Assembly (NCBI RefSeq): GCF_000960975.1
Contig: NZ_CP010803.1
Span: 2,756,405-2,820,404, forward strand
Source of the DNA: Martelella endophytica
GTDB lineage: Bacteria > Pseudomonadota > Alphaproteobacteria > Rhizobiales > Rhizobiaceae
Direction: 5' to 3'
DNA length: 64,000 bases
Shown: positions 1-64,000 of the stretch, in pieces
Layout: every line of letters starts with the position of its first letter
How positions within the stretch are numbered: position 1 is the first letter of the stretch
Program-made: the position numbers and the translations under genes
The notes under the pieces: model-generated
Told to the model about the DNA's origin: nothing
Databases searched by the model: none
The model's input: the letters and a program-made list of their open reading frames with translations, nothing else

Positions 1-1
1 G

Positions 2-505
2 GCGCAGACGCTAGTCGTGCCCTTCGTCGAGACCGCCGACGAGGCGCGCCAGGCCGTGATCTCGACGCGTTATCCGCCGCTCGGTCGCCGCGGTGTTTCC
101 GGCGGCACGCGCGCCAGTCGCTACGGTTTCGCTCCGGACTATTTCACCACCGCCAACGACGAGATCTGCCTTCTTGTGCAGGTCGAGACCCGCGAGGCGG
201 TCGCAGAACTCGATGCGATCGCCGCGGTCGATGGCGTCGATGGCGTGTTTATCGGCCCTGCCGATCTCGCCGCCTCTCTCGGCCACCTCGGCAATCCCGG
301 TCATCCGGACGTGGTGGCGGTGCTGAAGGATGCGCTTGCCCGCATTCTCGCCGTCGGCAAGGCTCCGGGCATTTTGGCCATGAACGCGGAAACGGCGCGG
401 ACCTATGCCGAATGGGGGTATCGCTTCGTCGGCGTCGGCACGGACATGGGGCTTTTCGCAGCCAATGCGAAGGCCGCCCTTGCCGCGGTCGCCAGCCCTT
501 CATAG
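2..505 (+). CDS. HpcH/HpaI family aldolase, 3' part only
   Basis: The C-terminal 167 codons of a class II pyruvate aldolase; the start lies before the window. Enzymes of this family cleave or form 2-keto-3-deoxy acids such as 2-dehydro-3-deoxyglucarate or 4-hydroxy-2-oxoheptanedioate, using a divalent metal. Visible family marks are the [11 protein letters not shown] stretch, the metal-binding Glu in VQVETREA and the metal-binding Asp in [10 protein letters not shown]. The reading frame is open from the first bases. A frameshifted propeller gene follows 33 bases downstream, so the two may have been cotranscribed. The exact substrate cannot be told from this fragment. Confidence 0.85.
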
Positions 506-538
506 ACGGGTTTGTGGGGAGTCTCGGGAGGAGAAGGC

Positions 539-1365
539 ATGAAGAGCCATGTCGCGGTGTTCGACACCAGTACCGGCACGAGCGAAACCGTTCTGGTCCA
601 CGACGGCCACATAGAGGCGCCGAACTTTACGCGGGTGGTGCTGCGCTGCTGGTCAATGGCGGCGGCAGGCTCTATCGGCTGCCGCTGGATGCGCCGGCCT
701 TGCATGCGATCGACTCCGGCTTTGCGGTGAAGCTCAACAATGACCATGGCATTTCCCCGGATGGGACGACGCTTGCCCTTTCCGACTCGACCGAGGAAGG
801 TCAAAGCGCGATCTATACCGTCCCCGCCGCCGGCGGCACGCCGAAGCGCGTCACTGACAAGGTGCCGTCCTACTGGCACGGCTGGTCGCCGGATGGCGGC
901 ACGCTTGCCTATACCGCCCAGCGTGGCCCGTCCTTCGAGATCTACACATGCCCGGTCGGCGGCGGGGCGGAATTCCAGGTGACCGACGGTTTCGACCATT
1001 GCGACGGGCCAGATTACACGCCGGATGGCAACTGGATCTGGTTCAACGGGGAGAGGGACGGCGTGATCGATCTCTATCGCGTGCATCCCGATGGCAGTGG
1101 GCTTCAGCGGATGACCGATGACGAGCGCGTCAACTGGTTCCCGCATCCCTCGCCGGATGGCGCCAGTGTCCTCTATCTTGCCTATGAGAACGGCACCGAG
1201 GGCCATCCCGCCAACCGTCAGGTCGAATTGCGGATGGTGCCAGCTGATGGCGGTGCGCCACAAATCCTGACATCGCTGTTCGGAGGCCAGGGGACGATCA
1301 ACGTGCCGTGCTGGGCCCCGGATTCGCGACGCTTCGCCTACGTCTTCTTCAGCGAGGTGGAATGA
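539..1365 (+). pseudogene. TolB-like beta-propeller (PD40) protein, frameshifted
   Basis: A clear start (GGGAGGAGAAGG then ATG at 539) opens a frame reading MKSHVAVFDTSTGTSE to about residue 32. Homology then jumps to another frame, from about base 640 to the stop at 1365. The downstream part has the repeated S/TPDG motifs of PD40/TolB propellers (GISPDGTTLA, GWSPDGGTLAY, YTPDGNWIWF, HPSPDGASVLY). The expected TPDGAALLVN at the junction is spelled with one base missing near 631-638, so translation would run into an early stop. Without the shift the protein would have about 275 residues and no signal peptide. A sequencing error is the other explanation. Confidence 0.8.
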
Positions 1366-1691
1366 GCGCGGCCCCTTTGACAGCCACAACCATGACGCAG
1401 CTCGCTCTTGGCTCGAAGACGCCGCGCAGGTGGAAAGTCGCGGGCCGTCGGACGGTGAAGCATGATAGCGCTTCCAGGCGCAAGCGACGTCCAGCATTTT
1501 AAAAGTATCAACATTTATAAGCCATTAGAATTCTTGGCTTTCGTCAGATCGGTCAAAAAAATGTTGAGGAATTGACAATGAAGGCTGGATTTTGATCATT
1601 TGAATCTAATAGGTTTCGAGCACCTTATGGTCGTTTACTCAACAATCTGCACGCTGCCAAAAAGCTGTGCCATTTCGACGAGGAGTTCCAC
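1366..1691. promoter_or_regulatory. intergenic region with probable oppA promoter
   Basis: 326 bases without a credible gene. The half after about 1500 is much more A/T-rich than the surroundings, as expected for a promoter zone. A TTGACA hexamer sits at 1572-1577, but no good -10 element follows at the right distance, so the exact start point is open. The oppA ribosome-binding site is the GAGGAG just before 1692. Confidence 0.35.
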
Positions 1692-3299
1692 ATGAAGAAG
1701 ACTCTCCTGCTCTCCGCGTGTCTGAGCCTTGTGCTCGCCGCCCCAAGCCTTGCCGCCAGCCCGAAGCCCGACGAAAAGCTCGCCGACAACCAGACGATTA
1801 ACTACTGGCTGCTCGATGCGAACAAGACCAAGGATCCGCAGAAGAACTCCGACGTGGAAGGCTCCCACATCGCCCGCCAGCTGTTCGAGGGCCTGTTCAA
1901 CCAGTCCTACGAAGGTGAGCTGGTGCCCGGCGCGGCGCTCAGCTACGACGTCTCCGACGACAAGACAGTCTACACCTTCCATCTCCGTCCGGAGGCCAAG
2001 TGGTCGAACGGCGATCCCGTTACCGCCGACGATTTCGTCTATGCCTGGCAGCGCCTCGCCGATCCGGCGACCGGTTCGACCTATGCCTGGTACGAAGAGC
2101 TGATGAATGTGAAGAACTCCTCGGAAGTGATTGCCGGCGAGATGGAGCCCTCGGAACTCGGCGTCAAGGCCGTCGACGAGCACACATTCGAAGTCACGCT
2201 CAACAGCCCGATCCCCTATTTCATCAAGATGACCACCCACACCTCGACCTTCCCGGTCAACAAGAAGGTCGTGGAGCAGTACGGCGACGAATGGACGCTG
2301 CCGGGCAATCTCGTTGGCAACGGCGCCTACAAGCTCGTCGATGACAAGCTCGGCCAGGACATCACGCTTGAGCGCAACGAGAACTACTGGGGCAATGACG
2401 ACACCGTCATCGACACCATTCATTTCCAGGCGGTCAACGACAAGAACCAGGCGCTGACCCGTTATCTCGCCGGCGAATTCGACTATATCGAGCTGCCGGC
2501 CGGCCAGTTCCCGCGCCTGAAGGAAGAGTATCCGGACCAGGCCCACGCCGTTCCGCGTTCGTGCACTTATGCTTTCCTCTTCAACCTTTCCGACAAGGGC
2601 CCGGAAGCGCTGAAGGATGTGCGCGTACGCAAGGCGCTGTCCTATGCGATGAACCGCGATGTGGTCGTCAACAACATCACCCGCGGCGGCCAGAAGCCCG
2701 CCTATAGCTGGACCTATTACGCCACCGCCGACTTCACCCCGCCGGTAACCGACTATTCGCAGTGGACCCAGGACGAGCGCAACGAAAAGGCCAAGGAGCT
2801 TCTCGCCGAAGCCGGTTACGGTCCCGACAATCCGCTCAACCTGACGCTCTCCTACAACACCTCGGACGATCACAAGAAGATCGCGATTGCCGCCCAGCAG
2901 TTCTGGAAGGCGATCGGCGTCAATGTCACGCTCAACAACACCGAGTGGAAGGTCTATCTGGACGACCTGAAGAACCACAACTTCGACATCGGCCGTTACG
3001 CCTGGTGCGGCGACTATGACGAAGCTTCGACCTATCTCGACTATTTCCGTTCGGGCGGCATGAACTATGGCGGCTTCACCGATCCGGACTACGATGCGAT
3101 GATGAAGGCTTCGCTGACCGCCGAGAACCCGGCGGCCGACTACGACAAGGCCGAACAGATCCTCGCCGAGCAGATGCCGCTGGTGCCGATCTACTTCTAT
3201 TCGACGCCGGTCATGGTGCCGGAGGATGTGAAGGGCCTGCCGGTCGAAAACGTTCTGCAGAACTGGTACGGCAAGGATCTTTACCGGGTTGCCGAGTAA
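1692..3299 (+). CDS. oppA: oligopeptide ABC transporter, periplasmic binding protein OppA
   Basis: A 535-residue solute-binding protein (cluster C, SBP_bac_5) that captures peptides in the periplasm for the OppBCDF importer encoded just downstream. A signal peptide is visible (KK, hydrophobic core, ending at SLAAS). The body follows OppA proteins closely: RQLFEGLF, FHLRPEAKWSNGDPVTADDF, WCGDYDEAS, and a Cys pair (in RSCTYAF and YAWCGDY) matching the disulfide-forming cysteines of enterobacterial OppA. Start chosen by the GAGGAG ribosome-binding site. First gene of a five-gene operon and followed by a stem-loop that may leave it more abundant than the permeases. True oligopeptides are likely but not proven. 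Confidence 0.93.
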   Translation: MKKTLLLSACLSLVLAAPSLAASPKPDEKLADNQTINYWLLDANKTKDPQKNSDVEGSHIARQLFEGLFNQSYEGELVPGAALSYDVSDDKTVYTFHLRPEAKWSNGDPVTADDFVYAWQRLADPATGSTYAWYEELMNVKNSSEVIAGEMEPSELGVKAVDEHTFEVTLNSPIPYFIKMTTHTSTFPVNKKVVEQYGDEWTLPGNLVGNGAYKLVDDKLGQDITLERNENYWGNDDTVIDTIHFQAVNDKNQALTRYLAGEFDYIELPAGQFPRLKEEYPDQAHAVPRSCTYAFLFNLSDKGPEALKDVRVRKALSYAMNRDVVVNNITRGGQKPAYSWTYYATADFTPPVTDYSQWTQDERNEKAKELLAEAGYGPDNPLNLTLSYNTSDDHKKIAIAAQQFWKAIGVNVTLNNTEWKVYLDDLKNHNFDIGRYAWCGDYDEASTYLDYFRSGGMNYGGFTDPDYDAMMKASLTAENPAADYDKAEQILAEQMPLVPIYFYSTPVMVPEDVKGLPVENVLQNWYGKDLYRVAE

Positions 3300-3317
3300 C
3301 GTCGAAACCGACTTCGC

Positions 3318-3343
3318 GGGGGCGGCGGGTTCCGCCGTTCCCC
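3318..3343 (+). promoter_or_regulatory. intercistronic GC-rich stem-loop after oppA
   Basis: Perfect CGGCGG (3323-3328) / CCGCCG (3332-3337) arms with a 3-base loop, flanked by G and C runs that could extend the stem. It begins less than 25 bases after the oppA stop and has no T tract, so it fits a stabilising or partly terminating hairpin between binding-protein and permease cistrons. Confidence 0.5.
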
Positions 3344-3438
3344 AACTGAAGCTCCCCATCCATCTTTGCCCAGCCTCGCCCCATATCAAGACCGGGCGAG
3401 GCGGGCGACGTGGTCCAGAAGGTCGAGCATAGCCGCAC

Positions 3439-4356
3439 ATGACCGGTTACATCATCAAGCGCCTGTTTGTGGCGATCCCGACGATCCTTCTGCTGATCGT
3501 CTTTTCGTTCTTTCTCATGCATGCCGCGCCTGGCGGCCCTTTCACCTCCGAGCGCGCCCTGCCGCCGCAGGTGCTTGCCAACATCAATGCCAAATACGGT
3601 CTCGACCAGCCGCTCATAAAGCAGCTCATCGACTATATCTGGGGCATTGCCACCCGCTTCGATTTCGGCCCGTCCTTCGTCTATCCGGACCAGACGGTGA
3701 ATTCGATCATCGCCCAGGGTTTTCCGGTGACGCTGACCTATGGTTTCCTGTCGGCGATCGTTGCGGTGCTGGTCGGCGTGACGCTGGGTGTCGTGGCGGC
3801 CGTGCGGCACAACACCTGGCTCGACAGCCTCGCCGTCGGCGTTTCCGTCGGCGCGCAGGTACTGCCGAACTTCGTGATGGCGCCGATCCTGGTGCTGGTG
3901 TTCACGCTGTGGCTGCGCTGGCTGCCCGGCGGGGGCTGGGGCGGTCCCTCCTATATCATCATGCCGGTGATCGCGCTTTCGACCTCCTACATGGCCTCGA
4001 TTGCCCGCATCACCCGCTCCTCCATGCTTGAGGTGATGAATTCGAACCACATCCGCACCGCCAAGGCCAAGGGCCTGCCGATGCGGAGGATCGTGATGAA
4101 GCATGCGCTGAAGCCGTCGCTCCTGCCTGTCATTTCCTATCTTGGCCCGGCCTTTGTCGGCATGATCACCGGTTCGGTGGTCATCGATGTCTTCTTTTCC
4201 ACCGGTGGCATCGGCAAGTTCTTCGTCGATTCCGCGCTCAACCGCGACTACGCGGTGATGATGGGCATCACCATCCTGCTCGGCGCGCTCACCATCGCCT
4301 TCAACCTTCTCGTCGATATCCTCTATGCCTGGATCGACCCGAAAATCAGGTACTGA
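3439..4356 (+). CDS. oppB: oligopeptide ABC transporter permease OppB
   Basis: A 305-residue inner-membrane subunit of the BPD_transp_1 family, forming the peptide channel with OppC. It starts with the typical OppB N-terminus (a membrane helix in MTGYIIKRLF...FSFFLMHAAPGGPF, then a YGLDQPL motif). It carries about six membrane spans and the EAA loop that contacts the ATPases (near HIRTAKAKGLPMRRI). The length is normal for the family. It lies 139 bases after oppA, beyond the stem-loop, and 3 bases before oppC. The ribosome-binding site is weak, which fits lower expression than oppA. Confidence 0.93.
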   Translation: MTGYIIKRLFVAIPTILLLIVFSFFLMHAAPGGPFTSERALPPQVLANINAKYGLDQPLIKQLIDYIWGIATRFDFGPSFVYPDQTVNSIIAQGFPVTLTYGFLSAIVAVLVGVTLGVVAAVRHNTWLDSLAVGVSVGAQVLPNFVMAPILVLVFTLWLRWLPGGGWGGPSYIIMPVIALSTSYMASIARITRSSMLEVMNSNHIRTAKAKGLPMRRIVMKHALKPSLLPVISYLGPAFVGMITGSVVIDVFFSTGGIGKFFVDSALNRDYAVMMGITILLGALTIAFNLLVDILYAWIDPKIRY

Positions 4357-4359
4357 GCC

Positions 4360-5286
4360 ATGATCATCGAGAAGCAGAAAATGCACAGCCTTTCCGAGGC
4401 GCTTGCCGAGCAGGCCGAAAAGGGCCACTCGCCCTGGGCCGATGCCCGCGTGCGGTTCTTCAAGAACCGACAGGCCGTCATCGGGCTCTGTCTGCTCGTC
4501 TTCGTCGTTGTCTTCGCGGTCGCGGGGCCGTTCATCGCCCGCTGGCCGATCGACGAGATCGACTTCATGGTGATGGGCGATATCGCGCGCGATGGCGGCC
4601 CTTCGTTTGCGAACGGCCACTATTTCGGCACCGACGACCTCGGCCGCGATCTCTTCGCCCGCACCGTGCTCGGCACCCAGATATCCCTCGCCGTCGGCCT
4701 CATCGGCGCGTCGATCGCGGTCCTGGTCGGCACCATTTATGGCGCGACGTCAGGCTATTTCGGCGGCCGCATCGACAATCTGATGATGCGCACCGTCGAT
4801 ATCCTGCTCGCCATTCCCTACATGTTCGTGCTGATCCTGCTTCTGGTGATGTTCGGCCGTTCCATTGTCCTGCTATTCGTCGGCATCGGGCTTTTGTCGT
4901 GGCTCGACATGAGCCGGATCGTGCGCGGCCAGACGTTGTCGCTCAAGGGGCGGGAATATATCGAGGCGGCGCAGGCAACCGGTGTGGCGCCGCGCACCAT
5001 CATCCGCCGCCATATCGTGCCCAATCTTCTCGGCGTCGTCATCGTCTATGCGACGCTGCTGGTGCCGGGGATGATCCTGTCGGAGAGCTTTATCTCGTTC
5101 CTCGGCCTCGGCGTGCAGGAGCCGCTGACGAGTCTTGGCGCGCTGATCTCGCAGGGGGCGTCGACCATGAACTACGGCACGCTCTGGCAGCTGATCTTCC
5201 CGCTGTTCTTCTTTATCGTCACGCTGTTCTCGTTCTTCTTCCTGGGCGATGGCCTGCGCGATGCGCTCGACCCGAAGGATCGATGA
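4360..5286 (+). CDS. oppC: oligopeptide ABC transporter permease OppC
   Basis: A 308-residue second membrane subunit of the peptide importer. A cytoplasmic N-terminal stretch including the OppC_N segment (FFKNRQAVIGL) leads into the first helix. The marker GTDDLGRDLFAR follows, then the permease domain with the EAA loop at EYIEAAQATGVAPRTII and the FISFLGLGVQEP signature near the end. It overlaps no neighbour but sits 3 bases after oppB and 1 base before oppD, so translation is probably coupled. Confidence 0.93.
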   Translation: MIIEKQKMHSLSEALAEQAEKGHSPWADARVRFFKNRQAVIGLCLLVFVVVFAVAGPFIARWPIDEIDFMVMGDIARDGGPSFANGHYFGTDDLGRDLFARTVLGTQISLAVGLIGASIAVLVGTIYGATSGYFGGRIDNLMMRTVDILLAIPYMFVLILLLVMFGRSIVLLFVGIGLLSWLDMSRIVRGQTLSLKGREYIEAAQATGVAPRTIIRRHIVPNLLGVVIVYATLLVPGMILSESFISFLGLGVQEPLTSLGALISQGASTMNYGTLWQLIFPLFFFIVTLFSFFFLGDGLRDALDPKDR

Positions 5287-5287
5287 C

Positions 5288-6268
5288 ATGGCGCTACTCG
5301 ACGTCAACAATCTGAGTGTCCGCTTCACCACCAATTCCGGACCGGTCTATGCCGTGCGCGGCGTCAACATGCAGCTCGATCGCGGCGAAACGCTCGCCAT
5401 CGTCGGCGAAAGCGGCTCGGGCAAGAGCCAGACCGTTTTCGCGATGATGGGCCTGCTGGCCGCCAACGGCGAGGCCTCCGGCTCGGTGACGTTTGACGGA
5501 ACCGAAATCCTGAATGCCCCGCCGAAGGTCATCAACCCGATCCGCGCCAATCGCATGGCGATCATCTTCCAGGATCCGATGACCTCGCTGAACCCCTATA
5601 TGCGGGTATCGGAGCAGATGGCCGAGGTGCTGCAGCTGCACAAGGGTATGAGCCGCCGTTCCGCCGTTGCCGAAGCCGCGAGGATGCTTGATGCCGTGCG
5701 CATTCCGGACGCGAAATCGCGGGTCAATCTCTATCCCCACGAATTCTCCGGCGGCATGCGCCAGCGGGTTATGATCGCGATGGCGCTGCTCTGTCGCCCC
5801 GATGTGCTGATCGCGGACGAGCCGACCACTGCGCTCGACGTGACGGTGCAGGCGCAGATCATGAAGCTGCTTGCCGACCTGCAGCGCGAATTCGGCATGG
5901 CGCTGATTCTGATCACCCACGATCTCGGTGTCGTCGCCGGTTCGTCGGAGCGCGTGATCGTCATGTATGGCGGGCAGATCATGGAGAAGGGACCGGTCAA
6001 TCCGATCTTCAAGGATCCGACCCATCCCTATACCCGCGGTCTGCTGAACTCCATTCCGCGCGTCGACCGGCAGGATGAGGCGCTGCTGTCGATCCCCGGA
6101 AACCCGCCGAACATGGCGAAGCTGCAGCAGGGCTGTCCCTTTGCCCCGCGCTGCGAATTTGCCGGCGAGGACTGTGTCGAGCATCTCGATCCGCTGACGG
6201 AATTCGCCCCTGGCAGGCTGAGGGCCTGCAACCGCCCGGTCTCCGTGGTCACGGGAGAAAACGCATGA
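5288..6268 (+). CDS. oppD: oligopeptide ABC transporter ATP-binding protein OppD
   Basis: A 326-residue ATPase energising peptide uptake from the cytoplasmic face. Walker A is GESGSGKSQ, the signature [10 protein letters not shown] and Walker [13 protein letters not shown]. The C-terminal oligopeptide/dipeptide region with spaced cysteines ([10 protein letters not shown]...C) identifies the OppD/DppD branch. The frame is open from 5249, but the ATG at 5288 gives the usual [13 protein letters not shown] start, one base after the oppC stop. The 3' end overlaps oppF by four bases (ATGA). Confidence 0.93.
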
Positions 6269-7290
6269 CGACAGAAACGCTTCTGAAAGCGGATGACGTC
6301 CGCGTCACTTTCGAAATCCACCGCCGCGGCAGCATGCCCTGGACCAAGCCGCAGCCTCTGCATGCCGTCAATGGCGTCAGTTTCGAACTGAAGCCCGGCG
6401 AGACGCTCGGCATCGTCGGCGAGAGCGGCTGCGGAAAGTCGACGCTCGCCCGCGCCATCATCCGCATGGTGCCGGCCACGGGGGCGGCGACATGGGCAGA
6501 CGGGACCAACCTTCTGTCGCTGACACCGAAGGCGATGATGCGCTATCGCAACGACATCCAGATGATCTTCCAGGATCCGCTGGCGAGCCTCAATCCGCGC
6601 ATGCAGGTCGGCGATATCATCGCCGAGCCGCTTCTGACGCATAATCCCGGCATGTCGCGGAGGGAAGCGCGCGAACGGGTCGGCGAGATGATGAGCCGCG
6701 TCGGCCTTCTGCCGAACCAGATCAACCGCTATCCGCACGAATTCTCCGGCGGCCAGTGCCAGCGCATCGGCATTGCCCGGGCGCTGATCGTGCGGCCGAA
6801 GCTGATCATTTGCGACGAGCCGGTCTCCGCACTCGACGTCTCGATCCAGGCGCAGGTGATCAACCTGTTGATGGAGCTGCAGCGGGAGCTTGGCCTCGCG
6901 CTGATGTTCATCGCCCACGACCTCTCCGTCGTGAAGCACATCTCGACACGGGTGATGGTGCTCTACCTCGGCCGGGTGATGGAGGTGGCGCCGAGCGCCG
7001 ATCTCTACACCAACCCGCAGCATCCCTACACGCAGGCCCTTCTCTCGGCCGTGCCGATCCCCGATCCGGATATCGAGCGCAGCAAGAAGGTGCTTGCGAT
7101 CGAGGGTGACCTGCCGAGCCCGCTCAATCCGCCATCGGGCTGCGTCTTCCGCACCCGCTGCCCGCGCGCCACTTCGCTCTGCGCCGAGAAGGAACCGCCG
7201 CTCGCGCCCGCGACAGGCAATGAAGCGCATCAGGTGGCGTGTCATTATCCCGGCCCGGCGAAGGCGGAGGAGTTGCAGGAGGCTGTGTAG
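6265..7290 (+). CDS. oppF: oligopeptide ABC transporter ATP-binding protein OppF
   Basis: A 341-residue partner ATPase of OppD. Walker A is GESGCGKST, the signature FSGGQCQRIGIA (Cys where Arg is commoner) and Walker B LIICDEPVSALD; the C-terminal Cys motif (GCVFRTRCP) is typical of OppF. It starts inside the last codons of oppD and ends the operon. A palindrome that could end transcription lies 24 bases after the stop. Confidence 0.93.
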   Translation: MTTETLLKADDVRVTFEIHRRGSMPWTKPQPLHAVNGVSFELKPGETLGIVGESGCGKSTLARAIIRMVPATGAATWADGTNLLSLTPKAMMRYRNDIQMIFQDPLASLNPRMQVGDIIAEPLLTHNPGMSRREARERVGEMMSRVGLLPNQINRYPHEFSGGQCQRIGIARALIVRPKLIICDEPVSALDVSIQAQVINLLMELQRELGLALMFIAHDLSVVKHISTRVMVLYLGRVMEVAPSADLYTNPQHPYTQALLSAVPIPDPDIERSKKVLAIEGDLPSPLNPPSGCVFRTRCPRATSLCAEKEPPLAPATGNEAHQVACHYPGPAKAEELQEAV

Positions 7291-7314
7291 GGAGAGCCCG
7301 CAAAGCCCCCAACC

Positions 7315-7339
7315 AATCTCCCCCCTTGAGGGGGAGATT
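7315..7339. repeat. palindromic intergenic element / bidirectional terminator candidate
   Basis: Two perfect 10-base arms, AATCTCCCCC at 7315-7324 and its complement at 7330-7339, with a 5-base loop. It sits between the converging oppF and sugar-ATPase genes, where a shared terminator is useful. Palindromes of this CCCC...GGGG kind recur between rhizobial genes; two related hairpins occur in this window (37724-37762, 62034-62055). Confidence 0.5.
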
Positions 7340-7373
7340 GAATTGAGAGGGCGGAGCAAATCGTCAACTCAGA

Positions 7374-8426
<1,053 letters not shown>

Positions 8427-8427
8427 A

Positions 8428-9723
8428 CTATTCTCCTTCAGCCTGCAGCATGTCGTCGCCCATCGCCCAGGCGAGATGAATGGCCGCCGTCCAGGTAAAC
8501 AGCTTGCCGCCCAGACCCTCGCCGGAAAGCGGATCGAAATATTCATAGAAGCCGGATTTTTCGACGGCCTTGCGGGTATCGCCGCGCAGCCGCTCTGAAA
8601 GCGCCGTCTCGCCTTTTTCCGCAAGGCCGATGGCGATCATGTAGTTGACCACCGACCAGATCGGCCCGCGCCAGTAGCGCCGGCTTTCGAACCGGTCGTC
8701 GCGCGGATCCCAGCTCGGGAAGCCATAGGTGCAGCGGTCTAGAACGGCAGCGATTTCGGCAATCGAGCGCGCCTGCTGCTCCGGCGTTCCGGCATCGCCG
8801 TAGAGCGCCATGGCGGAGGCATTGGTGAAGGCCGTCGACAGTCCGCCGGAGCGCAGGTCCTTGGCGACGAAACCGCCGACCTCCTCGCTCCAGAAACTGC
8901 CGCAGCCTTCCTTCGAGCGCTTCAGCCATGCCTCGCATTCTGCGCGGATACCGGGTTCATCGAATTCATCGGCAAGTTCGGCCAGATCGCGATCGCCACG
9001 CATCAGCGCAAACTGGACGCAAGGGTCGACCATGAAGAATGGGCCGTTGCGCGCGATCTCCAGATGGTCCCATCGGCATTCATGGCCGAATTTCACGATG
9101 GCGAGGTAGCGGTTATATTGCTCCGCCGTCGGCCGTTCGGACGGATCGACATGGGTGATATCGCGGCGCGGAAGATCACCGAGGTCCTCCGGCACGGCCA
9201 CCTCAGCCATCCCGATATCCCAGTCCGGGCAGTTGTCGCGGCCGGATTCCCACGGGTGGATGATGCCGACGACGCCGGTTTCGTCCGGGTCGCGGTAGGT
9301 GTGGAACCAGTGGTGCCACCTGAAGAGCCTGTCGAACAGCGCTTTCGCCCTGGTGCGATCCATCGCGCCGCCGGTCTTCAGCATCGTCAGCATCGCGCTT
9401 GCGGCGACCGGCGGCTGGGAATGGCCGGAAGAGGGGGGCACGGTGTTCGATTTCCACATTTCCGGGCCGGGGAAATAGTCGGGATCGGTCTTGTGGAAGA
9501 TGATGTGCGGCACCATGCCGTCGGCCCACTGGCCGGAAAACAGTGTCTCGATCTCCTGCCATGCCCGATCGCGATCAAAGGTGGCAAAGCCGAGGGCCGC
9601 GAAGACGGAATCCCATTCCCACTGGTAGGGGTAGAGCCGTGCTGTCGGCACGGTGTAGCCGCCCCGGTCATTCATCCGCAGAATGTCGATCGCCTGTTGC
9701 TTGAGGGAGGCGTGCATGGTCAT
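8428..9723 (-). CDS. GH63/mannosylglycerate-hydrolase-like glycosidase
   Basis: A 431-residue cytoplasmic enzyme of the (alpha/alpha)6-barrel type. The ordered motifs [23 protein letters not shown] (probable acid Asp), YWRGPIW and [15 protein letters not shown] match GH63 and MGH1-like proteins, which include mannosylglycerate and glucosylglycerate hydrolases. There is no signal peptide, so it acts on imported substrate. Its start overlaps the permease stop by four bases; a second ATG at 9717 has the better-spaced AAAGG and may be the true start. Being inside the transporter operon, it very likely cleaves what the transporter imports. Glucosyl- or mannosylglycerate and alpha-glucosides are possible; the sequence does not decide. 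Confidence 0.75.
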
Positions 9724-10970
9724 CCTTTCACGCTGCCGGCGGTGAGCCCCGCCACGAGGAAGCGCTCGAACCAGAGGAAGACGAACAGCACCGGCACGGT
9801 GGCGATGACCGCACCCGCCATCAGATGCTGGCGTGGCACTTCGGAGGAATTGAGCGAGACGACACCACGCGAGAGCGTGAACATGTCGATGTCATCGAGA
9901 AACATGAAAGCGAACAGGAATTCGTTCCACGCGATCATGAAGACGTAGAGCGCGACGGAGGCCAGCGCCGGCAACGCCAGGGGAAGGGTGATCTTCATGA
10001 TCACGCCCGGCCGTTTCAGCCCGTCCATCAGGCCGGCTTCTTCGAGCTCCGAGGGCAGGCCGCGGAAATAGCCCTGCAGCATGTAGAGCGCGACGGGGAT
10101 GGTGGTCGCCGGATAGACGATCATCAGACCGAGAAGCGAGTTGCGAAGTCCGAACTGCGAGAATACCGAATAGAGCGGGATCACCAGCACGATGGCCGGC
10201 ACCATGTAGATCAGCAGGATCGAGCGCGACAGGAAGGCCTGTCCGGGAAATCTCAGCCGCGCCACAGCATAGGCGCCGGGCACGGCGAAGACCAGCGTGA
10301 TGATCACGGTCGCGACCGAGACGATCGCCGAATTCATCAGGAAGGTGCCGAAATAGTATTTGGTGAACAGCTCGATATAGGAGCTGAACAGGCCGGACAG
10401 TCCCTGACCGAGATCGATGGAGAGATCGAGCGGATTGGCGACCAGCGATTGCTGGTTCTTGAACGACGTCATCACCATCACATAGAAGGGCAGCGCCACG
10501 ACGATGGTGAAGAGCGTCAGCCCGAGCCCCTTCATGAAGCGCAGGAAGATGATTTCGAGGTGATAGCGGCCGATATTGCCGGCGCGCTGATCATGAAGGC
10601 CAGCAATGATTGACCACCAGACCGCAGCCAGGAAGCCGACGAGCGCCAGCACCTGCAGACCGGTCGTGTAAAGCATCGACAGGCCAAAGGGTTCGCCGAA
10701 TGTCAGAAGCATCAGCACGGCGAAAACCGCGATGATCAGGGCAGCCTGCACTTTTGCGCCACGGGCCCTTGGCCGGTCGCGTGTCTTCACCGGCGCCAGC
10801 ACGTAGATTGCAGCGCCCACGGCCCCGGCGAGGGCCGCGATCAGGATTTGCGGTGCGCTCGCCTCTCCGGCGAACAGCGTGAAGATCAGGCCGATGACGA
10901 TCATCCAGACAGCACCCCAGAAGGCCCCGAGCAGGACGGCAGCGATGAAACCGGTTCCGATGCGCATCAT
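9720..10970 (-). CDS. sugar ABC permease (MalG type) with extra N-terminal membrane domain
   Basis: A 416-residue inner-membrane protein. Residues from about 145 on are an ordinary MalG-type permease (TLFTIVVALPFYVMVMTSFK, the EAA loop with EAGLMDGLKRPGVIMKI, and a C-terminal [11 protein letters not shown]). The first 130 or so residues are additional and contain about four hydrophobic segments joined by a short Arg-rich loop. Typical MalG-type subunits are near 280 residues. It overlaps both neighbours by four bases (ATGA), so translation is coupled. The role of the extra domain is unknown. Confidence 0.85.
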   Translation of the reverse strand: MMRIGTGFIAAVLLGAFWGAVWMIVIGLIFTLFAGEASAPQILIAALAGAVGAAIYVLAPVKTRDRPRARGAKVQAALIIAVFAVLMLLTFGEPFGLSMLYTTGLQVLALVGFLAAVWWSIIAGLHDQRAGNIGRYHLEIIFLRFMKGLGLTLFTIVVALPFYVMVMTSFKNQQSLVANPLDLSIDLGQGLSGLFSSYIELFTKYYFGTFLMNSAIVSVATVIITLVFAVPGAYAVARLRFPGQAFLSRSILLIYMVPAIVLVIPLYSVFSQFGLRNSLLGLMIVYPATTIPVALYMLQGYFRGLPSELEEAGLMDGLKRPGVIMKITLPLALPALASVALYVFMIAWNEFLFAFMFLDDIDMFTLSRGVVSLNSSEVPRQHLMAGAVIATVPVLFVFLWFERFLVAGLTAGSVKG

Positions 10971-12265
10971 CCCTCGTCCTGCGGTGAGAATTTGAAGAAG
11001 ACCAGCGAGAAGAACAGCAGCACGGCGAAGACCACCACTGCGACCGCGGCACCCGCGCCGAGATTGGAGACGGCAAAGGCCTGTTCATAGACATCGACCG
11101 TCAGCGTTCGTGTGCCCGCTGCCCCGCCGGTGAGCAGGAAGATGTCGTCGAACTTGTTGAAGGTCCAGATGAAGCGCAGCAGGAACAGCACGGCCAGAAT
11201 GCCGACAAGCTGCGGCAGCGAGATGTACCAGAACTGCTGCAGCGGCGTCGCGCCGTCGATTTCCGCGGCCTCGTAGACATCGGTCGAAAGCGACTGCATG
11301 CGCGCCAAAATGAACAGGAAGGACAGCGGGAAATACCGCCACGCCTCGAAGGCGATCACGGTTGTCAGTGCCACGGGGAAGTGGAATGTCAGGCCGAAGA
11401 CGGAGATCGGGATATTGCGCTGACCGAAGAAATCGATCGGCGCGCCGATCATGCCGGAGCGGACCAGCAGCGCATTCAGCGTGCCCGAATAGGGATCGAG
11501 CAGGATGATCCATGTGAAGGCGACGGCGATGACCGGGGCCACGTAGGGAAACAGAAACAGTCCACGCAGTGCCGCGCGCCCGCGAAAACTCTGGTTCAGC
11601 AATTGTGCGGCGAAAAGCCCCAGCACCAGCGCGCTCGCCGTGCCGAACACGGTGTAATAGAAGGTCACCCTCAGCACCTTCCAGAAATCCGGCGAGGAGA
11701 AGATGCGGGTGAAATTGTCGAGCGTGAACTGGAAATTGGTGAGGATGTTCTCGGCAATGCCGAAGGTCTTCGGCTCGCTCTCACGCAGCTCCACCGGCGA
11801 GGTGATATAGGCCGTATCGGCAATCACCTGCATGCGGATACGATCGCGGAACTTCTGCGGCAGGTCGCCGAGCGTGCAGGTGATTTCGCGACCGTCGAGG
11901 GTGCAGCGCTCGTCAAGCCCGGACACTTCCAGCCCGTCGGGAATGATGTCGATGAAGCCCGCTTCGTAGATCGAGGCATCCTGCGAGGTGTTGCGAAGCC
12001 GGTATTCGATCTCGGCCTCGTCGCCTGCCTGTTCGAGATCGCCCCTCAGGCGCTCGTTGACATTGAGCTGCGGCGGGCGCAGGTCGGCCAGCTGGACGGG
12101 TTTGAACGAAATCCAGAAATTCGCGATCAGCGGCAGCAGCACGACCGCCAGCACGATCAGAAAGGTCGGCGCCAGCATGGAATAGGCAAAGCGCATCTCG
12201 CGCCGGGCCATGCGGCCGATGGTCTTCGGCGGCCCCTTCGGCTCTGTTTCGGTCGTTTCTGTCAT
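10967..12265 (-). CDS. sugar ABC permease (MalF type) with DUF11-like periplasmic insert
   Basis: A 432-residue inner-membrane subunit. After the first helix (residues about 27-50) comes a periplasmic segment of about 120 residues before the normal permease core (FYYTVFGTASALVLGLFAAQLL onward, EAA loop at YEAAEIDGATPLQQF). Inside the insert, YRLRNTSQDASIYEAGF, IPDGLEV and the spaced Cys pair around CTLDGREITC with LGDLP resemble the DUF11 immunoglobulin-like repeat. MalF of enteric bacteria also has a large loop here, but of a different fold. Start taken at 12265; the frame stays open upstream into the binding-protein gene. Confidence 0.82.
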   Translation of the reverse strand: MTETTETEPKGPPKTIGRMARREMRFAYSMLAPTFLIVLAVVLLPLIANFWISFKPVQLADLRPPQLNVNERLRGDLEQAGDEAEIEYRLRNTSQDASIYEAGFIDIIPDGLEVSGLDERCTLDGREITCTLGDLPQKFRDRIRMQVIADTAYITSPVELRESEPKTFGIAENILTNFQFTLDNFTRIFSSPDFWKVLRVTFYYTVFGTASALVLGLFAAQLLNQSFRGRAALRGLFLFPYVAPVIAVAFTWIILLDPYSGTLNALLVRSGMIGAPIDFFGQRNIPISVFGLTFHFPVALTTVIAFEAWRYFPLSFLFILARMQSLSTDVYEAAEIDGATPLQQFWYISLPQLVGILAVLFLLRFIWTFNKFDDIFLLTGGAAGTRTLTVDVYEQAFAVSNLGAGAAVAVVVFAVLLFFSLVFFKFSPQDEG

Positions 12266-12288
12266 GCGCTCTGCTCTTAACGGAGGGA

Positions 12289-12312
12289 GCCGGGCCTCAA
12301 GCAAGGCCCGGC
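12289..12312 (-). promoter_or_regulatory. intercistronic stem-loop after binding-protein gene
   Basis: Perfect GCCGGGCC (12289-12296) / GGCCCGGC (12305-12312) arms with an 8-base loop, 14 bases past the binding-protein stop on the minus strand and just before the MalF-type permease. No T tract follows. Same position and type as hairpins in the three other importer operons of the window. Confidence 0.55.
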
Positions 12313-12326
12313 GGCTTTCAACAAGA

Positions 12327-13676
12327 TCAGTTGATCTCCGAAAGCTCCGCGTTGAGCTTTTCGACCGCCTGCGGCCCGTCAATCTCGCCGTCGATATACT
12401 GGCGGACGACCTGGTTGATCACCTGGCTGTTGACCATCTTGGAGGCAAGCGCGAGCTGACCTTCCTTGACGCCCCAGCGGTTTCCGCTCTCAAGCCCGGT
12501 GACGATCTTCTGCACCGTTTCCGTCGGGTAGACTTCACCAAGCGGTGCCTTGCGGTCGACGCCGACGGGCAGGGTTGCCCATCCGTCGACAAAGCTGTTC
12601 GGCTCCTCGGCGGTGCCGCGGCGAACAGGGAACTTGCCTTCGGGGGCCATAGACAGCGTATCGAGGTAACCCTCGTTCATCGAGAACTTGATGAACTCTT
12701 CCGCGACGTTGATGTTGGCATCGGCGGTGACGCCGAGATAGCGGACATCGGCCCATGCGGCGCCATCCGGGTTCGAAGGGCCGGAGAAGGTGGTGACGAC
12801 GTCGGTCTTCTGTGCCAGTTCCGTCGAGGTCGGATCATCGTTGATGGTCGGCGGCGCACTGTCACGCAGGCCGGCCAGCTCATCGAGAATGAAGGGCGAC
12901 CAGATGATCATCGCCGCCTTGCCGGAGAAATAGAGCGAGCGCGACTGGTCCCAGTAGAGCTCGCCGGCGGGCGAGGCGTCGGCAAGCTGCTTGTAGAATT
13001 CGAGAACCTCGATGGTCTTCGCCTCGTCGAGCGGCTTGAAGCCGTCAGCATCAACCGGGGTCACGCCATTTGCCAGGAAGATGTGTTCCAGCATCTGGCT
13101 CATATAGTTGTCATCGATCTTCGTGGCGGCGACGAAGCCGTACATGTCCGGCGGATTGTTCAGCGCTGCGATCGCCTTCTCGATATTCTCGTAGGAGTCC
13201 GGTGCGGCAAGGCCCTTCTCGTCGAACAGATCCTTGCGGTAGATGATCATCTGCGTCCAGCCGTCAACGGGAACGGCCGCCGTCAGGCCATCGAACTGGG
13301 CCATCTCGATTGCGCCCGGCGCGAAAGTGTCGATGCCGAGGTCACTGACGATTTCGTCGTTGATTTCCGCGTCGAGGATGCCGGCCTCTGACCAGGGCAG
13401 GACATATTGCAGCGTCAGATAGATGACATCCGGAAGATCGCCACCGGCAAAGGCCGCAGTCGCGCGGGTGCCGAGTTCGCTTTCCGTCACCGGAATGATC
13501 TGAACCTCGTTGCCGGTCTCTTCCTTGAAGGCATCGGCGATTTCCTGCTGCTTGGCCAGCCGCTCGGGCTGTTCCTCGGTGGTCCAGAAGCGGATCGTGT
13601 CGGCATGGGCCGCTGTTGCGGCCATGGTGGCGGCGCTGGCGGAAATCACCAGTGCAGTCGTCAGTCGGGTCAGCAT
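12327..13676 (-). CDS. sugar ABC transporter substrate-binding protein (CUT1)
   Basis: A 449-residue periplasmic protein that captures a carbohydrate for the two permeases downstream. A Sec signal peptide is visible (MLTRLTTALVI, ending AAHA), followed by a family 1 extracellular binding fold starting DTIRFWTTEEQ. It is the promoter-proximal gene of the operon: binding protein, two permeases, GH63-like enzyme, ATPase. This is the order of rhizobial alpha-glucoside (agl) operons. The start has a strong GAGGAGGACATAG ribosome-binding site. The ligand is not identifiable, but the linked glycosidase suggests a small glycoside. Confidence 0.88.
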   Translation of the reverse strand: MLTRLTTALVISASAATMAATAAHADTIRFWTTEEQPERLAKQQEIADAFKEETGNEVQIIPVTESELGTRATAAFAGGDLPDVIYLTLQYVLPWSEAGILDAEINDEIVSDLGIDTFAPGAIEMAQFDGLTAAVPVDGWTQMIIYRKDLFDEKGLAAPDSYENIEKAIAALNNPPDMYGFVAATKIDDNYMSQMLEHIFLANGVTPVDADGFKPLDEAKTIEVLEFYKQLADASPAGELYWDQSRSLYFSGKAAMIIWSPFILDELAGLRDSAPPTINDDPTSTELAQKTDVVTTFSGPSNPDGAAWADVRYLGVTADANINVAEEFIKFSMNEGYLDTLSMAPEGKFPVRRGTAEEPNSFVDGWATLPVGVDRKAPLGEVYPTETVQKIVTGLESGNRWGVKEGQLALASKMVNSQVINQVVRQYIDGEIDGPQAVEKLNAELSEIN

Positions 13677-14035
13677 CTATGTCCTCCTCGGCATTGCCTC
13701 CCAGCAATGCGCTGATGCCCGGTCGGTCATGGTGCATTCATCAGGACACACGGGACCGGGCCATTCAGGCTGGCAAACCAGCCGGCGATGTTCGCCTCGG
13801 CACATGGCAGGGAGCCATGCCACAACCCCGTTTCGAAGGTTTGCTGCAACGCGGAAAAGCGGGATGCGGAACGCCATCGACGCTGGAAGTGTAGCGTCGT
13901 TTCGCGCTGGGGGTCAAGGCGAATACCGGTTCTGGGTTGTCCTTGCCGCAGGCGCGGAAGGCATTGCGGCTAATGGCGGAACAAAGGGTACAGCCGGGCG
14001 TTGCGTCACAGACATGACATTGAGAAAGGCTGCCC
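13677..14035. promoter_or_regulatory. divergent intergenic region
   Basis: 359 bases between the divergent binding-protein operon and the DUF1206 gene; open frames here lack gene-like features. It must hold both promoters, but I see no clear -35/-10 pair. A perfect dyad, GGCTGG (13768-13773) and CCAGCC (13778-13783) around CAAA, lies about 92-107 bases upstream of the binding-protein start and could be an operator. Confidence 0.3.
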
Positions 14036-14827
14036 ATGGCGAAGAGCTCGAACTGGCTGAAACATCTGGCACGGACCGGATATCTCTCACGGGGGCTGGT
14101 CTACACCATCATCGGTCTCTTCGCCGTGCTTGCAGCCTTCGGCTCGGGCCAAAACAAGGATACGAAGGGGGCCCTGCAGACCTTGCTCGGCCAACCCTTC
14201 GGCACGGTCCTGGTCGGCCTGCTGATCATTGGCCTCGTCAGCTATGCGGTCTGGCGGCTCACGCAATCGGTGACGGATACGGATCACCATGGCCATGGGC
14301 CGAAAGGCCTTGCCGTGCGGGCCGGCCTTCTTGCCAGCGCCTTTACCTACTCGGCGCTCGCATTCTACGCCCTGTCGCTCGTCGTGTTTTCCGGCGGTGG
14401 CGACGGCGGCGGCTCATCACCGGCGAAGATGATGGCCGGCGTCATCGGCCTCGGGCCGGTCTCGCTGGGGCTTGCGGCGATCTTCGCAGGCGTCGCGGTG
14501 GCGCACTGGATCAAGGCAGGCACGGGCAAATATGCCGATCACCTGAAGGCTTCGGACAGAGTCATGACCTTCCTGCACCCGATTTCCGTCGGCGGGCTTT
14601 TCGCCCGCGGCGCCGTCTTCGCCGTGCTTGCGGTGATGCTGGTGGTGCGTGGCCTTTCCAGTGGCTCCGGATCGGATACGCCCGGCGTCAAGGATGCGCT
14701 CGAATTCGTTCAGGAGCTTCCCTTCGGCGCCATTCTGCTGGCCGCGATGGGTGTCGGACTGCTGCTCTTCGCAGCCTATTCGTTTGCCGAAGGCATCTGG
14801 CGGGAAATCAATCTCGAGGACGCGTGA
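14036..14827 (+). CDS. DUF1206 domain membrane protein
   Basis: A 263-residue inner-membrane protein with about six hydrophobic helices arranged as three two-helix repeats. Each repeat begins with a similar ARTGYLSRGLVYTIIG-like motif (see also AFTYSALAFYALS and ARGAVFAVLA), the hallmark of DUF1206. Its function is unknown. The ATG at 14036 follows GAAAGG at suitable spacing. It converges on the mechanosensitive-channel gene with only 14 bases between the stops and no visible terminator, so the transcripts probably overlap. Confidence 0.85.
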   Translation: MAKSSNWLKHLARTGYLSRGLVYTIIGLFAVLAAFGSGQNKDTKGALQTLLGQPFGTVLVGLLIIGLVSYAVWRLTQSVTDTDHHGHGPKGLAVRAGLLASAFTYSALAFYALSLVVFSGGGDGGGSSPAKMMAGVIGLGPVSLGLAAIFAGVAVAHWIKAGTGKYADHLKASDRVMTFLHPISVGGLFARGAVFAVLAVMLVVRGLSSGSGSDTPGVKDALEFVQELPFGAILLAAMGVGLLLFAAYSFAEGIWREINLEDA

Positions 14828-14841
14828 GGCGCAATAACGCT

Positions 14842-16197
14842 CTATTGGCGTCCGCCGAACTCGGTGGGCGCGCGTTCATCGAGAAGGTCGCCAGCGCCCG
14901 TGGCATCCCGCTCGCGGGCGACCCGCCTCTGGAACTCCTCATCGACGGCAGTATCCTTGGCAAGCGACGTTTCCGGCGGGGTTGTTTCCGGGGCAGGAGC
15001 TTCCGGCGCCGGCAGGGCTTCCCTGACGCCTGAGGGTATGTCGCTGTCGAAGCGCAGCCGGTAGATCGGTTCGGGCAGCGAAAAGCCGTTCGCCTCGAGT
15101 GCCCGCTTGACCAGCCGCATTGCCTCGGAACGCGCCTTCAGCAGATTGGTCCGGCGCTGGTCGACCCAGCCGACAAACACCAGCACGACATTGGAGTTGC
15201 CGAGATTGTCGATCCAGGCGTCGGCAGGCGGGTCTTCAAGCACGAACGGCTGCGCCTCGACCGTATCGAGCCCCACGGCCAGAGCCCTGTCGAGATTGCT
15301 GTTGGCGCCGACTCCGACTTCGAAGGTGAAGCGCCGCTGCGGATTGACGGTGTAGTTGGTGATCGCGCTCTTGAACACGGTCGCATTGGGGATGCGGTTG
15401 TGGTTGCCGTCGATGTCCATCAGGATCGTCGCGCGGGATGTGAGGCTGATGACGAAGCCCTCGAAAGTCTCGATCTTCACATAGTCCTGTGGCCGGAACG
15501 GCTGGCGGACGCTGAGGAGGATACTGGCGATGTAATTCTCCACCGTATCGCGCACGGCGAAGCCCACGGCCAGGCCGACAATGCCGGCCGCGCCGAGCAG
15601 CGTGCCGAGCAGGGCGGTGGCGCCGAGGACATCCAGCGCCAGCACGCCGCCGACGACGATGAAGACAATCCGCACCAGCTGGCGGAGCAGATCGGCAATG
15701 AAGGCATTGGGCGCGAGGCGTGTAAACGGCCATCCGCGCCGCGCCAGGAACGCGCCGAAGAGCGCGACAAGAGCCCAGAAGATCAGCGCGACGGCAATCA
15801 GCGGAAGGTAGCTCACCGCCTGCAACGTGCGATCATGAAGCCGCTCATAGACCGGCGTCAGACGCTCGCCGACGGAGGTCTCCTCGCTCAGGCGATTGGT
15901 GACGGCGACGACACCGCTGACGCGCGCGGCGATCTTCTCGGCCTGGGTCATCAGGCGGTTTTCAGCGACAAGGCCGGTGAGGGTCACCACGCCTGAGCGG
16001 ACCGATACGGAAACCGTTTCAAGCCCGTCGATCTCGTCGAATATCCCCTCGATCCTTGTTGCGATGGCCTCGTCCGGGATGGTCTCGACGCCAGCGGCGA
16101 TTGCCGGCCCTTCGGCGTTGGATTGCGCTGTGACGGCGAACGGGAAAAGCAGTGACAGGAGCAGGGCGATCGGTCCAAACATCCTGACGAGCGGCAT
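14842..16197 (-). CDS. BON-domain MscS-family mechanosensitive channel
   Basis: A 451-residue envelope protein. The start at 16197 gives a signal peptide (MPLVRMFGPIALLLSLLFPF, then AVTAQS) behind a GAGGAGAACAGGA ribosome-binding site; a longer open frame upstream has no such support. Residues about 35-105 form a BON domain (VSVRSGVVTLTGLV). Three membrane segments follow, the third with the Gly/Ala-rich pore pattern of MscS (LLGAAGIVGLAVGFAVRDTVENYIASI), then the cytosolic beta and alpha/beta domains. The Pro/Thr-rich tail is variable. Such channels release solutes on hypo-osmotic shock; BON domains may tether to membranes or lipids. Confidence 0.9.
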   Translation of the reverse strand: MPLVRMFGPIALLLSLLFPFAVTAQSNAEGPAIAAGVETIPDEAIATRIEGIFDEIDGLETVSVSVRSGVVTLTGLVAENRLMTQAEKIAARVSGVVAVTNRLSEETSVGERLTPVYERLHDRTLQAVSYLPLIAVALIFWALVALFGAFLARRGWPFTRLAPNAFIADLLRQLVRIVFIVVGGVLALDVLGATALLGTLLGAAGIVGLAVGFAVRDTVENYIASILLSVRQPFRPQDYVKIETFEGFVISLTSRATILMDIDGNHNRIPNATVFKSAITNYTVNPQRRFTFEVGVGANSNLDRALAVGLDTVEAQPFVLEDPPADAWIDNLGNSNVVLVFVGWVDQRRTNLLKARSEAMRLVKRALEANGFSLPEPIYRLRFDSDIPSGVREALPAPEAPAPETTPPETSLAKDTAVDEEFQRRVARERDATGAGDLLDERAPTEFGGRQ

Positions 16198-16330
16198 TCC
16201 TGTTCTCCTCACTCTTGCGCGTCGTCCCAGCTCTGTAGCCTGGCCTGAAGGGCGCATCTTTCTGAATAGTAGAATAGCGGAAGCCGCCAAAAGGCGGCCC
16301 CCGCATTGCGTGCAAAAATATGCTTGCGAT

Positions 16331-16942
16331 CTAAAGGCCCGTGCGGCGAAAGAACGAGGGCACGAAGGTGTCGACCGAAAGGCCCTGGTCGCGGTGTTCG
16401 CCGCCGGCGATTGCCGCAAACCATGCACCGGCTGCACCAAGTGCCGCACCAGCGCCGGTTGCAAAGGCCGAAATCGTCGAGGCCGTATGCATCATCTGCA
16501 TCGTTTCGGCGGTAACGTCGCCGCCGGCCGCGGGTGCGGCGATCGCGGCGATAGCTGTCATCAGAGCGGTTCCGGCGCCGAGCACGAACGTCGCGAGCGC
16601 CCAGACGACGATACCGTGAATGCCGTCACGAAATTCGCTCTCGGCTTCAACAGCGTCGCCGAAATGCGAGCGCATGCGGCCTGCGACATAGCCGCCGGCC
16701 GAGGCGCTGGCGAAGCCGACGAGGACCAGCCACAGACCGACGAGGAACAGACCCCATGACAGGCCGGTTTCCGGATTCGGATCACTGACAGCAAGGCCAA
16801 TGCCCGTTCCGAACTGGGTCAGCACGATGGCGAGCGCGCCGGTGACGACCGCGCCGCCAAAAATCGCGCCCCATTCGAGGTAGGACACGCCGGGGGCGGG
16901 CGCCGGCGGAGCGGCGGGGGTTACATCATCAAGCGCTGCCAT
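16331..16942 (-). CDS. four-TM membrane protein of unknown function
   Basis: A 203-residue protein with a Pro/Ala-rich N-terminus and four or five hydrophobic helices; the segment VSYLEWGAIFGGAVV and the Gly-rich SAGGYVAGRM recur in a rhizobial family of membrane proteins sometimes labelled PhnA-like. I know of no assigned function. The ATG at 16942 lies two bases after the stop of a 24-codon gene, so the two are cotranscribed and probably translationally coupled. A GCCGCC/GGCGGC hairpin (16283-16298) follows the stop, but without a T run. Confidence 0.7.
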   Translation of the reverse strand: MAALDDVTPAAPPAPAPGVSYLEWGAIFGGAVVTGALAIVLTQFGTGIGLAVSDPNPETGLSWGLFLVGLWLVLVGFASASAGGYVAGRMRSHFGDAVEAESEFRDGIHGIVVWALATFVLGAGTALMTAIAAIAAPAAGGDVTAETMQMMHTASTISAFATGAGAALGAAGAWFAAIAGGEHRDQGLSVDTFVPSFFRRTGL

Positions 16943-16944
16943 GA

Positions 16945-17019
16945 TCAGGCCAGCCCGAGAACAGAAAGGATAAACATGACGACCACGATCAGGCCAACGA
17001 GATAAATAATACCGTTCAT
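16945..17019 (-). CDS. 24-residue single-helix membrane protein
   Basis: A very small gene: ATG at 17019, stop TGA at 16945-16947, preceded by GAGAGTGAGAA. The peptide begins MNGIIYLVGLIVVV and continues FILSVLGLA, one continuous transmembrane helix with almost no charge. It ends just before the start of the four-TM gene and so looks like a two-gene unit. Small proteins of this kind are often missed; the good ribosome-binding site, tight coupling and coherent hydrophobicity argue that it is real. It may assist its membrane neighbour; function unknown. Confidence 0.65.
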   Translation of the reverse strand: MNGIIYLVGLIVVVMFILSVLGLA

Positions 17020-17162
17020 TTCTCACTCTCCGGTTGATTTGATATGAAATAAACGGATGTCCCGGCCGAACGTTCCGGCCGTTCTGGAATTTTGGACAAA
17101 GAAGAGTGCGAGGCGGCGGCCGGTACCCTGCTACCGAAGTGCAGATTCCGGCCACGCACGGC

Positions 17163-18239
17163 TCAAAGGGCGGCGCCACTTTCTTGGTCGAAGAGGTGAA
17201 CGCGTTCGGGATCGATCTTGGCCTCGAAGGGCTGGCCGTGGTGGATATCGCGCTCGCCGTCGACGATGGCGGTCACCTGCTGGCCGCCGAGTTCGAAGAC
17301 GACGTGGCTCTGAGCGCCGGTCGGCTCCACCAGAAGCGCCGTTCCGTTGATGACGGAGCCGCTGCCGATATCGGGATTGAGGTGCTCCGGCCTGAGGCCG
17401 ACGGTGACCGCCTGTCCACGTTGCATTCCGGCGTGGTTCCGCGAGATCGCGAGCAGCGTGCCGTCGGAGAAGCGGACGGCCGGCGCATTGTCGAGCGTGT
17501 CGACGGTGCCCGGCAGCAGGTTCATCGCCGGCGAGCCGATGAAGGCGGCGACGAACAGGTTGGCAGGTTTCTTGTAGAGCTCGATCGGCGTGCCTTGTTG
17601 TTCGATGTGCCCCTTGTTGAGGACGACGACCCGGTCTGCAAGCGTCATCGCCTCGATCTGGTCGTGGGTGACGTAGATGGAGGTCGTCTCGACACGCTGG
17701 TGCAGCGTCTTGATCTCAGAGCGCATCTGGACGCGCAGCTTCGCGTCGAGGTTCGAAAGCGGTTCATCGAACAGGAAGACGGCCGGGTTGCGCACGACCG
17801 CGCGGCCCATGGCGACGCGCTGGCGCTGGCCGCCGGAAAGCTGCGACGGCTTGCGGTCGAGGAGCGCCGTCAGATCGAGCATCCGGGCGGCCTCACCGAC
17901 GCGCGCCTCGATCTCCGATTTCGGACGTTTGGCGAGGCGGAGGTTGAAGCCCATGTTCTCCGCCACGGTCATGTGCGGATAGAGCGCGTAGGACTGAAAC
18001 ACCATGGCGATGTTGCGCTCGCGCGGCGTCAGTTCGTTGACGACCTCGCCGCCGATGGAGATGTCGCCGCCGGTGATCTCCTCAAGGCCCGCGATCATGC
18101 GCAGGAGTGTGGATTTGCCGCAGCCGGAGGGGCCGACAAGGGCGACGAATTCGCCATCCTTGATGTCCATCGAAACGCCATGGATGACTTCCAGCGCGCC
18201 ATAGGACTTCCTGACAGAATTGAGTTCGACGGATGCCAT
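17163..18239 (-). CDS. sugar ABC transporter ATP-binding protein (UgpC family)
   Basis: A 358-residue CUT1 ATPase: Walker [10 protein letters not shown], signature [10 protein letters not shown], Walker [12 protein letters not shown], and a C-terminal TOBE-type domain beginning near residue 240. Last gene of the minus-strand operon binding protein, permease, permease, ATPase, lying 20 bases after the second permease. It powers import of the sugar bound by the 20.2-21.5 kb protein and could be shared with other systems, as UgpC-type ATPases often are. Confidence 0.9.
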
Positions 18240-18259
18240 GTCTCAAGTGCTCCCCGGGT

Positions 18260-19144
18260 TCACGACTTGACGGCGCCGGCGGTGAGTCCGGCGATGATGT
18301 GTTTCTGGGCGACGAAGAAGGCGATGATCGTCGGCAGGATGGTGAGGGTGATGAAGGCCAGAACAAGCTGCCATTCGGTGGCGAATTCGCCCTTGTAGAC
18401 CATGATGCCGAGCGGCCAGGGATAGCGGTTCTCGGTGTTCAGCATGATCAGCGGAATAATGTAGCTGTTCCAGCTCTGCACGAAGGCGATGATGCCGACC
18501 GTGGCGATGATCGGCCGCGACAGCGGCATGGTCACATGCCAGAAGAAGCCGATATAGCCGCAGCCGTCGACGAAGGCGGCGTCGAACAGCTCTTCCGGAA
18601 GATTGCGGAAATAGTTGCGGAACAGAAGGATGCTCATGCCAAGCCCGAAGGCGACCTGCGGCAGGATCACGCCCCAATAGGTATCAAGCAGGCCGAGATC
18701 GCGGATGCGGATATAGAGCGGCAGGATGGCGGTCGCCGCCGGAAACATCAGCCCGATCAGGAAATAGTTGAGCAGATATTCCGATCCGAAGAAGCGGATA
18801 TGGGCGAAGCAGAAGGCGGCGCAGGCGGCAAAGACGATGGTGAGGAACACGGTGAACACCGCGATCAGCAATGAATTGCCCATCTGCAGCCAGTAGCGCT
18901 TCGACATCAGGATGTCGGTGTAATTGCTCCATTGCCACTGCTCCGGAAGGCCGAAAGGACTGCCACGCAGATCCGGCAGTGTCTTGAAGCCACCAAGCGC
19001 TGTGGTGATCAGCGGCACGATGACGATGCCGGCGACGATCAGCAGCGATACATAGAGATAGGTCTGGGTTCCGACATTGAGCTTTCGGCCCTCGCCGCCG
19101 GATGTCGCGGCATCGATCGGTGCGCTTTCTGTGAGCTCAGTCAT
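18260..19144 (-). CDS. sugar ABC permease (MalG/UgpE type)
   Basis: A 294-residue inner-membrane subunit with about six helices and the EAA loop (EELFDAAFVDGCGYIGFF), ending with the typical IIAGLTAGAVKS. It overlaps the upstream permease by eight bases, so the two are translated together. The N-terminal 25 residues are hydrophilic and cytoplasmic. It forms the channel with the 19.1-20.1 kb protein. Confidence 0.9.
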   Translation of the reverse strand: MTELTESAPIDAATSGGEGRKLNVGTQTYLYVSLLIVAGIVIVPLITTALGGFKTLPDLRGSPFGLPEQWQWSNYTDILMSKRYWLQMGNSLLIAVFTVFLTIVFAACAAFCFAHIRFFGSEYLLNYFLIGLMFPAATAILPLYIRIRDLGLLDTYWGVILPQVAFGLGMSILLFRNYFRNLPEELFDAAFVDGCGYIGFFWHVTMPLSRPIIATVGIIAFVQSWNSYIIPLIMLNTENRYPWPLGIMVYKGEFATEWQLVLAFITLTILPTIIAFFVAQKHIIAGLTAGAVKS

Positions 19145-20072
19145 TTTTCATGAATATCCGTTTGTAGCTGAATGCCAGCGTGACGCAGATGATGAATAGG
19201 ATGACGCCGACGGCGCTGCCGAAACCGACCTGCATGCGGGTGACGCCGAAGGTGTAGAGGAAGGTCACCATTGTCTGGGTCGAGTTCGCCGGCCCGCCGC
19301 CGGTCAAGGGCATGATCAGGTCGAAGAGCTGCAGCGAGCCGATGACGGCGAAGAACACCGAGAGACGCACCGTCGAGCCAAGCATGGGCAGCGTCACCAG
19401 CCGGAACTTCTGCCAGCCGGTGGCCCCGTCGATATCGGCAGCCTCGAGGATGCTCTTGTCGATCGCCTGAAGGCCGGCGATGAACAGCATCATGTGGAAC
19501 CCGAAATACTTCCAGACGATGACGCCGAGGATGGCGGGCATGGCGGTGTTGGCGTCGGCGAGCAGGAAAGGGGGCTCGGCGCCGAAGAAATGGAAAATGC
19601 CGGCCACAAGCCCGAAATCGCCGTCATAGACGAAGCGCCAGATCATGCCGGCTGCGACATCGGCAAGCACATAGGGCAGGAAAAAAATCAGGCGGAAGAA
19701 GAGCGCGCCCTTGATCCGCTTCGTCACCATCGTCGCCAGCCATAGCGCCAGCGGCAGCTGGATGACGATCGACACGACGATGATCAGGCCGTTGTTGACG
19801 AGCGCCTTGGTGAAGGCCGAATTGCGGAAAATGAGCTGGTAATTGCGGAAATCGACCCATTTCGTGGGCGTTCCGTAGCCGTTCCAGCTGAAGAAGGAAT
19901 ACCAGGCGGCCTCGCCCATCGGCAGGATCACCAACACGGTGAAGACGAGCAGCGCCGGTGGCAGGAAGATGATCAGCACCGGCCACTTGGTGTGAGCGAG
20001 CGAGCGCCGCCGTCTCGGGGCCGGAGGCGCCGGGCCGACAGGCGGCGGAAGAATGGTATCTGTCGTGGTCAT
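19137..20072 (-). CDS. sugar ABC permease (MalF/UgpA type)
   Basis: A 311-residue inner-membrane subunit: Pro/Arg-rich cytoplasmic N-terminus, first helix at about residues 30-52, permease core with EAA loop (ILEAADIDGATGWQKF). Two ATGs are possible. The one at 20072 has a GGGA eight bases upstream; the one at 20078 is only two bases from it, so 20072 is chosen. The gene is separated from the binding-protein gene by a strong hairpin. Confidence 0.9.
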   Translation of the reverse strand: MTTTDTILPPPVGPAPPAPRRRRSLAHTKWPVLIIFLPPALLVFTVLVILPMGEAAWYSFFSWNGYGTPTKWVDFRNYQLIFRNSAFTKALVNNGLIIVVSIVIQLPLALWLATMVTKRIKGALFFRLIFFLPYVLADVAAGMIWRFVYDGDFGLVAGIFHFFGAEPPFLLADANTAMPAILGVIVWKYFGFHMMLFIAGLQAIDKSILEAADIDGATGWQKFRLVTLPMLGSTVRLSVFFAVIGSLQLFDLIMPLTGGGPANSTQTMVTFLYTFGVTRMQVGFGSAVGVILFIICVTLAFSYKRIFMKND

Positions 20073-20191
20073 TCGCATTTTCCCGTCTGGGGCGGCGTCT
20101 GCCGCCCAGGCACAGTCGGGAACGCGCGTACCATCCTGCTCGAGCGATGAGCCGGCGGCGCGCAAGCCCCGTCTGCCGAAAGGCTTGTGAC

Positions 20192-20220
20192 CCGGGCGCC
20201 GGCATCACACCGGCGCCCGG
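20192..20220 (-). promoter_or_regulatory. intercistronic stem-loop after binding-protein gene
   Basis: Perfect 11-base arms CCGGGCGCCGG (20192-20202) and CCGGCGCCCGG (20210-20220), loop of seven, starting nine bases past the binding-protein stop. No T tract. Probably protects the upstream cistron or lets only part of the transcripts continue. Confidence 0.6.
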
Positions 20221-20229
20221 TTTCGGGAC

Positions 20230-21525
20230 TTACATGTTTTCCAGTTCGAACGTGTCCTGGATCTGCTGGGCGGCGTCCTCGGGCGAGATCTGCCCGGACA
20301 TGATCGCAACGCTCATGTCGTTGACGACGGCGCCGACATTGGGGCCGAGGTCCTGGTCCAGGTAGTTCTGGTGCCAGGTTTCCCTGGACAGCGCGTCGGC
20401 ACTGATCTTCAACAGCGGGTCGGTGATCGTCTCGGCGACGCCCTTGGTGACCGGAATGGTCTTGGCGACGGCGCTCCAGCGCTTGGCGACATCCGGGCTG
20501 GTGAAGTATTCGAGGAAGCCTTCCGTCTCGGCCGGGGCATCCGCTGTGACGGCCCAGCCGGTCAGACCGCCGAGATTGTCGGTGACGACGCCGGGCGCGC
20601 CTTCGACGGTCGGGAAGGGGAAGATGCCGATATTGCTCGGATCGAGGCCCTTGCCGTCTGTCGCATTGCTGGCCTGAGTGCGGCCGGTGCTTTCGAAGGA
20701 CAGGATCATCGCCGCGCGGCCATCGCCATAGGTGGCGAGCGCGTCGTTCCAGGTGGCGCCGAGATAGCCGTTCTGGAAGGGCTCGAGCGCGCCGAGTTCG
20801 GCGGCAAGCTCGCCTGCCTTGACGAAGGGTTCGCCGGCAAAGCCGTCGCCTTCGCCCGCCTTTGCGGCGGCAAAGCCATCCTTGCCGGCCTCGCGCATGG
20901 CGAGATAGCTCCAGTAGAAATGCAGCGGCCACTTGTCGCCGCCGCCGCCGGCGATCGGCGTGATGCCGGCGTCCTTGAGTTTCTTCACCGCGGCGATGAA
21001 GTCGTCCCAGGTCTTGATCTGGGTGCCATCGACGCCAGCCTGGTCGAAGAGTTCCTTGTTGTAGAAGAACGAGACGACGCCGGTCTGTGCCGGTGCGGCC
21101 CAGACCTTGCCGTCGATGGTCATGCCATCGATGGACGAGGCATTGAGCTGGTTGCGCCACTGGCCGCCATTGGCGTCGAGCGCCGGCGTGATGTCGCGCA
21201 GCACGCCGGTTTCTTCCTGCGCCTTCAGCACGCCGCCACCCCAGGTGTAGAACATGCTCGGCACTTCCGACGACTGCAGCAGGGTCGGAAGCTTGGCCTT
21301 GAACGCCTGGTTTTCGAGGAATTGCATGTCGACAGTGACGCCGGGATTGGCCTGCTCGTACTCGTCGACGATCTGGTTCCAGAGCGCGATCACCGGCTCC
21401 TGGTTTTCCAGATGCAGCCATTTGATGGTAGTATCGGCGGAAGCCGTGACGGTGGTTGCCGTAAGCGCGGCAACACTCACCGCAACGGCGGCGCTGTTGC
21501 GCAGCCATTTGCGTATCACTGACAT
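20230..21525 (-). CDS. sugar ABC transporter substrate-binding protein (CUT1)
   Basis: A 431-residue periplasmic binding protein of the family 1 type. A signal peptide is visible (MSVIRKWLRNSAAVAVSVAA, ending TVTASAD); the mature start DTTIKWLHLENQEP is typical of cluster D sugar binders. The start at 21525 has a strong GGGAGGAG. First gene of its operon and divergent from a ROK regulator, which probably controls it. The gene set on the other side (D-xylonate dehydratase, aldo/keto reductase, Gfo/Idh, ThuA) suggests a pentose, xyloside or related sugar as ligand, but this is inference. Confidence 0.88.
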   Translation of the reverse strand: MSVIRKWLRNSAAVAVSVAALTATTVTASADTTIKWLHLENQEPVIALWNQIVDEYEQANPGVTVDMQFLENQAFKAKLPTLLQSSEVPSMFYTWGGGVLKAQEETGVLRDITPALDANGGQWRNQLNASSIDGMTIDGKVWAAPAQTGVVSFFYNKELFDQAGVDGTQIKTWDDFIAAVKKLKDAGITPIAGGGGDKWPLHFYWSYLAMREAGKDGFAAAKAGEGDGFAGEPFVKAGELAAELGALEPFQNGYLGATWNDALATYGDGRAAMILSFESTGRTQASNATDGKGLDPSNIGIFPFPTVEGAPGVVTDNLGGLTGWAVTADAPAETEGFLEYFTSPDVAKRWSAVAKTIPVTKGVAETITDPLLKISADALSRETWHQNYLDQDLGPNVGAVVNDMSVAIMSGQISPEDAAQQIQDTFELENM

Positions 21526-21737
21526 TTGCACTCCTCCCAAAGTACTTTTTTCAGTCTCCGAATTAAATAAACGACCGGACCCGACTTTTGTCAACTCCCA
21601 TTTTCGTGCGCGACCTGCGGAACGTCCCGTAAAGGCAATGAATATGGAAAAATTTGCTTGCGCACCGAGGATGATCAGGACTAAAACTCCCTCAAATTAA
21701 TTCGCGACGCGGAAAAATAACGCGCGTTGGGAGGACC
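21526..21737. promoter_or_regulatory. divergent control region, binding protein / ROK regulator
   Basis: 212 A/T-rich bases with two blocks sharing GAATTAA: 21560-21566 on the plus strand and, in the opposite orientation, 21694-21700, each close to one start. ROK repressors often bind A/T-rich dyads placed this way, so these are operator candidates. The second block runs into TTCGCGACGCGGAA, an imperfect dyad. No convincing -10/-35 pair was found. Confidence 0.35.
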
Positions 21738-22937
21738 ATGAAGACCGCCGATCCGGAACTCATGCGGGCCATCAATCGGCTGAGCGTGCTGGATACCATC
21801 CGCCGTCACGGGCCGATTGCCCGCATCGAGATCAGCCAGAGAACCGAGCTTTCCACCAGCACTGTTTCCGCCATCACCGGTTCGCTGATCGATGACGGGC
21901 TGATCCTGTCGCGCCACGAGGGCGACCTCAGGAATGCCACGGTGCGCGGCCGCCCGCGGGTGATGCTGGAGCTCAACCCGAACGCCACGCGCGTGGTCGG
22001 CGCCAAGATCGCGGCGACGCGGATGACCTTCACCGTCACCGATTTCTGCGGCGATGTGCTTTCGGAATTCTCGCTGCCGGTGCGCATCGAGCGCATGCCG
22101 ATCGACGTCATTGCCGATCTTGTCGAGGATGGGGTGCGCTCCTGTGTCATGGAGGCCGGCCTCACGCTGGCCGAAATCGAAGTGGTGTGCCTCAGTCTCC
22201 CGGGCGTCGTCGAACATCGCACCGGCGTCGTGCGCTCAAGCCCGATCTTTTCTGACGAGAATGTCGATTTCGCCGCGGTGATGTCGCCGCGCTTCGGCAT
22301 CCGCACCATCGTCGAAAGCGACGTGCATGCCGTCACGCTCGCCCATCACTGGTTCGGCAAGGCGCGGCATCTGGAGGACATGGTGCTGGTCTCGCTCGAG
22401 CGAACGCTGGGTCTCGGCGTTTTGCACGATAACAGCCTGTTTCGTGGTGCCGGTGGCCTCAGCCACAATCTCGGCGACCTTGTGCTCGGCACCAGCGCCG
22501 ACAGTGTGCAACGGCTCGCGGGTCTTGCCGGCGAAAGCGCCATTCTCGGCGACGGACCGCAGGAAGGGCTTTATGCCGAGGCGATCCGTCTCGGGCGCGG
22601 CATGTCGCAGGTGCGCACGCTGATCGCGGCGGAGGACGACCGCATCATCGCGGCGGCCGCGCGCGCCGGAGAGGCGGTCGGCGTCACCATCGCCAATATC
22701 GTCACCCTGTTCGCGCCGCCGCTGGTCATCGTCGTCGGCTCCAGCCTGGCGCTCGGCCAGCCATTCGTCGAGCGGCTGCGGGAAGCCTATGCGGCGGCCA
22801 TGCCGCCTTCGCTTGCCGATGTCAGCGAACTCGTCTTCGACGATGCAACGGAATTCTTCTGGGCGCGGGGCGCTGCGGCCGTGGCGCTCTACGAGCTCTA
22901 CGAGTCGCCCTGGGGCACGACGGGGCCCGCCTTGTGA
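21738..22937 (+). CDS. ROK-family transcriptional regulator
   Basis: A 399-residue repressor-like protein. An N-terminal winged helix-turn-helix (about residues 10-65, ARIEISQRTELSTSTVSAI) is joined to a ROK sugar-kinase-like domain. The usual ROK zinc motif (CxCGxxGCxE) is absent, and the GExGH motif reads GLSHNLGD, so the domain probably senses ligand without kinase activity. It stands at the head of a plus-strand run with oxidoreductase, ThuA, aldo/keto reductase and dehydratase genes and faces the sugar importer; it most likely represses both until the sugar is present. Confidence 0.85.
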   Translation: MKTADPELMRAINRLSVLDTIRRHGPIARIEISQRTELSTSTVSAITGSLIDDGLILSRHEGDLRNATVRGRPRVMLELNPNATRVVGAKIAATRMTFTVTDFCGDVLSEFSLPVRIERMPIDVIADLVEDGVRSCVMEAGLTLAEIEVVCLSLPGVVEHRTGVVRSSPIFSDENVDFAAVMSPRFGIRTIVESDVHAVTLAHHWFGKARHLEDMVLVSLERTLGLGVLHDNSLFRGAGGLSHNLGDLVLGTSADSVQRLAGLAGESAILGDGPQEGLYAEAIRLGRGMSQVRTLIAAEDDRIIAAAARAGEAVGVTIANIVTLFAPPLVIVVGSSLALGQPFVERLREAYAAAMPPSLADVSELVFDDATEFFWARGAAAVALYELYESPWGTTGPAL

Positions 22938-22984
22938 ACCTGATCTGAGGACAAAGCGGCGTGGAGGCCGCGGGAGGAGACAGT

Positions 22985-24085
22985 ATGGAAAAAGTCGGTA
23001 TCGGCATCATCGGATGCGGTAACATCTCGGGCGCCTACCTGAAGGCGATGGCCGGGTTCGACATTCTCGACATTCGCGGGGTGGCGGACATGAACCAGGC
23101 CGTGGCCGACGCCAAGGCCGCCGAGTTCAACGTGCCGTCGACGACGATCGACGCGCTGATGGACGATCCGAAGGTCGAGATCATCCTCAACCTCACCATT
23201 CCGCGGGCTCATGTGGAGGTCGGTCTCCGGGCGCTCGCCGCCGGCAAGCACACCTATTCGGAAAAGCCGCTCGGCATCAATTTCGCCGAAGGCAAGAAGC
23301 TTGCTGATGCGGCCGAAAAGGCCGGGCTGCGTATCGGCGCCGCACCCGACACCTTCCTCGGCGGGGGCCATCAGACCGCCCGACAGGTGGTCGACAGCGG
23401 CGAACTCGGTCTGGCCGTCGGCGGCACGGCGAATTTCATGCGGCCGGGGCACGAATCCTGGCACCCGAACCCGGACTTTTACTACGATATCGGCGGCGGC
23501 CCGATGCTCGACATGGGGCCTTACTACATCACGGACCTCGTCAATCTGTTCGGCCCTGTGAGCAAGGTCGCCGGCTTCGCCACCATGCTGCGCAAGGAGC
23601 GGATGATTACCAGCGAGCCGCGCCGCGGCGACATGATTTCGGTGAAGGTGCCGACCCATATCGCCGGTGTGCTGTCATTTGAAAACGGCGCTGTGGTTCA
23701 GGTGACGATGAGCTTCGATGTCGCCGGCCACAAGCATCTGCCGATCGAGATTTACGGCACGGAAGGCACGATGCTGGTGCCGGATCCCAACTTTTTCGCC
23801 GGTCCCGTGGAGGTCCTGAAGAAGGGCGGCGAATTTGCCGATCATCCGGTGACCGAACCCTACGCAGACGGCAACTACCGCTCGCTGGGCCTTGCTGACA
23901 TGGCCTACGGCATTCGCAACAACCGCCCGCACCGGGCAAGCGGCAGTCTGGCGCTGCATGTGCTGGAGGTGATGGAAGCCTTTGGCGTCGCTGCTGAAAC
24001 CGGTCGAACGGTCGACATCACCACCGCTACGGAGCGGCCCGAGCCGCTTTCGGCCTCGCTGTTCAACGGCCGGCTCGGTCGCTGA
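22985..24085 (+). CDS. Gfo/Idh/MocA family oxidoreductase
   Basis: A 366-residue NAD(P)-dependent sugar or cyclitol dehydrogenase. The Rossmann fold starts at once (GIGIIGCGNISGAYLKAM), and EKPLGIN carries the catalytic Lys region of the family. The C-terminal alpha/beta domain follows (GGPMLDMGPYYITDL). The ATG at 22985 has GGGAGGAGACAGT in front; the longer frame does not. It lies 47 bases after the ROK gene and 51 before the ThuA gene. Probable role: oxidation of the imported sugar or its derivative; substrate unknown. Confidence 0.88.
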   Translation: MEKVGIGIIGCGNISGAYLKAMAGFDILDIRGVADMNQAVADAKAAEFNVPSTTIDALMDDPKVEIILNLTIPRAHVEVGLRALAAGKHTYSEKPLGINFAEGKKLADAAEKAGLRIGAAPDTFLGGGHQTARQVVDSGELGLAVGGTANFMRPGHESWHPNPDFYYDIGGGPMLDMGPYYITDLVNLFGPVSKVAGFATMLRKERMITSEPRRGDMISVKVPTHIAGVLSFENGAVVQVTMSFDVAGHKHLPIEIYGTEGTMLVPDPNFFAGPVEVLKKGGEFADHPVTEPYADGNYRSLGLADMAYGIRNNRPHRASGSLALHVLEVMEAFGVAAETGRTVDITTATERPEPLSASLFNGRLGR

Positions 24086-24136
24086 ACGAAATTCAGTATG
24101 GCCGGCGCTTGCGCCGGCACTCAAGGAGGAAGAACC

Positions 24137-24778
24137 ATGCGTGAAGCACTTATCGTCTGGGGTGGCTGGAGCGGCCACGAGCCCGAAGAATGCGCCCACA
24201 TCATCCGTGACATGCTGCAGGAGGACGGTTTCAAGGTCTATCTCGAACATTCGACCGAGGCCTTTGCCGATCCGCAGATCCATGACCTGAGCCTGATCGT
24301 GCCGATCATGACGATGTCGAAGATCGAAAAGGAGGAGGTGAAGAACCTTTCCTCGGCGATCGAAAGCGGTGTCGGCCTTGCAGGCTATCACGGCGGCACG
24401 GGCGATGCCTTCCGCGACTCTGTCGATTATCAGTTCATCGTCGGCGGCCAGTGGGTGGCCCATCCCGGCAATATCATCGATTACCGCGTCAACGTGACGA
24501 AGCCGGACGACCCGATCATGGAGGGGATATCCGATTTTCCGTACACCTCCGAGCAATACTACATGCACGTCGACCCCTCCAACGAGGTGCTGGCGACCAC
24601 CACCTTTGCCGGCGACCATGCCTACTGGATCGACGGCGTGGTCATGCCGGTCGCCTGGAAGCGCAAGCACGGCAAGGGCCGCGTGTTCTATTCCTCGCTT
24701 GGCCATGTCGCCAAGGAATTCGAGGTGCCGGAAATGGCCACCATCTTCCGTCGCGGCGCCAACTGGGCGGCGCGGTAA
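24137..24778 (+). CDS. ThuA-like protein (trehalose-utilization family)
   Basis: A 213-residue protein of the ThuA fold, related to class I glutamine amidotransferases but without an obvious catalytic Cys triad. Recognised by MREALIVWGGWSGHEPEEC, the GLAGYHGGTGDAF loop and WKRKHGKGRVFYSSLGH. ThuA acts with ThuB, a Gfo/Idh enzyme, in rhizobial trehalose and related disaccharide breakdown via 3-keto intermediates; here the Gfo/Idh partner is immediately upstream. Start at 24137 behind AAGGAGGAAGAACC. The pair could make or process 3-keto glycosides. Confidence 0.87.
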   Translation: MREALIVWGGWSGHEPEECAHIIRDMLQEDGFKVYLEHSTEAFADPQIHDLSLIVPIMTMSKIEKEEVKNLSSAIESGVGLAGYHGGTGDAFRDSVDYQFIVGGQWVAHPGNIIDYRVNVTKPDDPIMEGISDFPYTSEQYYMHVDPSNEVLATTTFAGDHAYWIDGVVMPVAWKRKHGKGRVFYSSLGHVAKEFEVPEMATIFRRGANWAAR

Positions 24779-24825
24779 GCGAGCCTTAACAGAGGCGACT
24801 GCTCGTAGCGGTGTCGTCCCGTTTT

Positions 24826-24858
24826 GCGTCATGCTCGGGTCAAGCCCGAGCATGACGC
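24826..24858. repeat. REP-like palindrome
   Basis: Perfect 14-base arms GCGTCATGCTCGGG (24826-24839) and complement (24845-24858) around a five-base loop. Palindromes with this GTCAT...CGGG...CCCG...ATGAC pattern are scattered between genes in many rhizobial genomes. It follows the ThuA stop by 47 bases and could also act as a transcript end. Confidence 0.6.
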
Positions 24859-24909
24859 GTGAGAGGTGGGGCCGTAGATCGGGCCGGCAACATTGACGAC
24901 GTCCCGGCC

Positions 24910-24938
24910 ACAATTATGCAATTCTGGAGAACAATTAT
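24910..24938. promoter_or_regulatory. paired ACAATTAT sites upstream of aldo/keto reductase
   Basis: The octamer ACAATTAT occurs at 24910-24917 and again at 24931-24938, 21 bases apart (two helical turns), in an A/T-rich patch about 120-145 bases before the reductase start. This spacing suits a dimeric or paired regulator. No regulator can be assigned. Confidence 0.3.
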
Positions 24939-25054
24939 ATCTCGATAATCAATTTGCGTGATGGAAGTGGCTGTTCTATCCCGAAAGCAGGTCCCGGTGA
25001 ATTCGCGGGACGGAGGAGGGCCATTGGCCCCTGGGAAAATCGAAGGAGTGAACA

Positions 25055-26086
25055 ATGGAATATCGCAAACTCGGCAATAGCGGCACGGTGGTCACCAATT
25101 ACTGCCTCGGCACCATGACCTTCGGCGATGAATCCGACGAGGCGACGTCGTTCCGGCTGATGGACAATTATATCGAGGCCGGCGGCAATTTCATCGACAC
25201 CGCCAATGTCTATTCGACCGGCATTTCCGAAGAGATCATCGGCCGCTGGCTGAAGGACAAGCCCGGCATGGCGACCGAACTGGTGATTGCCACCAAGGGC
25301 CGCTTCCCGATGGGCGATGGCCCGAACCGCATCGGCCTGTCGCGCAAGAACCTGTCGGAAGCACTTGAAGCCTCGCTGAAACGCCTCGGCGTCGAGCAGA
25401 TCGACCTCTACCAGATGCATGCCTGGGACGCACTGACGCCGATCGAGGAGACGCTGCGCTTCCTCGATGACGCGATCTCTGCGGGCAAGATTGCCTATTA
25501 CGGCTTCTCGAACTTCGTCGGCTGGCATGTGACCAAGGCCGTGTGGCTGGCGAAGATGAGTGGCTTTGCCGCGCCGGTGACATTGCAGCCGCAATATAAC
25601 CTGCTTTCGCGTGGCATCGAGCACGAGATCGTGCCTGCCTGCCAGGATGCAGGCATGGGGCTGTTGCCTTGGTCGCCGCTCGCCGGCGGCTGGCTTTCGG
25701 GCAAATACAAGCGCGACCAGAGGCCGACGGGCGCGACCCGTCTCGGCGAGAACCCAGAGCGCGGCATGGAAGCCTATGACAAGCACAATTCCAAATCCGC
25801 GACCTGGGATATTCTCGGCGCGGTCGAGGATATCGCCAGTGCACACGGCGTCAGCATGGCGCAGGTGGCGCTGGCCTGGCTTGCGGCCCAGCCGGCTGTG
25901 ACCTCCGTCATTCTCGGCGCCCGAACCGAGGCACAACTTGCCGACAACATGGCGGCGGCAAAGCTGAGGCTTTCGGACGAAGAGCTGAAGCGCCTCACCG
26001 AGGTCAGCACCCAGCCGATACCGGACTATCCCTATGGCATCGGTGGCGTCGGTCAGCGGCATCGCAAGATCGAAGGTGGTCGCTAA
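25055..26086 (+). CDS. aldo/keto reductase
   Basis: A 343-residue NADPH-dependent oxidoreductase of the TIM-barrel family. The catalytic tetrad can be read as Asp and Tyr in FIDTANVYSTG, Lys in VIATKGRFP and His in LYQMHAWD; the cofactor-binding GARTEAQLADN lies near the C-terminus. It starts after GAAGGAG and precedes the xylonate dehydratase gene by 108 bases. In this setting it may interconvert a sugar and its reduced or lactone form. Confidence 0.9.
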   Translation: MEYRKLGNSGTVVTNYCLGTMTFGDESDEATSFRLMDNYIEAGGNFIDTANVYSTGISEEIIGRWLKDKPGMATELVIATKGRFPMGDGPNRIGLSRKNLSEALEASLKRLGVEQIDLYQMHAWDALTPIEETLRFLDDAISAGKIAYYGFSNFVGWHVTKAVWLAKMSGFAAPVTLQPQYNLLSRGIEHEIVPACQDAGMGLLPWSPLAGGWLSGKYKRDQRPTGATRLGENPERGMEAYDKHNSKSATWDILGAVEDIASAHGVSMAQVALAWLAAQPAVTSVILGARTEAQLADNMAAAKLRLSDEELKRLTEVSTQPIPDYPYGIGGVGQRHRKIEGGR

Positions 26087-26194
26087 CGCTTGATGAAACC
26101 CTGAAGACGGGTTTATGACTGAGAGGTCATGGCGACATTCGCCGTGGCCCGCTGGCCATTGGAGGGCCGGCTTTTGCCAAGGGAGAGAGGCACA

Positions 26195-27964
26195 ATGGCT
26201 GACCGCCGCTTGCGTTCGCAGGACTGGTTCGACAATCCGGATCATGCGGACATGACAGCGCTCTATCTGGAGCGCTTCATGAATTACGGCATCACGCCGG
26301 AGGAACTGCGCTCCGGCAAGCCGATCATCGGCATCGCCCAGAGCGGCAGCGACATCAATCCCTGCAACCGGCATCACCTGGAACTGGCGCGCCGGGTGCG
26401 CGACGGCATCCGTGATGCCGGTGGCATCGCCATCGAATTTCCCTCGCATCCGCTGTTCGAGAACTGCAAGCGGCCGACCGCGGCGCTCGACCGCAACCTC
26501 GCCTATCTCGGCCTCGTCGAACTGATGTACGGCTATCCGCTCGACGGTGTGGTGCTGACGACGGGTTGCGACAAGACCACGCCTTCGTCGCTGATGGCGG
26601 CCGCGACCGTCAACATTCCGGCCATCGTCTATTCCGGCGGGCCAATGCTCGACGGCTGGCACGAGGGCGAACTGGTCGGCTCCGGCACGGTTATCTGGCG
26701 TTCTCGCCGCAAGCTCGCGGCGGGCGAAATCAACCGCGACGAATTTCTGGAGGCGGCACTCGATTCCGCGCCCTCGGCCGGTCATTGCAACACCATGGGC
26801 ACCGCCTCGACGATGAACGCGATGGCCGAGGCGCTCGGCATGTCTCTGACCGGCTGCGCCGCCATTCCCGCCCCCTATCGCGAGCGTGGCCAGATGGGCT
26901 ACCGCACTGGTCGGCGCGCCGTCGAACTGGTGCTGGAAAACATCCGCCCGCTCGACATCCTCACCCGCGCGGCGTTTCTCAACGCGGTGAAGGTGAATTC
27001 CGCGATCGGCGGCTCGACCAATGCCCAGCCCCATCTGGCGGCGATCGCCAAGCATGCGGGCGTGGCGCTGAACGAGGACGACTGGCAGGAAAGCGGCTAC
27101 GACATACCGCTGCTTGCCAATGTCCAGCCCGCCGGCGAGTTCCTCGGCGAGCGCTTCCACCGCGCCGGCGGCGTGCCGGCGATCATGTGGGAGCTGATGC
27201 AGGCCGGCAAGCTCAATGGCGACTGTCCGACCGTGACGGGCAAGACCATGGCCGAAAATATCGCCGGTCGTCAATCGAACGATCGGGACGTCATCAAGCC
27301 CTACGATCAGCCGATGCGCGAGCGCGCTGGCTTCCGCGTCATGCGCGGCAACCTGTTCGATTTCGCGATCATGAAAATGAGCGTCGTCTCCGAGGAGTTC
27401 CGCGCGCGCTACCTGCAGGAACCGGGCCACGAGGGCGTGTTCGAGGGCAGGGCGGTGATCTTCGACGGCTCGGAGGACTATCACACCCGCATCAACGATC
27501 CGGCGCTCGATATCGACGAGCGCTCAATTCTGGTGATGCGCGGCGCCGGGCCGCTCGGCTGGCCGGGGTCGGCCGAGGTGGTCAACATGCAGCCGCCGGA
27601 CCATCTGATCAGGAAGGGCATCACCAGCCTGCCGACGATCGGCGACGGTCGCCAGTCGGGCACGGCCGATAGCCCCTCGATCCTGAACGCAGCACCTGAA
27701 AGTGCGGCAGGCGGCGGCCTGGCATGGCTGCGTAACGGTGACACGATCCGCATCGATTTCAACGAGGGCCGCTGCGACATGCTGGTAGACGCTGACGAGA
27801 TCGAACGTCGCAAGCAGGATGGCGTTCCGAAAGTGCCGGAAGACGGCACCCCCTGGCAGCGGATCTATCGCCAGACCGTCACCCAGCTTTCCGATGGCGC
27901 CACCATTCGCGGCGCCGAAGAATTCCGCGACATTGCGTCCCGTCCGCCGCGCCACAATCACTGA
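26195..27964 (+). CDS. xylD: D-xylonate dehydratase (IlvD/Edd family)
   Basis: A 589-residue iron-sulfur dehydratase. The N-terminus (RSQDWFDNPDHADMTALYLE), ERFMNYGITPEELRSGKPI and the PRHNH C-terminus agree closely with the Caulobacter xylonate dehydratase as I remember it. The cluster cysteines sit in DINPCNRHH, TTGCDKTTPSS and GHCNTMGTASTMN. It converts D-xylonate to 2-keto-3-deoxy-D-xylonate in oxidative xylose catabolism. Some relatives act on L-arabinonate or other sugar acids. Start at 26195 behind GGGAGAGAGG; the longer frame is unsupported. No xylose dehydrogenase or lactonase gene with an obvious name is present, so the Gfo/Idh enzyme may fill that step. Confidence 0.85.
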   Translation: MADRRLRSQDWFDNPDHADMTALYLERFMNYGITPEELRSGKPIIGIAQSGSDINPCNRHHLELARRVRDGIRDAGGIAIEFPSHPLFENCKRPTAALDRNLAYLGLVELMYGYPLDGVVLTTGCDKTTPSSLMAAATVNIPAIVYSGGPMLDGWHEGELVGSGTVIWRSRRKLAAGEINRDEFLEAALDSAPSAGHCNTMGTASTMNAMAEALGMSLTGCAAIPAPYRERGQMGYRTGRRAVELVLENIRPLDILTRAAFLNAVKVNSAIGGSTNAQPHLAAIAKHAGVALNEDDWQESGYDIPLLANVQPAGEFLGERFHRAGGVPAIMWELMQAGKLNGDCPTVTGKTMAENIAGRQSNDRDVIKPYDQPMRERAGFRVMRGNLFDFAIMKMSVVSEEFRARYLQEPGHEGVFEGRAVIFDGSEDYHTRINDPALDIDERSILVMRGAGPLGWPGSAEVVNMQPPDHLIRKGITSLPTIGDGRQSGTADSPSILNAAPESAAGGGLAWLRNGDTIRIDFNEGRCDMLVDADEIERRKQDGVPKVPEDGTPWQRIYRQTVTQLSDGATIRGAEEFRDIASRPPRHNH

Positions 27965-28322
27965 TTGTTTCGTCGCCTTCCCGTGAAGAGAGTGGTCGCT
28001 TCGCCTGACTTTTTGATGAGCGGCGAGGTGTTTCTCCTGGGCGCGCTCTTCGGCGTCTTGTTCTTGACGTCATATCAGTGGATTAGCACGATAGCCGCTG
28101 TTCTAGGTATTGGCCGGGTCGGACAACCAGCCTTTAGTTCAGCTGTCGTCTGCGCCTGCTGCTGATCCTGTTCGCTCGTCACGCTGTGTCGCCACCATGA
28201 ATCGGAGGTTGATTTCTGCTTCGAATTAATACAACCTAAAGATGTATTTTGGAGATGCTGGCAGTCTGCGTGGGCAGGTTTTCTACAGAGACTCGCCAGG
28301 CAGCAGAAAAAGGAAAACCGAC
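27965..28322. other. intergenic region without recognisable gene
   Basis: 358 bases. A short frame (27965-28165) encodes a partly hydrophobic 66-residue peptide, but it lacks a ribosome-binding site and an ATG start and is not accepted. From about 28200 the sequence is A/T-rich and probably holds the promoter of the following propeller gene. No terminator hairpin with a T run was seen after the dehydratase gene. Confidence 0.4.
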
Positions 28323-29747
28323 ATGGGACTGAAGGCTATACATAGTGCGACGGCGAACTGGAGCGACCCGACGCGGATTGGCTCCGACACAACCTCATCC
28401 GGACCACGTTGCACGCGACTGAACGGCGTGGACTGGGTGTTCTGGCGTACAGAAACGGGCAACAGGGTTTGGTACTCCACTCTCACGGAAACCGGTTGGA
28501 GCAGCCCGCAGCAGCATCCCGCAGCAGCAACGACGTCTGCGCCAGCGGTCGCGGCCTTCAAGAACGGGATTTTCCTGGCGTGGCTCGGCGGTGGCAACAG
28601 CATATGGACGTCCTGGTTTACTGGGACGGAGTGGACCGACCAGTTCCCGACTGGCGGGGTCACATCAAACTTAGGTCCGGCGCTGGCTGTGTATGATGAT
28701 CTCTTGTACATGGCGTGGGCGGGTAGGGACAACAGCGTCTATTACAAGACCTATGATTTGCAGTATTGGGGTGGTCAGCAGGAGCTGTCAGACACCTACA
28801 ACATAAGCGACACTCCGGCGCTGGCTGTCAGTGGCAATGCCCTTCACCTGGCCTGGTATGACGGCAAGCAGAAGAATATTCTCCATTGCTCATACGATGG
28901 TTCCAATTGGTCGACGGCGAATGCCGTCACCGGCCCCAATACGCAGAACGGACCCGCTTTGGCGAACTCGGACGACGGGCTGGCGATGACATGGAGGAAT
29001 CGGGCCGATAACAGCGTCTATTGGTCGACGTGTTCGAGTGACACGCAGGATTGGAGCGAACCGGTTGCCATAGCCGGCGCGGCGACGAATGACTCGCCGG
29101 GAATGTACGGCGACGACAAGGACGTCCGGCTCGTCTGGCGCGGTGCCGCCGAAGATGGTGTGTGGACGTCCGATCTGCCCGCTGGCGGGGCCCCCAATCC
29201 GCCACCGACTGAACCACGTCCCATTCCGCCTGAAATTGAAGGAATTTTGGCAGATCAGGCCTGGGGCGACGCTCAGACAAACACCTATGTCACGGTTACG
29301 GTGACGCAGCCGGATGGCTCCGTGAAATACTACGATCCGGTACCGACCGATGGAACCGGAGATTGGGAGCTCAGTTTTGATCCGGTCTTGCAACCGCTGG
29401 CGACGGTATCGCTTACCGCGAGCTTCGGGCTCGGCGGTAAGCCTTCGGACCCCTACGTGAGAGTGTTCGAGCAAAGTTATGTCGCCAGTGTGGATATCGA
29501 CAGCGTCGGAGAAACTTCCTTCGCAGGCAGCGCCAAGGCGGGCCAGAAGGTTATTGGCTGGCGGAAGAGCGATGGGACCAAGATGGTCGACTTTACCACT
29601 TCCGCAACGAGCCCCCCTTTCAATCAGCCTTACGTCGACAACTTGAAACTCCCTGACGACGATCTGCTATGCGTCGTTGCAGCGGATCCTAAAACGGGGT
29701 CGATGTCATTGTTCAACCGCAAGCCCGAGGGGTATGTCGCCCCGTAA
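28323..29747 (+). CDS. lectin-like six-bladed beta-propeller protein with C-terminal Ig-like region
   Basis: A 474-residue protein that I cannot assign to a named gene. Residues about 25-300 contain six related segments spaced about 45-50 apart, each with a hydrophobic strand, an AW or W core and NSVYY-like end (FLAWLGGGNSIWTSW, YMAWAGRDNSVYYKTY, LTWRNRADNSVYW are variants), as in fucose-binding or PLL-type propeller lectins. A Pro-rich linker (APNPPPTEPRPIPPE) leads to an Ig-like beta domain (VTVTVTQPDGSVKYY). No signal peptide is visible. Codon use is less G/C-biased than its neighbours, suggesting transfer. Start at 28323 behind AAAAAGGA. Cell-surface or host glycan binding is a guess. Confidence 0.65.
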   Translation: MGLKAIHSATANWSDPTRIGSDTTSSGPRCTRLNGVDWVFWRTETGNRVWYSTLTETGWSSPQQHPAAATTSAPAVAAFKNGIFLAWLGGGNSIWTSWFTGTEWTDQFPTGGVTSNLGPALAVYDDLLYMAWAGRDNSVYYKTYDLQYWGGQQELSDTYNISDTPALAVSGNALHLAWYDGKQKNILHCSYDGSNWSTANAVTGPNTQNGPALANSDDGLAMTWRNRADNSVYWSTCSSDTQDWSEPVAIAGAATNDSPGMYGDDKDVRLVWRGAAEDGVWTSDLPAGGAPNPPPTEPRPIPPEIEGILADQAWGDAQTNTYVTVTVTQPDGSVKYYDPVPTDGTGDWELSFDPVLQPLATVSLTASFGLGGKPSDPYVRVFEQSYVASVDIDSVGETSFAGSAKAGQKVIGWRKSDGTKMVDFTTSATSPPFNQPYVDNLKLPDDDLLCVVAADPKTGSMSLFNRKPEGYVAP

Positions 29748-29788
29748 GACACGCGACGTGTTTAACGAAGCCGTCTCCGGCGGGTGGG

Positions 29789-30997
29789 CTATCCGTCCTT
29801 CCGCCGGCTCGGCATTCCGTCGAGATAGAGCACCAGGGCTGCGCCGACGAAACCGGCAAAGGCAGCGAGAATAGCGGCGCCGGCGTAGTTCGAGATGTGG
29901 GTGCCAAGCGCGAACAGGCCGGCGCCGATGCCGGCGCTTGAAAACATGTTCACCGAGATCAGCGAGCTTCCGAGTCCCGGCTTGTCGGCGATGAGGTTCT
30001 GCAGATAGGTCACCGGAATGGAGATGATGGCGGCGGCGCCAAGCGCTGCGATCACCGTCAGCGCATAGGCCTGCCACGGCGCGGTGACATTGCCGAGCAG
30101 GAACAGGTAGATGGTGTAGATCACGGTGCCGATGACCAGCGTGACCACATTGGGCACGACGCGCTCGACATAGCCCCAGAAGATGATGAAGACGATCTCG
30201 AGAGCTGCAACAATGCCGACGAGAACGCCGACGTCCGAGACGGCGCCGCCGGCCTGGTTGGTGACGATCAGCGGCAGCACCGTGGCGTTCATGTGCAGCA
30301 TGGCCGTGATCAGCGCGATGGCGACGAGGCGTATCCAGAGCCCGGCGCCGGCAAAGGCGGAAAACGCCTTGAAGAACGGTTCCGTGGGACGCAGCCGCGG
30401 TGTCTTGTCCATCTTCGGCATGCCGAAGGTGAAGAGCAGGACGCAGGCGAGCGCGCTGATCGCTGAAAACAGGAAGGACGGCAGCATGTTGTCGGCGTCG
30501 GCGAGGGCTGCCCCAACGATACCCGGCACCAGCACCCAGGAGAGCGACAGCACCGCCCGGACACCGGAATTCACGGCCGCCATTTCCGCAGATGGCATGC
30601 CGGTGATCTCGGTGCGCACATTGGCGAAGATCAGCGGATAGAGCGCGGTGAAGAGCGGCACGAAGATCACCTTGGAAATGGTGAAGGTCGCAAGCGATGG
30701 CAGCAGGTAGACCATGCCGAAGCCGAAAACACCGGCAAGTCCGGTCGCAATCAGCGTCAGCCGGTAGCTGCCGAGCCGGTCGGTGAGATTGCCGATGAGC
30801 AAGCTTGCGGCCACAGAGACCACGGCTCCGAGCAGCATCACCAACGCATAGGCGCGGTCGGCCATGCCGAGTTCGTCGATGCCGATGATCGAGAGATAGG
30901 GCGAGGTCGCCGCTCCGGCAAAGCCGAAGAAGAACACACCCGCCGAAGAAATGCGGATCGCGGGATTGCCGAGAATGAGCGAAAGGGTTTTAGGCAT
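29789..30997 (-). CDS. MFS transporter (SetA/sugar-efflux-like)
   Basis: A 402-residue carrier with about twelve hydrophobic helices. The loop after helix 2 has the MFS pattern GNLTDRLGSYRL, and the overall pattern resembles SetA-type sugar transporters. Last gene of the minus-strand run RpiR, GH20, M81, MFS, 60 bases after the M81 stop. The ATG at 30997 has no clear ribosome-binding site, so translation may depend on coupling; an upstream ATG at 31036 is also possible. It may export or import a sugar or product of this pathway. Confidence 0.8.
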   Translation of the reverse strand: MPKTLSLILGNPAIRISSAGVFFFGFAGAATSPYLSIIGIDELGMADRAYALVMLLGAVVSVAASLLIGNLTDRLGSYRLTLIATGLAGVFGFGMVYLLPSLATFTISKVIFVPLFTALYPLIFANVRTEITGMPSAEMAAVNSGVRAVLSLSWVLVPGIVGAALADADNMLPSFLFSAISALACVLLFTFGMPKMDKTPRLRPTEPFFKAFSAFAGAGLWIRLVAIALITAMLHMNATVLPLIVTNQAGGAVSDVGVLVGIVAALEIVFIIFWGYVERVVPNVVTLVIGTVIYTIYLFLLGNVTAPWQAYALTVIAALGAAAIISIPVTYLQNLIADKPGLGSSLISVNMFSSAGIGAGLFALGTHISNYAGAAILAAFAGFVGAALVLYLDGMPSRRKDG

Positions 30998-31057
30998 TGC
31001 GTGACAAAGGCGTGCCGCCGGGGCACGCCTTTCCATGTCCTGAGGGGTGATTGAAGC

Positions 31058-32527
31058 TCACATCTCACGCTTTGCGTCATCCGCGCAAGCCCATCTTTTC
31101 GAAGGGCTGGGCAGCGGGCTATAGGCAAAATCCTTCTCGAACGGATAGCTTGGCTTCTGTCGGCGGAAATTCGGCAGGGCCTCGATATCCTGGTTGATGG
31201 CGCCGTCGGTGAGCGCCATCAGGTTCGGGTTGGCGATCGGTGCGAGCTCGGGCGAAAGGTAACCGGATTTCACCACCAGCAGCCGCACGGTTTTCGGGTC
31301 GAGGCCGAGTTGCGTGAAATCCGCGATGTTGTGATAGGGCCGCCGGCGTGCCGAAAGCACGATGGTAAGCCCGCCGGTTGTCACCACCGCCTGCCGTTCG
31401 TCGGCGCCTGCCGGATCGTCGAGGTGAATGACCTTGACCGGAGCCGTCACCGAAGGGCTCTTCTCATCCAGTGTCCCGCCGATCGAAAGATCTATTTCAG
31501 CGCCTTCTCCGGCAGCAAAGCATTTCTCCACCGCCGGGCGATCGGCGATGCCGGCGATCAGAGCATCGGAATAGTCGCGTTCGATCAATGCCTTCAGCAC
31601 ATCGGCGCGATCGCCGACACCGCCGCCTGTCGGGTTGTCGCCGGAATCGGCGAGGATGACGGGTTTGGTTTCCGCCTTTTCGGCAATATCGAGCATGTCG
31701 TCGAGCGGGCCGGTGACGGGGCCGAAGGAAAACGCCTCGCGGGCGTTCCAGTAGGAAAGTGCGATCTCGCTTGCAGCGGTCTCCGCGGCCACCCAGTCGG
31801 TCGCCGTCACGACAGCACATGCGGTGCCGCGCGGCTCGTCGGCCCAGACGTAGCCGACCATCAGGTTGGCATCCCAGATGCCGTCGCGGGTATCGATATC
31901 GGGAAGTTGCCGGTAGAGCGAGGCGGCGGGCTCGTCCTCGGTCGAGGTCCGCTCGCCGGGCAGCAGCACCGGTACCGGCGCCCAGATGACGCCGGGTCGT
32001 ATTCCGGTCTCAAGCGATTTCACCAGCATCGAATAGGCCCGGACCATCGTCTCGCGCATGTCGATATGCGGCGCGGTTCGATACGCCGCGAAGATATCGA
32101 TCTGGTCAACGATTGTCTGGCTGACATTGCCGTGGAGATCGTAGGAAACCGCGATCGGGCAATCCGGACCGACCGTTTCGCGCGCCGCCGAGATCCAGTC
32201 GGCCTCGGCATCGTCCATGCCCTCGACGTTCATCGCGCCGTGCATGGCCAGATAAAGCCCGTCGATGGGGAGGCTGGCCTTCAGGCGTTCCAGAAAGTCA
32301 GCCTTGAACGCCTCATAGGTCTGTGCCGAAACCGGGCCGCCCGGCACGGCGCGGGCGTGGAGCAGCGGCAGGATTTCGACGTCCGACGCATCATGGAGAA
32401 AGCTGAAATAGTCCGCTTTCGGCAAGTCGGCGCCGGCCAGCACGCGGAAATTCTCCGCCTGCATCAGCGCCGGATTGCCGGTCGAGCACTCCGTGTGGAT
32501 ACCACCTACGGCGATCCTGAATGTCAT
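31058..32527 (-). CDS. M81 family metallohydrolase (MlrC-like), copy 1
   Basis: A 489-residue enzyme of the MlrC/M81 family (DUF1485 plus MlrC C-terminal domain). Probable zinc ligands are Asp130 and His132 in SYDLHGNVS and His154 in APHIDMRE, with the same 22-residue spacing recalled for microcystinase MlrC. No signal peptide, so cytoplasmic. ATG at 32527 follows GAGGCGGAC. It starts seven bases after the GH20 stop, so hexosaminidase and M81 enzyme are coupled. The true substrate of most M81 proteins is unknown; here an amino-sugar peptide or amide is plausible. Confidence 0.85.
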   Translation of the reverse strand: MTFRIAVGGIHTECSTGNPALMQAENFRVLAGADLPKADYFSFLHDASDVEILPLLHARAVPGGPVSAQTYEAFKADFLERLKASLPIDGLYLAMHGAMNVEGMDDAEADWISAARETVGPDCPIAVSYDLHGNVSQTIVDQIDIFAAYRTAPHIDMRETMVRAYSMLVKSLETGIRPGVIWAPVPVLLPGERTSTEDEPAASLYRQLPDIDTRDGIWDANLMVGYVWADEPRGTACAVVTATDWVAAETAASEIALSYWNAREAFSFGPVTGPLDDMLDIAEKAETKPVILADSGDNPTGGGVGDRADVLKALIERDYSDALIAGIADRPAVEKCFAAGEGAEIDLSIGGTLDEKSPSVTAPVKVIHLDDPAGADERQAVVTTGGLTIVLSARRRPYHNIADFTQLGLDPKTVRLLVVKSGYLSPELAPIANPNLMALTDGAINQDIEALPNFRRQKPSYPFEKDFAYSPLPSPSKRWACADDAKREM

Positions 32528-32534
32528 GTCCGCC

Positions 32535-34454
32535 TCACAGTTTCGGGCTTGCAGGGGCAAGGGCGGCAAACCGCAGCCAGTCCTTGCGAGCCTTCGGAGT
32601 CCAGCCGGCTTCGGCGACGGCCGAGATGCGCGGGAAGACGAGATGGTTGAAATAGCCGCGCGAGAGGAAGTGCTCGCTCCAGATGCAGGACTGCACGCCG
32701 CGCATCTTCGGCTTCAGTTCCTCGGGGAATTCGCCTTCGGCCTCGTAATGGTAGCTGTGCTTCGGTGGCACGGTGCCGGCCCAGCTCGCGCCCGGCTCCT
32801 GAAAGGCCTCGTCCTGCACCATGTCGAGATAGTAGGCCTGGCCCGGCGTCATCACCACGTCATAGCCATCCTTTGCGAGGGCAATGCCGACTTCCGGCTT
32901 CTGCCAGGCCATCAGCAGCGTGCCGTCGCGCTCCACGCCGCCGCCGTGGGAGACCTCGTCCCAGCCGGCAAGTGTCTTACCGCGCTCGGCCAGCATCTTC
33001 TGGATGCGTTTCATGAAATAGGACTGCAGGCCGAATGTGCCTTCGATGTCTTCCTTTTCCATCAGCGCCTTGGCGAGCGGAGAGGCGAGCCAGGTATTGT
33101 TCGCCACTTCATCGCCACCGATATGGATGTAGCGGGCTGGAAACAGCGCGACCATCTCGTCGAACACCTTGCCGAGGAAGGCATAGGTCTCTTCGATCGC
33201 CGGGTTCAGCGCATTGTTCGGAAAACCCTGGACCGAATGATAGCTCTCCGGCGCCTCCTGCCCGTCGGCAAGCTCGGGAAGGGCGGCAAGGGCGGCCGTC
33301 GAGTGGCCGGGAATGTCAACTTCGGGAATGATCTCGATACCAAGCGACGCGCCTCGCGCGACAACTGCGAGAACATCGTCCTGCGTGTAGAAGCCGCGCA
33401 CCGGCTTGGCGCCATTGCCGAGCTGCGGCGGCATCTGCGTGCCCGGCGCACGGGTGGCGCCGATTTCGGTCAATGAGGGGTAGGCCTTGATCTCAAGGCG
33501 CCAGGCTTCATCGTCGGTGAGGTGCCAGTGGAAGATGTTCATCCGGTGCCAGGCGAGGATATCGAGCAGGCGGAGGACGTCCGTGGTCTCGTAGAACTGC
33601 CGCGACACGTCGAGGTGCGTCCCGCGCCAGCCATAGCGCGGCTGATCCTCTATCGTGCCCGAGGCAGGGAAGCGGAATGCCGAGCCCTTGCTGCGCGCGG
33701 CCGAGAGCATCTGCGCCAGCACGGTCAGGGCATACTGACGGCCGGTGGCGGTGGCGGCACGAATGGTGACGGTCTCGCCGAAGGTGATCGCGTAGGCTTC
33801 CTTCCCGAGGCTGTCGTCGGCTTCGAACGCCAAGGCCTTGCCGCCTTGCACCGGCGCGAGGCTGAAGGGTACGTGGCCGCTTTCGAACAGGCGGGAGAAA
33901 AGCGCGATGACGGTGTCGACCGATTTCACCGCTGCAATCTCTGTGCCTGCAACCGGGTATAGGGCAACGGGCGGCATTTCCGCCGGCTCGAGCGAAAGTG
34001 CTGCCGGCCAGGGCAGGATGAACCATGGCTCCTTGGCCTCGCCTTCGGGCAGCAGGGGCTGCGGCCTTTCGGCCGTCGAGCCTGCAAGCATCAGGTCGTC
34101 CACAGCGATGTCGACATAGCGATCGCCATCGAGGATGAGGTAAGCGGACTTGGCACCATCAGTGCGGTGCTGGGCCGGCCGGGTGAGGCCATTCACCGAG
34201 AAACGCCAGCTTTCGCCTGGCGAAAGCGTCAGTCCGTCAGGCGCCCTGAACTCGTGATAATTGGCGTTGCGGTGGACGAAAACGGCATTCTCGAAGGTCG
34301 ATTTCGTGCTCACCCGCGTCAGCGAGGTGTAGGCAAGCGAGAAACCGGAGAGGGGCTCGTCGGAGAGGTTATGAAGGCTGAAATCGAAGGCGCCGGTCGG
34401 ATCGCCGTCAACCGGGCGCCAGCTGTTTTCAAGGCGAAATGCGGATTTGGTCAT
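32535..34454 (-). CDS. GH20 beta-N-acetylhexosaminidase, cytoplasmic
   Basis: A 639-residue glycosidase that removes terminal N-acetylhexosamine from oligosaccharides. The first 130 residues are a beta-rich accessory region. The GH20b helper domain follows, then the barrel with GWRGTHLDVSRQFY, FHWHLTDDEAWR, EVDIPGHS and the catalytic Asp448-Glu449 pair in HIGGDEV. No signal peptide, so the substrate is imported first. It lies between the RpiR gene (34 bases upstream) and the M81 gene, and defines the cluster as amino-sugar related: chitooligosaccharides, glycan fragments or muropeptides. Confidence 0.93.
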   Translation of the reverse strand: MTKSAFRLENSWRPVDGDPTGAFDFSLHNLSDEPLSGFSLAYTSLTRVSTKSTFENAVFVHRNANYHEFRAPDGLTLSPGESWRFSVNGLTRPAQHRTDGAKSAYLILDGDRYVDIAVDDLMLAGSTAERPQPLLPEGEAKEPWFILPWPAALSLEPAEMPPVALYPVAGTEIAAVKSVDTVIALFSRLFESGHVPFSLAPVQGGKALAFEADDSLGKEAYAITFGETVTIRAATATGRQYALTVLAQMLSAARSKGSAFRFPASGTIEDQPRYGWRGTHLDVSRQFYETTDVLRLLDILAWHRMNIFHWHLTDDEAWRLEIKAYPSLTEIGATRAPGTQMPPQLGNGAKPVRGFYTQDDVLAVVARGASLGIEIIPEVDIPGHSTAALAALPELADGQEAPESYHSVQGFPNNALNPAIEETYAFLGKVFDEMVALFPARYIHIGGDEVANNTWLASPLAKALMEKEDIEGTFGLQSYFMKRIQKMLAERGKTLAGWDEVSHGGGVERDGTLLMAWQKPEVGIALAKDGYDVVMTPGQAYYLDMVQDEAFQEPGASWAGTVPPKHSYHYEAEGEFPEELKPKMRGVQSCIWSEHFLSRGYFNHLVFPRISAVAEAGWTPKARKDWLRFAALAPASPKL

Positions 34455-34488
34455 GAAACCCCTCTTTTGTTATCGGTGATGTCAGGTG

Positions 34489-35352
34489 TCAGTCGCCGAG
34501 AAGCTGGCTGTCGTCCTTGTCGCGATGAAGGACGAGCTGCTTCTTGATGTTTCTGAGCGTGGGGGCGGACTGCTCGCGGCTCAGATAGGCGACAAGATTG
34601 GCAAGTATGTCGATGAGCGCCAGATAGGCAAAACGGGTGGAGGTCGGGCGGTAGATGTTCTCGCCCTCGGGAAGGTCGACGCCGATCACCACGCCGGCGG
34701 CAGAGGCGACGGTGCTGCCGCTCTGGGTCAACGCGATGGTGGCGATGCCTGCCTTGCCGGCGATGTCGAGCGTGCGTGCAAGCTCGTGATTGCGCCCGGA
34801 AAACGAAGAGCCGATGATTACGTCCTTCGGTCCCGCAGCCGCGGTCAGCATCAGCTGCATCGAATGATCGGCGCTTGTGGTGATGCGCTTGCCGAGGCGG
34901 AACAGCCGGTTCTGAAGCTCTGCGGCGATCATCGAGGAGTTGCCGCCGGAGCCGAAAGCGTAGATCATTTCGGCTTCGACGAGCATTCTGGCCGCGGTCT
35001 CGACGCTTTGAAGATCAAGCGACCGGTGCATCAGGAACAGCGCGTTCTGCGCCTTGGTGACGACATCGGCGGCGACATCCTCGGCGCCCGAGCTGCGCGC
35101 CTCCGGGTTCAGGTAGCGCACGCCGACATAGGCGGTCTTGGCGAGCTGGACCTTGAAATCCGCGAAGTTCTGGCAGGAAAGGCGGCGGCAGAAGCGGGTG
35201 ACCGTCGGCGGCGAGACACCGGCGCGTTCGGCAAGCTCGACGATCGAGGCGTTGACCGCGAATTCGGAATCATTGAGCAGGATGTCGCAGATGCGCTTCT
35301 CGGCCTGCGAGAATTGATCGCGCTCTTCCTGCAGCACCATATAGATATCCAT
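34489..35352 (-). CDS. RpiR/MurR-family transcriptional regulator
   Basis: A 287-residue regulator: an N-terminal helix-turn-helix of the HTH_6 type (about 1-77, ELAERAGVSPPTVTRFCRRL) and a SIS sugar-phosphate binding domain (about 120-250, FGSGGNSSMIA and SSFSGRNHE). The ATG at 35352 has AGGGGA six bases upstream; an ATG at 35370 does not. It heads the GH20-M81-MFS operon and faces the NTF2-like/M81 pair. Members of this family sense phosphorylated sugars such as MurNAc-6-P or GlcNAc-6-P. It is the likely local repressor or activator. Confidence 0.9.
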   Translation of the reverse strand: MDIYMVLQEERDQFSQAEKRICDILLNDSEFAVNASIVELAERAGVSPPTVTRFCRRLSCQNFADFKVQLAKTAYVGVRYLNPEARSSGAEDVAADVVTKAQNALFLMHRSLDLQSVETAARMLVEAEMIYAFGSGGNSSMIAAELQNRLFRLGKRITTSADHSMQLMLTAAAGPKDVIIGSSFSGRNHELARTLDIAGKAGIATIALTQSGSTVASAAGVVIGVDLPEGENIYRPTSTRFAYLALIDILANLVAYLSREQSAPTLRNIKKQLVLHRDKDDSQLLGD

Positions 35353-35649
35353 ATCGTTCCCCTGCAGCATCCTGCCCGTGAGCAGAAGCGCTTTACCGCA
35401 ACCGGTTTCGAACGCCGGAAGGATCGGTCAGGGCCGGGAAGCCGGTGGCCGTTCTGCCGGAAAGCACCGACGGATCCGCACCTGCAGGCCGCAGGATGGA
35501 CCGTCAGTTTTCGTCACCTCAACCGGAGCGGTTTGCAACGCCATTTCATGCAAATTATTTTCTTTATTCGTTGACATGGCACCATAAAAACGGTCTTCTG
35601 GCTAGAGAAAAACCCCGTTTACGAAAAAAATTTAGACAAGTGGCGAGAT
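35353..35649. promoter_or_regulatory. divergent control region with candidate RpiR operator
   Basis: 297 bases between rpiR and the NTF2-like gene; the half from 35540 is strongly A/T-rich. GCAAATTATTTTC at 35550-35562 matches 11 of 13 positions of the dyad at 43401-43413 in front of the ABC operon. A TTGACA at 35571-35576 points toward the NTF2-like gene but lacks a good -10. GAAAAAAATTT at about 35623 may be a weaker site. Confidence 0.4.
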
Positions 35650-36132
35650 ATGCGCGATCCCTTCCGCAATCCTTTTCCCGAACACGATGAGGATCGCCGC
35701 GCGATCTGGGAAATGCTTGTTCCGCGCGACATCGAAGCCTTCCTTGCCGCCGACTGGAGCATGGTCGAAGACGACTTCGTTTCGATCGGCTTCTACGCGC
35801 TTGATGCCCGCCGCAAGCAGAACCCGGACGACTGGCGTCTCGGCTTCCCCGATCTTCCGCATTACCGCGACGAGTGGCTTCGCCAGGCGAATGACTTCGC
35901 CCGCGGCCGCTATGCCGACGATCCGAAGACCGCCATCTTCAATGCGACGACGCTGGAGGAAATCGAGATTTCCGGCGATGCTGCGCTGGTGCGCAAGAAA
36001 TTCGATGGTGGCATTCGTCTCGAGGATGGCAGCTTCGACGCCATGAACTGGCAGACGCTCTATTACTGCCGTCGCGAGGACGGACGCTGGAAGATCGCCG
36101 GTTTCACCGGCTACCTGCCGCACCCATTCTGA
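35650..36132 (+). CDS. NTF2/SnoaL-like small protein
   Basis: A 160-residue soluble protein rich in charged and aromatic residues. The pattern of an N-terminal helical region, central strand pairs and a C-terminal WKIAGFTGYLP strand after RREDGR resembles NTF2-like folds, which hold small ligands or act as isomerases or dehydratases. No catalytic motif can be named. It starts beside the divergent control region and is followed after 55 bases by the second M81 gene, so the two probably form one transcript. Confidence 0.6.
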   Translation: MRDPFRNPFPEHDEDRRAIWEMLVPRDIEAFLAADWSMVEDDFVSIGFYALDARRKQNPDDWRLGFPDLPHYRDEWLRQANDFARGRYADDPKTAIFNATTLEEIEISGDAALVRKKFDGGIRLEDGSFDAMNWQTLYYCRREDGRWKIAGFTGYLPHPF

Positions 36133-36187
36133 TATCATGACAGTGCGCATCGTTCTGGACCCGGACGGTGCGCCAGGGGGGAAGACG

Positions 36188-37648
36188 ATGCGGATTTTCA
36201 CGGCGGCGCTTGCGACCGAATCCAATACATTCTCGCCGATCTGCATCGACCGCAGCGCCTTCGTGGCCTCCTTCTATGCCGCGCCCGGCGAGCACCCGGC
36301 AACGCCGACGCTCTGCACCGCGCCGATCACCGTCGGTCGCGAGATGGCACGGGAGAAGGGGTTCGAGCTGATCGAGGGAACGGCCGCCTGGGCCGATCCC
36401 GCCGGCCTCGTCAATCGCAAGGCTTTCGAGGGTCTGCGCGATGAAATCCTCGACCAGTTGCGCGCCGCCATGCCGGTCGATGCTGTCGTGCTGGGGCTGC
36501 ATGGTGCGATGGTGGCCGCCGGCTATCTCGATCCGGAAGGCGATCTGCTGAGCCGTGTGCGCGAAATCGTCGGACCGGATGTTCTCGTCTGCGCCGAACT
36601 CGACCCGCACAGCCACCTGACGGAAAAGCGCGTTGCGGCGGCGGATTTCTTCGTCGTCTTCAAAGAGTTCCCGCATACCGATTTCGTCGATCGCGCCCGC
36701 GATCTCTGGCGGATTGCGCTGGATACGCTTGAAGGCAAGGTGAAGCCGGTGATGTCGGTCTTCGACTGTCGCATGATCGACGTCTTCCCGACATCGCGCG
36801 AACCGATGCGCAGTTTCGTCGACAACCTGTTCGCGCTGGAACAGTCCGATCCCGATGTCCTGTCTCTCTCCGTCATTCATGGTTTCATGGCCGGCGACGT
36901 GCCCGAAATGGGTACGAAGATGATAGCTGTGACCAACGGCAAGCCGGAGAAGGGGGCAACGCTTGCCCGCGAGCTTGGGCTGAAGCTCTTCGAAAAGCGC
37001 GGCACGTTTCGCATGCCGGAAGTCGACGAGAAGGAAGCGCTGCAGAAGGCGCGAGCGCTTGTCGACAAGCGCCCGGTCGTCATCGCCGACATGTGGGACA
37101 ATCCCGGTGGCGGAACGGCGGGCGATGCCACCGTGGTGCTTGCCGAAATGCTGGACCAGGGCATCGAGAATGCCGCCGTTGGCACGATCTGGGACCCGGT
37201 AGCCGTCAGCATCTGCATGGCGGCGGGCGAGGGGGCCGAAATCCCGCTGCGTTTCGGCGCCAAGTCTGCCCCGTTTACCGGCGATCCGATCGACGGGCTG
37301 GTGCGCGTGGAGAAGATCAATCCAACAGCCGAGATGCGTTTCGGCGACAGTATCGTGCCCTTCGGTCCGGCCGTCACCATCCGCCTTGCCGGCATCGACA
37401 TCATCCTGAACACGGTGCGTGCGCAAAGCTACGATCCGTCGCTGTTTTCCGTGATGGGTATCGATCCGACGTCGCGCGATATCCTGGTGATCAAGTCGAC
37501 CAACCATTTCCACGCGGCCTTTTCCCGGATCGCAGGTGAGATCATCTATTGCGCCGCCGGCCGGCCCTATCCGAACAATCCGGCGCTCACGGCCTACCGC
37601 CACGCCCGCCGCGACATCTGGCCGATGGTCGCCAATCCGCACGGGTGA
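36188..37648 (+). CDS. M81 family metallohydrolase (MlrC-like), copy 2
   Basis: A 486-residue paralogue of the 31.1-32.5 kb enzyme, clearly diverged. Asp139 and His141 (AELDPHSHLT) and His163 (FPHTDFVD) occupy the zinc positions with the same 22-residue spacing; GLHGAMVA and MWDNPGGGTAGD are family motifs. The start at 36188 has an AGGGGGGAA ribosome-binding site; the frame from 36137 is ignored. It has no signal peptide. Two M81 genes in one cluster suggest two related cleavage steps or substrates in the same pathway. Confidence 0.85.
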   Translation: MRIFTAALATESNTFSPICIDRSAFVASFYAAPGEHPATPTLCTAPITVGREMAREKGFELIEGTAAWADPAGLVNRKAFEGLRDEILDQLRAAMPVDAVVLGLHGAMVAAGYLDPEGDLLSRVREIVGPDVLVCAELDPHSHLTEKRVAAADFFVVFKEFPHTDFVDRARDLWRIALDTLEGKVKPVMSVFDCRMIDVFPTSREPMRSFVDNLFALEQSDPDVLSLSVIHGFMAGDVPEMGTKMIAVTNGKPEKGATLARELGLKLFEKRGTFRMPEVDEKEALQKARALVDKRPVVIADMWDNPGGGTAGDATVVLAEMLDQGIENAAVGTIWDPVAVSICMAAGEGAEIPLRFGAKSAPFTGDPIDGLVRVEKINPTAEMRFGDSIVPFGPAVTIRLAGIDIILNTVRAQSYDPSLFSVMGIDPTSRDILVIKSTNHFHAAFSRIAGEIIYCAAGRPYPNNPALTAYRHARRDIWPMVANPHG

Positions 37649-37723
37649 TCAGGGGCGGCAGGCTGTCGCCGCGCTCTCGCGGCTGACGGGTACATAGTCT
37701 TTTCGCAAGGGTCGGCGCTTGCA

Positions 37724-37762
37724 CCCAAATCTTCTCTCCCCGCCGGGGCAAGAAGATTTGGG
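37724..37762. terminator. bidirectional terminator-like palindrome
   Basis: Perfect 12-base arms CCCAAATCTTCT (37724-37735) and complement (37751-37762), with an inner CCCC/GGGG pair. It is placed between the converging M81 gene and the ABC ATPase gene. There is no long T run; the element may be a member of the rhizobial palindrome families. Confidence 0.55.
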
Positions 37763-37791
37763 GTCCGTGCGGGAGCGCCGAACAACCCGGA

Positions 37792-38925
37792 TTACGTCGC
37801 CTCGGGCACCATCACCGTTTCGAAATCGAAGTCCGTCAGCTCGACGCGGCGTTCCAGCGCGTTGCCATCTTCCGTGAAAAGGTGGCAGTCGGCGGCGCGG
37901 ACGCCGATGGTGACCTCCTCGTCGACGCGCACGGGCGCCGAGCCCGGCGTCAGCGAGCAGAAGGTTACATCCTCGCCGAAGGTGGCGTAGGCGATCGTGT
38001 TGATGCCGAGGCGCTCGATGACGGTCGGAGTGATCTTGATCGAAATATCGCCGCCTCCGAGGCGCGTATGCTCCGGACGCACGCCGAGAGTCAGCGTCTG
38101 GCCTTCGAGGTCGGCTTTTGGCTCGACCGGGACGGTCAGCGTTTGCCCCTTGTAATCGACGGTCACGCCGGCCTCGCTCACGCCGGTGCAGGTGACGGGC
38201 AGGAAGTTCATCGGTGGGTTGCCGATGAAGCGGGCGACGAACAGGTTCTGCGGCTTGTGGTAAAGCTCCAGCGGCGCGCCGACCTGGGCGATGTCGCCGG
38301 CATTCAGCACGACGATGCGGTCGGCCATGGTCATGGCCTCGATCTGGTCGTGGGTCACGTAGATCATGGTGGCCTTCAGGTCGTGGTGAAGGCGGGTCAG
38401 TTCTATGCGCATCTCGCCGCGCAATGCGGCGTCGAGGTTGGAAAGCGGCTCGTCGAACAGGAAAATCTTCGGTTTTCGGACAATGGCGCGGCCGATGGCG
38501 ACGCGCTGGCGCTGGCCGCCGGAAAGCATGCCCGGCTTCTGCTGCAGGCGTTCGCCGAGCTGAAGGATACCGGCTGCCGCCTCGACCCGCTCGCGCACCT
38601 CCGCTTCCGCCATCTTCTGCACACGCAGCGGAAAGGCGATGTTTTCGTAGACGGTCATGTGCGGATAGAGCGCGTAGGACTGGAACACCATCGAGATGCC
38701 GCGCCGGACGGGCGGCAGATTGTTGACGCGGGCGTCGTCGATGGTGATGTCGCCGGACGTGATGTCCTCAAGCCCCGCGATCATGCGCAGGAGCGTGGAC
38801 TTGCCGCAGCCCGACGGGCCGACGAAAACGACGAACTCGCCCTCGTTCACCTCGAGGTCGATGCCCTTGATGACATCGTAGATGCCGTAGTTCTTGTGAA
38901 TATTCTTGAGATTGAGCTGGCCCAA
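37792..38925 (-). CDS. sugar ABC transporter ATP-binding protein (UgpC family), TTG start
   Basis: A 377-residue CUT1 ATPase: Walker [10 protein letters not shown], signature [10 protein letters not shown], Walker [12 protein letters not shown], and a longer C-terminal TOBE region than the other two copies. The frame continues far upstream without family similarity; the natural N-terminus GQLNLKNIHKNYG begins at a TTG at 38925, preceded by AGGAGAGACCT, so TTG is taken as the start. Last gene of the 43.3-37.8 kb minus operon, directly after the binding-protein gene and its hairpin. Confidence 0.85.
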   Translation of the reverse strand: MGQLNLKNIHKNYGIYDVIKGIDLEVNEGEFVVFVGPSGCGKSTLLRMIAGLEDITSGDITIDDARVNNLPPVRRGISMVFQSYALYPHMTVYENIAFPLRVQKMAEAEVRERVEAAAGILQLGERLQQKPGMLSGGQRQRVAIGRAIVRKPKIFLFDEPLSNLDAALRGEMRIELTRLHHDLKATMIYVTHDQIEAMTMADRIVVLNAGDIAQVGAPLELYHKPQNLFVARFIGNPPMNFLPVTCTGVSEAGVTVDYKGQTLTVPVEPKADLEGQTLTLGVRPEHTRLGGGDISIKITPTVIERLGINTIAYATFGEDVTFCSLTPGSAPVRVDEEVTIGVRAADCHLFTEDGNALERRVELTDFDFETVMVPEAT

Positions 38926-38980
38926 AGGTCTCTCCTGCCGCGTGTTTCCCGCAATGGCCGCCGTGGCCAGCGAAGAAAGG

Positions 38981-39006
38981 GCCGCCCGGCGAAGACGCCG
39001 GGCGGC
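38981..39006 (-). promoter_or_regulatory. intercistronic stem-loop after binding-protein gene
   Basis: Perfect 11-base GC-rich arms, GCCGCCCGGCG (38981-38991) and complement (38996-39006), with a four-base loop, seven bases past the binding-protein stop. On the minus strand it is followed by CCCTTTCTTC, a weak T-rich tail, so partial termination before the ATPase gene is possible. Confidence 0.6.
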
Positions 39007-39013
39007 GGGGCTG

Positions 39014-40231
39014 TTACTTGTACTCTTCGATTTCCGAGGCGGTGGACGACAGCACGTCGGCCGGCTCCTTGGAGCCGATGACGACGGACTGGACCATATC
39101 GACCATGGCGTTCTGGAACGCCTGGTAGTCGGTGAAGAGCGGCTCCGGACCACCGAACTCGATGCCGTCGAGGAACGGCTTCCAGGTCGGGTCTTCGGCA
39201 ACCATCTCCTCAACGCCCGGAACCGGACGCAGCGGCGTCAGACCGTGGGTCTTTTCATAGTAGAACTGGTTGTCGGGATTGGTCAGCCACTTGGCGAGGC
39301 TGATCGCCTGTTCCTCGACGCCGGTGCCATCGAAGACGGCAAGGCTGTCGGTGATCAGCAGCGTGCCGGGACCCTTGGCCTTCGGGCCCTGCGGCAGAAG
39401 CGCCACGCCCCAGTTCAGGTCGTCATTGACGCGGTTGCGCACCCATGGTCCCTGTTCGATCATGGCGACCTTGGCGTCGTTGAAGAGCGGCGTCAGTTCG
39501 TCCTGCTCGTAGGCCGTGGGGCCTTCTTCGGCGACGTCGACCATCTTCTTGTACCACTGCAGCGCCTCAAGGTTCTGCGGGCTGTCGAGGACGATGTTGC
39601 CGTCTGCATCCACGACCTGACCGTCATTGGTGTAAACCCAGTGCAGGTACTGGTGCATGGTGTTGTCGAAGCTCTTCGCCGTCAGGCCGAAACCGGGGGT
39701 GCCGGTCTTGTCCTTGATGGTCTTCGCCATGTCGTAGAGTTCGTCCCACGTCTTCGGCGGGGTCTCCGGATCGAGACCGGCTTCCTTGAACAGGTCCTTG
39801 TTCCAGTAGAGTGCCTTGGTCGAGAAGGCGACCGGAACGCCCCACTGCTCGCCATCGAAGGAAACGGTGTCGACGATGTGCGGGTAATAGCTCGCCTTTT
39901 CCTCATCCGTCATCGGGAACGGAACGATCAGGCCGTTTTCGGAGAGCTGCTTCAGCGTGCGCGAGCCCATGTAGGCGAGCGCGATCGGCGTGCCGGCGGC
40001 TGCAAGGTTGGTTGCCTTTTCCTGGCACTGGCCCCAGCCGACGACTTCCGTCTCGACCTTGAAGCCCGGATTGTTCTTCTCCCACTCGGCGATGAAGCCG
40101 TCATAGCCTTCGGCAAGCTCGTCGCCGCACTGGATCATCGAGACGACCTGGTCGTCGGCCGAGGCCATTGGTGCCGAAGCGACCAGCGCGAGTGCTGCGA
40201 CGCCGAAGCAGAGTTTCCTGAAGTCACGCAT
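39014..40231 (-). CDS. sugar ABC transporter substrate-binding protein (CUT1)
   Basis: A 405-residue periplasmic binding protein. Signal peptide MRDFRKLCFGVAALALVASA, ending PMASADD; the mature protein has the family 1 fold (FIAEWEKNNPGFKVETEVVGW, FSTKALYWNKDLFKEAGLDP). Unlike the other two sugar operons of the window, it lies after the permeases rather than first. The clustered hexosaminidase and RpiR regulator suggest an N-acetylated amino sugar or oligosaccharide as ligand; this is inference from context. Confidence 0.88.
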   Translation of the reverse strand: MRDFRKLCFGVAALALVASAPMASADDQVVSMIQCGDELAEGYDGFIAEWEKNNPGFKVETEVVGWGQCQEKATNLAAAGTPIALAYMGSRTLKQLSENGLIVPFPMTDEEKASYYPHIVDTVSFDGEQWGVPVAFSTKALYWNKDLFKEAGLDPETPPKTWDELYDMAKTIKDKTGTPGFGLTAKSFDNTMHQYLHWVYTNDGQVVDADGNIVLDSPQNLEALQWYKKMVDVAEEGPTAYEQDELTPLFNDAKVAMIEQGPWVRNRVNDDLNWGVALLPQGPKAKGPGTLLITDSLAVFDGTGVEEQAISLAKWLTNPDNQFYYEKTHGLTPLRPVPGVEEMVAEDPTWKPFLDGIEFGGPEPLFTDYQAFQNAMVDMVQSVVIGSKEPADVLSSTASEIEEYK

Positions 40232-40374
40232 TTCTTATTCCCCTGTGTGTCGTCCAGTTAACCGAGGGCCCGTGGACGGTGCGGGCCGTAGACACGCGAC
40301 AGAACGGATCTGCCGTTGGTTATGGCGGTCGTGTTTCTCCCCCGACCGCCAAGGTCGAGCGGGCTTTAGGCCCG
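40232..40374 (-). promoter_or_regulatory. permease/binding-protein spacer with hairpins
   Basis: 143 bases without a gene. GGCGGTCG (40324-40331) pairs with CGACCGCC (40343-40350), and a second GC-rich arm pair lies near 40358-40376 next to the permease stop. A spacer of this length could hold an internal promoter that raises binding-protein synthesis; no clear -10/-35 was recognised. Confidence 0.35.
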
Positions 40375-41232
40375 TCAGCTCTTCACAGCACCCGCCGTCA
40401 TGCCGGCGACGAGATAGCGCTGCAGGAAGATGAAGACGATGAAGACCGGCAGGATGCCGACGAAGCTCGCGGCCATCAGCTCGTTCCAGATCACTTCCTG
40501 GCGGCCGAAGAAGGCATAGAGGCCGACGGGTAGCGGCATGTATTCGGTCTTCGAGTTGAACGTCAGCGCATAGATGAACTGCTGCGCATAAATGGTCAGG
40601 AATGCGGCGATCGCGACCACCGCGATGCCCGGCATGGCAAGCGGCACGATGACGCGGCGGAAGGTGTAGAAACGGCTCGCGCCATCGACAAGCGCGGCTT
40701 CTTCCAGTTCGCGCGGGATGCGCAGCATGTAGGTGCGCAGCAGCCAGATGCCGGTCGGGATGGTGAAGGCAACGCCTGGAACGATCATCGCGAAATAGGT
40801 GTTGATCAGCCCGAAGGAGCGCATCAGGCGGAACAGCGGGATGAGCAGCACCGCGCCAGAGAACATGTTGACGGCGAGGAACATGCCGAGCAGCGGGCCG
40901 CGCCCCCTGAAATCGAAACGGGCGAAGGCGTAGGCCGCGGGCGTCACGAAGATCACCGAAAGCAGCGTACCAACGCCGGCGATGAAGATCGAGTTGAGGA
41001 TGTAGCGGCCGAGCAGCGGCACCCGCTCCCACATGTTGATATAGGCATCAATCGACGCCTCCTCGGGCCAGAACTTATAGGGCGAGGAAAACAGATGGTT
41101 GAGCGGCTTCAGCGAGACCATGAAGCCCTCGACGAAGGGCGCCAGCACGAATGCGAGGAACAGAAGCAGGCCGGCATAGATGCCAATCAGCTCGTACCAG
41201 CGATAATGATGGATGCGGGCGGTCGGTTTCAT
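40375..41232 (-). CDS. sugar ABC permease (MalG type)
   Basis: A 285-residue inner-membrane subunit of normal family length with about six helices. It carries the EAA loop (ELEEAALVDGASRFYTF) and ends VAGMTAGAVKS. It overlaps the upstream permease by four bases, so both are made together. It pairs with the 41.2-42.1 kb subunit and the 39.0-40.2 kb binding protein. Confidence 0.9.
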   Translation of the reverse strand: MKPTARIHHYRWYELIGIYAGLLLFLAFVLAPFVEGFMVSLKPLNHLFSSPYKFWPEEASIDAYINMWERVPLLGRYILNSIFIAGVGTLLSVIFVTPAAYAFARFDFRGRGPLLGMFLAVNMFSGAVLLIPLFRLMRSFGLINTYFAMIVPGVAFTIPTGIWLLRTYMLRIPRELEEAALVDGASRFYTFRRVIVPLAMPGIAVVAIAAFLTIYAQQFIYALTFNSKTEYMPLPVGLYAFFGRQEVIWNELMAASFVGILPVFIVFIFLQRYLVAGMTAGAVKS

Positions 41233-42113
41233 CGGGCGGCCTCTCCGGAAAAGCGGCTGACGGCGCGGAAATAAAGGAAGCAGAAGATCGACAGGAAGAT
41301 GCAGATCAACACCGCGCGCGCGGCGCCTGCGCCGAACTTGTAGGAGCCGATCGCGACCTTGTAGGTGTCGATGATCATCGTCGTGGTGGCGCTCGACGGG
41401 CCGCCCTTGGTCAGGATCCAGATGATGTCGAAGGAATTGAAGGTCGAAATCAGCGATAGCATCGACATCGTCACCATGGCCGGAACGATGAGCGGCAGGG
41501 TGATGCGGCGGAAGCGGTAGAAGCGGCCGGCGCCGTCGGTCCAGGCTGCCTCGTAGAGGTCGCTCGGGATCGACTGCATGGCCGCGAGCAGGTAGATCGT
41601 CACCATCGGCACGCCGATCCAGACATCGGTGACGATCGTGGCGATGAAGGCCGAGGTGCCGGTGGCAAGGATTGGGAAGGGGCCGTCAAGGATGCCGAGG
41701 CGCTGGGCGACGCCGGAGATCATGCCGAACTGGCCGTTATACATCCAGCCCCACATGAAGATACCGATCGCCATCGGCACGATCCACGGCGGCATGGTCA
41801 GCACCCGGAACATGGTCTTGCCGGGAACTGCGGCATTCAGCAGCACCGCGCCGCAGGTGCCGATCACCATCTTGGTTGCCACCGAGAAGAAGGTCCAGAT
41901 GAAGGTGCGGACAATAACGCTGCCGAAGCCGCGCTCGAAGATATCGAAGTAGTTCTTCAGGCCGACCCAGTCATAGGTGCGCCTCAGCGAGGCATCCGTG
42001 AAGGAGAGCTTGATCGTGTCGACCAGAGGGTAGGCGACGATCAGCGCCAGATAGAGGAGAGCGGGAAGGAGGAGGGCCCAGGCGAAGATTGTTGCGCTTC
42101 GTTTCAGATCCAT
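41229..42113 (-). CDS. sugar ABC permease (MalF type)
   Basis: A 294-residue inner-membrane subunit: first helix at about 9-31 (FAWALLLPALLYLALIVAY), short periplasmic loop, then the permease core with EAA loop LYEAAWTDGAGRFYRF. Its periplasmic loop is short, in contrast to the MalF-type protein at 11-12 kb. It lies 12 bases after the Gfo/Idh gene in the same operon. Confidence 0.9.
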   Translation of the reverse strand: MDLKRSATIFAWALLLPALLYLALIVAYPLVDTIKLSFTDASLRRTYDWVGLKNYFDIFERGFGSVIVRTFIWTFFSVATKMVIGTCGAVLLNAAVPGKTMFRVLTMPPWIVPMAIGIFMWGWMYNGQFGMISGVAQRLGILDGPFPILATGTSAFIATIVTDVWIGVPMVTIYLLAAMQSIPSDLYEAAWTDGAGRFYRFRRITLPLIVPAMVTMSMLSLISTFNSFDIIWILTKGGPSSATTTMIIDTYKVAIGSYKFGAGAARAVLICIFLSIFCFLYFRAVSRFSGEAAR

Positions 42114-42125
42114 TTTCGCTCTCCC

Positions 42126-43304
42126 TCAGCCGGCCGACGCCGCGACCTGCGCCTCACCATGCAGAAGCGCGTCATAGCGCGCCCAGACGGGCGAAAGGTC
42201 GACGACCTTGTGCTCGTTGCGGGCCTCGTCCATGGCGAGCGCGAGAATGCCGGCCTCGATGGCGTCGAGCGCGGAAACGGGAAGCGGTACGCCGCGGGTG
42301 ATATGGGCGATCACGTCCTCCGCCATCTGCTCGTCGGCACCGTAATGCGCCGAGCGTTCGGATGGTGCCGTATAGGTCTTCGACACCGTCTTCTCGCTGG
42401 TGCGGGCATCATGGACATTGAAGAAGCCCCGTACGAAATCGCCCTCGGCCATGCCCTTGGCGCCGATCACGCAGAAGCGGCGGAATTCGTCCGGCACGTT
42501 GAGATTGGTGTGGAAGGTCATCGCGACCCCGTTCTCATATTCGATCGTCGCCGTCTGGTAATCGATGATGTCGGCGTCGCTGTCGAACACCTTGTCGGCG
42601 CCCATCCAGCCGCTCGGCTTGCGGTGATAGACCTCGATGTCGTTGGCGCCGGTGCCCTGCGGGGCATTGGCCGGCGTGAAGCTCTTGCGGCCGCCGAAGG
42701 AGGCGACATAGCGCGGTCGTGCGCCGACGACGCCGTTATAGAGGTCCAGGTCGTGGCAGCATTTTTCCAGCATGAACGGTCCGGCATAACGGGCATAACG
42801 GCGCCAGTCGCGCATGAAAAACGCGCCGTGATAGGGCGCAATATGTTCGGAGGCCTCGATGGATACGATGTCGCCGAGACGGCCTTCGGCCTGGGCGGTG
42901 CGCAGATCGCGGTAAAGCGGAGAGTAGCGCAGCACGAGGCCGACTAGCAGCCGGTCGTGGCCATAGGTGTTGAGCAGAGCCGCCAGTTTATAGCTTTCCT
43001 CGATCGAGGTGACGATCGGCTTCTCGGTAAACACGGTCAGCCCGGCTTCTAGGCCGATGCGGATGTGATCGAGATGCATGAAATTGGGCGAGCCGATCAT
43101 CAGAAGGTCGAAGGTTTCGGCCGCGATCATCGCCTCCGGCGTCTCGTAGGACGTGCCGGGCGAGATATTGTCCTTCTGGAGCGTCTCAAGGCCGGCCGGA
43201 TTGGGGTCGACGTAGCCGACGATCTCGAAGTCCGGGTCCATTTCGCGGAACACCGCGCCAAGATAACCAAGACGGAATCCGAGTCCGATAATAGCGACTT
43301 TCAT
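42126..43304 (-). CDS. Gfo/Idh/MocA family oxidoreductase, first gene of ABC operon
   Basis: A 392-residue NAD(P)-binding dehydrogenase: Rossmann start MKVAIIGLGFRLGYLGAVF, FTEKPIVTS with the family Lys, and EKCCHDLDLYNGVVG with the HD-type catalytic region. ATG at 43304 behind GGGAACAG. It leads the operon oxidoreductase, permease, permease, binding protein, ATPase, so its substrate is probably the imported sugar or a derivative. The gene lies downstream of the palindromic operator candidate at 43398-43416. Confidence 0.85.
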   Translation of the reverse strand: MKVAIIGLGFRLGYLGAVFREMDPDFEIVGYVDPNPAGLETLQKDNISPGTSYETPEAMIAAETFDLLMIGSPNFMHLDHIRIGLEAGLTVFTEKPIVTSIEESYKLAALLNTYGHDRLLVGLVLRYSPLYRDLRTAQAEGRLGDIVSIEASEHIAPYHGAFFMRDWRRYARYAGPFMLEKCCHDLDLYNGVVGARPRYVASFGGRKSFTPANAPQGTGANDIEVYHRKPSGWMGADKVFDSDADIIDYQTATIEYENGVAMTFHTNLNVPDEFRRFCVIGAKGMAEGDFVRGFFNVHDARTSEKTVSKTYTAPSERSAHYGADEQMAEDVIAHITRGVPLPVSALDAIEAGILALAMDEARNEHKVVDLSPVWARYDALLHGEAQVAASAG

Positions 43305-43327
43305 AGAAAACTGTTCCCGACATTTTC

Positions 43328-43416
43328 GTAATTTATTTTCTTCAGACTGGTGCAAGAAACCCAGGACGTCAACAAATTTTCATACGGAAAATGAATTCAT
43401 GAAAATGATTTTCATG
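43328..43416 (-). promoter_or_regulatory. promoter/operator region of the third ABC operon
   Basis: A perfect 19-base palindrome CATGAAAATGATTTTCATG at 43398-43416, and a second related site GTAATTTATTTTC at 43328-43340 (10 of 13 matches to its core). Between them on the minus strand lies TTGACG (43367-43372) as possible -35; the -10 near 43345 is poor. Sites flanking a promoter in this way suit an RpiR-type repressor. 43417-43618 shows no further gene. Confidence 0.45.
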
Positions 43417-43618
43417 GGACGCGCGCATTTGGTGTTGCAAGTGTAGCATGCAGCGCTTGGCGAGCAAGGCCATTCAGATGATTAAAGGCAATGGCCCTGT
43501 CATTGGGCTTTTTGCGTCTGGCCTGTTGAAAACCCATTGGCCGAAAGCGATGGAAAAGACCGGAAAACTGGCTACTGAACGTGTCGAAAGGCGTTTGGAC
43601 CGATCAAGGGAGACGTGC

Positions 43619-44028
43619 ATGGCGAAGATCAGCGTATTCGGCATAGGTTATACGGGCACAGTCTCGGCCGCCTGCCTTGCGGACCAGAAGCACGAGGTGG
43701 TTGCGGTCGATATCGATCCGGCCAAGGTCGAGGCGATCAATGTCGGCCGGACGCCGATCGTCTAGGATGGGCTTGGCGAACTGGTGGCCCGCAACCGCAC
43801 GGCCGGCCGGCTCTCCGCGACCACGGACATTGCAGCCGCCTTTGCCGGAAACGATCTTTCGATCATCTGCGTCGGGACACCGGGTGAGGCCGACGGCGCG
43901 ATCGGGCTGTCCCAGGTTCGGGCGCTGAGCGCCACGATCGGTGCGGCCCTTGCTGAAAAGACCGGTTTTCACAGGGTTATGACGTAAAAATATACGATCC
44001 CTTCGTAAAAGCGGCGTGTGATGAGAAA
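43619..44028 (+). pseudogene. algD-like nucleotide-sugar dehydrogenase remnant
   Basis: A decayed GDP-mannose/UDP-glucose dehydrogenase gene. The ATG at 43619 has an AGGGAG ribosome-binding site, and the frame reads MAKISVFGIGYTGTVSAACL, the dinucleotide-binding N-terminus of AlgD-type enzymes. A TAG at 43763 interrupts at the position where relatives have Glu (PIVE-x-GL). Similarity continues through SIICVGTPGEADG to about 43975, then stops. A short piece in another frame (GYDVKIYDPFV, from 43975) looks like the C-terminal domain of the same family, implying a large internal deletion. Nonfunctional. Confidence 0.7.
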
Positions 44029-44690
44029 ATGAGTGGTGCTGGCCGCGGCAAGGTCGATGATCTCGAATCCCGGCTGGTCGATACTGTGGATCACTTCAAC
44101 TATTGGGACAATGAAGCGCCGCCGATGGCCCGGCTTGGCAATCTGCGGCTCTGGGCGGCCTATGCCGTGACCGAGGCGGGCCTGATCCTCGATCGTCAGG
44201 ATTTCATTGACTGGGCGCTCGAGAGCCAGCGCGCGGTTCTTTCGACGGAGGAGGCCGACGGCAGCTTGCCCTACGAAATGCGGCGCGGCGCCTATGCGCT
44301 GCACTACCAGCTTCACGCGCTGGCGCCGCTGGCAGCATCCGCGGCGCTCCTCTGTCATGCCGGGCAGGGTTATTCGGAGGCGGAGCAGGGGCGATCAGGA
44401 GGGCAGTCGAATTCGCGCTCGCCGCTATCGCCGATCCGTCGAAGGTTGTCGCGATCACCGGCGTCGCCCAGACGGTCCCTGCGGGCCTCGAAAATCAGGA
44501 GAGCTTTACCATCGCCTGGCTGGAGGCCTATCTGGCGCTCGTGACGGACGGCAATCTTGATCGCGATCTGGCACCGCGGCGGCCGCTGGTCAATTCCAAG
44601 CTCGGGGGAGACCTGACCCTGATCTACCGCAACAATCCGCGTATGCAGCCGGGTTGCTTTTCGGTTCGCAAGACGCCGTCGACAGACTAG
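44029..44690 (+). pseudogene. algL-like alginate lyase remnant
   Basis: The C-terminal half of a PL5-type (mannuronate-specific) alginate lyase. Recognisable stretches are FNYWDNEAPPMARLGNLRLW, DGSLPYEMRRGAYALHYQLHAL and, after a frameshift, ESFTIAWLEAYLALVTD and LGGDLTLIYRNNPRMQPG. The frame changes near 44388-44391 through loss of one base, then runs to TAG at 44688. The N-terminal half and signal peptide are missing; the frame fuses to the algD-like C-terminal piece. In Pseudomonas-type loci algD and algL belong to one alginate operon, so this is probably the scar of a deleted polysaccharide cluster. Confidence 0.65.
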
Positions 44691-44696
44691 ACCGGG

Positions 44697-45287
44697 TTAC
44701 GGGCAGCGGGCGAGCTGCTGCTCGTAGATCTGTGTCATCTTCTGGGCGCGGGCCGCGGCGCTCATGGCCACCGGCCGGCTCTTCCACACGCCGCGCGAGT
44801 AGCCGACATGACCGGAGTGATAGGCCAGATAGAGGTTGTAGGGGTCGTTGAGGGCGATGCCGTTACGGATATGGCTCTGGTAGTGGTACCAGGCGATGAA
44901 GTAGATGGCGTCGCCGAAATCGGTACGGCTTGCACCACGCTGGCCGGTGCGGGCCCTGTATTCGTCCCATGTGCCGTCAAGCGCCTGCGAATAGCCGAGC
45001 GCGCTGGACGCCCGCTTGCCGGGGATGAAGCCCAGGATTTTCTTGCGCGGCGGACGCGCATGGGAATCGAAGGAACTTTCGACGTAGATCGTCGCCATCA
45101 GCACGGAAACCGGCACGCCGTAATCGCGAGAGGCCTTCTGCGCTTCGCGGCGCCAGTTCTCGAAAAGACCGTCCTTCTGGGCAAAAATGGCACAACTGTT
45201 TCCGACGTTGCTGACCGTGGTCGAACAACCCGAAAGAAACGCGATGCAGAGCAGAGCTGCTATGGCGGACAGGCGCGAAATAGTCAT
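44697..45287 (-). CDS. lipoprotein with lytic transglycosylase (SLT-like) domain
   Basis: A 196-residue envelope protein. A lipoprotein signal ends in the lipobox LSGC, and the lysozyme-like domain shows the catalytic Glu in ATIYVESSFDSHARPP, with ALGYSQALDGTWDEYR and LAYHSGHVGYSRGVW further on. Such enzymes cleave peptidoglycan glycan strands. The ATG at 45287 is preferred to a TTG at 45293. Its stop lies six bases from the algL-like remnant, on the opposite strand. Confidence 0.85.
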   Translation of the reverse strand: MTISRLSAIAALLCIAFLSGCSTTVSNVGNSCAIFAQKDGLFENWRREAQKASRDYGVPVSVLMATIYVESSFDSHARPPRKKILGFIPGKRASSALGYSQALDGTWDEYRARTGQRGASRTDFGDAIYFIAWYHYQSHIRNGIALNDPYNLYLAYHSGHVGYSRGVWKSRPVAMSAAARAQKMTQIYEQQLARCP

Positions 45288-45513
45288 GGGCAAACTGTCT
45301 AGAGGTTGGAGTTTAAGAAAAGGTTTTTAAAAATGGTTAACGGCGGCCGGCGTATTTGCCTCCGGTCCGTCGCGCGCATTGTGGCGGCTTCGGTTTGCAG
45401 CGCATTTTTGCCTTTGACAGACGGGCTGCAGGACGATAAGGGGACCGCCTTAGAAGAGGCGCGGAATGCGCCCGGCATGCCAGCCATCAACCGAAACATG
45501 AGAGGGTTTGATC

Positions 45514-45912
45514 GTGGCGAAAGCGGATCTTGGCACCAAAAGAACATGTCCCGATACGGGCAAGAAATTCTATGACCTGAACAAGGACCCGGTGGTTTCT
45601 CCCTACTCCGGTAATTCCTGGCCGCTATCCTATTTCGAGGACACGGCCTCGATCGCCGCCGTCGAGCGGGAGGAAGAGGAAAGCGAAGTCGCGGAAGTCG
45701 ATTCCGAGAACAATGAAGCCGAAGTTGTTTCGCTTGAAGCCTCCGACGACGACAGTCCCTCCGACAACATGCCGGATGTCGACAGCAACGATGATGATGA
45801 CGACGTCGACCTTTCCGACGATGACGACGACACCTTCCTCGAGGAAGATGACGATGATGATGACGACGTCTCGGGCATCATCGGCGTATCCGACGACGAC
45901 GAGGAAAACTGA
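45514..45912 (+). CDS. FYDLN acid protein (TIGR02300 family)
   Basis: A 132-residue protein with a conserved N-terminal head (AKADLGTKRTCPDTGKKFYD then LNKDPVVSPYSG) containing a Cys and the FYDLN motif, and a long tail made almost only of Asp, Glu and Ser. Known only as a conserved alphaproteobacterial protein; function unknown. The start is a GTG at 45514 with GAGAGGG six bases upstream. A good intrinsic terminator follows. Confidence 0.88.
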   Translation: MAKADLGTKRTCPDTGKKFYDLNKDPVVSPYSGNSWPLSYFEDTASIAAVEREEEESEVAEVDSENNEAEVVSLEASDDDSPSDNMPDVDSNDDDDDVDLSDDDDDTFLEEDDDDDDDVSGIIGVSDDDEEN

Positions 45913-45946
45913 GTTTCGCGTCTTCCGATAGGCGTAGATCCGACCG

Positions 45947-45979
45947 AAAACCGCCGACGTCCGCGTCTGGCGGTTTTTT
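45947..45979 (+). terminator. intrinsic terminator
   Basis: Stem AAAACCGCC (45947-45955) with GGCGGTTTT (45969-45977); inner GACG/CGTC pairs extend it, and T residues run to 45979. 34 bases after the FYDLN stop. Confidence 0.85.
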
Positions 45980-46269
45980 GTTGTGCGCCATGCCAAGGGA
46001 CTGGAAAGGCGGCCGTTTCGAGCGCGGCCCGTGATTCCCCGGAGGGCCGCATTGTCGGCACAACTGCTGCCGTGAGCGGCAAAAACGGAGGCCGGCGATC
46101 TCCGATCTCGGACCATTAAAGCTGCACGACGCCCGGTTTTCCGGGACCGCGTCACTTTTTTTTTAAACAGCGCTTTTTCGGGCTTGCATCCACCCGGAAA
46201 CCACAGTAACAAGCCGCCACCCGACGGAAACACCGTCGCTTCGAACCGGCCCAGAACGGTTCAAAGGAT
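45980..46269. other. intergenic region upstream of tRNA-Ala
   Basis: About 290 bases with no credible coding frame. It includes a nine-T run near 46157 and a weak TTGCAT/TAACAA pair (46184-46189, 46207-46212) with 17-base spacing that might be the tRNA promoter. Confidence 0.3.
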
Positions 46270-46345
46270 GGGGCTATAGCTCAGCTGGGAGAGCGCCTGC
46301 ATGGCATGCAGGAGGTCAGCGGTTCGATCCCGCTTAGCTCCACCA
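46270..46345 (+). tRNA. tRNA-Ala (anticodon GGC)
   Basis: 76 bases including encoded CCA. The acceptor stem GGGGCTA pairs with TAGCTCC (one G-U), the D arm has AGCTCAGCTGGGAGAGC, the anticodon stem CCTGC/GCAGG encloses ATGGCAT with anticodon GGC, and the T arm is AGCGGTTCGATCCCGCT. Reads GCC (and GCU) alanine codons. No integrase or duplicated 3' end was seen beside it. Confidence 0.95.
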
Positions 46346-46466
46346 AGTCTTTTCTTCTCTTCCCGCAAAACCCGTTTCCTTTACAAGCCCGTCTTCTGCG
46401 ATGTAGTGATCTTGGTATTGCCGTCGCGATGGGGAGAGGACGCCCGTACGCGGGTGGGGGAGACAC

Positions 46467-48836
46467 ATGGAAAAGCCTGATTACAAAAATGCCGGCCTGA
46501 GCATTGAGGTACGTATCTCGGATTTGCTGAAGCGGATGACGGTCGAGGAGAAGATCGCCCAGCTTCATGCCGCCTGGTTGGTTCTGTCCGAGGATGGCGA
46601 GCACCGCGCACGCGCCGATGCGTTCACCGGTTCGGCCGACCCCGAGACGCTGCGGACCATGCTCTCTAGCGGCCTTGGCCAGATCACCCGCCCGCTCGGC
46701 ACACGCAGCATCGACGCCGCGCACGGTGTGAGGGCGCTGAACAGGCTGCAGAAATTCATGCTCGAAGAGACCCGGCTCGGCATACCGGTGATGTCGCACG
46801 AGGAATGCCTTTCCGGGCTGATGGCGAAGGGCGCGACGCTGTTTCCCTCGTCACTTGCCTATGGCGCCACGTTCGATCCGGCGTTGATCGAGCGCGTCGG
46901 CAAGGCGATCGGCGAGGAGGCACGGGCGGTCGGCTGTCACCAGGGCCTCGCTCCTGTGCTGGATGTCGCACGGGACGCTCGCTGGGGGCGTACGGAGGAG
47001 AGTTTTGGAGAGGATCCCTATCTCGCGGGCATTCTGGCGACGGCCTATGTGAAGGGCCTGCAGGGCGAAAGGCGCGAACTGCTGGCAACGCTCAAACACT
47101 ATGCCGGCCACTCGGCCAGCGAAGGCGGCCGCAATCACGCCCCGGTTCACATGGGCTGGCGCGAATTGAACGACGTGTTCCTTCTGCCTTTCGAAATGGC
47201 GGTCAAGCTCGCCAACGCCGGCTCGGTGATGCCGGCCTATCACGATATCGACGGCGAGCCCGTCCATGCCTCCTATCATTTGCTGACCAGGGTCCTGCGC
47301 GAAGACTGGGGTTTCGACGGGCTCATCGTTGCCGACTATGTCGGTATCAGTCTGCTCTACCAGCATCACGGCGTTGCCGCAGACAGGGCATCGGCAGCGG
47401 CGCAGGCCTTCAATGCCGGGCTCGATATCGAACTGCCGGGCGACGATTGCGCAAGGGACCTGAAGCAGGCGCTGGAGCGGGGGCTGATCTCGCAGGACAA
47501 GCTCGACGAGATCGTCCGCCGGATTTTGGCCGAGAAATTCCGCATCGGTCTGTTCGAGAAGCCCTATGCGGACGAGGGCGCGATCGTGCTGCAATCGGCG
47601 GAGGCTGTCGCGGCCGCCCGCACTGTGGCCGAGCAATCAGTGACGATCCTCGACAATGACGGTATCCTGCCGCTCGCGCCTGGCCGGAAGGTCGCCGTCA
47701 TCGGCCCGACTGCGGATGACCCGCTGGCGCTTCTCGGCGACTATGCCTTTCCGGTGCACCTCATCCTGTCATCCGAGGAGGAGGCCGTCGAGAACGTCGT
47801 CACCCCGCTCGCGGGTTTGCGGGCGGCGCTTGGAGAGGCGCAGGTGACCTATGCGCGGGGCTGCAATATCCTTGATGAGCGCAAGGCCGGTGCCCCCGTC
47901 TTTCCGGGCGATGTCGACGACAGCACCTCGCTCGAGCAAGCCTCGGCCTTGTCTACCCGGACGGACATGATCGGCGAGGCGGTCGAGACCGCGCGCAAGG
48001 CCGATGTGGCAATCGTCTGCGTCGGCGATCTTTCCGGTGTGTTCCAGACCGGCACGGTGGGGGAGGGGTCGGATGTCGACACGCTCGACCTGCCAGGCGT
48101 GCAGCAGCTGCTGCTGGATGCCGTGCTTGAGACCGGCACGCCGGTGATCGTGGTGCTGTCTTCGGGGCGGCCCTACAATCTTGGCGGCGCGGAAAACCGG
48201 CTTGCCGCGCAGGTCATGACCTATTTCGGCGGCCAGGAAGGCGGCACGGCGCTCGCCGCCGTTCTGACCGGCGCCGTCGAACCGTCTGGCCGGCTGACGA
48301 TCTCGGTGCCACACAATGCCGGCGCCTCGCCCTACTACTATAATCATAGCCTGAAGAGTTCCGGGACGCCGATCGCCCGTCATTTCGGCAGTCGCTATCC
48401 CTTTGGCCACGGTCTTTCCTACACAAGCTTCGAATATGCCGATGCCGCTCTCGAAAGCGAAAGCGTCGATATCGAGGCCGGCCTGGTGAGCCTTTCCTTC
48501 ACGGTCACGAATACCGGAAAGCGAGCCGGCATTGCCGTGCCGCAGCTTTATGTGCGCGACGAACTCGCCACGGTCGTCCGGCCTGTCAAGGAGCTGAAGG
48601 CGTTCGGCCGGGTGAGCCTCGCGGCCGGAGAGACGCGCCGCTGCCGCTTCGCCGTGCCCACCGACATGCTCAACTTCACCGGACATGAGGGCCGCCGCAT
48701 TGTCGAGCCGGGTTTCTTCACGCTGATGGTCGGCGCTTCGAGCGGCGATACCAAACTGACGCAACGGGTCAGGCTGACGGGCGCCTGCCGCACGCTGCCG
48801 CATGATTGGCGAATGACCAGCGGCTTTGCCGGCTGA
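46467..48836 (+). CDS. GH3 beta-glucosidase/beta-xylosidase, cytoplasmic
   Basis: A 789-residue glycoside hydrolase with the full GH3 layout: (beta/alpha)8 domain to about 330, alpha/beta sandwich (LPLAPGRKVAVIGPTADD), and C-terminal fibronectin-like domain (SFTVTNTGKRAG...PVKELKAFGRV). The nucleophile is probably Asp290 in GLIVADYVGI; substrate-binding motifs include MSHEECLSG, RDARWGRTEESFGEDPYL and LKHYAGHSASEGGRN. No signal peptide. It likely hydrolyses imported beta-glucosides or beta-xylosides. It stands alone between the tRNA and the TonB receptor; start ATG at 46467. Confidence 0.92.
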   Translation: MEKPDYKNAGLSIEVRISDLLKRMTVEEKIAQLHAAWLVLSEDGEHRARADAFTGSADPETLRTMLSSGLGQITRPLGTRSIDAAHGVRALNRLQKFMLEETRLGIPVMSHEECLSGLMAKGATLFPSSLAYGATFDPALIERVGKAIGEEARAVGCHQGLAPVLDVARDARWGRTEESFGEDPYLAGILATAYVKGLQGERRELLATLKHYAGHSASEGGRNHAPVHMGWRELNDVFLLPFEMAVKLANAGSVMPAYHDIDGEPVHASYHLLTRVLREDWGFDGLIVADYVGISLLYQHHGVAADRASAAAQAFNAGLDIELPGDDCARDLKQALERGLISQDKLDEIVRRILAEKFRIGLFEKPYADEGAIVLQSAEAVAAARTVAEQSVTILDNDGILPLAPGRKVAVIGPTADDPLALLGDYAFPVHLILSSEEEAVENVVTPLAGLRAALGEAQVTYARGCNILDERKAGAPVFPGDVDDSTSLEQASALSTRTDMIGEAVETARKADVAIVCVGDLSGVFQTGTVGEGSDVDTLDLPGVQQLLLDAVLETGTPVIVVLSSGRPYNLGGAENRLAAQVMTYFGGQEGGTALAAVLTGAVEPSGRLTISVPHNAGASPYYYNHSLKSSGTPIARHFGSRYPFGHGLSYTSFEYADAALESESVDIEAGLVSLSFTVTNTGKRAGIAVPQLYVRDELATVVRPVKELKAFGRVSLAAGETRRCRFAVPTDMLNFTGHEGRRIVEPGFFTLMVGASSGDTKLTQRVRLTGACRTLPHDWRMTSGFAG

Positions 48837-49076
48837 GGGATCGTTGGCAAGGCCTTTTGCCTGATTTCTGTGGCTTCCGCGCAAGCCCTGGAACCTGCAT
48901 TTTCGAATATGACGAAAATCAGGCAATTTATCTTGACAGAAATAATCATGTTTTCTAACGATCGGGCACAAGCCGGCCGCTAGGGCCGGGGAAACAATCT
49001 TGCCCAGCCAGCCAGTTCGTCCCGGTAACACCGCGCGCCAGCCAGCCAGGTTCTCCATGAACAAAGGGATATGGTC
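48837..49076 (+). promoter_or_regulatory. TonB receptor leader region
   Basis: 240 bases with an A/T-rich centre. TTGACA at 48933-48938 is a good -35; a TCTAAC about 15 bases on could be the -10. The leader carries GCCAGCCAG twice (near 49007 and 49039). The ribosome-binding site AAGGGA ends at 49069. Confidence 0.45.
48934..48948. promoter_or_regulatory. RirA-type iron box candidate (TGA-N9-TCA)
   Basis: TGA at 48934-48936, nine bases, TCA at 48946-48948, overlapping the -35 hexamer of the TonB receptor gene. This equals the core described for the rhizobial iron-responsive operator bound by RirA. The core is short enough to occur by chance in a region of this size about once in twenty, so position rather than sequence is the main support. 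Confidence 0.45.
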
Positions 49077-51335
49077 ATGCGTATGGGGTCCTCGCGGACG
49101 ATTCTTCTGGCGTCGTGCACGGCGCTGATGTCGGCGGCATTTGCGAATGTTGCGCTCGCCCAGGAAGCTGCAACAGACGGTGCAACGACGGTTCTGGCGC
49201 CCGTCAGCGTCACGACGGTCGATGGTCGCGATAACAGCGGTGTCGCCGATACGCCGCTCTCCACCGAAGTCACAGAGCAGGAGCTCGACCAGAACATGGT
49301 TCAGTCGGTCGACGACCTGAGCCGCATGCTGGTTCCGGGCGTTGCCATGACGGGCGGAGACGGCGGTTCGATCAACATCCGCGGCCTGCAGGGCCCGCGT
49401 GTGCTGACCACGATCGACGGCGTTCCGATTCCCTTCCTGGATCCCGGTGCACGCAGCGGTTCTGAAGGCGGCAGCGCCGGCGGCGGTGTTGATTCGTTCG
49501 ACTTCAATTCCTTTGCCACCATCGACATCGTCCGCGGCGCTGATTCGAGCCGTGCCGGCGGCGGCGCCATGGGTGGCGCTTTCCTGATCAATACGCTGAA
49601 CCCGGAAGACCTTATCGAACCGGGCAAGATGTATGGCGGCCGCGTGCGCGCACTCTATAACAGCGCCGATGAAAGCATCACCGGCGATGCCGCCTTTGCC
49701 GTGCAGTCGAAGAGCGGCACTTCGGCCTTGTTCCAGGGCATCTACACCAATGGTCACGAGACCGAGACCAATGGCGATGTCGGCGGGATCGGCTCGGCGC
49801 GCACCGAGGCCAACCCGGCGAACTATGACGAGGACAACTTCCTGTTCAAGCTGCAGCAGCAGATCGATGATGCCACCAGGCTGGGACTGACCATCGAGCG
49901 CTACGACTTCGACAAGGACATCAACCTGATGACCGCGAAGGGCGCGACCTACGATCCGAACGACTGGAACGGCATCGAGGACAAGCACCGCGACCGCGTC
50001 TCGCTCGACTATACCTACAACGCGTTCTCGACCGATGGCTGGGTCGATGCCGCCTGGGCCACTGTCTACTGGCAGCGGAATCAGCGCGTCTCCGGTACCG
50101 ATGGCAACCGCCTGACGTCGCCAAAGGGCTCCTACGGCCGCGTATCCAAGATCACGCAGGAGGATTACGGCTTCACCGGCTGGGCCTCGAACACCTTCTT
50201 CACCGGCGGCCTCGAGCATACCGTGACGATCGGTGGATCGTTCGACTATGCCACGTTCAACCAGTACAATTCCGGCCACGACAGCTGCGACGTCACCTAT
50301 TCCTACGCCTGCAATTTCTATCACAACAATCAGGCGGACACGCCCGAGGTGAACTCCTATGACCTCGGCCTCTACATCCAGGACGAGATCGTTTTCGGCG
50401 ATAGTGGCTTTGCGCTGACGCCCGGCATCCGCCTCGACGCCTATTCGCGCGATCCGCAGGATACGGCGGGCTACGAGAACAACCCGATGTACGCGGCCTA
50501 TGGTCTGCCACAGTCGCAGGACGGCGTGCACGTCTCGCCGAAGATCCTGGCGACCTACGACCTCACCGATGACATCGAGCTCTTCGGCCAGTTCTCGACA
50601 TCGTTCCGTGCGCCGACCGCGCCGGAGCTCTACCTCGCTTACGGTGCCCCGGGCAGCTATCTTTCGATCGGCAACCCGGATCTCGATCCGGAATCAGGCT
50701 GGGGCTTCGAGCTAGGTTCGAACTTCGGTGATACCGAAAACGGCGCTCGCGTCGCGGCCTTCTACAATCGCTATTACGATTTCATCGATACCCGCAACCT
50801 GACCGATGCGGAAATCACTGCGATCGGTCTCGATCCCGCCGACTACATGTTCGTTTCGCAGAACGTGAATATCGCCAATGTCCAGATCGCCGGCATCGAA
50901 CTTTCCGGTCAGCGGACGTTCGACAATGATTTCAGCGTCCGCGGCTCGCTTGCCTTTGCCCGCGGTTGGAACATGGATGATGGCGACAGCTTCCTGGCAT
51001 CGGTGGCCCCGCTGAAGGCCATTCTGGGCGGCGGCTACAACAAGGAGACCTGGGGCGTGAACGCCAACTGGGTTCTCTCTGCGGCCGTTTCCGACAAGAC
51101 CGATGTTGGCGGCAGCCAGGCCTATCAGTGGCCGGGTTACGGCATTGTCGACATGACCGCCTGGTGGGAGCCGGAGCAGCTCAACGGCTTCCGGGTTCAG
51201 GCTGGCGTCTTCAACATCTTCGACCAGACCTATTACGAAGCGCTCGACAACCAGGTCTCCTCGATCAGCCAGCCGGAGGAGTACTACTCCCAGCCGGGTC
51301 GCTCGTTCCGCATCTCGCTGACACAGCGCTTCTGA
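49077..51335 (+). CDS. TonB-dependent outer-membrane receptor, heme/hemoglobin-receptor-like
   Basis: A 752-residue outer-membrane importer. Signal peptide about 1-28 (ending ALAQE); TonB-box-like VLAPVSVTTVDG; plug domain with SINIRGLQGPRVLTTIDGVP and VRGADSSRAGGGAMGG; then a beta-barrel ending in SFRISLTQRF, with terminal Phe. The FRAPTAPELYL and NPDLDPE boxes mark the heme/hemoglobin receptor family, but no His lies between them, where heme receptors usually have one. Start at 49077 has AAGGGA at seven bases; ATG 49071 is too close. No hmu transport genes are adjacent, so it relies on proteins encoded elsewhere. The ligand could be heme or another iron complex. Confidence 0.88.
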   Translation: MRMGSSRTILLASCTALMSAAFANVALAQEAATDGATTVLAPVSVTTVDGRDNSGVADTPLSTEVTEQELDQNMVQSVDDLSRMLVPGVAMTGGDGGSINIRGLQGPRVLTTIDGVPIPFLDPGARSGSEGGSAGGGVDSFDFNSFATIDIVRGADSSRAGGGAMGGAFLINTLNPEDLIEPGKMYGGRVRALYNSADESITGDAAFAVQSKSGTSALFQGIYTNGHETETNGDVGGIGSARTEANPANYDEDNFLFKLQQQIDDATRLGLTIERYDFDKDINLMTAKGATYDPNDWNGIEDKHRDRVSLDYTYNAFSTDGWVDAAWATVYWQRNQRVSGTDGNRLTSPKGSYGRVSKITQEDYGFTGWASNTFFTGGLEHTVTIGGSFDYATFNQYNSGHDSCDVTYSYACNFYHNNQADTPEVNSYDLGLYIQDEIVFGDSGFALTPGIRLDAYSRDPQDTAGYENNPMYAAYGLPQSQDGVHVSPKILATYDLTDDIELFGQFSTSFRAPTAPELYLAYGAPGSYLSIGNPDLDPESGWGFELGSNFGDTENGARVAAFYNRYYDFIDTRNLTDAEITAIGLDPADYMFVSQNVNIANVQIAGIELSGQRTFDNDFSVRGSLAFARGWNMDDGDSFLASVAPLKAILGGGYNKETWGVNANWVLSAAVSDKTDVGGSQAYQWPGYGIVDMTAWWEPEQLNGFRVQAGVFNIFDQTYYEALDNQVSSISQPEEYYSQPGRSFRISLTQRF

Positions 51336-51355
51336 TCCACTTACCAGACCACAAA

Positions 51356-51383
51356 AAAAGCCGGGCGGAGACGCCCGGCTTTT
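51356..51383. terminator. bidirectional intrinsic terminator
   Basis: Perfect 12-base arms AAAAGCCGGGCG (51356-51367) and complement (51372-51383) around a four-base loop, with A residues before and T residues after the stem. It serves both the TonB receptor gene and pyk, which converge here. Confidence 0.92.
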
Positions 51384-51406
51384 CTATTTCAGTGCTGTTG
51401 CGACGG

Positions 51407-52846
51407 TCAGACGCCGGAGCGGCCGTCCATGCCGATATAGGCGATGCGCAGCATGTTGGTGGCGCCCGGCGTGCCGAGCGGAACACCGGCGGAGATGATC
51501 ACCCGGTCACCCGGCTTGCCGAAGCCCTCATCGACCACGATGCGGCAGGCGCCGTCGACCATGGTGTCGAGGTCGGTCGGCTCATCGGCGACGACGCAGT
51601 GCAGGCCCCAGACCACCGAAAGCCGGCGGGCGGTCTTGACGACCGGCGACAGCGCGATGATCGGAACATTCGGCCGCTCGCGGGCGGCGCGAAGTCCGGT
51701 GGTGCCCGATGCGGTGTAGCAGACCATCGCCGTCAGCTTCAGCGTTTCGGCGATCTCGCGCGAGGCGAGCGAAATCGCGTCGGCGCCAGTCGCTTCCGGC
51801 TGCGGGCGCTGGGCGTACAGGATCGTCGGGTAAAGCTTTTCCTGCTCGATGGTGCGCGCGATGGAGGCCATCGTGGACACCGCTTCGACCGGATACTGGC
51901 CGGCAGCCGATTCGGCCGAAAGCATGACGGCGTCGGCGCCTTCGAAGACTGCGGTGGCGACGTCGGAGACTTCCGCGCGGGTCGGAACCGGCGAGGTGAT
52001 CATCGATTCCAGCATCTGGGTGGCGACGACGACGGGCTTGCCGGCGGCGCGGCACAGGCGAATCAGCTTCTTCTGAAGGCCCGGAACCGTTTCGAGCGGC
52101 ATTTCGACGCCGAGGTCACCACGAGCAACCATCAGCGCGTCGCTCATCTCGATGATTTCCTCGATGCGCTCGATGGCCTGCGGCTTCTCGATCTTCGACA
52201 TCAGGCCGACCTGGCCACGGGCGATCTTGCGCACTTCGGCAAGGTCGTCCGGACGCTGGACGAAGGAAAGCGCAACCCAGTCGGCATCGCCGGTTTCCAG
52301 AACGGCGTCGAGGTCGGCACGGTCCTTCTCGGTCAGCGCGCCGACGCCGAGCAGCGTATCGGGGAGGGAAACGCCCTTGCGGTCGGAGATCGTGGTGCCG
52401 GCGATCACCGTGCACTCGATGCTCTTGCCGTCGCACTTTTCGGCCCGCAGCTGCAGCTTGCCATCGTCGATGAGCAGGCGATGGCCGGGCTGAACGGCCT
52501 GCAGGATTTCCGGATGCGGCAGGAATACGCGCTTTTCATTGCCGGGCTCGTCCCGGTCGTCGAGCGTGAAGGTCTGGCCGATTTCGAGTTCGACCTTGCC
52601 GTCAAGGAACTTGCCGACGCGCAGCTTGGGGCCCTGCAGGTCGCAGAGAATGCCGATCGGGCGGCCCGAGCGGGCCTCGACGTTGCGGATGCGCTTGATG
52701 AGCGTGCGCATCAGGTCGTGGCTGGCATGGCTCATATTGATGCGGAAGAGATCGGCTCCGGCTTCGTGGAGCTTCTCGATCTGCTCTTCTTCCGATGATG
52801 CCGGGCCGAGCGTAGCAAGGATTTTTACTTTTCTAAGACGTCTCAT
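51407..52846 (-). CDS. pyk: pyruvate kinase
   Basis: A 479-residue glycolytic enzyme converting phosphoenolpyruvate and ADP to pyruvate and ATP. Motifs in order: KILATLGPASS, FRINMSHASH, DLQGPKLRVG, SKIEKPQAIE (catalytic Lys), ARGDLGVEMPLE and the KPVVVATQMLESM loop; C-terminal allosteric domain complete. Its ATG shares one base with the TGA of the upstream DUF1036 gene (TGATG), so the two are cotranslated. Confidence 0.97.
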   Translation of the reverse strand: MRRLRKVKILATLGPASSEEEQIEKLHEAGADLFRINMSHASHDLMRTLIKRIRNVEARSGRPIGILCDLQGPKLRVGKFLDGKVELEIGQTFTLDDRDEPGNEKRVFLPHPEILQAVQPGHRLLIDDGKLQLRAEKCDGKSIECTVIAGTTISDRKGVSLPDTLLGVGALTEKDRADLDAVLETGDADWVALSFVQRPDDLAEVRKIARGQVGLMSKIEKPQAIERIEEIIEMSDALMVARGDLGVEMPLETVPGLQKKLIRLCRAAGKPVVVATQMLESMITSPVPTRAEVSDVATAVFEGADAVMLSAESAAGQYPVEAVSTMASIARTIEQEKLYPTILYAQRPQPEATGADAISLASREIAETLKLTAMVCYTASGTTGLRAARERPNVPIIALSPVVKTARRLSVVWGLHCVVADEPTDLDTMVDGACRIVVDEGFGKPGDRVIISAGVPLGTPGATNMLRIAYIGMDGRSGV

Positions 52847-53358
52847 CAGTTCTGACTCTCTTGGGTGCTGGGCGTGTCGGAAAGCTGAACGGTCCAGCTC
52901 TCCTCCCGCCCTGTGTCATATTCGCTAAAACCCATCTGCTGATAGCCACGCGCGAAACAGTCCTGGACTCCGACGATCTCGAATTCCTCTTCGGCGACGC
53001 ACATATTGGTGTATCCGGTCCAGCGTCCGCTGCCGGACGCGTCTTCGGCGTAGAGATAGTAGTAGCGAGATTTGAGGGGGCCGGGCACGACGGTTGCACA
53101 GGTGGTGGCCGGGAGTTGCCACCATCCTTCCGATGTCCAGCCTTCCTGGGCGCGATAGCCGACGGCGACGCCGACCAGATTAGCCGTGTCGTTGCAGACA
53201 CGGAATTCCGCATGCGCCTGATGCGGTGAAACGAAACCCGCTATAACAAAGCCGCCGAAAACGGCGGCTGCACCGGCCAGAGCGGCGCGGTTTTTGCGGG
53301 ACGAGGTGCGGCGAAAGCCGGACGCGAATTTTGTCGGTTTCAAAAACATGTGTGCCAT
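52846..53358 (-). CDS. DUF1036 family exported protein
   Basis: A 170-residue protein. A basic N-terminus and hydrophobic stretch (NRAALAGAAAVFGGFVIAGF, ending HQAHAEF) act as signal or anchor, so the domain is periplasmic. DUF1036 is recognised by FRVCNDTANLVGVAVGYR, EGWWQLPATTCATV and YYYLYAED, with four conserved cysteines that may form disulfides. Function unknown. Start taken at 53358 (MAHMF); 53349 is possible. It is translationally coupled to pyk, an arrangement I recall from other Rhizobiaceae. Confidence 0.85.
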   Translation of the reverse strand: MAHMFLKPTKFASGFRRTSSRKNRAALAGAAAVFGGFVIAGFVSPHQAHAEFRVCNDTANLVGVAVGYRAQEGWTSEGWWQLPATTCATVVPGPLKSRYYYLYAEDASGSGRWTGYTNMCVAEEEFEIVGVQDCFARGYQQMGFSEYDTGREESWTVQLSDTPSTQESQN

Positions 53359-53529
53359 ATCTTGTTCTGCCGCAGGCAATATCGGAATGCCGGCAAGCAT
53401 TCAATCGATTTACAGCCTCTACCATATCGCCCCGCGACAGGCGAGGCAAATGGATGATGGTTACGGCTTGCCGAAGGAACCCAAGCTATGCCATCACCCA
53501 CATTATTGTTAATTCTGCGGCGGATATCC

Positions 53530-54309
53530 ATGCCGAACGTCAACGCATTCGAGATATTAGACGGCGAATATGACAGAGGCTTGGTGCTTCTGGCGGACCA
53601 TGCCACGGCGAGAGTGCCTGAAAGCTATGGTAATCTAGGCCTCGACCCGTCGGTTTTTACCCGTCACATTGCCTACGATATCGGCGTCGAAATGCTGACG
53701 AGAAAGTTGGCGGAAACGCTGTCCTGCCCGGCGGTGATGAGCACGTTCTCGCGGCTTTTGATCGATCCGAACCGCGGCGAGGACGATCCGACGCTGGTGA
53801 TGAAGATCTCCGATGGCGCCATCATTCCGGCCAACCATCCGCTCTCCGAAGAAGAGCGCCACTACCGGCTCGATCATTTCCACAGGCCTTATCACACGGC
53901 GGTCGGGGGCGTTCTGGAGCGGGTGGCGCGCCAAAGCGGCAGGGTGCCGCTGGTGCTGTCGATACACTCCTTCACCCATGCATGGAAGGGCGTCGCCCGA
54001 CCCTGGCATGCCGGGGTTCTTTGGGATGGCGACCCGCGCATCGCCCGGCCGCTCATCGACCGGCTTGCCGCAATCGAGGGCGTGGTCGTCGGCGACAACG
54101 AGCCCTATGACGGCGCGCTGAAGGGCGACACCATGAACCGCCATTGCATGGAGACGGGTATTCCGCACGCGCTTCTTGAGGTGCGCCAGGATTTGATTGG
54201 CGACGAGGCCGGCGTTAACCTGTGGGCGAAGCGGCTGGCGCCGATCTTTGCCGACCTGAACGACGATCCGGCGCTGCACGTGATTCGCCGTTACCCGTCA
54301 CGCACCTGA
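53530..54309 (+). CDS. N-formylglutamate amidohydrolase family protein
   Basis: A 259-residue hydrolase of the FGase family, which releases formate from N-formylglutamate or acts on similar N-acyl amino acids. Seen: LLADHATARVPESYGNLGL, SRLLIDPNRGEDDP (family metal-site region), LSIHSFTHAW and ALLEVRQDLIGDEAG. Start at ATG 53530; the frame to 53488 has no family similarity. Followed after 13 bases by the DUF1244 gene. No hut genes are nearby, so a role in histidine breakdown is not implied. Confidence 0.88.
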   Translation: MPNVNAFEILDGEYDRGLVLLADHATARVPESYGNLGLDPSVFTRHIAYDIGVEMLTRKLAETLSCPAVMSTFSRLLIDPNRGEDDPTLVMKISDGAIIPANHPLSEEERHYRLDHFHRPYHTAVGGVLERVARQSGRVPLVLSIHSFTHAWKGVARPWHAGVLWDGDPRIARPLIDRLAAIEGVVVGDNEPYDGALKGDTMNRHCMETGIPHALLEVRQDLIGDEAGVNLWAKRLAPIFADLNDDPALHVIRRYPSRT

Positions 54310-54322
54310 CCCGAGGGACCCG

Positions 54323-54628
54323 ATGTCCGACCTGACAGACGAGCAGAAACGCGATTTCGAAGCCGCCGCCTTTCGCAGGCTGGTCGAGCACCTGCGCGAG
54401 CGCAGCGATGTCCAGAACATCGACCTGATGAACCTTGCGGGCTTCTGCCGCAACTGCCTCTCCAACTGGTACCGTGATGCTGCCGAGGCCGACGGTGTCG
54501 GCTTGAGCAAGGATGCCGCGCGCGAAATCGTCTACGGCATGCCCTATGACGAATGGAAGGCGCGCCATCAGGGCGCGGCATCCGATGCCCAAAAGGCCGC
54601 ATTTGACGTGAACAAACCGCGCGATTGA
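54323..54628 (+). CDS. DUF1244 domain protein
   Basis: A 101-residue protein wholly covered by DUF1244: FRRLVEHLRERSDVQNIDLM, NLAGFCRNCLSNWY with two Cys three residues apart, and YGMPYDEWKARHQ. Small, helical and probably cytoplasmic; function unknown. Close behind the formylglutamate hydrolase gene and probably in its operon. Confidence 0.88.
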   Translation: MSDLTDEQKRDFEAAAFRRLVEHLRERSDVQNIDLMNLAGFCRNCLSNWYRDAAEADGVGLSKDAAREIVYGMPYDEWKARHQGAASDAQKAAFDVNKPRD

Positions 54629-54666
54629 CCGGCGACATAAAAACGCCGCTTGACCTTGCCCCCGCT

Positions 54667-54694
54667 TCACGGCAGGCAGGGCCCGTGATTTTTT
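54667..54694 (+). terminator. weak intrinsic terminator candidate
   Basis: TCACGG (54667-54672) pairs with CCGTGA (54683-54688) over a ten-base loop, followed by six T residues. It separates the DUF1244 gene from the GapR-like gene and ends 20 bases before the latter, so read-through is likely. Confidence 0.45.
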
Positions 54695-54714
54695 CTGGCT
54701 AACAGGAGTTGACC

Positions 54715-54978
54715 ATGTCCGACGCACACTCTGTTGCGCGCGATCATTTGCGTTCGTTCGTTGAGCGGATCGAGCGCCTTGAGGAAGAAAAGAAGACCAT
54801 CGCGGACGATATCAAGGATGTCTATGCGGAGGCCAAGGGCACCGGTTTCGACACCAAGGCCCTGAAGCGCATCATCGCGCTGCGCAAGAAGGACGAGCAG
54901 GAGCGCATGGAAGAAGAGGCCGTGCTCGACACCTACATGATCGCGCTCGGCATGATGGCGGCGCCGGAGGACGAATAG
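54715..54978 (+). CDS. gapR: GapR-family DNA-binding protein (DUF2312)
   Basis: An 87-residue helical protein of the DUF2312/UPF0335 family. [35 protein letters not shown] and [19 protein letters not shown] match the Caulobacter nucleoid-associated protein GapR, which clamps overtwisted DNA ahead of polymerases and helps topoisomerases. The start ATG at 54715 follows ACAGGAG. Rhizobia can carry more than one member of this family, so this may be one of several. Confidence 0.88.
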
Positions 54979-54987
54979 TCCTCCCCC

Positions 54988-55746
54988 TCACAGCCCGTCG
55001 AGGACCAGCTTCAGGCCGGTGAGAAACGCCATGACGTACATGAACGGATAGAACACCTCCATCCGCATGCGCTTGACGATCATGCCGCCGCCGATTGTGG
55101 CAACGATCGCGAAGGGCACCAGCGTCGCCGAGGCGACGAGGTTCGATATCGCGAGCTCGCCCAGCAGATAATAGGGGACGAGCTTGACGATATTGACGAT
55201 CGCAAAGAAGCGGACGCTGGCGCCGGTATAGGATTTCGGATCGAGCTGCAGCGGCAGGGTGTAGATCTGGTAGGGCGGGCCGCCCGAATGCGAAATGAAA
55301 CTGGTATAGCCCGCGATCGTACCCCAGAATGCCCCCGCGATCGGCCGCTGCCCGGCCGGTGGTTTCGGCGCCCGCAGGCCCGGCCGCCAGCGATCGAAGA
55401 AATATTTCGCAGCAAACAGCACCACCGCAAGACCGATCAGCAGCCTGATCAAAGCGAATGGAACAACGCTGAAGGTAAACCAGCCGAGCACGATGCCGAT
55501 CATGGCGCCGGGAAGCAGGCTTTTCAGCGTCGGCCAGTGATTGTGCTTGCGCCAGGTCCACAGCGCCACAACATCCATCATGATCAGGATCGGCAGCATG
55601 ATCGCCGCTGCCGTTGCGGGATCGACGACGAAGGACAGGATCGGAACGCCGAGCAGCGCCAGAGCGCCGCCCATTCCGCCCTTTGTCAGGCCGACAAGGA
55701 CCACGGCGGGGATTGCCGCAGCATAAAAGATGGGATCGGGTAGCAT
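54988..55746 (-). CDS. TauE/SafE family membrane exporter
   Basis: A 252-residue inner-membrane protein with about seven or eight helices. Two-repeat signature of the family: VLVGLTKGGMGGALALLGVP near the N-terminus and FWGTIAGYTSFISHSGGPPY in the second half. Members export sulfite, sulfoacetate or other organosulfur anions; the substrate here is unknown. It converges on gapR with nine bases between the stops and no terminator, and is divergent from the ThiE-like gene. Confidence 0.85.
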   Translation of the reverse strand: MLPDPIFYAAAIPAVVLVGLTKGGMGGALALLGVPILSFVVDPATAAAIMLPILIMMDVVALWTWRKHNHWPTLKSLLPGAMIGIVLGWFTFSVVPFALIRLLIGLAVVLFAAKYFFDRWRPGLRAPKPPAGQRPIAGAFWGTIAGYTSFISHSGGPPYQIYTLPLQLDPKSYTGASVRFFAIVNIVKLVPYYLLGELAISNLVASATLVPFAIVATIGGGMIVKRMRMEVFYPFMYVMAFLTGLKLVLDGL

Positions 55747-55867
55747 GAATACGAAGCACCTGTTGAAACTCCGCTCTAACGGATTTATCCGGAAATGGCG
55801 AGTAGGCGGCCGCTTCTCGCGTCAGGATTTGCCGGTGGCCGATGGGCGCCGGATTTAGGGAGCGAGC

Positions 55868-56521
55868 ATGGAAATCGAACAGGAACGTTGTCGTCTGGTG
55901 CTGGTCGTGCCGCGCTTCGAAGAGCTGAAGACCGAGGAGAAGCTGCTGGGGGATGCGCTTCGGGGCGGTGATGTCGCCTCCGTCATCCTGCCGCAATATG
56001 ACGAAGGCTTTGATGCCTTTCAGACGCGGGCCGAACGGCTGGTGCCGATCATTCAGGATTATGGCGCTGCCGCGCTGATCTCCGGCGATACCCGTGTCGC
56101 CGGCCGCGCCAGGGCTGATGGTGTTCACGTGGCGGGAAGTGCCGCGGAGCTTGGCGATGCGATCGAGCGTTTCACGCCGCGTATGATTGTCGGTGGCGGC
56201 AATCCGAAGGACCGCCATCAGGCCCTTGAACTCGGCGAACTCAATCCGGACTACGTCTTCTTCGGCAAGCTCGATGGCGACACCCACGCCGCTGCCCATC
56301 CGAAGAACCTCGAGCTCGGCGAGTGGTGGGCGTCGATGGTCGAGATTCCCTGCGTCGTCATGGCCGGCAGCGATCCGGCAAGCGTCGTCGCGGCGGCGCT
56401 GACCTGGGCGGAATTCGTGGCCGTCGGCAAGGCGGTGTTCGAGGCTCCGGGCGGTCCTGCCGCCATGGTCGCGCAAATCAATGCCGTTCTTGACGAAAAA
56501 GCGCCACGGTTCGACTATTGA
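55868..56521 (+). CDS. thiamine-phosphate-synthase-like (ThiE/TenI fold) protein
   Basis: A 217-residue TIM-barrel protein resembling ThiE: RADGVHVAGSAAEL, PRMIVGGGNPKDRHQALELG and LNPDYVFFGKLDGDTHAAAH follow the ThiE order. The N-terminal pyrophosphate-binding QLR-x-K motif is not present (VASVILPQYDE stands there), so synthesis of thiamine phosphate is doubtful; it may be a diverged relative. No other thi genes are nearby. The Sel1 gene follows after eight bases in what looks like one operon. Confidence 0.7.
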   Translation: MEIEQERCRLVLVVPRFEELKTEEKLLGDALRGGDVASVILPQYDEGFDAFQTRAERLVPIIQDYGAAALISGDTRVAGRARADGVHVAGSAAELGDAIERFTPRMIVGGGNPKDRHQALELGELNPDYVFFGKLDGDTHAAAHPKNLELGEWWASMVEIPCVVMAGSDPASVVAAALTWAEFVAVGKAVFEAPGGPAAMVAQINAVLDEKAPRFDY

Positions 56522-56529
56522 TTGGATCC

Positions 56530-57609
56530 ATGAACGCCGTCGCTCGTCTCACGCTCATCGCTGCCTGCCTGGCGGCCAATCCGCTTGTCATTGCCAGCCG
56601 GGCAGGGGCTGAACCCGCTCCTGCATCCGCAACAGTGGCCGATGACGCCGGTGTCGCCAGTCCCAAGAGCGGCCGGCTGGTCGCGCCCGGCAAGCTGGAA
56701 CAGCATTCGGGCCTCGAACTCTATAGCCGCATGGGCGCCGACCTGCCGCCGCTTCCGCCGGAAAAGGCCTATGACGGGCCGGTCGATCTCGCCTACGGTG
56801 CCTATCAGCGCGGCCATTTCGAGGCAGCCTATGAAGCCGCGCTCGAGCGCTCGCAAAAGGGCGATCCGGATGCCGAGACGCTGATCGCCGTCATGGTCGA
56901 CAAGAATCTGATCGGCGCCGACCGGGCCGGACCGGCTTCCGCATGGTATCGGATGGCGGCCGACAGCGGCGAACCGGCAGCGCTCAACCGCTACGGCATG
57001 TATCTCCTGCAGAACGGCAAGGACGACGCCGAGAAGAAAGAGGGGCGCGAGCTCCTGGTCAAGGCGGCGGAAGCCGGCGATCCGCTGGCGGCGTTCAACT
57101 ATGCCAGCCTGCTGGTGGCCGAAAACCCGGGCAAGGAGGGCTTGCAGCAGGCCCTGCCGTGGTTCGAGGAGTCGGCCGACGGCAATGTCGCCGATGCTCA
57201 ATATGCGCTTTCGCGGCTCTACCGCGTCCTCGACGTGCCGGAAGCGAAGCAGCGAAGCGTGATCGTCTGGCTCGAGCGGGCCGCAGAGGGCGGCCACGAT
57301 ACCGCGGAACTGGAACTTGGCCTTGCCTTCATCAACGGCGATGGCGTGCCGCGCGACATCCCCTCGGGCATCCGCTGGCTGAACCGCTCGGCGCTCCAGG
57401 GCAATCCCGCCGCTGCCAGCAAGCTTGCCTATATCTACATGAAGGGGATCGGCGTCCCTGCTGATGCCGAAACGGCGGCTGCCTTCTATCTCAGCGCCCG
57501 GGCTGTCGGGCTCAAGGAGCCCGAAATGGAGACGTTTCTGGCCTCCCTTTCTCCCGCAGTGCGGGAAAACGCCGAAACGCGCTCGCGTTCGATAGTAAAG
57601 AACTACTGA
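56530..57609 (+). CDS. exported Sel1/TPR-repeat protein
   Basis: A 359-residue protein with a signal peptide (MNAVARLTLIAACLAANPLV, ending GAEP) and about six Sel1-type repeats from residue 80 on, with typical spacing and endings: AWYRMAADSGEPAALNRYGM, LVKAAEAGDPLAAFNYASL, WFEESADGNVADAQYALSRL and WLERAAEGGHDTAELELGLA. Such periplasmic repeats hold partner proteins or envelope components. Start at ATG 56530, eight bases after the ThiE-like stop. Partner unknown. Confidence 0.82.
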   Translation: MNAVARLTLIAACLAANPLVIASRAGAEPAPASATVADDAGVASPKSGRLVAPGKLEQHSGLELYSRMGADLPPLPPEKAYDGPVDLAYGAYQRGHFEAAYEAALERSQKGDPDAETLIAVMVDKNLIGADRAGPASAWYRMAADSGEPAALNRYGMYLLQNGKDDAEKKEGRELLVKAAEAGDPLAAFNYASLLVAENPGKEGLQQALPWFEESADGNVADAQYALSRLYRVLDVPEAKQRSVIVWLERAAEGGHDTAELELGLAFINGDGVPRDIPSGIRWLNRSALQGNPAAASKLAYIYMKGIGVPADAETAAAFYLSARAVGLKEPEMETFLASLSPAVRENAETRSRSIVKNY

Positions 57610-57722
57610 CTCAAGCTCTTTCCGCTATTCTTTCTGTCCTAATGTGTGTATTTTTTTCCCGGAGAGACGAGGAAACAGCAACAGGATCGCGCGCCTCCAG
57701 AGGCCGGTTTTCCGGGGATTGA

Positions 57723-58853
57723 TTGTTCTTGCAGCAACTTGAGTTCATAGGGGAGCTGGTGACAAGTTTCGGCTTGGGGGCCCTGATTGTCATTGGCTAT
57801 GGCTTGGTATTGCGGCATCTGCGCGGCCATGGGATGGAAAGATATGCTAGCGCTATCTTGTTTTCTTGTGGTGCAATCGCGGCAATGATGAACCCTGTTA
57901 CTTTGAACAGCGGCTACGTCTTCGATGCGCGGGCTGTATTCATAGCGCTCGCCGGCCCCTTCGGCGGCGCCATTGCCGGGGTGATCACGGGTGTGGCCGC
58001 CGGTCTGACGCGCTTCCTGATCGGTGGCAGCGGTACTTTCGCCGGCATAGCCGGCATCGCCGTTGCCATGGCCGCGGGCGTCATCTTCGCCCGCTTCGGG
58101 CCGCGGCGCCAGACGCTCCGCAGCCTCGCCATTCTTGGCCTTGGCACGGCGACAATGGTGTTCTCGCTGCTACTGACCGATATCGACACGGCCGGTTCCC
58201 TGTTCCGCCGCGTCGGCTTGCCGCTCACGCTCGTCAATATCCTCGGCGTTATGCTGCTCGGCTATGTGCTGGAGGGGACGAGACGCGGGACGGATCATCT
58301 GAGGGTGGTGGAATTCAATGCCGACCGGGATCCGCTGACCAACCTCTTCAACCGCCGGGCGCTCGCCCAGTTTGCGCAGAACCTCCGCCGACAGGAGACC
58401 GGTGATACCGCGCACGGCTGCGTCGTGCTGTTCGACATCGATCGCTTCAAGTCCGTCAACGATCGCTATGGTCATGCGCGCGGCGACGTCGTGTTGCGCA
58501 CCGTCGCCGATACCATCACCCACCGTGTCCGCCGTTCCGATGTTGCCGTGCGTTACGGCGGTGAGGAAATCGCCGTCATCCTCATCGGCACGGCCATCGA
58601 CGACGCTCGACGCGTTGCCGAGCAGATCCGCGGTGTGGTGGAGGAACTGGTCTTCGAGCACGAGAACCAGCATTTCAGCGTCACTGTAAGCGCCGGCATT
58701 TCGGCCTTCGATGCCGATGGGACGCAGCTTGAACATGCGCTCGACTTTGCCGACCGGGCGCTCTACAGAGCCAAGAATGCCGGTCGCAACCGAACCGAAA
58801 CGCTTCTCGTTCCGGGTCTCGAAGTGGTTTCGACGGGCTCTACCGCGTCATAA
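57723..58853 (+). CDS. membrane diguanylate cyclase (5TMR_LYT + GGDEF)
   Basis: A 376-residue protein that likely makes cyclic di-GMP. The first 190 residues have about five or six helices with the 5TM-LYT pattern (MMNPVTLNSGYVFDARAVFI, FGGAIAGVITGVAAGLTRFL). The GGDEF domain spans about 200-360, with DPLTNLFNRRAL, DIDRFKSVNDRYGHARGD and the active-site motif GGEEI; an RRSD five residues upstream matches the RxxD inhibitory site. No ATG fits: TTG at 57723 has GGGGA four bases upstream, and TTG 57729 is the alternative. Signal sensed unknown. Confidence 0.87.
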   Translation: MFLQQLEFIGELVTSFGLGALIVIGYGLVLRHLRGHGMERYASAILFSCGAIAAMMNPVTLNSGYVFDARAVFIALAGPFGGAIAGVITGVAAGLTRFLIGGSGTFAGIAGIAVAMAAGVIFARFGPRRQTLRSLAILGLGTATMVFSLLLTDIDTAGSLFRRVGLPLTLVNILGVMLLGYVLEGTRRGTDHLRVVEFNADRDPLTNLFNRRALAQFAQNLRRQETGDTAHGCVVLFDIDRFKSVNDRYGHARGDVVLRTVADTITHRVRRSDVAVRYGGEEIAVILIGTAIDDARRVAEQIRGVVEELVFEHENQHFSVTVSAGISAFDADGTQLEHALDFADRALYRAKNAGRNRTETLLVPGLEVVSTGSTAS

Positions 58854-58954
58854 CCCTTGAATTTCCTCCTGTTCTGTGGTCATGAACCGCCGATACCGCA
58901 ATGTGCGCCGGCGAGATGGCGTCTATATCCGGAAAACGTCGAGGATTTCAGCTC

Positions 58955-59752
58955 ATGGCTCGTTCAGCCCTTCTCAATGTCATGGTCCAGGCCGCTCTCA
59001 AGGCAGGCCGGTCGCTGACGCGTGATTTCGGAGAGGTGCAGAACCTGCAGGTTTCGGTGAAGGGACCGAGCGACTTCGTGTCGCAGGCCGACCTCAAGGC
59101 CGAAAAGATTGTCCGCACCGAGCTGATGCGCGCACGTCCCACCTACGGCTTCCTCGGCGAGGAAGGCGGCGAGGAAGAGGGCACCGACGGTCAGCACCGC
59201 TGGATCGTCGATCCGCTCGACGGCACCACCAACTTCTTGCACGGCATCCCGCAGTTCGCCGTCTCGGTCGCGCTGGAGCGTTCCGGCGAGATCGTCGCGG
59301 GCGTCATCTTCAATCCGGCGCTGGATGAACTGTTCGTCGCCGAAAAGGGTGGCGGCGCATTCTGCAACGACCGTCGTATCCGCGTTTCGGCGCGCCGCAA
59401 CCTTTCCGATGCCGTCATCGGCTGTGGTGTTCCCCATCTCGGCCGCGGCCATCACGGCAAGTTCCTGGTCGAGCTTCGCCACGTGATGGGCGAAGTGGCC
59501 GGCATTCGTCGCATGGGTGCCGCCTCGCTCGATCTCGCCTATGTCGCTGCCGGCAGGCTCGATGGTTTCTGGGAAGAAGGCCTTGCCCCCTGGGACATGG
59601 CCGCAGGCCTGATCATGGTCCGCGAGGCCGGTGGTTTCGTTTCCGACATGAAGGGCGGGCAGCAGTCGCTGGCCACCGGCAGCGTCGTTGCCGGCAACGA
59701 AATGATGCGGATCGCCCTCTACGACCAGTTGCAGCGACGTCTCGAAAAGTAA
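58955..59752 (+). CDS. suhB: inositol monophosphatase family protein SuhB
   Basis: A 265-residue Mg-dependent phosphatase. Metal and catalytic motifs are all present: GFLGEEGGEEEG, WIVDPLDGTTNFLHG and APWDMAAGLIMVREAGG. It dephosphorylates inositol-1-phosphate and related sugar phosphates; SuhB also assists rRNA transcription antitermination in enteric bacteria. ATG at 58955 chosen (GAGGA upstream, family N-terminus MARSALLNVM). Followed after 138 bases by the stator-like pair. Confidence 0.92.
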   Translation: MARSALLNVMVQAALKAGRSLTRDFGEVQNLQVSVKGPSDFVSQADLKAEKIVRTELMRARPTYGFLGEEGGEEEGTDGQHRWIVDPLDGTTNFLHGIPQFAVSVALERSGEIVAGVIFNPALDELFVAEKGGGAFCNDRRIRVSARRNLSDAVIGCGVPHLGRGHHGKFLVELRHVMGEVAGIRRMGAASLDLAYVAAGRLDGFWEEGLAPWDMAAGLIMVREAGGFVSDMKGGQQSLATGSVVAGNEMMRIALYDQLQRRLEK

Positions 59753-59890
59753 GCCTTGATAGGGCCCGCTTTTCCGCGCTTCGCTCTTCAAATCGCCGGC
59801 ATTTTCGAATAGAGCTTGGTGGCCGTCGCCTCGGCGGCTTCTAGGACGATTGCGCGCGCCCAGCCGGGCGACGAGCGGAGGAAATGGCGA

Positions 59891-60916
59891 ATGTCGGATT
59901 TCGAACTCGATCACAACGAACCGCGCGACCTGCCGCGGCGCGGATTTGCGCAGAAGATGTCGAGCCCGATGACATTCGTCTGGACGATGGTGATCTTCCT
60001 GATCCTCATCGGCTTCTGCGTCGCCATCCTGTTCCGCCAGGCGCATGCTGCCTTCATGACCAATCCGGGCCTCAACGGCCTCATTCTCGGCGTGCTGCTC
60101 ATCGGCGTGCTGATGGTGTTTGCGCAGGTTCTGGCGCTCCGGCGCGAGGTGAGCTGGCTGAACTCTTTCCGCGCCGCCGGCAGCGCCGATCGTGTCGGCG
60201 TGGAGCCCAAGCTGCTCGCCCCGATGCGCTCGCTGATCGGCAGCCGCCAGACCATGGCGCTGTCGACCTCGTCGCTGCGTTCGATCCTCGATTCCATCGC
60301 CACCCGCCTTGACGAGCAGCGCGACACCTCGCGCTACCTTGTCGGCCTTCTTGTCTTCCTCGGCCTGCTCGGCACCTTCTGGGGCCTGCTCGGCACGATC
60401 GGTTCGATCGGCGACATCATCCAGAACCTCGATCCCAATTCCGGCGATTCCGGTGATGTGCTCGAAGCGCTGAAGTCCGGTCTGTCCGGCCCGCTTTCCG
60501 GCATGGGCACGGCCTTTTCCTCGTCGCTGCTCGGCCTTTCCGGCTCGCTGATCCTCGGCTTCCTCGACCTGCAGGCGGGCCGCGCCCAGAACCGCTTCTA
60601 CATGGAGCTCGAAAACTGGCTGTCGACGATGACGGATGTGACCTCTGACCTCGTGCCCGCACTCGAAAGTGCGGCCGGCGGTTCCAGCGAACAGTTCGAG
60701 GTCCTTGCAACCGAGCTTCGCCGCATCGCCGAGGCCAGCGGTTCGGGCGGTTCTGTTCCGGCCATGGCCCAGCTTGCCGAAGGCATTCAGGGCGTCGTCA
60801 AGAACATGCGCAACGAGCAGCAGATGCTGCGTGACTGGATCGAGGCGCAGCAGGATGAATCGCGCGAGATGCGCCGCACGCTGCAGAAACTGACCGACAA
60901 GCTCGAGGGGCGCTGA
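59891..60916 (+). CDS. MotA/TolQ/ExbB-like proton-channel subunit
   Basis: A 341-residue inner-membrane protein. Helices lie near residues 27-48 and 59-79; after a cytoplasmic stretch, a long Gly-rich pair (LVGLLVFLGLLGTFWGLLGT and GMGTAFSSSLLGLSGSLILG) matches the MotA_ExbB domain. The C-terminal tail is a coiled coil (NMRNEQQMLRDWIEAQQDES). It is two bases ahead of an OmpA-like partner, the gene pair layout of stators, but no flagellar genes are present. Probable role: proton-driven work on the cell wall or outer membrane. Start ATG 59891 with GGAGGAAA. Confidence 0.82.
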   Translation: MSDFELDHNEPRDLPRRGFAQKMSSPMTFVWTMVIFLILIGFCVAILFRQAHAAFMTNPGLNGLILGVLLIGVLMVFAQVLALRREVSWLNSFRAAGSADRVGVEPKLLAPMRSLIGSRQTMALSTSSLRSILDSIATRLDEQRDTSRYLVGLLVFLGLLGTFWGLLGTIGSIGDIIQNLDPNSGDSGDVLEALKSGLSGPLSGMGTAFSSSLLGLSGSLILGFLDLQAGRAQNRFYMELENWLSTMTDVTSDLVPALESAAGGSSEQFEVLATELRRIAEASGSGGSVPAMAQLAEGIQGVVKNMRNEQQMLRDWIEAQQDESREMRRTLQKLTDKLEGR

Positions 60917-60918
60917 CC

Positions 60919-61950
60919 ATGGCGCTCGCCCGCAACCGCCGCTCCAACCGCGGGGTCGATTACTGGCCGGGCTTCGTCGATGCCCTGTCGACGCTGCTGC
61001 TCGCCATCATGTTCCTGCTGACGGTCTTCGTCATTGCCCAGTTCGTGCTGACCCGCGAGATTTCGGGCAAGGACGAGGTGTTGAACCGGCTGAACAGCCA
61101 GATTGCCGAGTTGACGCAGCTGCTGGCGCTTGAGAAAAGCAACAGTCAGGATGCCAACGATCTGATTGCTTCGCTGCAGGCCTCACTGGCCACTGCCGAA
61201 GAGGCGAAGTCGCGGCTGCAGGCCCTGCTCGATCAGGGCTCCGGCGCAAGCGAAGCGGCCAATGCCCAGATCGGCTCGCTGACCCAGGACCTTGAGGAAG
61301 AACGCCAGCTTTCCGCCAAGGCGCAGAACCAGATCGCGTTGCTGAACCAGCAGATTTCTGCCCTGCGCGCCCAGCTTGCCGCCGTCGAGGAGGCGCTGCA
61401 GATTTCCGAGGCCAAGGACGACGCCTCGCAGGCACGTATCGCCGATCTCGGCCGCCGCCTCAATGTCGCGCTGGCCCAGAAGGTGCAGGAACTCAACCGC
61501 TACCGCTCAGACTTCTTCGGGCGCCTGCGGCAGATCCTTTCCGACCGGGAGAATATCCGCATCGTCGGCGACCGCTTCGTGTTCCAGTCGGAAGTGCTGT
61601 TTCCCTCGGGCTCCGACGAGTTGAACGACGCCGGCAAGACGGAGCTTTCCAAGCTTGCTGATGCGCTGCTGGAGATCGTTCCTGAAATCCCGGATGACAT
61701 CAACTGGGTGCTGCGTGTCGACGGCCACACCGACAATGTGCCGATCCGTTCCGGCGGTCAGTTTGCCGACAACTGGGAACTGTCATCGGCTCGTGCCGAT
61801 GCCGTGGTGCGCTACCTGGTTTCCGAGGGCGTCCCCCCCAATCGCCTGGTCGCTGCCGGCTTTGCCGAATACCAGCCGATTGCCGAGGGCGACAGCCCCG
61901 AAGCCCGCGCCCAGAACCGCCGTATCGAGTTCAAGCTCACCGAGCGGTGA
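60919..61950 (+). CDS. MotB/OmpA-like peptidoglycan-binding stator partner
   Basis: A 343-residue protein: short cytoplasmic start, one helix with the essential-type Asp (WPGFVDALSTLLLAIMFLLT), a long coiled coil of about residues 50-195, and a C-terminal OmpA domain (SEVLFPSGSDELNDAGKTEL, VDGHTDNVPI, NRRIEFKLTER) that binds peptidoglycan. It begins two bases after the channel-subunit stop. The length of the coiled coil distinguishes it from MotB and suggests a reach across the periplasm. Confidence 0.85.
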   Translation: MALARNRRSNRGVDYWPGFVDALSTLLLAIMFLLTVFVIAQFVLTREISGKDEVLNRLNSQIAELTQLLALEKSNSQDANDLIASLQASLATAEEAKSRLQALLDQGSGASEAANAQIGSLTQDLEEERQLSAKAQNQIALLNQQISALRAQLAAVEEALQISEAKDDASQARIADLGRRLNVALAQKVQELNRYRSDFFGRLRQILSDRENIRIVGDRFVFQSEVLFPSGSDELNDAGKTELSKLADALLEIVPEIPDDINWVLRVDGHTDNVPIRSGGQFADNWELSSARADAVVRYLVSEGVPPNRLVAAGFAEYQPIAEGDSPEARAQNRRIEFKLTER

Positions 61951-62313
61951 GGGCGGGTTATCGCGACGAGGCCGCCCGCCCGTCGGAGGGCGGTGCCCTC
62001 CCATATGGCTCTCCGCAAAGCTCCAAAAAGCCTTCTCTCCCGCAGGCGGGAGAGAGCAACTGGAGCAAGCGGCAAGATCCATAGGCGATGACGCGACGTC
62101 GGAGAAAGACGCGGGCAAAGGCACGGCTGCAGGTTCCGCCGTCGCCCCCCCCTTGCCATTCCATCGCGCTTTTCCTATCCTGCGGGCTCCGCAAGGGTGG
62201 CGTGGCTTTGCCCCTACCACCGCGCCGGTGAGGCGCTGTTCTTCCTGACAAGCGGACGAGGGCACCTCCAGGAAGCATCAAACATCGAACGGATGCTGTT
62301 CCAGGAGAGTACC
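61951..62313. other. intergenic region with palindromes
   Basis: 363 bases without a credible gene. GGAGGGC (61985-61991) and GCCCTCC (61995-62001) form a tight hairpin 35 bases after the OmpA-like stop, and a second palindrome lies at 62034-62055. The part before 62314 gives no clear promoter; the DMT start has an AGGAG. Confidence 0.5.
62034..62055. repeat. palindromic intergenic element
   Basis: Perfect arms TCTCTCCCGC (62034-62043) and GCGGGAGAGA (62046-62055) with a two-base centre. Related in style to the CCCC/GGGG palindromes at 7315 and 37724. May be a repeat-family member or a transcript-end hairpin; no T run. Confidence 0.5.
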
Positions 62314-63195
62314 ATGTCTGTCGACTTATCGTCGATCAGGACGCGCTGGCGTCCTGATTCCCGCTTCATTGCAATCCTGCTGATGATTGCGGGCGTTGCC
62401 GCCTTCACCTTCGTCGATACGATCTCGAAATCGCTGACGGCGCGGTATCCGCCGGTGATGCTGATGTTCCTGCAATATGGGCTCGCGGCGGCCATCATGC
62501 TGCCGGTGGCGATGAGGCTCGGGGTTTCCGGTTTCCGCCTGCGGGCGCCGCGGCTCCTGCTGATGCGCAGTATCCTCGGCGTGTTGGTCACATTCCTGAT
62601 CGTCACCGCGCTGTCGATGCTGCCCTTTACCGTTGCAGCCGCCCTGTTCCAGCTCGAGACCTTTTTCTTCATCCCGATGGCGATGATCTTGCTGAAGGAA
62701 AAAGCCGACTGGCGCCGCTGGGTCGCGGTCTGTTTCGGCCTTGCCGGCGCCTTTCTGATCCTTCGACCAGGAACGGAAGCCTTCCAGGCCGCCGGTCTTG
62801 TCGCGATCGGCGCGGCCATAGCGCTCGCTGCGAAGAATGTGGTGCTGAAGCGGGTGGCGATGAGCGAGGCGACGGTTCCGGCGCTTTTCTGGATGTACAC
62901 GCTGATGACGGCGATCGCGGCGATACCGGCTATGCTGCAATGGACGCCGCTGACGCTTGCCGATTTCGGCCTGTTCCTGCTCTCGGCCTTCCTGGTGAAT
63001 GCCAGCAATTACTGCATGCTGAAGGCGTTTGCGATGGCCGATGCGGTGCAACTGACGCCGGCCTTCCACACCGGCCTGCCGATCGCGGTGCTGGTCGGTC
63101 TCGTCGTCTTCGGCGAATGGCCGCAGCCGATTGTCTGGGCCGGTATCGGCCTCATCTTCCTTGCGACCTTCATGCCCTCAGGCAAGCGCGCCTGA
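62314..63195 (+). CDS. DMT/EamA family transporter
   Basis: A 293-residue membrane carrier with about ten helices in two EamA repeats. Recognised by [24 protein letters not shown]-type [14 protein letters not shown] at the repeat end and [17 protein letters not shown]. Family members export amino acids, purines or other metabolites; the substrate is unknown. The ATG at 62314 has AGGAG at six bases; the frame further upstream is not supported. Its end overlaps the convergent ABC exporter gene by 18 bases. Confidence 0.85.
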
Positions 63196-64000
63196 GGCGA
63201 CATCGGTGTTGAACTGCAGGCGGGCAAGGCGGGCGTAGAGCCCGTTCTCCGCGACCAGCGTTTCATGCGTGCCTTCCTCGACGATCCGCCCTTCATCCAT
63301 GACGACGATGCGATCGGCCGAGAGCACGGTGGCGAGGCGGTGGGCGATGACCAGCGTCGTGCGGCCGGTCATCAGCGTGCCGAGCGCCTGCTGCACCAGC
63401 GTTTCGCTTTCGGCATCGAGCGCCGAGGTCGCCTCGTCCAGAAGCAGGACCGGCGCATCGCGCAGCACGGCGCGGGCAATCGCGATCCGCTGTCGCTGGC
63501 CGCCGGAAAGGGTGATGCCGCGCTCGCCGGCCAGCGTGTCATAGCCGCTTTCGAGTTTTTCGATGAAGCCGTCGGCTTGCGCTGCGATCGCCGCGGCGCG
63601 GACCTCTTCTCGCGTTGCATCCGGTCTCCCGAGCGCGATGTTATCGTGAATGCTGGCGGCGAAGATCGCGACATCCTGCGGCACCAGCGCGAAACGGCGC
63701 CTGAGCGCCTCCGGATCGGCATCGCGAAGGTCGACACCGTCGAGGCGGATTGTGCCCGCGTCGGGGTCATAGAAGCGCAGGAGCAGCGAAAACAGCGTGC
63801 TCTTGCCGGCGCCGGATGGGCCGACCACGGCGACGGTTTCGCCCGCATTGACTGTCAGCGATATGCCGTTGAGCGCGCCGGCCTTGGTGCCGCCGGTCGG
63901 ATAGCGGAAGGCGAGAGTGTCGATAGCGATCGCGCCACGCGGTGGCTCGGGCAGGGCGGCCGGGTGCGAAGGCGCGGCGATGCCGAGGGGTTCCTCCAGC
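63178..64000 (-). CDS. ABC exporter (MsbA/LapB-like) nucleotide-binding part, 5' truncated
   Basis: The last 274 or so codons of a transmembrane-ATPase fusion; the membrane domain lies beyond the window end. The frame is open to the last base. Walker A is [10 protein letters not shown]-loop VPQDVAIF, signature [10 protein letters not shown], Walker [13 protein letters not shown] and H-loop VIAHRLATV. Exporters of this type move lipids, peptides or drugs. Its stop lies inside the DMT gene's 3' end on the other strand. Confidence 0.9.

Follow-up and report, generated by a model that had tools for sequence, protein, structure and literature searches.

A recurring rhizobial cluster of a GH20 hexosaminidase and two M81 metallohydrolases: a candidate KDPG-responsive regulon for a chitin-derived amino sugar

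The ong cluster of Pseudoalteromonas and Vibrio serves the utilization of oxidised chitin; in the published description of this system, N-acetylglucosaminate is converted to glucosaminate, then to KDG and KDPG, and OngA is a periplasmic GH20 hexosaminidase (PMC9537276). For the regulator RccR, it is reported that mutation of R152, K270 and R277 abolished KDPG binding (8K3B, PMC10810197), and two 15-bp sites are described at aceE (PMC10810197; PMC5489143). The only M81 enzyme of studied function that we found in the literature acts on a linearised cyanotoxin. To our knowledge, no M81 enzyme deacetylates an amino sugar.

In the window, that is, the whole 64,000-nucleotide stretch of Martelella endophytica DNA that was analysed, genes for an RpiR-type regulator, a GH20 enzyme, two M81 proteins (M81A and M81B), an MFS transporter, a 160-residue protein, a Gfo/Idh oxidoreductase and an importer are all open frames between 29789 and 43355. 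RpiR, GH20, M81A and MFS lie on the minus strand; the 160-residue protein and M81B diverge from them on the plus strand; and Gfo/Idh, two BPD_transp_1 permeases, an SBP_bac_1 protein and a MalK-type ATPase, again on the minus strand, converge on M81B. Some open reading frames have over-extended starts, and the likely starts were set by eye and by similarity (M81A, ATG near 32527, just past the GH20 stop; Gfo/Idh, ATG near 43307; ATPase, near 38925).

29789..31036, minus strand: MFS transporter, distantly SetA-like (Pfam MFS_1, 59.6 bits; TIGR00899, 62.8 bits, below the cut-off of 522)
31058..32569, minus strand: M81A metallohydrolase (DUF1485, 314 bits; MlrC_C, 166 bits)
32535..34454, minus strand: GH20 beta-N-acetylhexosaminidase (Glyco_hydro_20, 360 bits)
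34489..35370, minus strand: RpiR/HexR/RccR-type regulator (HTH_6, 59.6 bits; SIS, 47.1 bits)
35550..35562, no strand: putative operator site 1 of the NTF2-M81B promoter, GCAAATTATTTTC
35623..35635, no strand: putative operator site 2 of the NTF2-M81B promoter, 73 bp from site 1
35650..36132, plus strand: small NTF2/SnoaL-like protein (weak assignment, sub-threshold profiles), first gene of the M81B operon
36137..37648, plus strand: M81B metallohydrolase, closer to MlrC (Pfam DUF1485, 263 bits; MlrC_C, 171 bits)
37792..38925, minus strand: MalK-type ATPase of the sugar importer (ABC_tran, OB_MalK and TOBE_2; MalK model, 469 bits, cut-off 568)
39014..40231, minus strand: solute-binding protein (SBP_bac_1, 148 bits)
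40375..41232, minus strand: importer permease 2 (BPD_transp_1, MalG-like)
41229..42113, minus strand: importer permease 1 (BPD_transp_1)
42126..43307, minus strand: Gfo/Idh/MocA oxidoreductase, first gene of the importer operon (GFO_IDH_MocA, 62.8 bits; C-terminal domain, 63.3 bits)
43328..43340, no strand: putative operator site 2 of the Gfo-importer promoter
43401..43413, no strand: putative operator site 1 of the Gfo-importer promoter, GAAAATGATTTTC, which alone in the genome matches GAAAATNATTTTC without a mismatch

A sequence-only reading of this DNA had described the minus-strand run from RpiR to MFS and the converging importer led by an oxidoreductase; both are present as open frames, and their Pfam domains were confirmed. 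It had also described a divergent pair of an NTF2-like and an M81 gene. The divergent gene and M81B are indeed there, but the NTF2-like label is weak, the profile matches being sub-threshold (DUF4440, E 0.03; SnoaL_3, E 0.1); a comparison with the PDB gave one match (E 0.03). Its proposal that an N-acetylhexosamine conjugate is imported before GH20 cuts it agrees with the Glyco_hydro_20 domain (360 bits) and with the N-terminus of the protein, where no signal peptide was recognised on inspection by eye. The nearest solved structure is Nag2 (6ezr; residues 23-630, 364 bits).

The three units, RpiR-GH20-M81A-MFS, NTF2-like-M81B and the Gfo/Idh-led importer, recur jointly in rhizobial genomes. 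GH20 proteins of at least 59% identity were found in 12 of the 151 genomes searched (its own included); M81A directly adjoins GH20 in 11 of these, and M81B also lies in the same cluster in 10. M81A and M81B are the sole M81 genes of the 4.81-Mb genome. Both findings mark the grouping as more than chance. Co-occurrence of GH20 with M81 pairs had been named beforehand as one test of the grouping, and these counts bear it out.

The importer and M81B promoters each carry two similar palindromes 73 bp apart, with a TTGAC at 35571 between the putative NTF2-M81B sites. By the pattern used, no such pair was found elsewhere in the genome; the backward-pattern control gave none in 151 genomes, and the pair is absent from the scanned Gfo and NTF2 promoters of loci without RpiR. 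When promoters were scored with a cut of at most 2 of 100 shuffles, no pair emerged at 7 of 19 Gfo promoters (L077, L078, L106, L107, L127, L134, L136) or at 2 of 29 NTF2 promoters (L106, L127); among the PLP and M81B promoters, scored in seven chosen loci only, none emerged at 2 of 4 and 1 of 7 (L136), respectively. A promoter scan of 35200-43700 gave two promoter-like sites, against 2.0 expected. One-mismatch copies of GAAAATNATTTTC occur at five other places in the genome, three within or at the start of unrelated-looking frames (L003, L005, L007) and two between frames (L006 and L002, the neighbour of the latter being partly masked). We rejected these sites; no recognised amino-sugar gene lies beside any of the five. 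Recurrence together with the palindrome pair rules out an accidental neighbourhood, and the recurring cluster with palindrome pairs in two promoters makes the single regulon proposed earlier well supported.

The regulator shares HTH_6 and SIS domains with RccR and HexR, though it scores only 174 bits with the HexR model (cut-off 296); its nearest solved structures are 8ju9 and 8k3b (131 bits). S145, R158, S189, S191, K276 and R283 correspond to the RccR KDPG contacts S139, R152, S183, S185, K270 and R277. Six of the nine contacts are thus retained, the same six as in four OngR proteins, whereas H148, H164 and S188 are not kept. A sugar-phosphate-type regulator, as the sequence-only reading had it, is what these features indicate. 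Paired sites are likewise known for RccR at aceE, but the window has another operator sequence, the 73-bp spacing and local catabolic targets rather than central metabolism.

We compared the locus with six stretches that hold true ong clusters (L203-L208). The window RpiR is 32-34% identical over its full length to OngR in four of them (L204-L207), matches L208 in two shorter pieces and does not match L203; the window GH20 is 31-34% identical to the GH20 of five of the six. Set against the published ong description, the likeness lies in the RpiR repressor and GH20, in the fold-III PLP enzyme and OngD-like RidA of relatives, and in a presumed KDG/KDPG end point. The differences are that the D-aminoacylase OngB is replaced by M81 genes, that the window GH20 belongs to another subfamily and shows no signal peptide by eye, that an ABC importer takes the place of the SSS symporter, that there is no LPMO, that no KdgK was seen in the cluster, that Gfo/SDR genes are added and that the host is an alphaproteobacterium. 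A search for an OngB-type deacetylase gave nothing in 11 of 13 cluster genomes and 22-bit fragments in two, while the positive controls G152 and G157 gave 776 and 1093 bits. No AA10 LPMO was found in any of the 13 genomes, a lack that counts against an ong-like reading and for which we rejected self-made oxidised chitin. A further point against it is that, apart from a PfkB-type enzyme in L078, no kinase was seen in the clusters. All 13 genomes have a KdgK-like gene elsewhere (237-327 bits); it scores below the curated cut-off of 400, as does the KdgK found in a true ong cluster (362 bits).

Certain GH20 loci of Vibrio, which have a binding protein of the chitin-oligosaccharide type and an Opp-type ABC transporter and which we take to be chitobiose loci, likewise point to import of GlcNAc-oligosaccharides followed by GH20 action; they gave no match to M81, RpiR, PLP or RidA queries from our own clusters. 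The relative L088 combines the Vibrio-type chitin-oligosaccharide importer with M81B and RpiR, M81B-GH20 adjoining the binding protein.

Both M81 proteins score above the gathering thresholds for DUF1485 and MlrC_C, which places them in peptidase family M81. They share both domains with MlrC (7YLQ, PMC9982164), M81B keeping the zinc ligands and M81A those covered by the alignment. M81B aligns with 7ylq at 370 bits and retains E39, D167, H169 and H191; M81A retains D167, H169, H191, H133 and D332, with E39 and E70 outside the alignment. Yet both are far below the cut-off of the MlrC model NF041767 (999 bits; M81B 383, M81A 150), and the general base E70 of MlrC is Leu in M81B; on these grounds we rejected microcystin as substrate. 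The gene neighbours also differ from those that we take to accompany MlrC in the mlr cluster.

The gene set is larger in many relatives, which have RidA, SDR and a fold-III PLP enzyme as well. Gene starts of M81 and PLP lie at most 10 kb apart in 24 of the 47 genomes with both (about 0.4 expected), and the recurring neighbours of M81B are a PLP enzyme of the D-threonine aldolase/D-serine dehydratase kind, RidA and importer genes. In five GH20-M81B loci the RidA resembles OngD (53-55% identity) more closely than it does a canonical RidA (29-34%). The PLP enzyme of relatives is only 25-28% identical to OngC and is, judged by similarity, closer to D-threonine aldolase, which counts against an ong-like reading, as does the fact that such a reading leaves two M81 genes without explanation. 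These partners, and an RpiR that keeps most of the KDPG pocket, argue for a D-amino-acid-like amino-sugar acid of the glucosaminate type, leading to KDG and KDPG, rather than for a peptide.

The in silico observations on gene set, recurrence, palindrome pairs, KDPG-contact residues and partner genes are consistent with a regulon that responds to KDPG, is repressed by RpiR and serves a chitin-derived sugar containing GlcNAc, with an ong-like layout and M81 in the position of the deacetylase. The chitin-oligosaccharide binding protein beside M81B-GH20 in L088 and the NagB-II-like and GntR neighbours in G017 and L136, joined by NagA in G017, also speak for it. We give this explanation about an even chance; the substrate, the order of steps, the deacylase role of M81 and repression we infer. 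The MalK-type importer would take up a GlcNAc-disaccharide, either chitobiose or C1-oxidised GlcNAc-GlcNAc1A, and Gfo/Idh (with the SDR of relatives) would oxidise any sugar that arrives unoxidised. GH20 would free GlcNAc, destined for NagA/NagB, and N-acetylglucosaminate, from which M81B, perhaps with M81A, would strip the N-acyl group. D-Glucosaminate, a beta-hydroxy-D-amino acid, would then be deaminated to KDG by the fold-III PLP enzyme with the aid of RidA, and KDG phosphorylated to KDPG, the presumed inducer that lifts RpiR off its paired operators. KDPG is also made by ordinary glucose catabolism, so that a KDPG pocket is no proof of this route.

We considered the possibility that the locus of this strain is a partly decayed relic, in which importer, GH20 and M81 remain, the SDR-RidA-PLP branch has gone and the original substrate no longer supports growth. 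Among the 28 loci with RpiR of at least 60% identity (window included), PLP is present in 16 and RidA in 24; 4 loci lack RidA and 3 lack SDR. The cluster in the window has none of the three, which also weighs against the ong-like reading, and searches of four gaps in the window for remnants of RidA, SDR or PLP gave chance-level matches only. Yet what is left of the cluster consists of open frames, with both palindrome pairs intact, and the same genome has a diverged CutC-RidA-SDR-PLP set at a distance of about 47 kb (2.738-2.741 Mb). The missing steps would have to be supplied from elsewhere, for instance by this diverged set, or be lost. We consider decay rather unlikely; it is compatible with the chitin-derived-sugar explanation for the relatives.

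Conjugates of GlcNAc with a true beta-hydroxy-D-amino acid (D-Ser, D-Thr or 3-hydroxy-D-Asp), for example fragments of lipopeptides or siderophores, are an unlikely alternative substrate. GH20 would strip GlcNAc, M81 would free the D-amino acid, and PLP and RidA would dehydrate or cleave it. MlrC cleaves the amide bond formed by the amine of D-iso-Glu, the PLP enzyme has as nearest PDB entry D-threonine aldolase (4v15) and also resembles D-threo-3-hydroxyaspartate dehydratase, and M81 with PLP recurs without GH20 beside Opp-type importers (L091-L093, L095, L096). A D-Ser or D-Thr route, however, needs no KDPG carboxylate contacts, yet the RpiR proteins of GH20 clusters and of L091-L093 retain them (in L095-L098, K and R are not both kept), and the NagA, NagB-II-like and chitin-oligosaccharide importer neighbours also speak against it.

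Those same neighbours, with GH20 itself, would suit an ordinary chitobiose/GlcNAc regulon, in which GH20 splits chitobiose, M81 deacetylates GlcNAc or chitobiose and the usual GlcN/NagB route follows: NagA, a NagB-II-like protein and GntR adjoin Gfo in genome G017, a NagB-II-like protein and GntR adjoin GH20-M81B in L136, and L088 has its chitin-type importer. This nevertheless leaves PLP, RidA, Gfo/SDR and the KDPG contacts unexplained, and NagA is already present in all 13 cluster genomes, which makes such a regulon quite improbable.

The earlier reading, in which a glycopeptide or muropeptide is broken down and M81 cuts its peptide part, is likewise quite improbable and has no specific support: MlrC is a peptidase, GH20 could take GlcNAc off glycopeptides and Opp-type importers adjoin M81 in some relatives, but the window importer is of the sugar (MalK) type, M81B has PLP, RidA and importer genes rather than peptidases as neighbours and has lost E70, and no recurring peptidase or MurNAc enzyme was seen among the named neighbours of the cluster loci, many of the flanking frames there having been identified only by eye.

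Returning to the preferred explanation, we tentatively propose that M81 metallohydrolases may be a second, unrelated family of deacylases for N-acetylglucosaminate, or more widely N-acyl-D-amino acids, standing in for OngB in a rhizobial, KDPG-sensing oxidative amino-sugar pathway. With no LPMO at hand, the oxidised sugar would be either imported or produced intracellularly by Gfo/Idh and SDR enzymes, and the repressor would sit on two operators about seven helical turns apart that flank the promoter core. Cleavage of a linearised cyanotoxin can hardly be the general role of the M81 family. Acyl removal from an oxidised amino sugar is a suggested natural role for these poorly understood enzymes, and their link to D-amino-acid-type PLP enzymes, OngD-like RidA and amino sugars in GH20 clusters offers a concrete and inexpensive way to test a natural substrate. 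The putative 73-bp paired-operator regulon is searchable by sequence. If true, the proposal would add plant-associated Alphaproteobacteria to the mainly gammaproteobacterial hosts of oxidative amino-sugar catabolism.

The stretch was placed in the genome as follows:

2756405-2820404: the window, on a single 4.81-Mb contig

All genes named by the sequence-only reading were found as open frames (29789-43355). RpiR, GH20, the M81 metallohydrolase M81A and the MFS carrier lie on the minus strand, separated by at most a few tens of bases. The plus strand carries the gene of a 160-aa protein and the second metallohydrolase, M81B; Gfo/Idh, two permeases, an SBP and an ATPase, in this order, are again on the minus strand. 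The 160-aa gene, previously labelled NTF2-like, is present, but its family assignment was weak in profile searches; we refer to it as NTF2. A genome-wide search found M81A and M81B to be the sole M81 genes of the 4.81-Mb genome. The space that separates the importer operon from its neighbouring gene (43600-44500) holds what appears by eye to be a broken sugar-nucleotide dehydrogenase fragment, with an AlgD-like start and an in-frame stop.

GH20 and the M81 pair had been expected to recur together in other genomes, and they do. In a family sample of 151 genomes, the own genome included, orthologues of M81A (at least 60%) were present in 17 and of GH20 (at least 59%) in 12; GH20 directly adjoins M81A in 11 of these 12, and M81B is also within the cluster in 10. 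In the exception to adjacency (G029), GH20 and M81A are located on other contigs. Named genomes were also scanned with a GH20 alignment, and the 80 best of at least 587 loci were assessed. Among these, 19 had a GH20 of at least 48%, with M81A in 14, M81B in 13 and at least one of them in 16; in the remaining 61, M81B was found in L134 and L136 and, as a short contig-edge piece from a second cluster, in L135. Queries from these clusters gave no M81 match in the 49 non-alphaproteobacterial loci (L140-L157, L159-L189) that were among the 80 assessed. The link is common without being absolute, because Rhizobium phaseoli (L122), R. chutanense (L124) and R. leguminosarum (L126) retain GH20 without M81. 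The two collections may share species, so the loci are not all independent. Separately, L106 and L107, which have no M81, combine this Gfo-led importer (59-77% identity) with another GH20 (about 40%), and the importer is therefore tied to GH20 independently. In L135, an Opp-GH20 locus has beside it a copy of the cluster that carries neither a GH20 nor an M81A of its own.

Further genes accompany the cluster in relatives. In 28 loci with an RpiR of at least 60%, window included, an SDR lies between RpiR and GH20 in 25, a RidA between NTF2 and RpiR in 24 (elsewhere in the locus in L121), and M81B is followed by a fold-III PLP enzyme in 16, a count in which some loci stop short of the site and L118 contains a fragment only. 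Two genomes (G009, G113) have a 71-72% PLP copy at another position. The PLP enzyme of relatives scored 200 bits with the BhcC model (cut-off 690) and matched D-threonine aldolase 4v15 with 200 bits. M81 and PLP (at least 280 bits) starts are no more than 10 kb apart in 24 of the 47 genomes having both, for a rough expectation of 0.4, and three loci (L091-L093) combine RpiR, RidA, PLP and M81B with an Opp-type importer and no GH20 match; the M81-PLP link is therefore broader than that with GH20. The window cluster contains none of SDR, RidA and PLP. Outside the window, in the same genome, diverged PLP (49%), SDR (41%) and RidA (38%) genes stand side by side with a CutC-like gene (G000:C1:2737700-2740920; L090 7719-10916). 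CutC-like genes, so named by eye and by similarity to one ORF, recur in cluster loci L110-L113, L119, L121, L074 and L077, and near GH20 in L127, L183 and L188.

This gene set resembles ong, the published pathway for oxidised chitin, which is described as comprising RpiR (OngR), GH20 (OngA), OngB, OngC, RidA (OngD) and KdgK, OngB being a D-aminoacylase-like deacetylase of N-acetylglucosaminate and OngC a fold-III PLP deaminase (Jiang et al. 2022, PMC9537276). We compared six ong-type stretches from Vibrio and Photobacterium genomes. One of them (L205) has the order GH20-KdgA-KdgK-SSS-RidA-D-aminoacylase, then PLP-RpiR (names partly by eye), with model scores of 362 bits for KdgK, 194 for HexR-like and 119 for BhcC-like. 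The window RpiR matched four of six at 32-34%, in two pieces in L208 and not at all in L203; the window GH20 matched five of six at 31-34%, a relative's PLP (L074) 25-28%, and a relative's RidA (L120) all six at 54-57%. In the Photobacterium stretch L208 the PLP match is also short, as if these genes were broken. By alignment, RidAs of five GH20-M81B-type loci were 53-55% identical to OngD versus 29-34% to canonical RidA, and for three PLP-M81 units lacking GH20 the values were 47-48% versus 34-40%; a small RidA tree did not settle the branching order. Unlike in ong, M81 enzymes occupy the place of OngB. A search for OngB in the 13 cluster genomes gave 22-bit fragments in two and nothing in 11, with Vibrio controls at 776 and 1093 bits; among four further M81 genomes, weak matches (25-48 bits) occurred in G051 and G142. 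A 2025 study places OngB beside the D-aminoacylases; M81, Rhizobi and Alphaproteobacteria do not occur in its main text (PMC12017989). KdgK-like genes are present in 13/13 cluster genomes, all under the curated cut-off.

The M81 enzyme MlrC cleaves on the amine side of a D-amino acid. Its reported Zn ligands are E39, D167, H169 and H191 (PMC9982164); by alignment M81B retains all four and M81A the three covered. M81B has a leucine at the position of the general base E70. A second M81A group (60-62%; L081, L083, L084) occurs with apparent Opp-type importers, and in L084 a NagC/Mlc-like ROK regulator (NagC model 164 bits, cut-off 650) adjoins M81A. An M81 gene and a frame weakly matching the OngB deacetylase are about 1-2 kb apart in G051 (C11:159888-163764).

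The nearest solved structures to RpiR are 8ju9 and 8k3b. The latter is described as RccR with KDPG, whose binding was abolished by loss of R152, K270 or R277 (PMC10810197). The window RpiR retains six of nine KDPG contacts (S145, R158, S189, S191, K276, R283), the counterparts of these three among them. In cluster RpiRs, L091-L093 and four OngR proteins the six columns are S/R/S/S or T/K/R; the RpiR of L095-L098 lacks at least one residue of the K/R pair, and four weak own-genome paralogues do not retain R158, K276 and R283 together (poor alignments). KDPG is the expected end of the glucosaminate route and is also formed from glucose, so the pocket residues are support, not proof.

A single perfect copy of the palindrome GAAAATNATTTTC exists in the genome, at 43401-43413 before Gfo. 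Six further places match it with one mismatch, including 35550-35562 before the NTF2-M81B operon; its backward control has 3. The palindromes before Gfo and NTF2 each have a partner 73 bp off, with a TTGAC element between. Scored as standing out when at most 2 of 100 shuffles reach it, the pair passes at 27/29 NTF2 promoters, 12/19 Gfo promoters and, in two sets of chosen loci, 6/7 M81B and 2/4 PLP promoters. At Gfo, 12 of the 13 loci whose RpiR reaches at least 60% have it, versus none of six others; the matrix shows no RpiR for four of these (L078, L106, L127, L136) and one of 46% for two (L107, L134). L134 has the pair at M81B. The two failing NTF2 promoters (L106, L127) likewise belong to loci without RpiR in the matrix. 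As a pattern, the pair occurs at exactly two places in the own genome and at 24 distinct places in 13/151 genomes: 23 are, by position, promoters of Gfo or NTF2 in this cluster (with an inferred Gfo start in G029, where the sequence used covers part of the gene), and one, in G142, precedes RidA of an RpiR-PLP-M81B unit. The backward pattern has no match in the 151 genomes. Since the pattern was derived from these promoters, it matches there by construction, and the result is its absence elsewhere. The related regulator RccR is reported to have two 15-bp sites at aceE (PMC5489143). L078 (G088) is a cluster without orthologue matches to RpiR, NTF2, M81B and MFS and without the pair at Gfo; a PfkB-type sugar kinase follows its M81A.

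Several neighbours point to chitin sugars. L088 carries M81B, GH20, a GNAT gene (so named by eye) and an Opp importer in a row, back to back with RpiR; the importer's binding protein matches 1zty, a solved chitin-oligosaccharide binding protein, with 480 bits. Directly before Gfo, G017 carries NagA (TIGR00221, 288 bits, cut-off 226), a NagB-II-like protein (295 bits, under the cut-off of 430) and a GntR regulator; in L136, GntR and a NagB-II-like protein (296 bits) adjoin the GH20-M81B pair. NagA is present in 13/13 cluster genomes.

In the literature covered, mostly titles and abstract openings with few subscription journals, we found no description of this regulon or of an amino-sugar role for M81; a term search of a Rid family survey (PMC4433059) gave no hit for microcystin, threonine aldolase, glucosamin or chitin. 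The most likely course is that the importer would take up a GlcNAc-disaccharide, Gfo/Idh (and SDR) would oxidise one sugar unit, GH20 would cleave the disaccharide and M81 remove the N-acyl group; PLP and RidA would deaminate the product to KDG, and a kinase would form KDPG, which would then induce the regulon. The demonstrated part comprises genes, recurrence, palindrome pairs and residues only, and we infer the chemistry by analogy with OngB-OngC logic and MlrC cleavage at the D-amino-acid amine side. Weak points are that the window strain's own cluster has neither these deaminating partners nor SDR, for which the diverged set at about 2.738-2.741 Mb is a candidate only, and that the course does not account for there being two M81 genes, nor for the CutC-like genes, NTF2 and MFS. 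No LPMO was found in the 13 cluster genomes, and an oxidised substrate would therefore be scavenged or made intracellularly. D-Glucosaminate is itself a beta-hydroxy-D-amino acid, so that M81 followed by the PLP enzyme would be a natural pair.
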